Shown here: one piece after another, positions 1-33,186 of the stretch
Numbering within the stretch: the first letter of the stretch is position 1
Layout of the letters: each line of letters begins with the position of its first letter
DNA from: Spirochaetales bacterium
Lineage (GTDB): Bacteria > Spirochaetota > Spirochaetia > JAIPGG01
Length of the DNA: 33,186 bases
Reading direction: 5' to 3'
Assembly (NCBI GenBank): GCA_021736255.1
Contig: JAIPGG010000021.1
Span: 1-33,186 of the forward strand
The notes under the pieces: model-generated
What the model was told of the DNA's origin: nothing
The model's database searches: none
The model's input: the letters and a program-made list of their open reading frames with translations, nothing else
Position numbers and translations under genes: made by a program

Positions 1-54
1 GTTCGGACAGAGGGGATTGGGGCAGAAGGTAGGATCGGTAAATGGATCAGTCAT
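1..54 (-). CDS. N-terminal fragment of an unidentified protein, cut by the left window edge
   Basis: The minus strand reads an ATG at 54 preceded by a strong Shine-Dalgarno sequence (AAAGGAGT, about 8 bases upstream), and stays open for 18 codons to the edge: MTDPFTDPTFCPNPLCPN. The CPNPxC pair looks like half of a zinc ribbon of the kind found at the start of some transposases and other DNA-binding proteins, but 18 residues cannot establish a family. It lies downstream of ribA on the same strand with a 64-nt gap. The strong ribosome-binding site is the main reason to believe the gene is real. Confidence 0.5.
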   Translation of the reverse strand, partial: MTDPFTDPTFCPNPLCPN

Positions 55-118
55 ACAATACACTCCTTTTGATGTAGTGATACTGATCTTTACTCTCTGA
101 TCTCCCCTTTTGCTTCAA

Positions 119-829
119 TTACACAAGGTTTGAACCAGTATTTATGAGATGCCCCATTTTCTGCACTTTTGTTTTCAAATAGTTCTCATTGTATCGGTTC
201 TGTTCCGTTACCAGGGGTATCCGCCTTGTCACCTCGATATTTTCTTTTTTGAGACTGTCTATCTTTTCAGGGTTGTTCGTGAGCAGGGCCACCGATTGAA
301 TGCGGAGCAGCCTAGTAATCAGGGCGGCATCAACATAATCACGGGCATCATCGGGGAGGCCGAGAAGGCGGTTGGCCTCAACCGTATCGAGCCCCATGTC
401 CTGAAGGTGATACGCTTTGATTTTATTCAGAAGACCGATCCCGCGCCCTTCCTGGCGAAGGTAGATCACTACCCCGTATTCCTGTTTGCTGATGTACCGA
501 AGAGCTGCTTCCAGTTGATCACGACAATCACAGCGGAGAGAGCCCAATACATCTCCAGTGTGACACTCGGAATGCACCCGCATTGGGCAATCGGTTTTCC
601 CGGCGACATCACCCTGAATAACCGCAGTATGTTCCTTTCCATCCCGTTCATCGAGAAACCCTGCCAGGGTAAAGGTTCCAAAGCGGGTCGGCAACTCCGC
701 CCGGGCCGTAAATTTAATATGATTTAGAACAGAGATTGTCCCGTTCTTGGGATCATCATCACCTTTTCTATATCCGGGGTGACCGTTCACCTTCAAAAGC
801 AACTGTCCTCGTTCTTCTTCAGGGCTCAT
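119..829 (-). CDS. ribA: GTP cyclohydrolase II
   Basis: It opens the imidazole ring of GTP, releasing formate and pyrophosphate, to give 2,5-diamino-6-ribosylamino-pyrimidinone 5'-phosphate, the first intermediate of riboflavin and of some pterin-like metabolites. The 236-residue protein has the family zinc cysteines C89, C100 and C102 in RVHSECHTGD...RCDC, the loop QEGRGIGL (126-133), R163 aligning with the catalytic Arg128 of the E. coli enzyme, LTNNPEK (183-189) and the usual C-terminal KMGHLI. Y140 aligns with E. coli Tyr105, so the complete reaction including deformylation is expected. There is no fused DHBP synthase domain. The ATG at 829 has GAGG about 9 nt upstream. It follows a glycosyltransferase on the same strand after 91 nt holding its own promoter candidate. 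No other classical riboflavin gene is adjacent; its likely partners are the RibD-like, dehydrogenase and PTPS-like genes at 8337-10524. Confidence 0.95.
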   Translation of the reverse strand: MSPEEERGQLLLKVNGHPGYRKGDDDPKNGTISVLNHIKFTARAELPTRFGTFTLAGFLDERDGKEHTAVIQGDVAGKTDCPMRVHSECHTGDVLGSLRCDCRDQLEAALRYISKQEYGVVIYLRQEGRGIGLLNKIKAYHLQDMGLDTVEANRLLGLPDDARDYVDAALITRLLRIQSVALLTNNPEKIDSLKKENIEVTRRIPLVTEQNRYNENYLKTKVQKMGHLINTGSNLV

Positions 830-869
830 TTTTTTTCCTCTACTCTGATTTTTATTATGATCGGGTTAA

Positions 870-898
870 ATAGTAGTAACGGTTCCTGAATAAGTCAA
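870..898 (-). promoter_or_regulatory. Candidate sigma-70 promoter for ribA
   Basis: Reading the minus strand, TTGACT (898-893) and TACTAT (875-870) are separated by 17 nt. Transcription would start near 863, giving a leader of about 34 nt that includes the GAGG ribosome-binding site of ribA. It was assigned by eye. Confidence 0.4.
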
Positions 899-920
899 AT
901 CATATACAGGAAAAGCGGGC

Positions 921-2174
921 TTAGTTCGACTTGGGTGAACAGTGATTGAGGTGATGTCTGTTGATTACTTCCCTGTAGAAATCCTGGAGCATCTCGACAG
1001 AACGATCTATAGTCCAATACTGTGCATAACGGCACGCTTCTGCAGATTTTTCCTGCCACAATTTTCTGTCTACTAACAGCTGGTACACACGGGAGGTGAA
1101 TTCATCCAAATCGGGCTCAGTCATAAACCCTCCATTATCCCCATTCATAATTTCACAGGTTCCCATCCTGCCTACTGCGACTACCGGCAGACCTGATAGC
1201 ATTGCTTCGATGGTTACTAATCCCTGTGTTTCAGTAGTGGAGGGGAAAACGAAGACATCGGATGTGCGATAGAGCATGGAAATAAAATCCGGAGACTGAT
1301 ATCCGATAAGCAAAAACTCATCTTCCCATTCCCGGCCTCTGGCAAGTGCCTTGAGGTATTCGAATTCAGGCCCATTTCCGACGAGCACCGTCGTTAGGCC
1401 GGAGACCTTATCACGAAGTCTCTTGTGAGTTTCCACAAGAAAATTTACATTCTTCTCGTGCGCAACACGGCCGACAAAAAGAAGCCGACGCCTCCCCGAC
1501 AAAGAGGGAAACCGGTTTGTTACTTCCCGTTCCAGCCTCTGCTGCTCTTCCGCTTCCGCCGGCGGTTCCCCACCCGGCCGTACAGGAAAACGCCGGCTGT
1601 TCACACCGGTAGGAATAGACCGTATCGGAACACTCACCTCGTATTCTTCCAGAACCCTCTTCATCTGTGATGTGGGAGTTATAACGCCGCAGCTGCTGTT
1701 ATAGAAATTTCTTTGACTCCTGCGTGCGAGCCATCTGCCGAGGGAATGGGGGACCCAAGGGAAATACAGATTGACGTACTTTTCGAAGTATGTGTGACTG
1801 GTTGCAATCCAGGGAACCCCTCTTTCTTTACAGTACCGGGCCCCTTTGCGCCCCAAGGAAAATTCTGTTTGCACATGAACAAGATCGGGCTGGAATTTAT
1901 CAAGATCATTCCAGATATGCTTTTTCTGCACAGGAGAAACCAAACGGTCTTCTTTGTCGGGTGTCAAAATAAGCTGATACGAGCTGTACCGGTGTACAGT
2001 AAAGTTATAGGTTCTGTCTTTTTCTTGTGTCTTGCGATCTTCTGTCTTGTAATCCGGCACCAGCAATAATACATTATGCCCAGCATTCACTAGCGCTGTT
2101 GCGAATGTTTCGACCGAAATTGTTACACCATTGATGCGGGGCCAAAAAGTATCGGACAGATAAGCTATATTCAT
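921..2174 (-). CDS. GT4-family glycosyltransferase, diacylglycerol-glucosyltransferase-like
   Basis: A 417-residue GT-B fold glycosyltransferase. The N-terminus (MNIAYLSDTFWPRINGV) and overall plan resemble the GT4 enzymes that glycosylate diacylglycerol or phosphatidylinositol on the cytoplasmic membrane face. The nucleotide-sugar half carries a strand with GRVAHEKN and the E-x7-E signature in ETQGLVTIE, followed by AMLSGLPVVAVG. No signal peptide or membrane helix is visible, as expected for a peripheral enzyme. Sugar donor and acceptor cannot be read from sequence. It begins at ATG 2174 with no Shine-Dalgarno sequence but a -10-like TATAGT 9 nt upstream, and diverges from the methyltransferase at 2231. 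A glycolipid role is inferred from the family and from the CDP-alcohol phosphotransferase nearby. Confidence 0.85.
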   Translation of the reverse strand: MNIAYLSDTFWPRINGVTISVETFATALVNAGHNVLLLVPDYKTEDRKTQEKDRTYNFTVHRYSSYQLILTPDKEDRLVSPVQKKHIWNDLDKFQPDLVHVQTEFSLGRKGARYCKERGVPWIATSHTYFEKYVNLYFPWVPHSLGRWLARRSQRNFYNSSCGVITPTSQMKRVLEEYEVSVPIRSIPTGVNSRRFPVRPGGEPPAEAEEQQRLEREVTNRFPSLSGRRRLLFVGRVAHEKNVNFLVETHKRLRDKVSGLTTVLVGNGPEFEYLKALARGREWEDEFLLIGYQSPDFISMLYRTSDVFVFPSTTETQGLVTIEAMLSGLPVVAVGRMGTCEIMNGDNGGFMTEPDLDEFTSRVYQLLVDRKLWQEKSAEACRYAQYWTIDRSVEMLQDFYREVINRHHLNHCSPKSN

Positions 2175-2183
2175 TGTGTAAAG

Positions 2184-2212
2184 ACTATATCAATTTCTTC
2201 TTATTGCGTCTA
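2184..2212 (-). promoter_or_regulatory. Candidate promoter for the 921-2174 glycosyltransferase (leaderless start)
   Basis: On the minus strand, TAGACG (2212-2207) and TATAGT (2189-2184) are 17 nt apart. Only 9 nt separate the -10 hexamer from the ATG at 2174, so transcription would begin within a few bases of the start codon. No Shine-Dalgarno sequence is present, which agrees with a leaderless mRNA. Confidence 0.4.
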
Positions 2213-2230
2213 TTTTTTAGATTGCTTGTT

Positions 2231-3136
2231 ATGAGTATGGATGATGTAAAATCATATTATGATCACAATACCCGGCGTTTTCTGCATTTTGGAGATGGAA
2301 ACCGTGAACAGGTTATACACCGGGCCGTCAATCTACAGATTAAAAATCACCCCTTTGACCTGATGCGCAGCCAGGAGCTCCTGATTTTAGAAGAACTAAA
2401 AGATGTTCCAGCCGGCACGGTTGTGGATCTCGGATGCGGTGTCGGTGCCTCGATGAATTACATTGCCGCCTCCAGATCCGGCAGCTATCGGGGAATAACC
2501 TTGAGCTCCACCCAAGCTGCCGTTGCAGCCCGGACCCTACAGAAACATTCATCTTCCGAAGAGAGTTGCCTTCCAGAGGTCTATGAGGGGAGCTACCTCG
2601 ACCGGGATCTCGTTCGTCGAATCCTCTCTGACCGAAAGACCGCTGCGGCCTATGCGATAGAATCATTCCTCCACTGCCCGGACCCGGCGGAGTTTTTCTC
2701 CCTGTGGTCATCGGTCCTCAAACCGGGAGGCAAACTGATAATTTGTGATGACTTCTCTATCCGGCCGGCTGAGGCGGAAAAGGGGGATACTCGCCGGGAA
2801 CGTTTGCTCCGGGATTTTAAGCGGGGATGGAAGGTAGAAAACCTTCTCGAGGTAAAGCAGGTGAAAGAGCTGGCCGGCAATTACGGTCTAGTTCCGATAG
2901 GCGACAGAGACCTTACCCCCAACCTGGTACTTCAACGCCCGCGTGATCGAATAATCCGGTTCCTGGTTTCTGTTCTCCGTCCCATGGAACTGGGAGAAAG
3001 ACTTCCCTTGCCCTGGAGCTGGTGGCAAAACTTCCTCGGAGGGAATGCCCTGCAGCAGGCGCTTCTTGCAGGAGATCTCAGTTACCGCTTTCTTGTTTTC
3101 CGGAAGCCCGAATCACATCGAGAAAAAACCGGATAA
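2231..3136 (+). CDS. Class I SAM-dependent methyltransferase
   Basis: The 301-residue protein has a Rossmann-type motif I, VVDLGCGVGAS (D66-G72 core), and a later KPGGKLIICDD motif, both typical of class I methyltransferases. The opening YYDHNTRRFLHFG and IHRAV are seen in small-molecule C- or O-methyltransferases related to the tocopherol/sterol group, but the substrate is not determinable. An in-frame TTG at 2174 would add 19 residues; I prefer ATG 2231 because the fold starts there and the extension is hydrophobic and unconvincing. No clear Shine-Dalgarno sequence precedes it. It diverges from a glycosyltransferase, and its last 59 bases overlap the 3' end of the convergent sulfatase-like gene. 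It plausibly methylates the product or lipid made by this cluster (inference). Confidence 0.8.
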   Translation: MSMDDVKSYYDHNTRRFLHFGDGNREQVIHRAVNLQIKNHPFDLMRSQELLILEELKDVPAGTVVDLGCGVGASMNYIAASRSGSYRGITLSSTQAAVAARTLQKHSSSEESCLPEVYEGSYLDRDLVRRILSDRKTAAAYAIESFLHCPDPAEFFSLWSSVLKPGGKLIICDDFSIRPAEAEKGDTRRERLLRDFKRGWKVENLLEVKQVKELAGNYGLVPIGDRDLTPNLVLQRPRDRIIRFLVSVLRPMELGERLPLPWSWWQNFLGGNALQQALLAGDLSYRFLVFRKPESHREKTG

Positions 3137-4820
3137 ACTCATCCATCCGCTGTGCAGGCGGAGACAAATCCGGCTCGAAACCGGCGGAAAAACCGGCCTC
3201 TATAAAGGGAAGGAGCAATTCACTTTTCTTTGAGACCAGATGTATCGGAACTCCCTGTCCTGAATTCCGCTCCCTCACAGGAAAACGAGGCTGATGGTCC
3301 CCTACGATGATGATCAGTGAATCATCCCGAATGAAGTTTACTAAGTAATCACTAATAGTCGTCAAAGAATAATCGATGGACGCAGTGTAACCTTCCGGGT
3401 ATTCATCTCCTGAAAGCCAGCCATTGTCGAAGTAGCTGCTCTCTACCGAATGAAAGATGCTCCCGTCGCTCAATTCTCCCCAATCCTCAACATACCCGGG
3501 AACAATGTGAAAGGGAGTATGGCTGCTGACCATCATGTACATAATAAAACAGGGACGGCCGGCGGGGATTTCTGCAAGCTTTTGGTCGGTAGCAAAAAGA
3601 AAATACTGATCCGGCATATCACCGAAACTGTAGGTCGGGCCGGAATAATCATAGGCCTCTCGGAAGAGGTAGGAATCGAATCGGTAAAAATTCCTCCATG
3701 TTTCGTCCGCCTTGTCCGTCCCCGGGGCTGCCATTACCCGGTGGTATCCGGCTTCGCCGAGTTCGTGGGTGAGGTTTTTACGGCCTGAATGAAGAATTTG
3801 ATCATACGTATGCTGACTGTCAATCCACACTCCCGTAAGGAGGGTCGCATCAGAAAACCAGGAACGACCTCCGGTGGTAGGAGCTTCTATAAAGCCCGAG
3901 ACCGAAAAATATCCCGCTTCAGTTAGCTGATTTTCGATCTCTGCATACCGCTCGCTAATAAGCCGGTAGTGGTCTTCCCGGGAAAAAAGTGTTCTCCCGT
4001 AGGATTCGATAATAAAAAGATGAATATCCCGTCCGTCCAGGAAAGGAAATGACTCGGCGGCTGCTTCCCGTAAAGGACTTGGTTCTTTTGGCCGATCGTC
4101 TTTTGCAGTCGGGGAGCCCTGGGATGAAGAATTCCCGTCCTCATGGACCGGATTCTGTGTTCGGGATGGAGGCTGAGACTGAGACAACTCAGCATGAGAG
4201 TCTTCAAACTGGACTCGGGAGGGTGGAATCAACTGACGTCCCATTCTTGCAGATATCGGTGTTCCCCCCGGAAAAAACAGAGCCGGCAGAAGAAGGAACA
4301 ACGGAATGAGAAGGGCTTTTTTCCCGAGCGGCTGAATTGTTCGTCGCAGTTTCGTGATCGAAAACCTGATCCCACACGCACTACCTGCAACCACAGCAGC
4401 TATGAAAAGTACATACAGAATCTGCAGAAAAACCGTGGTCTCGCCGAGCATCATCTTGATCAACGGTCCGAGAAACCTCAGATCGGACCAGGGGACAAAT
4501 CCACGAGAAAAAACATAACGATTAAAGGCTTCTCCCAAGCCGAACAGGAAAATGACCAGAAAAACCGCCGATATTACCCATTCGATGCGGCGAAGTTCCT
4601 GCCCGTCCTTTTTTGTTCGTATCCAAGAAGCGAGCACAAACCAGAGGGCCAACCCTACTGTTTCAAAAGATGGAACGATCAGCCAAAGAAATCGGTACTC
4701 AGGGAGCCAACGATAAACGGTAAGCGCTGTGTTCAACACAAAGAGCATGGCAATCATGCTGAGAATGCGGTAGAGGTTCTTCCTGTTCCGTATGCCTTCT
4801 CGATTATTATTCTGCTTCAC
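3078..4820 (-). CDS. LTA-synthase/sulfatase-like membrane phosphotransferase (alkaline phosphatase superfamily)
   Basis: The 580-residue protein starts with about five hydrophobic helices within residues 1-190, then a Pro/Ser-rich linker near 205-260, then an extracytoplasmic alkaline-phosphatase-superfamily domain. Visible motifs are IHLFIIESYG (near 270, metal-binding Glu), TTGGRSW (near 313, where related enzymes carry the catalytic Thr or Ser) and IIIVGDHQP (near 510, metal-binding Asp-His). Relatives transfer glycerol phosphate or phosphoethanolamine, or hydrolyse phosphate or sulfate esters, outside the membrane. The start is GTG at 4820 with AAAGGA 8 nt upstream, inside the end of the preceding gene, so translation is probably coupled. 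It is last in a three-gene minus-strand unit with the CDP-alcohol phosphotransferase fusion and a glycosyltransferase, supporting a role in decorating a lipid or envelope polymer. Confidence 0.8.
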   Translation of the reverse strand: MKQNNNREGIRNRKNLYRILSMIAMLFVLNTALTVYRWLPEYRFLWLIVPSFETVGLALWFVLASWIRTKKDGQELRRIEWVISAVFLVIFLFGLGEAFNRYVFSRGFVPWSDLRFLGPLIKMMLGETTVFLQILYVLFIAAVVAGSACGIRFSITKLRRTIQPLGKKALLIPLFLLLPALFFPGGTPISARMGRQLIPPSRVQFEDSHAELSQSQPPSRTQNPVHEDGNSSSQGSPTAKDDRPKEPSPLREAAAESFPFLDGRDIHLFIIESYGRTLFSREDHYRLISERYAEIENQLTEAGYFSVSGFIEAPTTGGRSWFSDATLLTGVWIDSQHTYDQILHSGRKNLTHELGEAGYHRVMAAPGTDKADETWRNFYRFDSYLFREAYDYSGPTYSFGDMPDQYFLFATDQKLAEIPAGRPCFIMYMMVSSHTPFHIVPGYVEDWGELSDGSIFHSVESSYFDNGWLSGDEYPEGYTASIDYSLTTISDYLVNFIRDDSLIIIVGDHQPRFPVRERNSGQGVPIHLVSKKSELLLPFIEAGFSAGFEPDLSPPAQRMDEFIRFFLDVIRASGKQESGN

Positions 4821-4824
4821 CGCA

Positions 4825-6489
4825 TCAATCCTTTAAAACCGCATAAATATCACCCGAAGGTTCGTTGCCGCGCAACCCATTCAAGAATTTTCTCACTTCT
4901 TCCCCGTCCTGCCATTGGTCCCAATACCACTTCATACTCTCGGTCTGCGAAAGGTTATACTGGTACCCGCCCACTGTTTCGATATGATCGAGACATGCCA
5001 GGGCAACCTCCGGATCAGGAGGAAGAAATTCGAAGGAAAACCGGGGAAGCGGCCGGTCGAGCCCCCGGAGGACCTGCATCTCCGCCCCTTCCACATCGAT
5101 TTTTACAAAATCGGGAGTCCCGTATTCACGGATGAGCTGAGCAAGGGTAGTAATTTGAATCCTCTCATCGGCTTTTTGCCAAGTGATACCGGCGAAGGCC
5201 TCGGTATTCGAAACCCGCTCGATCCATTCGGCTGATAAGGTCGTTAGTGTCGGGCTCTGGTCACAGACGTACAGATCCGCACTTCCCTTCCGTTCACCCA
5301 CGGCTTCAAAATGAAGTTTCACGCCTGGGTCTTTCCCGTAACGGCTCTCGAGAATCCTCCTGCAGTAAGGCTGGGGTTCAAGGGCTACCACCTGTGCTCC
5401 GAGGTCTCGAAAGACCCGGATACGGTTTCCCACATGCGATCCGATATCAAATAAAAGCCGGGCCTCGGGAATAAGACGGCGGTAAAAACGCCTCATCCGC
5501 CGCCTTCGTCCGGGAACCCAGTAGTAGACTGCTATTGAGTGCAATAACCCCCACAAAAAACGGCAGCTGCCCCGTTTCTGTTCGTGCCCGCTTCTGTTTT
5601 TTCCCCCTCCGCTGCAGTAAGTAACCGGCCACAGAAGGCGCAGCACCAACTCAATCAAGAAAGAAAGGAGAATCAACCCTGTGGCTGCTACAGCCAAAAG
5701 ATCAGTCATCGGAGAACCGAAAAAGGGAGCTGCGGCAGCAGTCAGCATCCCCATGGCTACAGCGGTAGAGGATTTTGCATACAACACAAAGGGGCGAGGA
5801 AATTCACTCCGGTCGGGGAGAAATTGAAAGATGATGAAAAAACCATACCGGGCCAAGCCGGTCAAAGCGGTATAGACCGGCAGGCCCCATCCGAGAACTC
5901 CGCCTACACTCAGGGCATAGAGGAAGAAGGCATCCGACTCCATATCCCACCGGGCTCCGAAGGGAGTCGGGCCATATTTTCTGGCAATGATCCCGTCAAA
6001 AGCATCACTTGCTGCGGCCGCAGCCAGCAAGAGTAGAAGCCACATTTCTTTTCCCGGTCCACTTACGCTCAATACCAGAAACAGCAGGAAGGCTGCAGCC
6101 GGTCTAACGGAGGTAACCAAATCCGCTGCCGGTATCCCCGAAGAACTCTTACCTGCGAAACTCGACGAATCGGCAGGCCCCTGGTTCGGAGCAAAACCCT
6201 GGCCAGGCGCAGATCGCTGAACCGATTTGCCGCCCTTTGCTTGCCGTGCATCCCGAAGAGTAAAAAAGAGGAGGCCGCAGAGCCCCCAAATCCCCGCCGC
6301 CAAAGCAAACCACGGCAAGGGAAGGAGGGAAGAAGCTCCGGCCGAGATCGGCCCGGCGGCTTCGGCCGTCCACCTCCAGCCTACAAAACTCCCGAGGGGG
6401 AGGCCGCACAACGCCCACACAATCATACCAAGCGAATAGACTGTATAGCCGATATTCGGCAATCTTTGCGGCTTCATCTTCGATTTCAT
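4825..6489 (-). CDS. Fusion of CDP-alcohol phosphotransferase and FkbM-type methyltransferase
   Basis: One uninterrupted 554-residue frame holds two enzymes. The first ~300 residues are a polytopic membrane domain with the CDP-alcohol phosphotransferase signature: DAFDGIIAR (near 160-168), then GARWDMESD (near 176-184). All four Asp, the two Gly and the AR pair are present; the AR-to-Gly spacing is 7 rather than the more usual 8. Such enzymes transfer a phospho-lipid group from CDP-activated lipid to an alcohol. The last ~210 residues are an FkbM methyltransferase with LLFDIGSHVGN (near 345), VALEPQP and FVKIDVEGAE (near 458). I chose ATG 6489 because it overlaps the upstream stop as ATGA and has GGAG upstream; an ATG at 6558 would overlap the upstream gene by 73 bp. 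The fusion suggests one pathway attaches and methylates the headgroup (inference). Confidence 0.85.
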   Translation of the reverse strand: MKSKMKPQRLPNIGYTVYSLGMIVWALCGLPLGSFVGWRWTAEAAGPISAGASSLLPLPWFALAAGIWGLCGLLFFTLRDARQAKGGKSVQRSAPGQGFAPNQGPADSSSFAGKSSSGIPAADLVTSVRPAAAFLLFLVLSVSGPGKEMWLLLLLAAAAASDAFDGIIARKYGPTPFGARWDMESDAFFLYALSVGGVLGWGLPVYTALTGLARYGFFIIFQFLPDRSEFPRPFVLYAKSSTAVAMGMLTAAAAPFFGSPMTDLLAVAATGLILLSFLIELVLRLLWPVTYCSGGGKNRSGHEQKRGSCRFLWGLLHSIAVYYWVPGRRRRMRRFYRRLIPEARLLFDIGSHVGNRIRVFRDLGAQVVALEPQPYCRRILESRYGKDPGVKLHFEAVGERKGSADLYVCDQSPTLTTLSAEWIERVSNTEAFAGITWQKADERIQITTLAQLIREYGTPDFVKIDVEGAEMQVLRGLDRPLPRFSFEFLPPDPEVALACLDHIETVGGYQYNLSQTESMKWYWDQWQDGEEVRKFLNGLRGNEPSGDIYAVLKD

Positions 6490-7985
6490 TTGTTCTCCGG
6501 TTTTCGGGAAGGACAGGGCGTCCGAGTCAGTTCTTCCACTGCTTTTGCAAAACACCATCCCATTTTCTCCGCCGCGCGGGAATACCCACCCATCCCGCCG
6601 GCATTCTGAGCTTGAGCTGCGGCAGAATCGGCTGCCTCTGCTGCAAGTTTTGCGCGCCAGGCATCATCCAGCAAGTAAAGCTGAAGGAAACTCCGCCAAA
6701 CCGGCCGGTCTCCGGGCGGCAGCAAAACAGCTCCCCACCCCTCTTTTGCTGCCTCCGGCACTCCCCCGACCCGGGAAACAGCCACCGGAGTCCCCACCGA
6801 CAAGGCTTCGGCAGCAACCATCCCGTAACTCTCGAACCGGGAAGGCATAATTACAAGATCTGCTTCCCGGTACTTCTGAAATAATTCTGCCGGCGACAGG
6901 CTCCCAAGAATTCGAATCCGCCGGCCAAAAGGAGAAGAGGAAATTTCTTTTTCCACCAGCGCAGTGTAATCTTTGTCGAAACTCCTGTCCCCCGCGAGTT
7001 CGAGTATCCAAGGCTGTTCTTCTTTTCCGCTGGGGCCGGGGCTGGGTTTGGGGCCGGCGGAGACGGTCGATAACGGTACCGAAGAGCCTTCACCGGTGTT
7101 CAGATTCAGCGACAAAAAGATTCGTACCAAAAACAGAATATTCTTGTTCGGGTGCCAGTTCGCCGGCAGCAAAAACCGTACTGGTCCGGCAGCCCCCGCC
7201 GGCAATCCGCCACCGGAAACCGGCGAGAAGGCGGCCCCAGTCTCCGGTGCCCCAGTCTCCGGTGCCCCCTCCTCCAGTGCCCCGCTCTCTGGGACCCCAG
7301 CCTCCGGTGCGGGAATGTTCGAATCCACACCGGTACCGGCGAAAGCCTTGCCGCCGGGAATTTCCACCAGCGGCCGGCATACCCGAATGAGATCTTTCTC
7401 GAAGCCCCGCCGGCAAAGCTCCTCTTCGAGAAAACAGCTCACTGTGATACAGCCTTCTGCTCCGGAGAACCAGGCTTGCTCATTCTGCCGGAGCCCTTCT
7501 CCTGCCAGAGAGGGTAAATAATGCAGCAAAAGCAGGAGCGGGACTCCCAGCTCTCTTGCCGCAGAGAAAATTTTTTTTCGGGAGGAGGGCTTACAAACGG
7601 AAAGGGCGAGACTGTCCAAAACAAGAATTGTTTGCATTCTATCACTCTGAAAAGGCCCGGCTTCAGCAGCCCCCTTGCCGCCGAACTCGGCGCTGACGGC
7701 GGCCTTATCCCCAGCGCTCTTGTCGAAGCTTCCGGCACTGGCGCCCTGTGCTCCTGCACTGCCGAGAACCTGAGCAGCGGCAGTGTCGCCGGAATCTCCG
7801 GTCCGGATTTCCAGTAACCGGTCCCGCACCTTCTGAGCGAACTCGGCAGGTTCTGCAGCAAGTTCTTCTCCCTCCCAGTCTGTCTCCTTCAACCCGGAAA
7901 GAAGGCGTTGGTTGTATACCGCTCCCCCCGATAGAGGAGAGGAGCTTTTTGCCGGTACCGCCAGAATGATCCGCCCGCGTGTCAT
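6486..7985 (-). CDS. GT4-family glycosyltransferase with low-complexity insertions
   Basis: A GT-B glycosyltransferase of 499 residues from ATG 7985. The C-terminal half shows FLLPANWHPNKN, a DLVIMPSRFESYG stretch and the E-x7-E region ESYGMVAAEA followed by SVGTPVAVSRVGG, all typical of GT4 enzymes. Two Ala/Gly/Pro-rich insertions interrupt the fold: one around residues 75-110 and one around 235-265 built from xPExG pentapeptides. They are probably surface loops. An alternative TTG start at 8021 would add 12 residues; MTRGRIILAV begins the first beta strand and a -10-like TACACT lies 6 nt before this ATG, suggesting a leaderless start. Its stop overlaps the next start (ATGA). It heads the unit 7985-3078. 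The substrate is unknown; an envelope or lipid-linked glycan is the likely context. Confidence 0.82.
   Translation of the reverse strand: MTRGRIILAVPAKSSSPLSGGAVYNQRLLSGLKETDWEGEELAAEPAEFAQKVRDRLLEIRTGDSGDTAAAQVLGSAGAQGASAGSFDKSAGDKAAVSAEFGGKGAAEAGPFQSDRMQTILVLDSLALSVCKPSSRKKIFSAARELGVPLLLLLHYLPSLAGEGLRQNEQAWFSGAEGCITVSCFLEEELCRRGFEKDLIRVCRPLVEIPGGKAFAGTGVDSNIPAPEAGVPESGALEEGAPETGAPETGAAFSPVSGGGLPAGAAGPVRFLLPANWHPNKNILFLVRIFLSLNLNTGEGSSVPLSTVSAGPKPSPGPSGKEEQPWILELAGDRSFDKDYTALVEKEISSSPFGRRIRILGSLSPAELFQKYREADLVIMPSRFESYGMVAAEALSVGTPVAVSRVGGVPEAAKEGWGAVLLPPGDRPVWRSFLQLYLLDDAWRAKLAAEAADSAAAQAQNAGGMGGYSRAAEKMGWCFAKAVEELTRTPCPSRKPENK
7234..7308. repeat. Five tandem 15-bp units inside the GT4 gene
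   Basis: Five 15-bp units lie head to tail; the first two (7234-7248 and 7249-7263) are identical, GCCCCAGTCTCCGGT, and the other three diverge. On the coding strand they give xPExG pentapeptides such as APETG, VPESG and ALEEG. The array is in frame, so gain or loss of units would change only loop length. Confidence 0.85.
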
Positions 7986-7991
7986 GGATAT

Positions 7992-8021
7992 AGTGTACTC
8001 AGCCCGGAGCAACAAGAGCAA
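7992..8021 (-). promoter_or_regulatory. Candidate promoter of the GT4 / CDP-alcohol transferase / sulfatase-like operon
   Basis: On the minus strand TTGCTC (8021-8016) and TACACT (7997-7992) are 18 nt apart, and the ATG at 7985 follows the -10 by 6 nt. No Shine-Dalgarno sequence is visible. The match is modest, but the geometry repeats that of other first genes in the window. Confidence 0.3.
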
Positions 8022-8098
8022 GAAATTACGAGCGCGCGGTTTCTCATTCGCAGCGTGAAGCCGAACGTGCCGGAGAAACCTTGGTTTTCCGCGGGCGG

Positions 8099-8122
8099 GC
8101 CCGGCACACGGCCCGGCACACG
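8099..8122. repeat. 12-bp perfect tandem duplication
   Basis: GCCCGGCACACG occurs twice in direct tandem. Degenerate relatives of it recur about 60 and 110 bp further on within the same spacer. Confidence 0.85.
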
Positions 8123-8298
8123 CCGGTCGGTGGCTGCGTACAGTGGGCGGGCCTGCGTAAGGCAGGCGTGGCCGTCACACGCCGGGCTGTGGCTGTGCTT
8201 AGCCGGCGTGGCCGGCGCACAGTCCCTCGGGACAGGCCGATGGGGCTCGAACCGGGCCTGCAGAATCCGGCCCGAGCGGCCGGCCGTATCGCTCCAGG

Positions 8299-8327
8299 TT
8301 GCAGCGGCTCCCTCGCCCGTCTATAGT
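8299..8327 (+). promoter_or_regulatory. Candidate sigma-70 promoter for the RibD-like / MDR / PTPS-like operon
   Basis: TTGCAG (8299-8304), a 17-nt spacer and TATAGT (8322-8327). The ATG at 8337 lies 9 nt past the -10, leaving little or no leader, and there is no Shine-Dalgarno sequence. This is the best-looking promoter in the cluster. Confidence 0.5.
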
Positions 8328-8336
8328 ATAACTATT

Positions 8337-9083
8337 ATGGAGCGCCCGCATGTTACTCTCAGCTTCGCTCAGAGTGTAGACGGAAGACTTGCAACGATTA
8401 CCGGGGATTCCCAATGGATTTCCGGCCGGGCCGGGCTGAAGGCTGCTCATCGCCTCCGCCGCGACAGTGATGCAATTCTCGTCGGTTCGGGAACTGTTCT
8501 CGAGGACAACCCTCTTCTTACCTGCCGGATTCGTTCCTGCAGAGGCAGAACTCCTCTCCGGATAGTTCTGGACCGGAGACTCAGGATCCCCCTCGATTGC
8601 CGGCTTGTACAAACCTCCGGCGAGGTCCCGCTGCTCATCTACACATCGGAGGGGGCCGATCGGCAAAAACGGGCCCTCCTCGAAAATGCAGGGGTTGAAA
8701 TTATTGAGCTTGAACACGGCCCTCCGGAAAAAATGGAAGCCTCACCGACAGACAGGCTGCCCGTTGAAGGAATTGAAGAAAAGGAAACCCGTACAAGGCT
8801 CCTCGCTTTGGTTCTACAAAATTTGGCAAGACGCGGAGTAAAAAACCTCATGGTTGAAGGCGGGGCTGAGATTGTTACGACCTTTCTTCGCTCAGGATTT
8901 GCCGACAAAGTTATGATTGCAATCGCCCCCATTTTTATCGGTACTGGGAAAGAGGCTGTGGGAGATCTGGAAACCGGCCTTCTCTCCGAGGCTCTCCGGC
9001 CCTCAAAATCACGGCCTCGCCGTTACAGAGATGAAATACTCTGGGAGATGGAATTCAAGCCGGCGGGAGAAGAAAATGAGTAA
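8337..9083 (+). CDS. Stand-alone RibD C-terminal-type (dihydrofolate-reductase-fold) pyrimidine reductase
   Basis: The 248-residue protein matches the reductase half of RibD: SFAQSVDGRLA (9-19), the SQWIS element, GSGTVLEDNPLLT (50-62), LMVEGGAEIVTTFL and PIFIGTG. In riboflavin synthesis this domain reduces the ribosyl side chain of the GTP cyclohydrolase II product with NADPH. The deaminase domain that usually precedes it is absent, and a charged insertion sits around residues 131-157. ATG 8337 is chosen because the family begins just before the SVDG strand and a promoter abuts it. Its stop overlaps the dehydrogenase start by 8 bp (ATGAGTAA). Placed with a dehydrogenase and a PTPS homologue, it probably reduces a ribA-derived intermediate for a product other than flavin (inference). 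Confidence 0.82.
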   Translation: MERPHVTLSFAQSVDGRLATITGDSQWISGRAGLKAAHRLRRDSDAILVGSGTVLEDNPLLTCRIRSCRGRTPLRIVLDRRLRIPLDCRLVQTSGEVPLLIYTSEGADRQKRALLENAGVEIIELEHGPPEKMEASPTDRLPVEGIEEKETRTRLLALVLQNLARRGVKNLMVEGGAEIVTTFLRSGFADKVMIAIAPIFIGTGKEAVGDLETGLLSEALRPSKSRPRRYRDEILWEMEFKPAGEENE

Positions 9084-10080
9084 TACCGGCACCGCACGGG
9101 TTGTCTTTTTTTCCGGCAACCGGGAAATTGAGATCCGCGAAGAACCTGTGTCCCTGAAACCCGGTCAGATCCTCGTCCAATCAGAGGCAATGGGAATAAG
9201 CCACGGTACTGAGCTTTTGGCATACCGGGGGGAACTGCCGGCAGGGATTGAGACAGACACCGGCATCAAGGCTCTAACCGGCAAGATAGACTATCCTCTC
9301 CGCTACGGGTATATGAATGCAGGCTACGACCAAGAGCAGAGACCTGTTTTTGCCTTTTATCCCCATCAGGACAGATTTGCCGCAGAACCGGATGAGCTAT
9401 GGTACCTCCCTGCCGGCATGCACCCGGAGAGGGGCATCTTTCTTCCTCAGATGGAAACCGCCCTTTCGATAGTCCAGGATGCAGCCCCCCTCTTCGGGGA
9501 AACGGTACTTGTTGCAGGCCTCGGTGTGGTAGGACTATTAGTTACCCGCCTTCTTCTTCTCAACGAGGGGCTGAGGGTCATCACCCTCGAACCCGCCTCA
9601 TTACGCCGGGCAGCTGCGGAAGAGGCCGGTGCTATTTCCATCGATCCCGGTTCAGCAGGGAAAACCCCGCCATCCCTTGCCGAACAAATTCTGGACAGCA
9701 ACAAGGGGCGGGAGGCGGATACGGCAATTAATTTGAGTTCAACCAACAGCGGAGCACAGATCTGTCTCGACAGTCTTGTATACGAGGGCAGCCTCATCGA
9801 GGCCTCCTGGTACGGATCAAAAGAGAGCCGTCTGAAACTAGGCTCTTCCTTTCACCGGAAGCGGCTTTCCATACGTTCGAGCCAGGTCTCTACAATCGAT
9901 CCGGCTCTCCGCGGCCGGTGGGACAAAAAGCGGCGTTTCGAGCTGTGCATGGACCTGCTCGATCGCATCGAGCCTGAACGGTATATAACCCATCGCTTTC
10001 CCCTTAGGGATGCGGCGGAGGCCTTCGACTTGATCGACCGTCATCCGGAAGATACCATACAGGTTGTCCTAAAACCCTAA
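9076..10080 (+). CDS. Medium-chain dehydrogenase/reductase, zinc-ligand-poor (BchC-like)
   Basis: A 334-residue MDR-superfamily protein. The N-terminal GroES-like domain has ILVQSEAMGISHGTELLAYRG, where classical alcohol dehydrogenases have a zinc-binding Cys but this protein has Ser-His. The cofactor domain has GLGVVGLLVTRLL, a Rossmann Gly-rich turn, ending in a Glu-containing strand (VITLEP). The structural-zinc Cys cluster is not present, so it is probably a zinc-independent NAD(P)(H) oxidoreductase resembling BchC and the MDR proteins of pterin-like clusters. ATG 9076 has GGGAG upstream and overlaps the reductase stop by 8 bp; a longer frame to 8917 would run far into the reductase gene. 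The PTPS-like gene follows after 27 nt. A role in oxidising or reducing a side chain of the pathway intermediate is inferred. Confidence 0.75.
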   Translation: MSNTGTARVVFFSGNREIEIREEPVSLKPGQILVQSEAMGISHGTELLAYRGELPAGIETDTGIKALTGKIDYPLRYGYMNAGYDQEQRPVFAFYPHQDRFAAEPDELWYLPAGMHPERGIFLPQMETALSIVQDAAPLFGETVLVAGLGVVGLLVTRLLLLNEGLRVITLEPASLRRAAAEEAGAISIDPGSAGKTPPSLAEQILDSNKGREADTAINLSSTNSGAQICLDSLVYEGSLIEASWYGSKESRLKLGSSFHRKRLSIRSSQVSTIDPALRGRWDKKRRFELCMDLLDRIEPERYITHRFPLRDAAEAFDLIDRHPEDTIQVVLKP

Positions 10081-10107
10081 TATATCGGCAACCCTGAAGG
10101 AGCAATT

Positions 10108-10524
10108 ATGTTTCGCGTTGGAGTAGGCGGCAATTATACGGCACGACATTTTCTGATCGGTGATTTCGGAGAAGAATCGACCCCCCATGAGCACCGTTAT
10201 GATGTGCGCTGGATCCTGGAAACCGGAAAACTCGATGAGAACGGTTTCTCCGTGGATATTGCACTTCTCGAATCGATCATAGAAACGTGCCTTGACCGTT
10301 ACGATGGTGTCCTCATGAACGACCTGCCCTGGTTCAAAGGAAAACAGCCGAGTGTGGAAAATACCGCGATGTTTTTAACCGAAGAAATCTTTTCCCGTCT
10401 GCAAAATGCAGAGACTGTTCCCGGCAATCTTCTTTCGAGCGAGCTTCAGGTCTTTGAGTCTCCCACTTCCTGGGCTTCCTACCGGATTGATGGGGAGGGA
10501 ATTGCTCAGCTTCTCCGGCTGTAA
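10108..10524 (+). CDS. 6-pyruvoyl-tetrahydropterin synthase / QueD homologue with altered catalytic residues
   Basis: A 138-residue T-fold protein. H14, H27 and H29 (ARHFL...HEHRY) match the three zinc histidines, SVENTA (82-87) matches the PTPS TxEN segment, and E117 in VFESPTSWASY matches the Glu that anchors the pterin ring. The catalytic Cys expected four residues before the HxH motif is Glu23, and the catalytic His in the LDH motif appears to be Arg (LDR, 62-64). It could therefore bind a pterin or pyrimidine but is unlikely to do the standard PTPS or QueD reaction; Glu in place of Cys recalls PTPS-III enzymes. ATG 10108 has AAGGAG 6 nt upstream. It is the third gene after the reductase and dehydrogenase, and its last 19 bases overlap the convergent SdpI-like gene. 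Confidence 0.8.
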   Translation: MFRVGVGGNYTARHFLIGDFGEESTPHEHRYDVRWILETGKLDENGFSVDIALLESIIETCLDRYDGVLMNDLPWFKGKQPSVENTAMFLTEEIFSRLQNAETVPGNLLSSELQVFESPTSWASYRIDGEGIAQLLRL

Positions 10525-11216
10525 TAACGGGGTAAAATCAATACCGTTACCAGCAGCGCCGCAGCCAGGGGAATGTACAAAACCAATTGGAGAATGCCTG
10601 ATTCCACCAGGGCGGCAGCCAGGAGAAACACCGCTCCGCCGGTAACAAGGAAGCCTCCGGTGCGATGGACGCGGCGCCAAACAAGCGGATTGTTCAAGGT
10701 TGCAGGCACACGTATACCCGTCCAGAAATTGGGTTTGAGTTTTCCGAGCATGTTTCCAATCACCAAAAACAGCACTCCCAAGGCCAAATGGACCATCCTG
10801 GCATCAAAGACCGCATCTTCGGTGGTACTAAACCGGAGTATCAAAAGGTGTAAAACCAAAAGCACTCCCGATACGGCAACGACGATCAGGGAGGTATAGA
10901 CCTTTTCCTCTCCCATACGGGAGCGGAGAAGCAGATACAGTGCAGTAAGAACAAGCAGGACAGCCGGGGCAATGGCTATTCCGAAACTGATCCTGCTGAA
11001 ACTGTCGGGAACACCGGAAACCCCGAAGTGAGTAGGCATCAAACGGTTTGTTCCGGTTCGCTCGACTGCTTCCTGCCAGGCGGAATTGCCTTCGTATCGC
11101 TGTGCCCTCTCGGCAGCTTCATCGACAAGACGGGGATAAAAACTCAGGCTCAGAAGAATCGACACCAGAAGGATGCCGATCAGGCTCGAAACAACCAGTT
11201 TATCCGCTTTGTTCAT
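10506..11216 (-). CDS. SdpI-family multispanning membrane protein
   Basis: The 236-residue protein has about six hydrophobic segments (near 8-27, 78-98, 107-127, 140-160, 188-207 and 210-228). The segment GNMLGKLKPNFWTGIRVP followed by TLNNPLVWRRVHRTGG is the hallmark of the SdpI family, whose founding member gives Bacillus immunity to the SDP toxin; most family members are of unknown function. No toxin gene is adjacent, so immunity should not be assumed. ATG 11216 overlaps the stop of the upstream 2TM/coiled-coil gene as ATGA, so the two are co-translated and probably function together in the membrane. The 3' end overlaps the PTPS-like gene by 19 bp, tail to tail. Confidence 0.8.
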   Translation of the reverse strand: MNKADKLVVSSLIGILLVSILLSLSFYPRLVDEAAERAQRYEGNSAWQEAVERTGTNRLMPTHFGVSGVPDSFSRISFGIAIAPAVLLVLTALYLLLRSRMGEEKVYTSLIVVAVSGVLLVLHLLILRFSTTEDAVFDARMVHLALGVLFLVIGNMLGKLKPNFWTGIRVPATLNNPLVWRRVHRTGGFLVTGGAVFLLAAALVESGILQLVLYIPLAAALLVTVLILPRYYSRRS

Positions 11217-12367
11217 TTGCTGCCGGGTCCTTGTTCGGATTCCTGGTTCGGTTCGGATTCCTGGTTCGGTTCGGATTCCTGGTTCGGTTCATCTTCCCTT
11301 TCAACCCGGAAGAGCTCCTTCAGGCGGCTGATGTGTCGGTTGACAGTCTCGATTGCCTCTCCTGCGGCCCCTTCGACATACCGGCCTGAATCGAGCGTGT
11401 AGCGGTGCAGTTCAGCAATAGCCGTTCGGAGTCTGACCTCAGCCCGTTCCACTTCATTTTGTATCCGCTGAAGGCGCTCGAGCTCATCTTCGAGGACACG
11501 GACAGCTTCGTTGTAATCCTTGCGAACTTCCTCAGAAACAGCCTCCTCGGCTTTTCTCCGGTACTTTTCGAGCTCCTCTGCCACCCGGTCGGGACCGCGG
11601 CCTGCGAGCTGCTTGAGCCGCTGCCGCCGTTTTTCCCAGGCCGACCGAGCCTCGTTGATAAAACCATCGAGTGACTCCCCGGCCTCGGGAATACGCCGCT
11701 TGAGCGAATGAGCGATATCTCTCGCCTCGTTAAAAAAGCTCCGGGACGCTGTTTTCTCTGTTTCAAAGCTCGGTTCGGCAGGTCCCTTTCCCCCGGCAGC
11801 TTCCGCCGTACCGGGCCTCTCCTCCGATGCATCCTCTTCTTCGAAACGCTGATACTCCTCCGGCAGGTCTTCACCGGCAAGAAGGCCGGCCAAGAGCCGC
11901 TTCGACCGGTTGTACCCCGGGATCCTCACCACAATGCCGATTGTCATTGCCGCTGCCGGAATCAAAAACCAGGGAAATCCGAAATAGGTAATCAAGTTGA
12001 TCACAAAGAGCAGCAGAGAAACACTGATAGTGGTAACCAAGTGAATAAAAAACGAGGAACGCTCTTTTTGCGCATCCTTCATGGGCTTGAGCCGGTCATC
12101 CGGCAGGTCCTGGACCGATTCCAGTTCTTCCACCTGCCGCTGGAGCATCAGAAACGATACGGTGTGACTCGAAATTCCGATCCCCCAACCGAAAAGAGGA
12201 AAAACGAACCAGAGGAAACCCGGAGAGGTCACGAGGTTCAATACCACGAGAAAGATATTCACTCCTACATAACTTGCCAGATGAGAAAAATATCCCCGTT
12301 TTTCCTCTACGAGCTTCTTTTTCTTTTTTGCCAGATACCCTGCGATTGTTTTCACTTTATCTCCCAT
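11213..12367 (-). CDS. Membrane protein with two 2TM domains, coiled coil and C-terminal hexapeptide repeats
   Basis: From ATG 12367 the protein is 384 residues. Two similar hydrophobic hairpins, around YFSHLASYVGVNIFLVVLN and around FFIHLVTTISVSLLLFVIN, each preceded by a charged helix, look like two copies of the 2TM domain. A long charged region follows that is strongly predicted as coiled coil by heptad pattern (about residues 215-345, rich in EELEKYRRKAEEA-type sequence), and the tail carries three EPNQES repeats. Function is unknown; a membrane-anchored scaffold is a guess. ATG 12367 is chosen over the upstream frame at 12421 because AGGGGGGT lies just before it. It diverges from radA and is coupled to the SdpI-like gene by an ATGA overlap. 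Confidence 0.7.
   Translation of the reverse strand: MGDKVKTIAGYLAKKKKKLVEEKRGYFSHLASYVGVNIFLVVLNLVTSPGFLWFVFPLFGWGIGISSHTVSFLMLQRQVEELESVQDLPDDRLKPMKDAQKERSSFFIHLVTTISVSLLLFVINLITYFGFPWFLIPAAAMTIGIVVRIPGYNRSKRLLAGLLAGEDLPEEYQRFEEEDASEERPGTAEAAGGKGPAEPSFETEKTASRSFFNEARDIAHSLKRRIPEAGESLDGFINEARSAWEKRRQRLKQLAGRGPDRVAEELEKYRRKAEEAVSEEVRKDYNEAVRVLEDELERLQRIQNEVERAEVRLRTAIAELHRYTLDSGRYVEGAAGEAIETVNRHISRLKELFRVEREDEPNQESEPNQESEPNQESEQGPGSK
11237..11290. repeat. Three perfect tandem 18-bp repeats in the 2TM gene
   Basis: The unit GGATTCCTGGTTCGGTTC occurs three times without mismatch at 11237, 11255 and 11273. On the coding strand it gives the hexapeptide EPNQES (in circular permutation) near the C-terminus. 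Perfect identity implies a recent expansion or active slippage, and it is in frame. Confidence 0.95.
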
Positions 12368-12391
12368 AAATACTACCCCCCTGGTAAAAAA

Positions 12392-12421
12392 ACCATACGC
12401 CCCCCTACCCCTTGAAGTCAA
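12392..12421 (-). promoter_or_regulatory. Candidate promoter for the 2TM / SdpI-like pair
   Basis: On the minus strand TTGACT (12421-12416) and TATGGT (12397-12392) are 18 nt apart, with a leader of about 18 nt that holds the G-rich ribosome-binding site. It overlaps the likely -35 zone of the divergent radA promoter, so the two may compete. Confidence 0.35.
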
Positions 12422-12437
12422 GCATCGGAAAAACGAG

Positions 12438-12443
12438 TATACT
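12438..12443 (+). promoter_or_regulatory. -10-like hexamer directly before radA
   Basis: TATACT ends 8 nt before the radA ATG, and no Shine-Dalgarno sequence lies in between. The -35 is unclear: TTGAAG at 12412-12417 would need a 20-nt spacer, and a 17-nt spacer gives AAGTCA. A leaderless start is suggested. Confidence 0.35.
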
Positions 12444-12451
12444 TAGATGAC

Positions 12452-13816
12452 ATGGCAAAGAAAAACCGTATCCGTTATGTGTGTTCAGTATGTGCTCATG
12501 AAGAGGCGAAGTGGCTCGGGCGCTGCCCCTCCTGCGGGAGTTGGAACACCCTCGAAGAAACCAGCATAGAGGCGGGGGGCGGCGGGGGAACCGATAGGGG
12601 AGCCGACCGAAAAACAACCGCCCGTGTACAGAGGCTCGAAAGCATCGAGGCGTCGGCGGCAAACCGCTTTTCCAGCGGGATGGAAGAACTCGACCGGGTA
12701 CTTGGCGGCGGGATAATTCCCGGTTCCTCGATTTTAATCGGCGGAGAACCGGGCATCGGGAAGTCCACACTGATGCTGCAGATTGCCGGTGCCATGCAGC
12801 AGAATCTGTCGGTTCTCTATGTGACCGGTGAAGAATCGGCCGGTCACATCAAACACCGAGCCGAACGGATCGGCATCGGTTCTTCATCCCTGCATCTTTT
12901 GTGCGAAAACAACGTAGACGCCATACTTCGGTCGGCAAATAAACTGGAACCGGAAGTCCTCATCATCGATTCGATCCAAACGCTCATCTCGCCGGAAGCA
13001 GGGAACGTGCCCGGCACCGTCAATCAACTCACCTATTCCTGCTACGAGATCACCGATTGGTGCCGGGAACACGGGGCGGCGGTTTTCCTCATTGCTCATG
13101 TGACCAAGGAGGGCAGTATCGCCGGACCGAAGCTCGTCGAGCACCTGGTCGATACCGTACTGCAGTTCGAACACTCCGGTGACGAGGTGCGGTTTCTGCG
13201 GCCGCTGAAAAACCGCTTCGGGGCAGTAGAAGAAATCGGCCTTTTTCTGATGGATGGTTCCGGTCTCCACCAGCTGCCGAACCCCGCATCCCGCTTTCTC
13301 GCACGGCGCGGCTGTGAACTCCCCCCCGGCATAGCGGTGGCGGCGGTCTACGAGGGAAGCCGTGTTCTCCTCGTGGAGCTCCAGGCTCTCACGGTTCCGG
13401 CAAAGGGCGGGCTGAGCAGAATCTACTCGGACCGGATCGATTCCCGCCGGGTTTCCCGGATGGCGGCTGTTCTGGAGAAACATCTTTCTCTTCGCTTTTC
13501 GGACCAGGATATTTACGTGAATATTGCCGGAGGACTGCGCATCGACGAGGTCGGCATCGATTTCCCCCTGGCCCTGGCCCTCTACTCCGCTCGCACCGAT
13601 ATCTCCGTACCGAGGGACCTGGCGGCTGCAGGAGAGGTTACGCTGGCTGGAGAACTCAGATCTATTAGTCATCTGGAACGCAGGAGAAAGGCAGCGGTGG
13701 ACCTGGGTTACAAAAACTTCTTCGGTCCTCCGAACCAGAAGGATTCAGAGAACAAGGGAACCCTTACCCTCAGCACAGCTGTTCAGCAGATTTTCAACCC
13801 AAAAGGCGAAGGATAA
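12452..13816 (+). CDS. radA: DNA repair protein RadA/Sms, branch-migration ATPase
   Basis: RadA is a RecA-like hexameric helicase that extends recombination intermediates during homologous recombination and repair. The 454 residues show every expected part: the N-terminal zinc finger C11-x2-C14 and C25-x2-C28, the Walker A motif GGEPGIGKST (97-106), a Walker B strand (VLIIDSIQTL), the RadA-specific KNRFG motif (253-257), and a C-terminal Lon-protease-like domain with GGLRIDEVGIDFPLALAL. Length is normal for the family. ATG 12452 is preceded by a -10-like hexamer rather than a ribosome-binding site. The last 23 bases overlap the convergent TraB-family gene. It diverges from the 2TM gene. Confidence 0.96.
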   Translation: MAKKNRIRYVCSVCAHEEAKWLGRCPSCGSWNTLEETSIEAGGGGGTDRGADRKTTARVQRLESIEASAANRFSSGMEELDRVLGGGIIPGSSILIGGEPGIGKSTLMLQIAGAMQQNLSVLYVTGEESAGHIKHRAERIGIGSSSLHLLCENNVDAILRSANKLEPEVLIIDSIQTLISPEAGNVPGTVNQLTYSCYEITDWCREHGAAVFLIAHVTKEGSIAGPKLVEHLVDTVLQFEHSGDEVRFLRPLKNRFGAVEEIGLFLMDGSGLHQLPNPASRFLARRGCELPPGIAVAAVYEGSRVLLVELQALTVPAKGGLSRIYSDRIDSRRVSRMAAVLEKHLSLRFSDQDIYVNIAGGLRIDEVGIDFPLALALYSARTDISVPRDLAAAGEVTLAGELRSISHLERRRKAAVDLGYKNFFGPPNQKDSENKGTLTLSTAVQQIFNPKGEG

Positions 13817-14969
13817 ACGGAAAGGCAAGAAAGGTGCCCACGGCGCTGCCGATACTGGCAAAGAAAAAAACCAAGAGTACATGGGTAAAACGGTTCCGGA
13901 AAAAGCCCCGAAAACTCGAAATGTCATCCTGAAGATGCTCGAGATCGGAAACCCTCGGTTTTCTAAGGACCGCCTCCAAAAGCCCGGAGACAAACCCCAC
14001 TCCGATCGTTGGATTCAAAGAGGTAAAAGGCGCCGAAGCAAAGGTGACCAAAATCGTGAGGGGATGGGCCAGCGCCGCCAGGGCCCCGACCGCCGAAAGG
14101 GATCCATTCACCAAAACCCACATTCCGAACATGCTTATCCCCATCTGCCAGCCGGCACGGAAAAAGCCATAGGCAAACAGCCCTGCAACCACGGCCGGAA
14201 TCAACCACGGTAAAATTCTCGAAAGCTTTTTTTTCGGAGGCACCTCTCGGATATCCGCCACATCAGGCTGGACCTCTCCCCGGTCGAGCCGCTCGAGCCA
14301 GGAAACAATACCCGGGACATGTCCGGCCCCTACCACCGCCAGGATCTTATCCTCCTGCTGCTGAAAAATACTGGTCGCAAGATAGCGGTCTCGTTCGTCG
14401 ATCAAGACTTCTTTTATGGAGGGAAGGAAGGCGGCGAGCTCTCCCATCATGTTCTCGAGGGCATTCTGTTTTTTCAGCTCTTCGATGTCCTCGGCCGTCA
14501 GCTCCTCTTTCTGAAAAATCGAGCCCAGAAGCGCCGACAAGAGTTTCAGCTTTCCCCAAAACCGCGTTTTTGACCAGGCCCGTTTGAGGGTTACATGGAT
14601 CTCCCGGTCGGATAGGGTTACCGGGACTCCCCGCTCTGTGGCGGCACGATAGGCCTGCATCATCTCTTCGCCGGGCTTTACATCCAGTCCGCTTCCGAGC
14701 CTTCGCTGGAAAGAGGAAAGAACCAGATTCGCCAGAATCAAAAATCCCTTCCCCTCTTTGATAACCTGGTAGACATTCAGTTTGGACCAGGAATTCTCCT
14801 CGGTCAGGGACTTCAAACGCGATTCGTCGATTTCAACACAAACCCGTCCCGGTTCTTCCTCTTCGATGAGCCGCACCGCTTCATCGACACTCTCTCGGGA
14901 AACGTGGGCTGTTCCCAATAAAATAATTTCCCGGTCCTGTAGTTGTACCCGGGTTTCGCTGTCACTCAT
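13794..14969 (-). CDS. TraB/PrgY-family membrane protein
   Basis: The 391-residue protein begins with a TraB domain: LLGTAHVSRESVDE (GTAH motif near 18-21), VCVEIDESR, and a second VVGAGHVPGI motif around residue 215. The TraB/Tiki fold carries conserved Glu and His residues suggestive of a metalloprotease; PrgY of Enterococcus lowers pheromone activity. After about residue 250 come some four to five hydrophobic segments, so the catalytic part is probably cytoplasmic and membrane-anchored at the C-terminus. ATG 14969 overlaps the upstream DHH-phosphoesterase stop as ATGA, making it the last gene of a TPR-DHH-TraB operon. Its 3' end overlaps radA by 23 bp. The substrate is unknown. Confidence 0.85.
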   Translation of the reverse strand: MSDSETRVQLQDREIILLGTAHVSRESVDEAVRLIEEEEPGRVCVEIDESRLKSLTEENSWSKLNVYQVIKEGKGFLILANLVLSSFQRRLGSGLDVKPGEEMMQAYRAATERGVPVTLSDREIHVTLKRAWSKTRFWGKLKLLSALLGSIFQKEELTAEDIEELKKQNALENMMGELAAFLPSIKEVLIDERDRYLATSIFQQQEDKILAVVGAGHVPGIVSWLERLDRGEVQPDVADIREVPPKKKLSRILPWLIPAVVAGLFAYGFFRAGWQMGISMFGMWVLVNGSLSAVGALAALAHPLTILVTFASAPFTSLNPTIGVGFVSGLLEAVLRKPRVSDLEHLQDDISSFRGFFRNRFTHVLLVFFFASIGSAVGTFLAFPFILRLLG

Positions 14970-15976
14970 TCTGTTCCTCGTGTGTTTTCTTGTTTTCGCG
15001 TTCCGGAGCGTTTCGTATCCCCGGCTCCTGCCTCCAGGAAACGGCTTCGCAGCTGCTGGTTGCCGGGATATGCGTCGGCCGGAATGACACCGCCTCCCAT
15101 ATGGATGTGCCCCCCTCCCTGGCCGATGTCTCCAAGTGTCTGTTTCAAAATAATTCCTGCTGCTCGATAGGGGTCATTGCTTCGCACAGACAGGTTATAT
15201 CCGTCTTCGCTCCGATAGACAAGAACCACAAAGCGGATCTCCCGCAAATTCAGGAAAAAATCCGCCAGGATGCCAGAGACCTCCTGATTGCAGGAATCCT
15301 CCAGAACCACATAGGCAAAATCACCAGAGAGCACCAGGCTGTCGAGGGCCTTCCGGAATATCCCGAGATCCTCGATGGAAAGCGCATTCTTGAGCAGGTA
15401 GCTGCCGCGGTTCCAGTCTCCTTTCTGATAGAGACGGTAGAAGGCATCAAGGTCTTGCTGTTCCACTCCCCGGGTCAGATAGGCGGTATCCATCATGATC
15501 CCCATCAGAAGGATGGAGGCAAGATTCCGCTCGAACTCAGTTCCGACCGCCGCCAGATACTCGTAAATGATCGAGGCACAGGCACCGTATTCAGTGCGTA
15601 TGTCCGCATAAGGAACAGTGGGTTCCCATGGCGGAGGATGATGGTCGATCACCCCGATCACCCTTCCTCCTATGCTGCTCACATTCTTGTTGCCGAGAAA
15701 GCCGTCCACAATAATTATCTGATCTGACTCGACCACATCCACTTCTTCAAACCGCTCGAGGGGAACCTGGAAATCAACCACCGCATCCCGCAGGGACGCG
15801 CTCTGCAGAAGGCCCCCGTAACAGACAATCACCGTGTACCCGGCATCATCAAGAAGGCGGAACATGCCGAAGGCCGCAGCCACCGCATCGTGGTCCGGAT
15901 AATCATGGGTCTGCACGAGAACCCTGGAATCCCGGTCGAGAAGAGAAAAAAGCTTTTCCGGTCCAAGACCGCTCAA
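14966..15976 (-). CDS. DHH/DHHA1-family phosphoesterase (NrnA-like)
   Basis: The 336-residue protein has the DHH-family metal motifs: H24, D28 and D30 in QTHDYPDHDA, D91 in IIVDGF, D111-H112-H113 in VIDHHPP, and an MMDT motif near 170. The C-terminal DHHA1 domain ends with GQGGGHIHMGGG. Relatives such as NrnA hydrolyse short oligoribonucleotides, phosphoadenosine phosphate or cyclic-dinucleotide products; which one applies here is not readable. The start is TTG at 15976, supported by GGGGAGG 4 nt upstream and by a TTGA overlap with the upstream TPR stop. It sits in the middle of a coupled three-gene unit. A GGDEF protein occurs elsewhere in the window, so a nucleotide-signalling role is possible but unproven. 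Confidence 0.88.
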   Translation of the reverse strand: MSGLGPEKLFSLLDRDSRVLVQTHDYPDHDAVAAAFGMFRLLDDAGYTVIVCYGGLLQSASLRDAVVDFQVPLERFEEVDVVESDQIIIVDGFLGNKNVSSIGGRVIGVIDHHPPPWEPTVPYADIRTEYGACASIIYEYLAAVGTEFERNLASILLMGIMMDTAYLTRGVEQQDLDAFYRLYQKGDWNRGSYLLKNALSIEDLGIFRKALDSLVLSGDFAYVVLEDSCNQEVSGILADFFLNLREIRFVVLVYRSEDGYNLSVRSNDPYRAAGIILKQTLGDIGQGGGHIHMGGGVIPADAYPGNQQLRSRFLEAGAGDTKRSGTRKQENTRGTE

Positions 15977-17529
15977 TCGTCCTCCCCGCGGTTTTCAGAA
16001 TTGAGACGGGAAAGCTCCCACTCAGCAAGTTCATATTCAGGAAAACTGGGAAACGGATATTCCGTGACTTTCTTCAGATACTGTCTTCCCATGTACTCCT
16101 TTTCCTGCATGAGGGATGTTACCCCCAGGTAGAAGAGCATACGGTGGCGAAGTAGTTCGTCTTTCGCGTTGTTCACCTTTTCGGTGATGTAACCGTCGTT
16201 GCTTGTGACCATCAGGTACCGGGCCATTTCATAATAGAGTGTCTCTCTTGGGAACTTGCCCAGATAGGCCTCCAGCAGTTCCTTCGCCTGGTTTTTCTGG
16301 TCGGTTTTGAGGTAGGTAAGCCCTGCCAGCAGGACGGCTTCGTATCGCTGCCCTTCGTGCTCGAAAGCATCGAGATACCTCGCCCGGGCTTTATTCCACT
16401 CCTGCTGCATGTAATAGATCTGGGCCAGGGGAAAGTAGCTGAAATGATACTCCGGCTTCTTTTCGATAACCTCGCGATAATCATCGATAGCCGCCTCGAG
16501 GCTGCCGAGTTCCTTGTTGATGCCGGCCCGGTAGACATAGGGGTAAAAAATCTCCGGATTCAGCTCGATCGCCCGGGAAAAATCCTCACGGGCTGCTTCA
16601 GGGTGACCGGCCCTCAAACGCAGCTTTCCCCGGTCGATATAATGCCAGTAATAATCCGGGTTCATTTCGATCGCCCTGCTCAAGTCGCGGTCTGCTGCTG
16701 CCGGTTTATTGAGTGACTCGAGCACCCTGCCGCGGTCGGCATAGGGAAAGGAGATTTCCGGTTCCTGTGCGATCACCCGATCGAGATATCCTCGGGCCTT
16801 CTCAAACTCAGAATCGCGTATCTTTATGTTACCGAGGCCGGTAAGGGCGACCAGGTTGTCTTTGTCTTCCTCGAGAACACGCTGAAAGGCCTTTTCCGCC
16901 TTTTCTTTGTTTCCCTCGGTGAGTTCGAGTTCTCCCAGCGAGGCCCGAGCATCAACAAAGCTCGGGTCCGCCTCGAGGGCCTGTCCGAGTCGTTGGCGCC
17001 GAAGCTTGGTGTCTTCGTTGAGTCCGGCAATCAGGGCCAGAAAATAGTGGGCCTCCGCCTCTTGCCGAGGAGAGAGCTGCTCTCCGGCCTTTGCCGCCCC
17101 GGATTCTTCCGCTTTTTCTAAACCGGCAAGCACCTCCTCGAACAGCCGGCCGGCCTCTTCCAAACGGGCGGCATAGAAATTGAGCTTGGCCAATTCGAGC
17201 TTCGTCCGAAGAGAATCAGCATCGGAAGCCTTGGCCTCTTCGTATTTCCGAATAGCCTCTTCAGGGTTGCCGGCGGCTATGGCCGCCGAAACGGACTGAT
17301 AGATATTCTCCGGTTCGGGGAGTGCAGGTTCTTTCCGTTCCGCCGGCGGGGCTTTTTCCTGCCGGCTATCAGGGCCCGCGGTACAGCCGCCGAGCAGCAG
17401 AGCGATGATCACCCCGAGAAAAACCGGGATCGCAACCAGGGGGAAAGGGCTCGGGAAAACCGTCCGATTCGACGAACGTGCACTCCCGGCAACAGATGTA
17501 GTGTCCAATAAATCGAAATCGCGTTTCAT
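15973..17529 (-). CDS. TPR-repeat lipoprotein
   Basis: From ATG 17529 the protein is 518 residues. A hydrophobic stretch ends in LLLGGC with Cys49, a lipobox suited to signal peptidase II, so it is probably tethered to a membrane; the signal is long, so an uncleaved anchor is possible. From about residue 85 on, the sequence is a run of roughly nine tetratricopeptide repeats, such as EKAEKAFQRVLEEDKDN and PAAADRDLSRAIEMNPD, which normally form a protein-binding superhelix. ATG 17529 is 9 nt after GGAG; ATG 17535 is too close and an ATG at 17577 lacks support. It is the first gene of the unit with DHH phosphoesterase and TraB protein, and diverges from the 17610 gene. Confidence 0.82.
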   Translation of the reverse strand: MKRDFDLLDTTSVAGSARSSNRTVFPSPFPLVAIPVFLGVIIALLLGGCTAGPDSRQEKAPPAERKEPALPEPENIYQSVSAAIAAGNPEEAIRKYEEAKASDADSLRTKLELAKLNFYAARLEEAGRLFEEVLAGLEKAEESGAAKAGEQLSPRQEAEAHYFLALIAGLNEDTKLRRQRLGQALEADPSFVDARASLGELELTEGNKEKAEKAFQRVLEEDKDNLVALTGLGNIKIRDSEFEKARGYLDRVIAQEPEISFPYADRGRVLESLNKPAAADRDLSRAIEMNPDYYWHYIDRGKLRLRAGHPEAAREDFSRAIELNPEIFYPYVYRAGINKELGSLEAAIDDYREVIEKKPEYHFSYFPLAQIYYMQQEWNKARARYLDAFEHEGQRYEAVLLAGLTYLKTDQKNQAKELLEAYLGKFPRETLYYEMARYLMVTSNDGYITEKVNNAKDELLRHRMLFYLGVTSLMQEKEYMGRQYLKKVTEYPFPSFPEYELAEWELSRLNSENRGEDD

Positions 17530-17571
17530 TCTCATAAGCTCCGGAGGCCATGATACCGTTTCCCCCTTCTG

Positions 17572-17600
17572 TTGCACAACCGCATGTGCGCTGGTACAAT
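17572..17600 (+). promoter_or_regulatory. Candidate sigma-70 promoter for the 17610-20272 gene pair
   Basis: TTGCAC (17572-17577), a 17-nt spacer and TACAAT (17595-17600), then 9 nt to the ATG at 17610. No Shine-Dalgarno sequence is present. Geometry is identical to the promoter at 8299-8327. Confidence 0.45.
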
Positions 17601-17609
17601 ACAGCGCCG

Positions 17610-19589
17610 ATGAAAAACAGCAGGATATCCCGGAAACTATTTATCATACCCGCCCTCTACATCATTATCGTAGGGGCGCTCATATATCTCCATTTTCAGC
17701 CGGAAAACGGCTTCCAGTCCTCGATCGGGAATATAACAGCCTCAGGCAGAGCCAGAGGAGCCCCAGGCAATTTTCAGGAGAACCCGAAAGAACTCTCGAT
17801 AAGCCTGCCCGCTTTGTCGATGAGTTTTCAGAACGATGACGCTCTCTACGTTGAAACAGCAGACGGGGCGGGCCGATCCTTGAGCTTGACCGGCTTCACT
17901 GAGAACGAAAACGGCTTTACTCTCTCTTTCGACGAACAGCTGCAACTCAGTTTCACCTCAGGCGGAGAGGACGATAGCCGGGCAACCATTTCCATCGATG
18001 CAAATAAGGAAGTTACTACCGTCTATTTGCCCTGGCAGCCGGAAAACGGCTATGAACTCTACCAGCAGACAGGAACACCGGTATTGCACCTGACAGGACG
18101 GAGCGGGGGGCGTCTTGTCGCCCTCTCTCCCGGAGCTTCCCTTATGAAGGGACGAAATCAGATAGCCCTTCCCCTTCTTTCAACAGGACCGGCGGGAATG
18201 AGAATTACCGATTCCGATACCCGGCAGACAGCCTGGATCAGGACCTCCGGGATCGCAGAACCCGGCGAAGCGGGGGCCCGCCCCTTTAAAAGATGGTTAC
18301 AACAAGCAGCCGGGGAGACCGGGGAACAAGAGTACCGGGAAACAGTAGAAAAATACATCAATGCCGCCTACCGCGGGTGGCGGGAAGAGCGCTTCAACCG
18401 GCAAGAGGGGACCTGGCAGATGCCCGGCGGGCAAAGCCGTTTCAGCGAGAAAATCCTCACTGCCACACTCGCAGAATCACTCGAACGCACTGCTTACACC
18501 ACCGTACTCCGGGATATGCGCAATGCAGCCGAAGACCATCGGCAGGCGCTCAGCTCACTGTCGAATTCCTACCTGGGCAACCTGATACCGACTACCGCCG
18601 CCTTTCTCCGGCGGCAGGAAGAGAAAATCTCACAGTATAAGCGGCTTATTCGAGCGGAAGATCCTGCTCTCTTTCTCGAAGACGATCTTCTACAGAAAAC
18701 CCTCAATGCAGGCGAACAGGCTCTCCTGGAACAGATTGCCGAATTTGCAGACCGGCTGGGCGGAGGACTCGAGCCGGAAAAACCCTTGCTCGCCGGGAAT
18801 CTTCCTGCCTCTGAGGTTCTGCTTGGCCTTGCAAACTGCTACCTCGAGGCACGGGACCTCGATCTCGATTCTGTCGGTGTTTTCCGCCCCTTCGCAGAAA
18901 TTACCGGCAGCAAGCTGGAGCATTCACTCTACCGGTTCGGCAATGAAATCTTCCTGCTGGATTCCGACCATACTATTGCTCCGTGGCTCAGTCTTCGCTT
19001 CGGCATGACTTTGCAGGCGATCGCTGCTCTACCGGACAGCCCTGCGGAGGATCCGGAATATTTTGCCTCACTCGGAAGAACTCTTGTTGTCTCCGCCCTA
19101 TCGAGACAAGATGAGTACGGGTTCCTTCCCGCTGCGAAAGGAAGTGAGAAGGAATCTGAGAGAACAGCTGAATCTTCCGACAGCGGATCCCCGGCACGAA
19201 GCAGCTCCGCGGGACCTGCGGAGGTCTATCCGCTCATCTCCGGCAACAATTATTATCCGCACGCGGTCAGCCTCAACCAGGAATTGGGTCCAGGTTACTG
19301 GCTCTGGACTACTTCCAATCGGGTCAGGGTCGAAGCCGGTCCCGACAGGATTCGCCTGCGCATCAGCTTTCCTGTAGACGGCAGCCATCATTTTACACTT
19401 CACGGTATTACGGAGTTCGAAGAGATTCAAATCTTCAATATCCCCTGGAAGAGCGATCCGAACTACGAGATCTATTCTACCGGCTGGCGCTACGACAGAG
19501 AAAACGAGGCGCTTCACATCAAACTGCGGCACCGTTCACCGGAAGAGACCATTGATATCTATTTCGAGGCACCGGAGAGAGAGGGATGA
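17610..19589 (+). CDS. Unrecognised 659-residue membrane-anchored protein
   Basis: I do not recognise a family. An N-terminal helix (about residues 9-28, LFIIPALYIIIVGALIYL) would anchor it, leaving nearly the whole protein outside the cytoplasm. Residues 55-220 look beta-rich, the middle (about 230-400) is helical and charged, and the last 80 residues are again beta-rich, with IYSTGWRYDRENEALHIKL resembling the closing beta-sandwich seen after some carbohydrate-active domains; this resemblance is weak. A Ser/Gly-rich linker lies near residue 520. ATG 17610 is chosen because the hydrophobic anchor follows it directly and a promoter abuts it; the frame is open upstream to 17550. Its stop overlaps the histidine phosphatase start as ATGA, so the two are co-translated. 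Confidence 0.65.
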   Translation: MKNSRISRKLFIIPALYIIIVGALIYLHFQPENGFQSSIGNITASGRARGAPGNFQENPKELSISLPALSMSFQNDDALYVETADGAGRSLSLTGFTENENGFTLSFDEQLQLSFTSGGEDDSRATISIDANKEVTTVYLPWQPENGYELYQQTGTPVLHLTGRSGGRLVALSPGASLMKGRNQIALPLLSTGPAGMRITDSDTRQTAWIRTSGIAEPGEAGARPFKRWLQQAAGETGEQEYRETVEKYINAAYRGWREERFNRQEGTWQMPGGQSRFSEKILTATLAESLERTAYTTVLRDMRNAAEDHRQALSSLSNSYLGNLIPTTAAFLRRQEEKISQYKRLIRAEDPALFLEDDLLQKTLNAGEQALLEQIAEFADRLGGGLEPEKPLLAGNLPASEVLLGLANCYLEARDLDLDSVGVFRPFAEITGSKLEHSLYRFGNEIFLLDSDHTIAPWLSLRFGMTLQAIAALPDSPAEDPEYFASLGRTLVVSALSRQDEYGFLPAAKGSEKESERTAESSDSGSPARSSSAGPAEVYPLISGNNYYPHAVSLNQELGPGYWLWTTSNRVRVEAGPDRIRLRISFPVDGSHHFTLHGITEFEEIQIFNIPWKSDPNYEIYSTGWRYDRENEALHIKLRHRSPEETIDIYFEAPEREG

Positions 19590-20272
19590 ATCCCTTAAAC
19601 GCCGCCTTTAAACGGCTGAATGGAAAATGCAACTTCTACATTCTCCGCCACGGCCGGAGCGACGGAAACCACCGAGGTGTTATCCAGGGACAAGACGACT
19701 ATCCCCTCAGCCCGGAAGGAGAGGAGCAGGCCCGGAAAGCCGGTCTCTGGTTTCGAGATAAGAATTTGAACATTATCGTCAGCTCCCCTCTCTCACGGGC
19801 GCTGCATACCGCAGAAATCATCGGTGGAGAAACGGAAACCGGCAATCCCGAAAGAAACGATAACCTGAAGGAAATCGATACCGGAATTTTCACCGGGCTC
19901 TCTTTCCAGGAATGTGCCGACATCCATCCCGACCAGTGGCGGGCCTTCAACCAGTACAGCTGGGAGGCCGTCGAGGGGGCGGAAAAAATATCCTCCCTCT
20001 ACCAACGAGCCCTAACCTTCTGGGAGCATGCAATCGGACTGGCGGAGACCGGGTACAGAAACATACTGGCAGTTAGTCATGCCGGGCTCATTCAGTGGCT
20101 GATTAAAACCACTTTCGGCAGTGACGACTGGATGCCCCTGCTTCCCATGAGCAACTGCGGCATCTTTCACCTTGCCGTCGACCAAGCGGCAAACAACGCA
20201 GACGGGAGTGCCCTTCACCCCGATCACCGCTTCTATTCGAGCTGGAAACTGATCAATTATCAGGTCGATTAA
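19586..20272 (+). CDS. Histidine phosphatase (phosphoglycerate-mutase-like)
   Basis: A 228-residue member of the branch-1 histidine phosphatases. The catalytic RHG motif is at 21-23 (H22) in YILRHGRSDGN, followed by IQGQDDYPLSPEGEEQA, SSPLSRALHTAE and the second catalytic His in VSHAGLIQWLI. These features separate phosphatases such as CobC/PhoE-like enzymes from true cofactor-dependent mutases only by context, so the substrate is open: sugar phosphate, nucleotide or cobalamin intermediate. It is translated with the unknown membrane protein through a 4-bp overlap. Its final 4 bases overlap the convergent xylulokinase gene. No signal peptide is seen, so it acts in the cytoplasm. Confidence 0.88.
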   Translation: MNPLNAAFKRLNGKCNFYILRHGRSDGNHRGVIQGQDDYPLSPEGEEQARKAGLWFRDKNLNIIVSSPLSRALHTAEIIGGETETGNPERNDNLKEIDTGIFTGLSFQECADIHPDQWRAFNQYSWEAVEGAEKISSLYQRALTFWEHAIGLAETGYRNILAVSHAGLIQWLIKTTFGSDDWMPLLPMSNCGIFHLAVDQAANNADGSALHPDHRFYSSWKLINYQVD

Positions 20273-21780
20273 AGAATATGCTTCTCTAATCCCTTCCTCC
20301 ACTGCTGATAGAGCTCAGTGTATCGTTGGCTTCCCTCTTTCGAGGGCTCGATCACCTCGCGACGCCGAAAACCGACAAAGGCCTCGTCGGCCGACGAGTA
20401 GAGGGAGGCTCCGATTCCGGCGCCCCGGGCGGCACCCTGTGAGCCGTCGCTGTCATAGAGTTCCACAACCGCGCCGGTAGTATCGGCAAAGGCTCGCCGG
20501 AATACCGGACTCAAAAACATATTGGCATAGCCTGCTCTGACGGTCTCCAGCTTCATTCCCATCTCTCTCATGATCTCGAGCCCGTAATTGAGGGCAAAAA
20601 CGATCCCCTCCTGTCCGGCGCGGACCAGGTGAGCGCGGGTGTGAATGTTGAAGTTGAATCCCTGAAAAAGTGCGCCGGGATCGGCGTTTTCGAGTGTGCG
20701 TTCAGCTCCATTGCCGTAGGGATAGACAAGAAGTCCTTCACTACCGGGAGAGATCTCCTCGGCCTGCCGGTTCAGTTCTTCGTAAGAGACGCTCCCGGAA
20801 GGATTGTCCGCGCATTCCTGCTTGAGCCATCGGTTGGTGATACCCGTTCCGTTTAGGCACATCAGTACGCCGTAGCGTTTTCGGTCGGGGCGATGATTGA
20901 CGTGAACAAAGGTGTTCACCCGTGATTTGGAATCGTGAGCCGGGTAGTCGGCAACCCCGTATACGACACCCGATGTGCCTGCGGTCGTCGCGAGCTCTCC
21001 GGGCTCGAGGACCTTCAACGAGAGCGCGTTGTTCGGCTGATCTCCGCCGCGGTAGGAAATCAGCGTTCCCTCGCTCAGACCTGTTTCTTCCGCTGCCGAG
21101 GCCGAGAGACGGGCTTGTACGGCGAAGTTCGGCACAACCGGAGGCAGGAATTCGACGGGAAATCCGTAGTGGCTCATCAGAGAGTAGGCCGGGCCTTCCT
21201 CCATCGCATCCCAGAGGATTCCCTCGGAGAGGCCGGAAGGTGTTGTAGAAATTTCACCGGAGAGGCGGTAGGCGATATAGTCGCCGGGAAGCATGATATG
21301 AGCTATCTTGTCGAAAACGGCCGGTTCGTTTTCCTTGAGCCAGGCAAGTTTGGCAGCGGTAAAATTCCCCGGGGAATTGAGAAAATGTTCCAGGCAAAAC
21401 CGCTCGCCCAGAGCAGTAAAGGCCGCCTCCCCATAGGGAACCGCACGGCTGTCGCACCAGATAATAGAGGGCCGCAACGAACGGCCGTCTTTATCCAGGA
21501 CAACCAGACCATGCATCTGGTAAGAGATGCCCAGGGCTGCGACCTTGGCCAGGCTCTCTGGAGCAGCTTTCCCAATTTTCGCAATTGCCAGCTTTACATG
21601 CTCCCACCAGGTCTCGGGTTCCTGCTCAGCCCAGCCGGGTTTCTGTGCATCCATAGACAGCTCGCTGCCCTCGGGAGATGTTCCTGACGCAACCACCCCT
21701 CCGCTCTCAGCATCAAGGACACTCGCCTTGATCGACGAACTTCCGACATCAAGTCCCAGAAGATATTCTGCTCCGGCCAT
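20269..21780 (-). CDS. xylB: Xylulokinase (FGGY family)
   Basis: It phosphorylates D-xylulose to xylulose 5-phosphate with ATP, feeding the pentose phosphate pathway. The 503 residues are normal length. LLGLDVGSSSIKASVLD is the first phosphate-binding strand, GWAEQEPETWW and LGISYQMHGLV are conserved FGGY segments, the catalytic Asp is in YRGGDQPNNALSL, and ATTAGTSGVVYGV and SEGLLVYPYGNGAERT close the ATP site. The NHRPDRKRYGV stretch favours xylulokinase over glycerol or gluconate kinase, but a related ketose remains possible. ATG 21780 has GAGGAGG 4 nt upstream. No xylose isomerase or transporter is in the window, so it stands alone here. A strong promoter and a 15-bp palindrome lie upstream. 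Confidence 0.88.
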   Translation of the reverse strand: MAGAEYLLGLDVGSSSIKASVLDAESGGVVASGTSPEGSELSMDAQKPGWAEQEPETWWEHVKLAIAKIGKAAPESLAKVAALGISYQMHGLVVLDKDGRSLRPSIIWCDSRAVPYGEAAFTALGERFCLEHFLNSPGNFTAAKLAWLKENEPAVFDKIAHIMLPGDYIAYRLSGEISTTPSGLSEGILWDAMEEGPAYSLMSHYGFPVEFLPPVVPNFAVQARLSASAAEETGLSEGTLISYRGGDQPNNALSLKVLEPGELATTAGTSGVVYGVADYPAHDSKSRVNTFVHVNHRPDRKRYGVLMCLNGTGITNRWLKQECADNPSGSVSYEELNRQAEEISPGSEGLLVYPYGNGAERTLENADPGALFQGFNFNIHTRAHLVRAGQEGIVFALNYGLEIMREMGMKLETVRAGYANMFLSPVFRRAFADTTGAVVELYDSDGSQGAARGAGIGASLYSSADEAFVGFRRREVIEPSKEGSQRYTELYQQWRKGLEKHIL

Positions 21781-21801
21781 TTTGCCTCCTCGTTTTCGCC
21801 C

Positions 21802-21816
21802 GTAATCCGGGATTAC
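21802..21816. promoter_or_regulatory. 15-bp palindrome, possible operator in the xylB leader
   Basis: GTAATCC-G-GGATTAC has perfect 7-bp arms around one base; two more flanking pairs form beyond one mismatch. It lies between the predicted xylB transcription start (near 21839) and the ribosome-binding site, where a repressor would block transcription. The regulator is not in the window. Confidence 0.45.
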
Positions 21817-21845
21817 CGGGAATCATTCAACCGGCAATAGGTGTA

Positions 21846-21874
21846 ATTATAATGGGACCGGCCGGCTTTTTAAA
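21846..21874 (-). promoter_or_regulatory. Sigma-70 promoter for xylB
   Basis: On the minus strand TTTAAA (21874-21869), a 17-nt spacer and a consensus TATAAT (21851-21846). Transcription would begin near 21839, about 59 nt before the ATG. Confidence 0.6.
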
Positions 21875-22058
21875 GAGATATTACAAATCCTGGGCCTTTC
21901 CCGGTTTTATCTGCGCCCCCGAGTCCTGTCTGACCGGCAGTGCGGCAATACGGCAGAGACACAACAATAGAAGGGTAATTATTGAAAACCACACCTCCGG
22001 TCTGTACTTCAGAAACCTTTTCTGTTAGGATTCGTTATTAACAAACACGAAAAATGAA

Positions 22059-22097
22059 ACCCTCACATCAACATATGCAGAGGGTGTTTTTATTTTC
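22059..22097 (+). terminator. Weak hairpin with T-rich tail upstream of the transhydrogenase operon
   Basis: ACCCTC (22059-22064) pairs with GAGGGT (22080-22085) across a 15-nt loop, followed by GTTTTTATTTT. It resembles a weak intrinsic terminator or attenuator. It ends about 58 nt before the first gene of the operon, so it could attenuate transcription rather than end a gene. Confidence 0.3.
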
Positions 22098-22154
22098 GTT
22101 CCCGGTATTGCGATTTTGTCATTTCCGGAACAATCTGCTTTTCAAGGGGGAAGA

Positions 22155-22619
22155 ATGGAATCTACACTCCAAAAACTGGATGAGCTCAAAGGTGACCGAA
22201 GTAATGTAATCAAGGCCCTCCAGCTGATTCAGGTACATGAAGGATTTATCTCCGACACCTCTATCCGGGAGGTTGCCGAGGCTTTTTCTATGCCGGCCGT
22301 GGAGGTAGAAGGTATAGTAAGCTTTTACGCACAGTTCAAGCGCAATCAGCCCGGTAAATACATGATCTCCGTATGCGACGGCACTGCCTGCCATATCAAG
22401 GGGTCACCTCAGGTCCTCCACTGGATATCCGATGAACTCGGAATCGGTGACGAGGAAACCTCCGACGATGGTCTGTTTTCTATAGAACGGGTCGCCTGTC
22501 TCGGCTGCTGCTCGCTCGCACCGGTCATGAAGATCAATGATGAGATTTATGGGCAGCTCAACCGGAAAAAGACCATGAAGATCCTCAAGCAATACCAGAA
22601 GGAGCCGGCAAATGATTAA
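22155..22619 (+). CDS. NuoE/HydC-like [2Fe-2S] subunit of an electron-bifurcating transhydrogenase
   Basis: This 154-residue subunit has a helical N-terminus and a thioredoxin-like [2Fe-2S] domain with the canonical ligands C74-x4-C79 (CDGTAC) and C115-x3-C119 (CLGCC). Such subunits pass electrons to or from the NuoF-like flavoprotein. ATG 22155 is chosen because AAGGGGGAAGA precedes it; the frame is open to 22116 but that extension is not family-like. Its stop overlaps the next start by 8 bp (ATGATTAA). Following genes encode a NuoF-like subunit and a GltD-like fusion with no NuoG, no membrane complex I subunits and no hydrogenase subunit. The set therefore fits the Sporomusa-type Nfn (Stn) better than complex I. 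It may be mis-called nuoE by automatic pipelines. Confidence 0.88.
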   Translation: MESTLQKLDELKGDRSNVIKALQLIQVHEGFISDTSIREVAEAFSMPAVEVEGIVSFYAQFKRNQPGKYMISVCDGTACHIKGSPQVLHWISDELGIGDEETSDDGLFSIERVACLGCCSLAPVMKINDEIYGQLNRKKTMKILKQYQKEPAND

Positions 22620-24324
22620 GCGTATCAAGGTAGGCGCCGGAAGCTGCGGCCTTGCTGCGGGAGCGGGAGCCGTCCGGGATTATCTGAAAGAACATATTAC
22701 CGATATCGATATCGTGGATGTCGGCTGCATCGGCCACTGCTACGCAGAACCCATTGTCGAGGTGGAAACCGACAGCGGATCGTACTTTTTCGAGCATGTG
22801 GATGTCTCGAAGGATTTGGTCGAAAACATCCGGAATTTAGAGGGCCCCTCCGACTTTCTCGGCCGGCCCTCCCGGAAAGACCAGGAACACATCAAGGTTA
22901 CCGCCCTGGCCGGACACATAGACCCCGAGTCCATCGACGAGTACATCGCCAACGGAGGCTACAGCGGATTGGAAAAGGCCCTCTCCATGAAACCCGGCGA
23001 CGTGGTGGAGGAAGTCAAAAAATCCGGTCTCCGCGGACGCGGCGGCGGCGGTTTTCCCACCGGCCTCAAGTGGAGCTTTCTGGCCGGCAAAGATGCGGAC
23101 CAGAAAATTCTGATCTGCAACGCCGACGAAGGCGACCCCGGAGCCTTTATGGACCGTTCGATGATGGAATCGGTTCCCCACCAGCTCCTCGAGGGCATGC
23201 TTATCGGCGCCTGGGCAATGGGGGCAACCCAGTTGTTCATCTATATCCGTGCTGAATACCCCCTGGCCGTAAAGCACCTCACCACCGCTATCGAACAGGT
23301 CAAAAAGCGGGGCCTCAATAAGATCGGCGACAGAAGTGTCGATTTCAACCTGAAAGAGGGAGCGGGTGCCTTCGTTTGCGGAGAAGAAACCGCCCTCATT
23401 CATTCTCTCGAAGGGAAACGGGGGAATCCCCGCTACCGCCCGCCCTTTCCAACAGACTACGGTTTCAAGGGCTACCCCAGCCTGATAAACAACGTCGAAA
23501 CATTTTCAAACATCCCCCTCCTGGTCCGTGAAGGAGGCGAAACCTTCGCTTCGGTGGGTACCGAAAAAAGCAAGGGCACAAAACTCTTCGCTCTGGCAGG
23601 AGACGTACAGTATCCCGGCCTGGTCGAGGTTCCAATGGGAATCACTATCGGCGAGATCATCTACGATATCGGCGGTGCAGAAGAGGGATCAGTCAAAGCC
23701 GTTCAGATCGGCGGCCCCTCCGGCGGTTGTATTCCGGCAGAACTCTTCGATACCCCGGTGGATTACGATTCGCTCCGGCAGCTCGGAGCAATCATGGGAT
23801 CGGGAGGCCTGATCGCCATCGGCAACAACCGTTGTATGGTCGAGACAGCGCGGTTTTTCCTCGAGTTCACCACCCGGGAAAGCTGCGGCAAGTGCACCTT
23901 CTGCCGGGTAGGAACCAAACGGATGCTCGAAACCCTCGAAAAGATTACCGGGGGGAACGGCACCGAGGAAGACATCGCCTTCCTCTCCGACATAGCCCCG
24001 AAAATCATAAAGGGATCTCTCTGCGGATTGGGCCAGACAGCGCCGAACCCGGTACTGACTACTCTGCGCTACTTCGAGAACGAATATCTCGCCCATGTCC
24101 GAGACAAGCAGTGTCCGGCTTTGCAATGTGACGCGCTGGTGGACCTCAAACTCGACAAGGAGAAATGCATCGAGTGCAATCTCTGCATCAAGAACTGTCC
24201 GGTAAACGCAATTTCCGATGACTACATCATCGACAACGATACATGTACCAGGTGTAACACCTGCATCGAGTTGTGCCCGGTAAACGCAATCGAACGTGTG
24301 AACCAAGGAGTGAAAAGTGTCTGA
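22612..24324 (+). CDS. NuoF/HydB-like NADH- and FMN-binding subunit with C-terminal ferredoxin domain
   Basis: The 570-residue flavoprotein binds NAD(H) and FMN. In order it has a thioredoxin-like domain with C12, C39 and C43 (SCGLAAGA, VGCIGHC), the NADH loop GRGGGGFPTGLKWSF (near 140-154), the FMN segment CNADEGDPGAFMDRS, GAGAFVCGEETAL, the [4Fe-4S] site ESCGKCTFCRVGT (near 423-435), and two C-terminal [4Fe-4S] ferredoxin motifs CIECNLCIKNCP (near 519) and CTRCNTCIELCP (near 545). This is the HydB/NfnB-linked plan of bifurcating enzymes, larger than complex I NuoF because of the ferredoxin tail. ATG 22612 follows AAGGAG. Both ends overlap neighbours by 8 bp, so the three subunits are tightly co-translated. 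Confidence 0.92.
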   Translation: MIKRIKVGAGSCGLAAGAGAVRDYLKEHITDIDIVDVGCIGHCYAEPIVEVETDSGSYFFEHVDVSKDLVENIRNLEGPSDFLGRPSRKDQEHIKVTALAGHIDPESIDEYIANGGYSGLEKALSMKPGDVVEEVKKSGLRGRGGGGFPTGLKWSFLAGKDADQKILICNADEGDPGAFMDRSMMESVPHQLLEGMLIGAWAMGATQLFIYIRAEYPLAVKHLTTAIEQVKKRGLNKIGDRSVDFNLKEGAGAFVCGEETALIHSLEGKRGNPRYRPPFPTDYGFKGYPSLINNVETFSNIPLLVREGGETFASVGTEKSKGTKLFALAGDVQYPGLVEVPMGITIGEIIYDIGGAEEGSVKAVQIGGPSGGCIPAELFDTPVDYDSLRQLGAIMGSGGLIAIGNNRCMVETARFFLEFTTRESCGKCTFCRVGTKRMLETLEKITGGNGTEEDIAFLSDIAPKIIKGSLCGLGQTAPNPVLTTLRYFENEYLAHVRDKQCPALQCDALVDLKLDKEKCIECNLCIKNCPVNAISDDYIIDNDTCTRCNTCIELCPVNAIERVNQGVKSV

Positions 24325-26368
24325 TACTCAGGTACAGAAAAAGATACAGATCACAATAGACAACAAGGAAATCACTGCCGAAGAGGGCAAAACCATCCTC
24401 GAAGTGGCAAGCAACAACGGGATCAAGATCCCCACCCTCTGTCATAACGGCAAGGTGAGCAAGACCACCTCCTGTTTTGTCTGTATGGTGAAGGATACCA
24501 AATCCGGGAAATTTCTCCCCAGCTGCTCATCCCTGGCCGTCGACGGCATGGTGGTCGAATCGGACACCGACGAGGTTTCCGACATGCGCCAAACCGCCTT
24601 GAATCTCCTGCTCTCCGAGCACAGCGGCGACTGCGAAGCCCCATGTACCATCGCATGCCCGGCCCACGCCAATGTCGAAGAGTATGTCCGGGCCGGAAGA
24701 GAGGGAAAATTCCTCGAGTCGCTGAAGATCATCAAAGAACGGATTCCCCTGCCCCTCTCGATCAGCCGGATCTGCCCGCGGTTTTGCGAGCAGGACTGCC
24801 GGCGCAATACCTACGACGGGGAGGCGGTTGCCATTAACGATTTCAAGCGTATCAGCGGCGACCTGCACTATGTAGATTATGTCGAGGATCTCCCGGAATT
24901 GAACGGCAAAAAAGTGGCCGTTGTCGGTGCCGGCCCTGCCGGATATTCGACAGCCTATTTCCTTCGGAAAGAGGGAATCGCTTCCGACCTCTTCGACAAA
25001 CAACCCGAGCCCGGCGGAATGCTGCGCTACGGCATCCCTGAATACCGGCTGCCCAAAAAAATCCTCGACACCGAACTCGCCCATTTCGAGAAACTCGGCG
25101 GGATCAGCGTCACCTGCAACACCGAACTCGGCAAAGGCATCCGGCTGGAAACCCTCAAGAAGGATTACGATGCGGTAGTGGTTGCCGTTGGAAGCTGGAA
25201 ATCCAGCTCAATGCGCGCCGAAGGCGAAGAGCATGCCGAAGGCGGTATCGGCTGGCTCGAGAAGATCGCCCTGGCTGGCTGGACCGGCGAAAACCCCGGG
25301 AAGACCATCGTCATCGGCGGCGGGGATGTAGCTATGGACTGCGTGCGGACATCCCTCCGGCTCGGCAGCCGGGACGTGTCCTGTTTCTACCGGCGAACGG
25401 AAAATGAAATGCCCGCCACGCCGATTGAAGTCGAAGAAGCCAAAGAAGAGGGCGTCCACTTCGAGTTTCTCACCTCTCCGGTTAAACTCCGGGAGGAGAA
25501 CGGCAAAAAGATTATGACCTGCATCCGCATGGAACTCGGCGAACCGGATGCATCCGGCAGACGGCGCCCGGTCCCGGTCGAAGGATCGGAGTACGATGTG
25601 GAAGCCGACACCATCATTGCCGCCATCGGTCAGAAAACAACCATTCCCGAGGGAATCCCCACAAACAAATGGGGCGAGGTCGAAACCGACGGCAAAACCT
25701 TCCGGGTCGAGGATAACGTCTTCTCCACCGGAGACTGTCAGACTGGGCCTGCAACTGTTGTAGAATCGGTAGCCGGGGCACGCCTGACGGCACAAAGCAT
25801 CGCAGCCTCCTTCAACGGCACCAAGATCACCGAGGAACCCGACTTCAACGTCTCCCGCGGTCACTGGCAGCAGCTGCGCAAAGACGATCTGGTCTTTCTT
25901 AAACAGCCCGCAGAACAGCCGAGAACCGAGCAACGCAAGATTCCCATGGACCAGCGCCTTTCCACCATGAACGAGGTCTGGTACACCTTTACCAAAGAAG
26001 AGATCATGAAAGAAGGGGAACGGTGTCTCGAGTGCAGCTGCACCGACAAAGGCGAGTGTAAGCTCAAGGAGCACTCGGAAACATACGGCGCACAGCCCGA
26101 TGCAATCGGCGGTGAAAAGCTCAAGTTCGATTATGACACCCGCCATCCCGAGATCATCATGGATCCGGGCAAGTGTATCAAGTGCGGAATCTGTGTAAAA
26201 ACCTGCAGAGAGATCATCAACAAATCCCTGCTCGATTTCAAATTCCGAGGATACGGAGTCCGGATCGGCACCGCTTTCGGAGAACCTCTTCCACAGAGCT
26301 GCCGCGACTGCGGTGAGTGTATCGAGGCTTGTCCAGTAGGAGCCCTGGGCTGGCGGATCAAAAAGTAG
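24317..26368 (+). CDS. [2Fe-2S]-GltD-like-ferredoxin fusion, NADP(H)-binding subunit of Stn-type transhydrogenase
   Basis: The 683-residue subunit combines three modules. Residues 1-95 are a NuoG/HydA-like [2Fe-2S] ferredoxin (C42, C53, C56, C70). Residues 105-570 resemble the GltD/NfnB flavoprotein: N-terminal Cys-rich segment (CTIACPAHAN, ICPRFCEQDC), FAD site VAVVGAGPAGYSTA (near 200), NADP(H) site IVIGGGDVAMDCVRTSLRLG (near 331) with a downstream YRR, and STGDCQTGPATVVES. Residues 610-683 hold two [4Fe-4S] motifs (CIKCGICVKTC, CRDCGECIEACP). The predicted enzyme couples NADP(H), NAD(H) and ferredoxin. Start is GTG 24317, 6 nt after AAGGAG, overlapping the previous stop. A strong terminator follows. 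A glutamate synthase small subunit is unlikely given the fusion and partners. Confidence 0.88.
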   Translation: MSDTQVQKKIQITIDNKEITAEEGKTILEVASNNGIKIPTLCHNGKVSKTTSCFVCMVKDTKSGKFLPSCSSLAVDGMVVESDTDEVSDMRQTALNLLLSEHSGDCEAPCTIACPAHANVEEYVRAGREGKFLESLKIIKERIPLPLSISRICPRFCEQDCRRNTYDGEAVAINDFKRISGDLHYVDYVEDLPELNGKKVAVVGAGPAGYSTAYFLRKEGIASDLFDKQPEPGGMLRYGIPEYRLPKKILDTELAHFEKLGGISVTCNTELGKGIRLETLKKDYDAVVVAVGSWKSSSMRAEGEEHAEGGIGWLEKIALAGWTGENPGKTIVIGGGDVAMDCVRTSLRLGSRDVSCFYRRTENEMPATPIEVEEAKEEGVHFEFLTSPVKLREENGKKIMTCIRMELGEPDASGRRRPVPVEGSEYDVEADTIIAAIGQKTTIPEGIPTNKWGEVETDGKTFRVEDNVFSTGDCQTGPATVVESVAGARLTAQSIAASFNGTKITEEPDFNVSRGHWQQLRKDDLVFLKQPAEQPRTEQRKIPMDQRLSTMNEVWYTFTKEEIMKEGERCLECSCTDKGECKLKEHSETYGAQPDAIGGEKLKFDYDTRHPEIIMDPGKCIKCGICVKTCREIINKSLLDFKFRGYGVRIGTAFGEPLPQSCRDCGECIEACPVGALGWRIKK

Positions 26369-26418
26369 CCTGAACCGGTCTGCCGCTTCAGGATCATCTA
26401 ATCAGAGAAAATCTTTCG

Positions 26419-26452
26419 AGGCTGTCTCCACGATCGGGGGCAGCCTTTTTTT
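26419..26452 (+). terminator. Intrinsic terminator of the transhydrogenase operon
   Basis: AGGCTGTCTCC (26419-26429) pairs over 11 positions with GGGGGCAGCCT (26436-26446), with two G-T pairs and a 6-nt loop, followed by seven T. It starts 50 nt after the stop codon of the third subunit. The opposite strand lacks a T run, so it serves the plus strand. Confidence 0.85.
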
Positions 26453-26458
26453 ATGCTA

Positions 26459-27460
26459 TCAGACCCATTCGGCACGATTCCCGCCGTTCTCCCTCGCTTT
26501 CTGTAAAGCGGAACCGGCACGGGAAATGATGCTTTCCGATGTATCCTTCTTTCGAAATTCAGTAATACCAAAGCTCGCCGTCTGCACCCCCACAAAGTCG
26601 AAGGCGCGCTCTGCCAGGTTGCTGCGAAGATGCTCTACTACCGTCTTCGCCTCTTCCAGTCCGGATTCCTGACAGATAATGATGAACTGCTCCCCTCCCC
26701 ACCGTCCGAGTATATCCGTTTTCCGGACACGTTCAGTAAGCAGTTCTGCAAAATCCTTGAGCAGCCTGTCTCCGGCCAGATGGCCCTGTTCCTCGTATAT
26801 CGATTTTCCATTGTCCAGATCAATCAGAATCAGGGTGAGATTGTTCTCGTATCGCTGGGAGCGCTGGACTTCCCGTTCGAGTATCTCATCTATCTTCAAG
26901 GGATTATAAAGGCCGGTGAGATTGTCGATAGTCACCATCTTGCTGATGTAATCTACAGCTCTGTTGAGCTGAGAGGTTTTCTGATCCACGAGATGCTGTA
27001 ATATTCGGTTTTGCTCCGCCATCTTCTTGTCTTCGGATCCTTCATTCGTCAAAGGCACAACAGCGGGAAGGGAAATGTGGATCTGCTCTATGAACCAGCC
27101 TTCCTCAGACCCCGTCCACACAAGGGAGATGCGAATGGTGTTCTGCTTTTTCCCTTCCTCCTGATAAGCAGGTTCGTTTTTTAATTCACAAAGCACCAGA
27201 CCTGCTTGATCCGTTATCACCGAGATATCCAAGGTAATTATTTCATATTTAAACGGCTCCGGTTCTCGAGAGATATCCCCGGCTATCAGCTTTTCGATAT
27301 CTTTATAGGTACGGCCGGTTTCCTCCAGACCCGCTCCAAAACCATGTGCAGATGAACGAAACAGGCCCATAGTATTTTCATAATCTCTTTCTACAAAAAA
27401 GGTTTCGAGAAAACTGATAAATGCAGCATGCAGCTGTTCAGAGACTTTTTTACTCGGCAT
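26459..27460 (-). CDS. GGDEF-domain protein with N-terminal NTF2-like domain, degenerate active site
   Basis: From ATG 27460 (GGGGGA 6 nt upstream) the protein is 333 residues. The first ~125 residues look like an NTF2/SnoaL-like sensory fold (EQLHAAFISFLETFFVERDY, ending in GWFIEQIHISLP). A short coiled linker (QNRILQHLVDQKTSQLNRAV) leads to a GGDEF domain starting at MVTIDNLTGLYN. The signature is RWGGEQF, with Gln where GG[D/E]EF has its second acidic residue, and the guanine-binding Asn is replaced by Tyr in KSIYEEQGH. The inhibitory-site RxxD (RKTD) five residues before GG is intact. It may make little or no cyclic-di-GMP and act as a binder instead. No signal peptide or membrane segment is visible. 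Confidence 0.82.
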   Translation of the reverse strand: MPSKKVSEQLHAAFISFLETFFVERDYENTMGLFRSSAHGFGAGLEETGRTYKDIEKLIAGDISREPEPFKYEIITLDISVITDQAGLVLCELKNEPAYQEEGKKQNTIRISLVWTGSEEGWFIEQIHISLPAVVPLTNEGSEDKKMAEQNRILQHLVDQKTSQLNRAVDYISKMVTIDNLTGLYNPLKIDEILEREVQRSQRYENNLTLILIDLDNGKSIYEEQGHLAGDRLLKDFAELLTERVRKTDILGRWGGEQFIIICQESGLEEAKTVVEHLRSNLAERAFDFVGVQTASFGITEFRKKDTSESIISRAGSALQKARENGGNRAEWV

Positions 27461-27525
27461 CTCTCTGATCCCCCATATACTCGATCGTATTATTAGCTGA
27501 TGATTTTTTTCTTCTCTCCCTGTCA

Positions 27526-27553
27526 ATTATCGTATATAACGGCAAAATTACAA
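27526..27553 (-). promoter_or_regulatory. Candidate promoter for the GGDEF gene
   Basis: On the minus strand TTGTAA (27553-27548), a 16-nt spacer and GATAAT (27531-27526). The leader would be about 59 nt. A consensus TTGACA also lies at 27526-27521 but has no good -10 at the right distance. Confidence 0.35.
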
Positions 27554-27586
27554 GCTCATTTCGGGAGAGTGCTCCGGCACCACCCC

Positions 27587-30500
27587 TCAGGCCAAATCCG
27601 GGGGGCCGGTGATCTTGGCTGTAAGGATACGCTCGAGAAAGAGCTCCGCTCCGTCGGCAGCCCGGGTTATGCTGTCCTCGCTGTGAAGCTGGGGCCGGTT
27701 TTCACTCGTTCCGGCAGCCTTCGCATCCTCGAGAATCTGTTCCTGCAGGGCTGCCCGCCCATAACGATCAGCTTCATCGAGCTCGGAAAATTCCGGGGCC
27801 TCGGCAAGACCGTGGATTCGGAAGGTCCCTTCAACTGTGGGAATGATACTCAACTTTCCGGAAACGGTAATGAAGGAGGTGATCGCCCCAACGGCGTTTG
27901 CCACATCGGCGTATTCAGGAACAATAATTTCGGCAGAAACCTTTTCCGGAATTTCCTCGAGAAAGAAGTTTACCGGAGCCCCCAAGCCGATTACGGGATG
28001 ATGGAATTCAGCGGCAAGCCGGAAACGCCTGCTGCCCCCCGACAATATGTTTTCCATCACTGCGGCACAGGCGGGACAACTCTCGACTTCATCAGAGTGC
28101 CCGTCCACCTCCAACTCGCTCTTCATGAGCTCTACTATCAACCTGTCCCGGATCCGTTGGAAAACAAGGCGTGAGAACTCCTCGGAGGAGTACCCCGTCC
28201 GGCCGCTTACGATCTCGATAAAAACAGCCGCACTCTGCCGTTCCCAGAGGTTCATCCTTCCCGAGGCATGGAGAATATCGGTAGGAGTAAGTCCGCAGCG
28301 CTGCAAGAGCTGCATATCCTCCAGGCGCCGGGTCTGCAGCATCATCCAGTGATCGACACCGGTCCGTCCGGCCAGTTCCAGTAGACTTGCCGGTTCGTCT
28401 TCGAGCGCCTCCAGTATCCGTTTATCATTGTCGGTAAGCTGTATCCGGCGGCTGCCGCTTGTTTGAGCGGTGCTATTTTGTGATTTTTCCGTAAGGGCCA
28501 AAAATTCCAGCGGTTCGGTAGTATTGAGGGTATAGTCGATCCGTTTTTTTAGATAATCAAGAGACTCCTGCAGGTCATAACGGGCAGCAAGCCAGGAAAT
28601 CGGAGCTACCCGTTTCGGCCCGATGTGAAACTTCTGCCCTTCCACAAGTATTTCGCTGTCTCCCCCCAGACCTACCGTCCGCATATCGAGTGCCTGCACG
28701 TGGGTCTGCCTGCCGCCGACCCTCGCCCCGCCGGGATTTACTTCGACTCTGCCTTCGGTTATACAGCCGATATCGGAGGTGGTGCCTCCGACATCCACAA
28801 CCGTAGCCTCTTCAGCGCCGGTTAGAAACCTCGCTCCGGCGATACTTGCCGCAGGCCCGGAAAGGATTGTCTCAATCGGTCTGCTGCGGGCCATCTCTGC
28901 ACTCATCAGAGATCCGTCTCCCTTTACCACCATGACCGGCGCCTCGATACCGAATCCCTTCAGGGACCGGTCCACATCCGACAGGAAAGTCTCGAGCAGC
29001 GGAATGATCCGGGCGTTGAGAACCGCCGTATGGGCCCGCACATAGAAGTTCAACAAGTCAGAGAGCTCGTGACCGCAGCAGACGTAGAGACCGGTCTCTT
29101 CGGTAATGATCTTTTTAACAGCGAGCTCGTGGGTCGGGTTGACCGAACCGGCATACCCGGAAACAGCAAAGACCTCGACCCCGCCTTTCTCCGCCATCTT
29201 GCGAACGGTCCGTCGCACCTCTTCGGTATCGAGAGGCTCGGTTTCTTCTCCGGAGATAGCCAGCCTGCCCGAGAGAATGGCCGTAGGCTCATGATCTATC
29301 AACTCCGGATCGTAGAGGCCTGAGGGCATCAGCAGGAGCCCTACCCGCTGCCCGTAACCCTCTACAATAGCGTTGGTCGCCAGGGTTGTTGAAACCGATA
29401 CCAGCTCTACACGGCCCAGGAGAGACCGGTCCAGCCCGCTGACCGATTCCTCGATCCCGACGGTATAATCCCAGCGGGTCGTCAAGCCCTTGGCCTTGGA
29501 CAGCACCTTCTGTGAATGAAAATCATAGACCGCAGAATCGGTATAGGTCCCGCCTGCGTCGATGCCGAGGCCGTAACGGCGCCGGCGGCCGTGTTCCGAT
29601 GTTGGGGTCTGGGATGCCGGGGTCTGGGATGCCGGAGTTTGGGGTGGAGTTTCAACGGCCGGGGTCTGGGCGGGCGCCGCCGCGGCCTCGGAATCTGCAG
29701 CCGGGGCCTGTGTCTGGGCGGCCGCACCCTGTGTCTGTGAGGCCGGGGGCGGGGCCGCGGTTTCAGGACCTGCAGGCGGGGCTTGGGAGGCCTGTGTCTG
29801 GGCGGGCGCCGCCGCGGCCTCGGAATCTGCAGCCGGGGCCTGTGTCTGGGCGGGTGAAGCGGCCGGGGCATCTTCCCGCTTCCATACCGGCACAGCGATA
29901 AGCCCTCGGCCCCTGGAATCGTATTCGGTGCTGTGTTCACGGGGAACAAAAAGGATCTCTGCGGTGGTCTCATCCTCAGTCAAAAGGAGTTTTAAAAGAC
30001 GGTGGGTCCCCTCCAGCCGCTGGAACTCCCAGTCGAATTCCCTTGCCAAATCTCGGGCATAGGATTCATATTTTTCTGCCTCGCCGGTACCGGTATCAAT
30101 AAAAGCAGCGCGAGAGTAATTCTTCTGCCAGGAATTGTAAAACCGGATGATTTCTCGGGCATTCTGCTCACCGTACTTCTTCTTGTAGTAGTCGAAATCC
30201 GCCCTGCGAAGAGCCTCGTCCATCGATCGGGCCTTGCTTTTATAACCACCCTGGGGGCCCACCTGCTCCTCGAACCATCCGCCTGCAATGTAGTAGGTTC
30301 CCGGTTTTGCCTTGAACTCCCGGCGGTAGAGCTCGTCCGATCCCAGAAAGAGAGCGATACAGTCGTGCACCCGGGGGATCGTCAGGGGCACATTCCGTGC
30401 CTTCAGGCCTACCGTCCCCCTGCCGCAAACACCGTATCCCACGGCAATACGGCTGTATTCTCCGGATGCGGAGGCCTCGTCGATTCGCGTCTGCAACTCA

Positions 30501-30658
30501 TCCCGCAACTGATTCGGGACCTCGTGGAGCCCCCCGTCCAGGTACTCGGTCTCGACATCCACAGGAAGGTTTTCCAGCATTGATTCAAGATCGAGGCGAA
30601 GCACTCCGCAGGCAATGATGAGGACCCGTTCTCCGGTCGATTCGGTTTTTGCTTTCAT
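27587..30658 (-). CDS. DUF1638 domain fused to a hydantoinase/oxoprolinase A (HyuA-like) domain
   Basis: The 1023-residue protein has three parts. Residues 1-245 match DUF1638 (LIIACGVLRLDLESML, VGYGVCGRGTVGL, PRVHDCIALFLGS), a family of unknown function often found near corrinoid-dependent methyltransferases. Residues ~255-350 are an Ala/Pro/Gln linker. The rest is an ASKHA-fold hydantoinase/oxoprolinase A: YGLGIDAGGTYTDSAVYD, TVVDVGGTTSDIGCI and a helical insertion like a winged helix (LTDNDKRILEALEDE). HyuA proteins use ATP to open lactams or, in corrinoid clusters, may act as activators; the HyuB partner is not present. ATG 30658 has GGGAG 5 nt upstream; ATG 30670 is a near alternative. 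A MarR regulator lies upstream on the same strand. The substrate is unknown. Confidence 0.8.
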   Translation of the reverse strand: MKAKTESTGERVLIIACGVLRLDLESMLENLPVDVETEYLDGGLHEVPNQLRDELQTRIDEASASGEYSRIAVGYGVCGRGTVGLKARNVPLTIPRVHDCIALFLGSDELYRREFKAKPGTYYIAGGWFEEQVGPQGGYKSKARSMDEALRRADFDYYKKKYGEQNAREIIRFYNSWQKNYSRAAFIDTGTGEAEKYESYARDLAREFDWEFQRLEGTHRLLKLLLTEDETTAEILFVPREHSTEYDSRGRGLIAVPVWKREDAPAASPAQTQAPAADSEAAAAPAQTQASQAPPAGPETAAPPPASQTQGAAAQTQAPAADSEAAAAPAQTPAVETPPQTPASQTPASQTPTSEHGRRRRYGLGIDAGGTYTDSAVYDFHSQKVLSKAKGLTTRWDYTVGIEESVSGLDRSLLGRVELVSVSTTLATNAIVEGYGQRVGLLLMPSGLYDPELIDHEPTAILSGRLAISGEETEPLDTEEVRRTVRKMAEKGGVEVFAVSGYAGSVNPTHELAVKKIITEETGLYVCCGHELSDLLNFYVRAHTAVLNARIIPLLETFLSDVDRSLKGFGIEAPVMVVKGDGSLMSAEMARSRPIETILSGPAASIAGARFLTGAEEATVVDVGGTTSDIGCITEGRVEVNPGGARVGGRQTHVQALDMRTVGLGGDSEILVEGQKFHIGPKRVAPISWLAARYDLQESLDYLKKRIDYTLNTTEPLEFLALTEKSQNSTAQTSGSRRIQLTDNDKRILEALEDEPASLLELAGRTGVDHWMMLQTRRLEDMQLLQRCGLTPTDILHASGRMNLWERQSAAVFIEIVSGRTGYSSEEFSRLVFQRIRDRLIVELMKSELEVDGHSDEVESCPACAAVMENILSGGSRRFRLAAEFHHPVIGLGAPVNFFLEEIPEKVSAEIIVPEYADVANAVGAITSFITVSGKLSIIPTVEGTFRIHGLAEAPEFSELDEADRYGRAALQEQILEDAKAAGTSENRPQLHSEDSITRAADGAELFLERILTAKITGPPDLA
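29664..29853. repeat. 58-bp perfect direct repeat in the linker of the DUF1638-HyuA gene
   Basis: Bases 29664-29721 and 29796-29853 are identical, 132 bp apart (44 codons, in frame). They encode the linker segment with QTQAPAADSEAAAAPAQT. Between 29604 and 29640 there are also 15-bp units encoding PASQT repeats. Identity at the DNA level points to recent duplication or gene conversion within the linker. Confidence 0.95.
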
Positions 30659-30748
30659 ATATGCTCCCATTTGTAAAACACTCCGCCGGTTTTGTACAGC
30701 AGGAAACAGGACGATCAGGGGTTTTGGGCTTGGCCGGAGCGGTCCGGG

Positions 30749-31441
30749 TTATTGAGACAGGCCGGAGGATCGGGGAGGATCGGGGTGATCGGAGCGATCG
30801 GTGAGCAGTTCAAGAATAGTATCGATAGACCAGAGAATTGTTTCCACTTTCTCCTCACTCATGGTATCGAGTCCGTTAACAAAATTTTCCTGTATCGGCG
30901 GAGGGGTGTTCTGGAGAAACTGTACACCCTCTTCGGTAATTATCAGGTCTATTCGGCGGCGGTCCTTGGAGGTTCGGGTGCGCTGAACGAGCTTCTGCCG
31001 CTCGAGACGGTCGACGATACCGGTAACGGTGCTGTTATTGAGTGAAACGATCCGGGTGAGCTCACTAAAGGATATGGGTCCGTGTTCGTATATCTCCCGC
31101 AGCGTGATGATCTGGGGAACGGTAATATAGTGTTTTTCCTGTAGGTATTTGGAATGTTTATCCAGCTCGTGAGCTATCTGCCGCAGACGCTTGGTGATTC
31201 TGATAAAAAGGGGATCGAGCAGATCGTCATCATATTTCTGCTTTATTTCCCTGCTGGCCTGGATCGGTGATTTTTCATGGGCCTGAGGCATGTTATCACC
31301 CGATGATGTAAGTTCATCTGCAGATTTGCCGGGTTTTATATTACGGCTCGATGAAGCTTCATGTCTGTTGCCGGATTCATGATTGCTTACGGATGAATAC
31401 ATCCGGGGAGGCTGTTTGTCGTCTTCGATACGTTTCTGCAT
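30749..31441 (-). CDS. MarR-family transcriptional regulator with long N-terminal extension
   Basis: Residues ~75-215 form a MarR winged helix: an entry helix (ITKRLRQIAHELDKHSKYL), VPQIITLREIYEHGPIS, the recognition helix region RIVSLNNSTVTGIVDRLE and the wing KDRRRIDLIITEEG. The first ~70 residues are polar and low in structure, unusual for MarR; a start at ATG 31291 (MPQAHEK) would remove most of it, and neither start has a strong Shine-Dalgarno sequence. The 3' end contains GATCGG-like 10-bp repeats and encodes a Pro/Asp tail. It diverges from metK and precedes the DUF1638-HyuA gene by about 90 nt on the same strand, so it may regulate that gene. The ligand is unknown. Confidence 0.8.
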   Translation of the reverse strand: MQKRIEDDKQPPRMYSSVSNHESGNRHEASSSRNIKPGKSADELTSSGDNMPQAHEKSPIQASREIKQKYDDDLLDPLFIRITKRLRQIAHELDKHSKYLQEKHYITVPQIITLREIYEHGPISFSELTRIVSLNNSTVTGIVDRLERQKLVQRTRTSKDRRRIDLIITEEGVQFLQNTPPPIQENFVNGLDTMSEEKVETILWSIDTILELLTDRSDHPDPPRSSGLSQ

Positions 31442-31584
31442 CTACAGAGCTCCACGTTTCATAGTGAACGGTTGATACCGGCCCTGCCATTCAGATCTAC
31501 TGATCCTATGTACATTATACTTTTCATATAAAATTCTTTTTTAGTCAATACATTTCTTCTTGGTACAACAACAAGTTCTGATAG

Positions 31585-31617
31585 AAAAAACCCCGAGTTT
31601 TAAAATCGGGCCTTTTT
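31585..31617. terminator. Bidirectional terminator-like hairpin with no visible upstream gene
   Basis: CCCGA (31592-31596) pairs with TCGGG (31606-31610). Six A precede it and five T follow it, so either strand would carry a T run after the stem. It lies between divergent genes and ends no annotated transcript. Confidence 0.5.
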
Positions 31618-31706
31618 GATCCGATTGAATCGGCAAAGTCGTCATTGGATTTCCCCTGGTTTTCTGAGTTTTTTACTGGTATCCCGCTATATTCGAATAA
31701 ACTGCC

Positions 31707-31736
31707 TTGACAGAATATGTTTTCTATGTAGATAAT
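31707..31736 (+). promoter_or_regulatory. Sigma-70 promoter for metK
   Basis: A consensus TTGACA (31707-31712), an 18-nt spacer and GATAAT (31731-31736). Transcription would start near 31743, giving a leader of about 86 nt. Confidence 0.6.
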
Positions 31737-31751
31737 TCGTGTTGAAAACAT

Positions 31752-31776
31752 TTGTAGATGAAATTTTCTTCTACAA
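31752..31776 (+). promoter_or_regulatory. Hairpin in the metK leader
   Basis: TTGTAGA (31752-31758) and TCTACAA (31770-31776) are perfect inverted repeats, and GAA/TTC extend the stem inside after one mismatch. A T-rich stretch follows, so it could act as an attenuator or protect the 5' end. It starts about 9 nt after the predicted transcription start. Confidence 0.45.
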
Positions 31777-31828
31777 GGCTTTATTTTTGATAAGAATACG
31801 AAAACAATGAATTTCTGGAGGTTCTACT

Positions 31829-33027
<1,199 letters not shown>

Positions 33028-33031
<4 letters not shown>

Positions 33032-33186
33032 GTATGAGCGGGAAGAAGATAGCGGTCTACGGAATCGGGAATCCGCTGATCGATGTACAGGCGAACTGCA
33101 GCGAAGAGGAGATCCGGGACTTCGGCCTCGAGAAGGGTACCATGCACCTCATTGATTCGCCGCGGAACCGGGAACTCCTGCAGACT
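33028..33186 (+). CDS. PfkB-family kinase, adenosine-kinase-like, N-terminal fragment cut by the right edge
   Basis: ATG at 33028 overlaps the metK stop (ATGA) and the frame stays open for 53 codons to the window end. [20 protein letters not shown] is the first strand of PfkB carbohydrate kinases, and GNPLIDV is especially typical of adenosine kinases; GTMHLID follows. Adenosine kinase would recycle adenosine from the SAM cycle to AMP, consistent with its coupling to metK. The ATP-binding and catalytic Asp regions lie beyond the window, so a sugar kinase cannot be excluded. Confidence 0.75.

Follow-up and report, generated by a model that had tools for sequence, protein, structure and literature searches.

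In Streptomyces coelicolor, SCO6650 and SCO6655, which we take to be a PTPS homologue and a GTP cyclohydrolase II paralogue, respectively, belong to the same genomic region. We know of no pathway assigned to this SCO6650-SCO6655 region and, to our knowledge, SCO6650 has a solved structure without a function. A second point of comparison is phosphatidylinositol/PIM-type assembly, in which a CDP-alcohol phosphotransferase and GT4 glycosyltransferases act on a polyol head group. Main-text passages of the 2017 AGeNNT report give PF00925 and PF01872 as neighbours of PTPS-IV homologues, with no pathway, and do not name MDR, GT4, CDP-alcohol phosphotransferase (CDP-OH) or flippase (PMC5445326). Across the accessible portions of the literature, our search returned mentions of the neighbourhood in AGeNNT and under COG0720 and no published function for the cluster pathway; as far as these sources go, part of the neighbourhood was noticed before (SCO6650; AGeNNT 2017) and the pathway was not previously given.

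Here we analysed a window, the whole of a 33,186-nucleotide stretch of Spirochaetales DNA, in which a cluster at positions 119-10524 resembles the Streptomyces region. The AlphaFold model of the window PTPS homologue (pLDDT 96) has SCO6650 as its best PDB match and nearest solved structure (3d7j, TM 0.84). The link to SCO6650 had been drawn in an earlier, sequence-only reading of this DNA, and it holds: in the counterpart of the SCO6650-SCO6655 region in Streptomyces fungicidicus, a near-identical PTPS lies amid MDR, GT4, methyltransferase, CDP-OH, creatininase and ribA genes. On balance, we favour the view that the cluster encodes a dedicated pathway diverting the first riboflavin intermediate into a pterin-type (2-amino-4-oxo) compound destined for a glycophospholipid. 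The sequence-only reading had proposed that the cluster makes a modified pyrimidine or pterin and that this is possibly attached to, or exported with, a glycolipid; residue evidence now points to a 2-amino (pterin-type) compound, and we infer both the product and its link to lipid.

Gene content and recurrence of the cluster

Profiles (Pfam, NCBIfam), alignments and predicted fold confirmed nine of nine gene calls in the cluster:

119..829, minus: ribA paralogue, GTP cyclohydrolase II (PF00925, 204 bits)
921..2174, minus: GT4 glycosyltransferase a (profile match)
2231..3136, plus: SAM-dependent methyltransferase (ATG at 2231; PF08241 above cut-off)
3078..4820, minus: probable LtaS/phosphoglycerol- or phosphoethanolamine-transferase-like membrane enzyme, alkaline-phosphatase superfamily (PF00884 below cut-off)
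4825..6489, minus: CDP-alcohol phosphotransferase-FkbM methyltransferase fusion (PF01066, 43.3 bits; PF05050, 49 bits; both above cut-off)
6486..8021, minus: GT4 glycosyltransferase b (profile match)
8337..9083, plus: stand-alone RibD-type reductase, RibDC (PF01872, 151 bits; TIGR00227 above cut-off)
9076..10080, plus: MDR-superfamily dehydrogenase, BchC-like (best-model match and alignment with homologues)
10108..10524, plus: PTPS/QueD-fold protein (PF01242)

The profiles support the identities first read from the sequence for ribA, the two GT4s, the SAM methyltransferase, the CDP-alcohol phosphotransferase-FkbM protein, the RibD_C reductase and the PTPS homologue. The MDR and LTA-synthase-like calls both fall below Pfam cut-offs in the window, and are supported by alignment to homologues (MDR) and by motifs and a moderate-confidence fold (LTAS-like). 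Where three transcription units had been described, we count four: GT4a-ribA (minus), the methyltransferase (plus), GT4b-CDPOH/FkbM-LTAS (minus) and RibDC-MDR-PTPS (plus). The likely start of RibDC is ATG 8337, with homology from about that position in an ORF that opens at 8055, and that of MDR is ATG 9076, overlapping the RibDC stop. For the CDP-OH fusion, the likely start is ATG 6489, where it overlaps the stop of GT4b (a longer ORF reaches 6558); with GT4b and the LTAS-like gene, the fusion forms one tight operon.

The order RibDC, BchC-like MDR, PTPS, GT4 recurs in Spirochaetota, Chloroflexota, Pseudomonadota, Actinomycetota, haloarchaea and others, usually accompanied by ribA and often by a CDP-alcohol phosphotransferase, a flippase-like protein and methyltransferases. 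Linkage was counted in the 49 named loci where MDR is flanked by 2.5 kb or more in each direction. Near MDR lie RibDC in 46/49, PTPS in 43/49, GT4 in 42/49 and ribA in 39/49, and 36 of the 49 loci hold RibDC, PTPS and ribA jointly. The genes are also linked in Streptomyces, Microbacterium, Rhizobium, Methylosinus, Thiodictyon and haloarchaea, so that co-occurrence extends well outside close relatives, to Actinomycetota and archaea. The cluster core was absent from all 25 ordinary QueD-like loci used as a control; this and the cross-phylum recurrence led us to reject a chance neighbourhood. Since the linkage spans bacteria and archaea, a niche metabolite is unlikely.

Cyclohydrolase and reductase paralogues

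The window's genome carries a separate, full ribD-ribE-ribBA-ribH operon on another contig, as well as an ordinary QueD elsewhere. Therefore, the window contributes additional copies of ribA, a RibD-type reductase and a PTPS homologue. No ribE, ribB or ribH is linked to the window cluster, in agreement with the earlier argument that the absence of classical riboflavin genes speaks against simple flavin synthesis, and the second riboflavin operon that the same reading had suggested looking for is present and complete.

Window ribA exceeds its family profile cut-off and retains all three zinc cysteines; among the first set of cluster loci, the corresponding alignment columns (C89/C100/C102) are conserved in 59/59 and Tyr140 in 58/58. 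Counted from the zinc cysteines, Tyr140 is the equivalent of E. coli Tyr105. Work on SCO6655 reportedly associates a Tyr at this position with the deformylating type of GCHII. Because the zinc cysteines and the Tyr105 equivalent are kept, window ribA should make a deformylated diaminopyrimidine ribotide. As the first step of the pathway, GCHII would thus convert GTP to 2,5-diamino-6-(ribosylamino)-4(3H)-pyrimidinone 5'-phosphate. The Streptomyces cluster GCHII differs in having Met at the Tyr105 position and an adjacent creatininase-family gene; in the first set of 84 loci, where the GCHIIs have the Tyr, neither a creatininase nor GCH_III was found. In Haloarcula pelagica, the unrelated GTP cyclohydrolase III (GCH_III) replaces ribA and is placed between CDP-OH and MDR. 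Fusions also tie ribA to the core, with RibDC in cluster loci and with MDR in locus L079.

Window RibDC consists of the RibD_C domain alone, without a deaminase domain, and has Ser at the position of Lys151 of BsRibG, a residue with a role in RibD reductase specificity (PMC3631187). This Lys (Lys151/152) occurs in 0/74 cluster reductases vs 10/10 housekeeping RibDs, including the RibD of the window's own genome, while the catalytic Thr/Asp/Glu/Gly are retained. As the cluster reductases lack the Lys that selects the deaminated riboflavin intermediate, the guanine 2-amino group should be kept, that is, cluster RibDC should reduce a 2-amino substrate without earlier deamination. In the second step, RibDC would reduce C1' to give the ribityl compound, as RIB7/RED do. 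Fungal RIB7 and archaeal RED are likewise single-domain RibD_C proteins with the catalytic residues and neither the deaminase nor the bacterial Lys; the cluster enzymes differ in that they sit beside a dehydrogenase in a pterin/lipid cluster and occur whether or not the genome has riboflavin synthesis.

A role in the synthesis of riboflavin or deazaflavin (F420) is suggested by ribA and RibD_C being flavin-pathway families, and by a review citing unpublished involvement of PTPS-IV in F420 (PMC5041015). We nevertheless regard this as highly improbable. A riboflavin role is disfavoured by paralogy to the separate rib operon, by the specificity residue and by the cluster genomes without lumazine synthase (6/17, one of them a complete chromosome), and an F420 role was rejected since CofH exceeds its cut-off in just 1/17 cluster genomes.

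Dehydrogenase, PTPS-fold protein and proposed ring closure

The window MDR scores 24.8 bits against ADH_zinc_N, below the cut-off of 31.8, and aligns unambiguously with its homologues. Its best curated model is BchC, where 43.6 bits vs an equivalog cut-off of 291 bits led us to reject a true BchC (3-hydroxyethyl bacteriochlorophyllide dehydrogenase). The usual Cys/His zinc ligands are missing from cluster MDRs. In the third step, MDR would oxidise one ribityl hydroxyl, as suggested by chemistry, gene order and a RibDC-MDR fusion in locus L040. If the hydroxyl were that of C2', the 5-amino group and the ketone could condense into a 7,8-dihydropterin ring, giving 7,8-dihydroneopterin 3'-phosphate or a relative, and reductase and dehydrogenase would stand in for the GTP cyclohydrolase I rearrangement.

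The window PTPS homologue belongs to the PTPS superfamily (T-fold), as its fold and three zinc histidines show. It has Glu23 in place of the catalytic Cys and retains the pterin-anchoring Glu117; H14, E23, H27 and H29 are present in 65/65 cluster homologues, and the Asp-His pair that is catalytic in PTPS is missing. Three known classes were tried and rejected. PTPS-I (QueD) fails on the lack of CxxxHGH, on Glu replacing the Cys in 65/65 and on a score under the QueD model cut-off. In PTPS-III (ExxHGH), the spacing differs: the cluster proteins have one more residue between the Glu, at the Cys position, and the first His (ExxxHxH). PTPS-IV, the SCO6650 type whose neighbourhood AGeNNT reported, carries FGPAQ, whereas the window reads FGEES (consensus WGxEN) within the Glu-containing ExxxHxH subfamily, even though its nearest structure is still SCO6650; the Streptomyces PTPS, with FGPAQ..HGA, has lost one zinc histidine and the Glu, while the window protein has Glu and three His. 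In the fourth step, the PTPS-fold protein would close or process the ring and side chain.

The dihydroneopterin route of GTP cyclohydrolase I, taken with the folate enzyme PTPS-III, resembles this scheme in product class, in the T-fold partner and in a Glu where the catalytic Cys would be, as also seen in the malarial enzyme (PMC2229834); the cluster differs in starting from cyclohydrolase II (or III) with a reductase and a dehydrogenase. The cluster could also be imagined to stand in for GTP cyclohydrolase I in folate or queuosine synthesis, since the proposed product lies on the folate route and FolE is missing from the genome of the window as well as from a few relatives. However, 25/33 cluster genomes contain FolE; six without it were checked, and FolE2 is present in all four of these that have FolK; and folate synthesis offers no role for GT4 or lipid genes. 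We rejected this substitution as very unlikely. With FolE or FolE2 in most cluster genomes, making plain dihydroneopterin by another route would duplicate an existing capacity unless the product is a different one or separate pools are maintained.

Lipid genes and the proposed head group

In the fifth step, GT4, methyltransferase, CDP-OH and the flippase-like protein would build and export a glycophospholipid with a pterin-type head group, joined in some lineages by an LtaS-like transferase; gene linkage is observed, and covalent attachment is our proposal. We tentatively suggest, at less than even likelihood, that the cluster represents another natural way of making the pterin ring, without cyclohydrolase I (cyclohydrolase II/III, reductase and dehydrogenase), with pterin as the head group of a new class of membrane glycophospholipids in bacteria and archaea. 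CDP-OH and GT4 are shared with phosphatidylinositol/PIM-type assembly, and the cluster couples them to pyrimidine/pterin enzymes.

The CDP-OH catalytic motif (DxxDGxxAR..G...D...D) is readable in the window protein with spacing one residue shorter, and was matched by pattern in 28/30 homologues; the fusion to FkbM recurs in G203 (locus L040). Cluster CDP-OH proteins weakly match synthases with glycerol-P or inositol-P acceptors, a resemblance which, with the phosphate carried by the reductase product, also fits a pyrimidine that stays open, as a ribitylamino- or keto-diaminopyrimidine head group joined to lipid by CDP-OH and GT4. The gene linkage and reductase evidence would be the same, and FolE redundancy argues against plain dihydroneopterin; yet a PTPS with an intact zinc triad and the pterin-anchoring Glu is nearly always present and suggests a ring-closed ligand. 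We consider the open form rather unlikely.

The cluster might instead make a soluble, methylated pterin glycoside, comparable to the cyanopterin of cyanobacteria, with the lipid genes working for another product or for its carrier. Consistent with this, MDR-PTPS-GT4-methyltransferase is the tightest unit, and CDP-OH is missing near the core in Legionella and other loci. Against it, CDP-OH and flippase-like (PF03706) genes, sometimes with LtaS-like genes, adjoin the core in unrelated phyla, and the window lipid genes share an operon with GT4b; we judge a soluble product doubtful, and less likely than the open pyrimidine. A search of the genome that the window comes from (82% complete) found no flippase-like gene. 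Counted against the favoured glycophospholipid pathway itself were this missing flippase-like gene, the redundancy with FolE or FolE2, the lack of the PTPS Asp-His pair and of the MDR zinc ligands, and lipid genes not lying beside the core everywhere: CDP-OH is near it in 19/49 loci, and two relatives (L038, L039) have no lipid genes near it.

If correct, the favoured pathway would add a new branch to a well-known vitamin pathway, possibly with a new pterin-ring construction, as well as a novel type of lipid head group with potential roles in membrane redox, light or metal chemistry, and would give SCO6650 a function. It is directly testable in culturable carriers (Streptomyces, Haloarcula marismortui, Methylosinus trichosporium and Bellilinea).

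As for the remaining genes, GT4b is probably a divergent counterpart of the GT4 placed after PTPS in other loci. GT4a is only distantly related to the GT4 of other cluster loci, and its closest curated model is alpha-monoglucosyldiacylglycerol synthase, far under the cut-off. Methyltransferase homologues adjoin the cluster in L040, L043 and other loci. The LTAS-like protein scores 23.3 bits against PF00884 (sulfatase; cut-off 25), and its outer domain, modelled with moderate confidence (mean pLDDT 58.8), has fold matches to LtaS, GacH and MCR-1; it was found in six further cluster loci, with the ESYG, GGxSW and GDHQP motifs conserved.

Gene content and conserved linkage

The window corresponds to contig C116 in a genome of 2.66 Mb and 82% completeness. 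All nine genes named in the sequence-only reading (119-10524) were borne out by Pfam and NCBIfam, with the MDR dehydrogenase and the LtaS-like protein falling below Pfam cut-offs, and its three transcription units became four on analysis of strand and starts. As predicted from strand and spacing, these are:

Unit 1, minus strand: GT4a-ribA
Unit 2, plus strand: methyltransferase
Unit 3, minus strand: GT4b-CDP-alcohol phosphotransferase (CDP-OH)/FkbM-LtaS-like, genes overlapping or a few bases apart
Unit 4, plus strand: RibDC-MDR-PTPS (RibDC, stand-alone RibD-type reductase; PTPS, QueD-fold homologue)

MDR starts with an ATG at 9076, upstream of the RibDC stop (9081-9083), so that the two genes overlap; PTPS begins 28 bases past the MDR stop. 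The 3' end of PTPS overlaps by 19 bases (10506-10524) the end of a convergent gene for an SdpI-like membrane protein (10506-11216, minus). The protein encoded by the ORF at 11213-12421 (minus) seems to contain two membrane regions, and its C terminus bears a tandem repeat, EPNQESEPNQESEPNQESE. At 22116-26368 (plus), three adjoining ORFs resemble NuoE, NuoF and NuoG/iron-hydrogenase subunits in sequence and read like an electron-bifurcating hydrogenase or NADH dehydrogenase module.

Among 296 genomes of the phylum, four further ones carry a PTPS orthologue (~40% identity), all four with the order RibDC-MDR-PTPS. One of the four, genome G203, encodes RibDC fused to MDR, along with LtaS-like, CDP-OH/FkbM, methyltransferase, GT4 and ribA genes. 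In the same search, none of 25 ordinary QueD-like loci, most with ~1.5 kb on each side, contained RibDC, MDR or ribA. Scanning ~85,000 species genomes with an MDR alignment yielded 80 loci, in records of Spirochaetota, Chloroflexota, Legionella, Cellvibrio, Methylococcaceae, Syntrophaceae, Binatota, Bacteroidota, Acidobacteria, WOR-3 and Euryarchaeota. Among matches of named lineage, those nearest to the window's protein came from Spirochaetota. The 49 of the 80 loci flanked on each side by 2.5 kb or more, which are not phylogenetically independent (several are Legionella, many Anaerolineae, and L037 and L044 are one place), included RibDC in 46, PTPS in 43, GT4 in 42, ribA in 39 and CDP-OH in 19; RibDC, PTPS and ribA occurred jointly in 36, and none lacked both RibDC and PTPS. 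Because the loci were picked by MDR alone, the partner genes are independent evidence. Other recurrent partners in cluster loci were a flippase-like LPG_synthase_TM protein (32 loci), methyltransferases (~35) and LtaS-like proteins (6).

The linkage was traced further by searching the proteins of plasmid records: MDR adjoins PTPS in Streptomyces, Microbacterium, Rhizobium, Methylosinus, Thiodictyon, Rhodobacteraceae and several haloarchaea, mostly with GT4, methyltransferase and CDP-OH close by, the exception being one weaker Nonomuraea match without PTPS. Co-occurrence outside close relatives, on which the proposal of a dedicated pathway hinged, is thus found in many bacterial phyla and haloarchaea, and the SCO6650 locus cited in the sequence-only reading was borne out, since the aligned part of the Streptomyces PTPS is almost the same as SCO6650.

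Cyclohydrolase and reductase

In the main set, GTP cyclohydrolase II (GCHII) retains its zinc cysteines, and the Tyr105 equivalent is present in 58 of 58 proteins. The Streptomyces GCHII has Met at this position, as in the SCO6655 type, which goes no further than the formylated intermediate; next to it lies a gene of the creatininase family (PF02633), and ArfB, the archaeal formyl-pyrimidine deformylase, belongs to this family. None of the first set's 84 loci contains a creatininase gene, and Haloarcula marismortui has one in the cluster region. In Haloarcula pelagica, GTP cyclohydrolase III (PF05165), an unrelated enzyme whose product lies on the same route, sits between CDP-OH and MDR. These three lines, the Tyr-type GCHII, the Met-type GCHII with creatininase and the Haloarcula enzyme, therefore point to 2,5-diamino-6-ribosylamino-4(3H)-pyrimidinone 5'-phosphate as the entry intermediate. 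In a Rhizobium locus (L132, 8590-9723), a longer RibBA-like protein replaces plain GCHII beside CDP-OH and MDR.

Judged by its residues, the cluster reductase probably belongs to the type that acts prior to deamination. Bacterial RibD carries a lysine (BsRibG Lys151, EcRibD Lys152) that biases it towards the deaminated substrate; the equivalent residue is Thr in fungal and Asn in archaeal enzymes, and T35K in yeast RIB7 shifts substrate preference (PMC3631187). Cluster reductases carry Ser, Thr, Ala, Cys, Asn or His there, with Lys in 0 of 74; Lys is present in the RibD of the window's own genome and in nine bifunctional housekeeping RibDs of cluster genomes (10/10). Equivalents of the essential RIB7 residues Thr79, Asp83, Glu180 and Gly182 (PMC3631187) are kept. 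In four Anaerolineae loci (L054, L071, L094, L106) the reductase is of another type: it resembles archaeal enzymes, has Asn as its specificity residue and is encoded downstream of GT4, as though a second subtype had taken the place of the first. No RibDC was found near the cluster in the haloarchaeal loci examined, which would fit a reduction step carried out by the housekeeping reductase of archaea.

Proposed ring formation and the lipid side

The best model for MDR, far below cut-off, is BchC, which oxidises a secondary alcohol on a side chain. Its fusions, with RibDC in G203 and with ribA in locus L079, link MDR to the pyrimidine branch. On chemical grounds, MDR may oxidise the ribityl chain at C2'; the ketone would then stand just where the 5-amino group can condense with it into a six-membered ring, and the product would be a 7,8-dihydropterin whose side chain is a trihydroxypropyl phosphate.

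The window PTPS has a T-fold in its predicted structure (pLDDT 96), with SCO6650 the best structural match (TM 0.84). All three zinc histidines are kept, Glu occupies the catalytic Cys position in 65 of 65 proteins, the pterin-anchoring Glu is present in 64 of 64, and the catalytic Asp-His pair is not kept. Replacement of Cys by Glu in the malarial enzyme redirects its reaction to 6-hydroxymethyl-dihydropterin (PMC2229834); the window PTPS shares this substitution but differs in motif spacing. Given the fold, the zinc histidines, both Glu residues and the malarial parallel, the most probable role of the window PTPS is to bind a pterin-like compound and perform non-standard chemistry.

The CDP-OH catalytic motif was matched by pattern in 28 of 30 loci, plus extra genomes; direct reading of the window protein finds the family motif one residue shorter. 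The simplest reading of CDP-OH, GT4, flippase-like and LtaS-like proteins together is a glycophospholipid that would be built inside and then exported, and gene linkage is our basis for tentatively placing a pterin or pyrimidine as its head group.

Paralogous pathways and earlier descriptions

A complete riboflavin operon elsewhere in the genome, named in the sequence-only reading as support for a dedicated role, exists as ribD-ribE-ribBA-ribH on contig C51, and a typical QueD lies on C96, which makes the window genes additional copies. Lumazine synthase is absent from 6 of 17 cluster genomes checked, one of them a chromosome record (G296, locus L043), and the cluster is kept, which argues against riboflavin as its purpose in these organisms. 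Folate replacement was rejected: 25 of 33 cluster genomes have FolE, and of the FolE-lacking ones checked, those with FolK have FolE2. That FolE would make it redundant is a genuine weakness of plain dihydroneopterin as the product, and an open pyrimidine or a different regiochemistry is possible instead. FolE, FolE2 and FolK were not detected in the 82% complete window genome, where QueD was found, reflecting either folate auxotrophy or gaps in the assembly.

The AGeNNT paper lists PF00925 and PF01872 among PTPS-IV neighbours and gives no pathway (PMC5445326), and a review describes PTPS-V as unclear and PTPS-IV, on unpublished grounds, as an F420 enzyme (PMC5041015). Cluster-genome gene content disfavours an F420 role. 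The open-access literature searched yielded no description of the lipid linkage, reductase specificity, fusions or cross-domain replacements, and an earlier description of the cluster may exist, for example in subscription journals. In two genomes, QueD-family matches lie within open frames of ~700 residues (G191:C13:105595 and G269:C9:258521), suggesting QueD fusions in some relatives.

Follow-up and report, generated by a model that had tools for sequence, protein, structure and literature searches.

A CDP-alcohol phosphotransferase fused to an FkbM methyltransferase recurs in spirochaetes, in a gene cluster for a candidate pterin-like pathway

Here, we describe a spirochaete protein of 554 aa in which a CDP-alcohol phosphotransferase and an FkbM methyltransferase share one open frame (4825..6489, minus strand), an arrangement found in 16 of 297 sampled genomes of the same class. 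All positions without a locus name refer to the window, by which we mean the whole stretch of 33,186 nucleotides that was analyzed. We regard the protein as a two-domain inner-membrane enzyme that very likely belongs to one dedicated biosynthetic pathway. Our best explanation of the whole is that the fusion acts in a pathway leading from GTP to a pterin-like product, which would be glycosylated and phospho-modified at the membrane; we consider this an evenly balanced proposition.

Two complete domains in one frame

The frame runs for 554 uninterrupted codons and ends in a stop codon. A mechanical reading of the open reading frame starts at 6558 and yields 577 aa; we prefer the start at 6489, because its ATG overlaps the stop codon of the upstream GT4 glycosyltransferase gene (ATGA) and is preceded by GGAG. 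The CDP-OH_P_transf domain (residues 122-265; 5695..6126, minus strand) scores 43.7 bits with PF01066 against a Pfam cut-off of 22, and the FkbM domain, Methyltransf_21 (residues 348-488; 5026..5448, minus strand), scores 49.4 bits with PF05050 against a cut-off of 22.7. The FkbM part also scores 80.1 bits with the NCBIfam model fkbM_fam (TIGR01444, cut-off 37.7) and contains the SAM motif FDIGSHVGN. An earlier note made from the sequence alone had read both domains as complete in a single frame, and this reading is borne out.

In the AlphaFold model of the protein, six helices (121-293) are followed by a Rossmann-type domain (309-554). The pLDDT is 72.5 overall and exceeds 84 across most of the methyltransferase; CDP-alcohol phosphotransferases have six transmembrane helices with both ends in the cytoplasm, and the six helices of the CDP domain come from a model of moderate confidence, hydropathy at a strict threshold recovering part of them. 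SAM-methyltransferase folds head the Foldseek match list, and a profile of the fusion family has PgsA as its best PDB match (7drj, E 6.8e-9), with further CDP-alcohol enzymes also matched. The protein resembles CDP-alcohol phosphotransferases (PF01066, such as PgsA) in its full signature, its modelled six-helix core and its score above the cut-off, whereas it differs from them in being joined to a methyltransferase and in the length of its signature loop, which is 7 residues in the window and 7-13 across the spirochaete fusions. The second domain resembles FkbM O-methyltransferases in exceeding both cut-offs and in its SAM motif, but it would be tethered to the membrane through the CDP domain. 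FkbM O-methyltransferases known so far mostly stand alone.

The CDP-alcohol signature, DxxDGxxAR...GxxxDxxxD, is complete in the window's fusion (DAFDGIIARKYGPTPFGARWDMESD; 5932..6006, minus strand, by motif reading), and its residues are invariant over eight aligned fusions. Among 30 members of the family, the spacing from AR to G is 8 in nearly all split genes and in the fusions from Rhodospirillales, 7 in the window, in L010/L014 and in the separate gene of L012, and 11-13 in the remaining spirochaete fusions. The 7-residue spacing that the earlier note had singled out is thus present but does not hold as a distinctive trait, since loop lengths of this order vary ordinarily in the family. 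The stretch between AR and G is a variable loop and no new catalytic signature.

The fusion recurs across families of spirochaetes

The 16 genomes that carry the fusion in one frame (G000, G015, G047, G049, G067, G084, G101, G156, G175, G181, G193, G211, G229, G247, G278 and G281) fall into 8 families and 10 genera. The copy in G015 is truncated by a contig end and is counted among the 16; the copy in G047 lies on one complete chromosome of 3.8 Mb. Identity of the other fusions to the window's protein is 28-40%. About eight other genomes of the 297 encode the CDP and FkbM domains as separate genes. A scan of genome contigs with the fusion as a single sequence gave no matches; a four-row alignment used as the query retrieved 189 relatives. 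Outside the spirochaetes, two Rhodospirillales MAGs (L017 and L020) also carry the fusion, and otherwise the CDP and FkbM domains are mostly encoded by two genes. A triple fusion suspected in the 1046-aa frame of L020 was rejected: its N-terminal half has no sulfatase match and resembles an out-of-frame translation from a high-GC genome.

These observations bear on the possibility that the fusion is an artefact of assembly or annotation, or a frameshift joining two genes; the earlier note had set an assembly error against its own reading. In favour of an artefact, the assembly that contains the window is a draft in 133 contigs, and most homologues outside the spirochaetes are split. Against this, the fusion stands in a complete chromosome and in 8 families at the low identity given above, and we give an artefact virtually no weight; independent recurrence refutes it. 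The earlier view that the architecture is uncommon agrees with its frequency in the class and with the predominance of split genes elsewhere. The note had also asked whether the fusion recurs with the same neighbours; it does, but outside the spirochaetes the homologues are mostly split.

Some of the split genes may indicate how the fusion arose. In rhizobial plasmids, such as that of Peteryoungia, the CDP and FkbM genes are adjacent and in the order of the fusion, and in Rhizobium sp. SL42 they overlap by 4 bp; a gene pair that preceded the fusion would be expected to have this arrangement. In the trees, the spirochaete and Rhodospirillales fusions fall apart, but the AU test does not reject a single clade, and with it one origin of the fusion (p 0.10, 0.20). 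A Rubrivivax MAG (L087 5831-8311) encodes a CDP-alcohol domain fused to an LtaS-like domain (826 aa) and not to FkbM.

The genes of the window's cluster

In the window, the fusion is part of a conserved cluster of nine genes (119-10524), which the earlier note had not recognized as a GTP-derived biosynthetic set. The GT4 gene whose stop overlaps the fusion start (6486..8021, minus strand; PF00534), the fusion itself and a gene for a membrane LtaS/EptA-like transferase of the alkaline-phosphatase superfamily (3078..4820, minus strand), which starts 4 bp past the fusion stop, appear to form a single minus-strand operon. Beyond these lie a class I SAM methyltransferase (2174..3136, plus strand; PF08241), a family that also adjoins the fusion in L009, L011, L015 and L019, a further GT4 glycosyltransferase (921..2174, minus strand; PF00534/PF13439) and GTP cyclohydrolase II (119..829, minus strand; PF00925, E 1.3e-60). 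The latter is a second genome copy, the other being on contig C51, and it keeps the Cys ligands, with the motifs C-x10-C-x-C and YLRQEGR. No cytidylyltransferase was found in the cluster. Elsewhere in the window, a 679-aa open reading frame (17550-19589) has no Pfam match at E 0.001.

On the other side of the operon, three plus-strand genes encode a RibD_C-type reductase without a deaminase domain (8055..9083, likely start 8334; PF01872, 4.3e-44; TIGR01508, 126.8 bits), a zinc-type, BchC-like dehydrogenase, here called ADH (9076..10080, by profile and PDB matches), and a PTPS/QueD-like protein (10108..10524; PF01242, 73.5 bits against a cut-off of 22.4). The absence of a deaminase domain is shared with the archaeal and fungal 2,5-diamino-6-ribosylamino-pyrimidinone 5'-phosphate reductase and with bacterial RibD_C proteins, and strong PDB matches span the domain's first half (6p8c, E 3.9e-26; 2b3z, E 1.4e-27). 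A second RibD_C is encoded elsewhere in the genome. Unlike the archaeal and fungal enzyme, the window's reductase scores below the equivalog cut-off of TIGR01508 and is clustered, or in relatives fused, with a dehydrogenase. The ADH has weak PDB matches that include arabinitol and sorbitol dehydrogenases. Reductase and dehydrogenase form one protein in L009 (11701-13512), L010 (5049-6839) and L011 (7312-8949). A frameshift separating the two in the window, suspected from these loci, was discarded, as the 8-bp overlap comes with a proper stop and a proper start and the genes are separate.

The LtaS/EptA-like protein scores 23.3 bits with Pfam Sulfatase (PF00884), below the cut-off of 25, and its relative in L010 scores 38.9 bits. 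Its best PDB folds are LtaP/LtaS (E 1.9e-9), followed by MCR-1, EptC and GacH. LtaS, MCR-1, EptC and GacH transfer phospho-alcohols from phospholipids to acceptors. In an alignment, E272, S320, H434, D508 and H509 are invariant and are placed like the metal and nucleophile residues, with Ser at the position that is Thr in LtaS; the version of the alignment that served for folding leaves out one row from a plasmid record. We predict that it works like LtaS/EptA, whose fold it shares, without classing it as LtaS.

The cluster is conserved across six phyla

A set comprising GTP cyclohydrolase II, RibD-type reductase, polyol-dehydrogenase-like ADH, PTPS/QueD-like protein, one or two GT4s, SAM methyltransferase and LtaS/EptA-like protein was found in Spirochaetota, Pseudomonadota, Bacteroidota, Chloroflexota, Myxococcota and Actinomycetota. 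Largely the same genes surround the fusion in L009, L010, L011 and L015, and the gene order with ADH, PTPS and GT4 is kept across phyla. In L009, on the complete genome G047, two adjacent overlapping open reading frames (15905-18603) look like a single acylase-type gene that a frameshift has broken in two.

We retrieved 85 loci with a related FkbM by means of the most conserved stretches of the fusion; since these loci are mutually related, their counts describe an association and not a random sample. At least three of GTP cyclohydrolase II, RibD_C, ADH and PTPS are present at 32 of the 85, and there GT4 occurs at 30, CDP at 27 (7 fused, 20 split), and the LtaS-like protein and the SAM methyltransferase at 20 each. 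At the 41 loci that have none of the four, GT4 is found at 0, CDP at 7 and the LtaS-like protein at 6.

The association extends to genomes in which the genes are dispersed. In family f43 the fusion lies apart from the pterin-type genes, and a RibD_C and ADH pair is encoded elsewhere in the genome. Such a pair is present in all 11 further fused genomes which, with the five that have it in the cluster, makes 16 of 16. Among seven fusion-less genomes, which were our own choice and are, like the others, related to one another, none (0/7) has an ADH match at the same threshold, and three have matches to the RibD_C part alone. The set of CDP, FkbM and LtaS-like genes also occurs without nearby pterin-type genes, in family f43, in L019 and in several Chloroflexota, so that this membrane module may also have a part in making different products.

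Two further genes join the cluster outside the spirochaetes, one for a flippase-like protein of the LPG_synthase_TM family and one for cytochrome b561. The cytochrome is found in the proteobacterial version of the cluster (L094 13039-13566, L098 12988-13527 and L099 12491-13048), and its membership hints at a redox role for the cluster product. In a Saprospiraceae cluster, a sulfotransferase gene (L038 4322-5206) lies directly before FkbM, and genes of similar size occupy this place in related Bacteroidota loci. The megaplasmid pNG700 of Haloarcula marismortui carries a related cluster with CDP, ADH, PTPS and GT4 (L095 3223-11452). GTP cyclohydrolase II was not found in this stretch and a creatininase-family gene lies nearby; this may be the two-enzyme system that replaces GTP cyclohydrolase II in archaea. 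Modified pterins occur in haloarchaea, a fact that we do not use as evidence here.

Riboflavin and folate supply do not explain the cluster

Three of the four carriers tested (G000, G047 and G049) have a second RibD_C and GTP cyclohydrolase II close together elsewhere in the genome. These separate riboflavin-type pairs indicate that the cluster copies are dedicated paralogues, and we rejected riboflavin supply as the role of the cluster on this ground. Folate supply was likewise rejected as a general role: G047 has folE2 and HPPK, and no folE, folE2 or HPPK was seen in G000 (82% complete) or G049 (90%), both drafts. The cluster is not simply a riboflavin or folate pathway.

The PTPS-like protein has an altered active site

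Aligned with the genome's own QueD, the PTPS-like protein has Glu in place of the catalytic Cys and has lost the catalytic His of the Asp-His pair. Glu at the Cys position is common to the PTPS-like proteins of spirochaetes and several others, and the spirochaete type keeps the three zinc His. A second type, in rhizobia and Saprospiraceae, carries FGPAQxLHGA and lacks the Cys/Glu and the third zinc His, so that two subtypes occur within the same cluster (the window's protein; L042 8378-8776 and L094 9985-10383). The family retains a C-terminal Glu aligned to that of QueD, which we take to be the residue that anchors the pterin. With both the catalytic Cys and the catalytic His missing, normal PTPS chemistry is unlikely. 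In the PTPS of Plasmodium (PTPS-III), Glu replaces the active-site Cys (PMC2229834). This replacement is the only one shared by the two proteins, and the window's type differs from PTPS-III in lacking the catalytic His.

A proposed route from GTP to a membrane product

Given this gene content, the product of the cluster is probably GTP-derived and pterin-like. In our model, GTP cyclohydrolase II would open GTP to diamino-ribosylamino-pyrimidinone phosphate, and the deaminase-less RibD_C reductase would convert the ribosyl to a ribityl group, as in archaea and fungi; by established chemistry, these two enzymes lead to 2,5-diamino-6-ribitylamino-pyrimidinone phosphate. The polyol-dehydrogenase-like ADH would then oxidize the ribityl side chain, for which C2' is the simplest position, and the 5-amino group would close the dihydropterin ring. 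GTP cyclohydrolase I forms a keto intermediate by Amadori rearrangement; oxidation of the ribityl 2'-hydroxyl by the ADH would yield this same intermediate, and the three steps together would circumvent GTP cyclohydrolase I. The PTPS-like protein may process the pterin-like compound, a step made uncertain by its altered active site, and the GT4 and SAM methyltransferase enzymes would decorate it.

At the membrane, the CDP domain would use a CDP-activated lipid, probably ordinary CDP-diacylglycerol as the cluster has no cytidylyltransferase, to make a phospholipid that may carry some uncommon alcohol, or else the pterin product, as its headgroup. The fused FkbM domain, which by the topology and the location of SAM we place on the cytoplasmic face, would O-methylate the headgroup or its sugar, and on the outer side of the membrane the LtaS/EptA-like enzyme would either load the product with the phospho-headgroup or strip it off. 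The fusion would thus hold the lipid-joining and methylating steps together, and CDP domains fused to FkbM, or to an LtaS-like domain in L087, are consistent with consecutive steps. That FkbM methylates the headgroup made by the CDP domain is made plausible by the neighbourhood, namely the CDP-LtaS-like fusion in one MAG and the adjacent CDP and FkbM genes of rhizobia, and we put it slightly below an even chance; the methyl group could just as well go to a sugar or to the pterin-like product.

Discussion

Two other readings of the fusion must be weighed against a GTP-to-pterin-like pathway. The enzyme could belong to general surface-glycolipid or polysaccharide synthesis of a teichoic-acid-like kind. 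In that case, the CDP, FkbM and LtaS-like proteins would make a methylated phospho-polyol and transfer it, and the GTP-derived genes would be neighbours or a side-branch. The LtaS-type fold and the GT4 genes would fit, as would the fusions without adjoining pterin-type genes in family f43 and L019 and the several Chloroflexota in which CDP and FkbM are separate genes that likewise lack such neighbours. But a RibD_C and ADH pair is present somewhere in every fused spirochaete genome tested and the ADH-PTPS-GT4 order persists across phyla, and so we consider this reading rather unlikely.

The product might instead be a ribityl-pyrimidine or a flavin- or deazaflavin-like cofactor with no pterin, the CDP domain accepting ribityl-phosphate to give a lipid-linked ribityl-pyrimidine. 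Established riboflavin chemistry gives a ribityl-pyrimidine phosphate from GTP cyclohydrolase II and RibD_C alone, the PTPS-like active site is degenerate, and CDP-alcohol enzymes, among which PgsA is the best PDB match of the fusion, can accept phosphorylated acceptors such as glycerol-3-phosphate. This scheme gives no role to the ADH and the PTPS-like protein, which are the most constant genes of the cluster and have none in flavin synthesis, and we judge it distinctly unlikely. The pterin-like pathway that we prefer can also be stated at its fullest, as a cross-phylum pterin route without GTP cyclohydrolase I that ends in a glycosylated, methylated pterin lipid, membrane-anchored or on the surface, with the CDP-FkbM fusion joining the lipid and methylating and with a haloarchaeal relative; in this full form it is a tentative and somewhat doubtful proposal.

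We found no description of the fusion or of the cluster in the open literature, which was the scope of our search. Both domains are known, and the architecture is a new recurrent arrangement of two known enzyme families; the pathway, if our reasoning holds, would be newer than the fusion itself. The fusion serves as a signpost, as it links a lipid-headgroup step and O-methylation to enzymes that open GTP, reduce, oxidize and resemble PTPS. If the proposed chemistry is true, many bacteria would contain a pterin-like molecule new to science and associated with their membranes, and the pterin ring could be reached in a second way.
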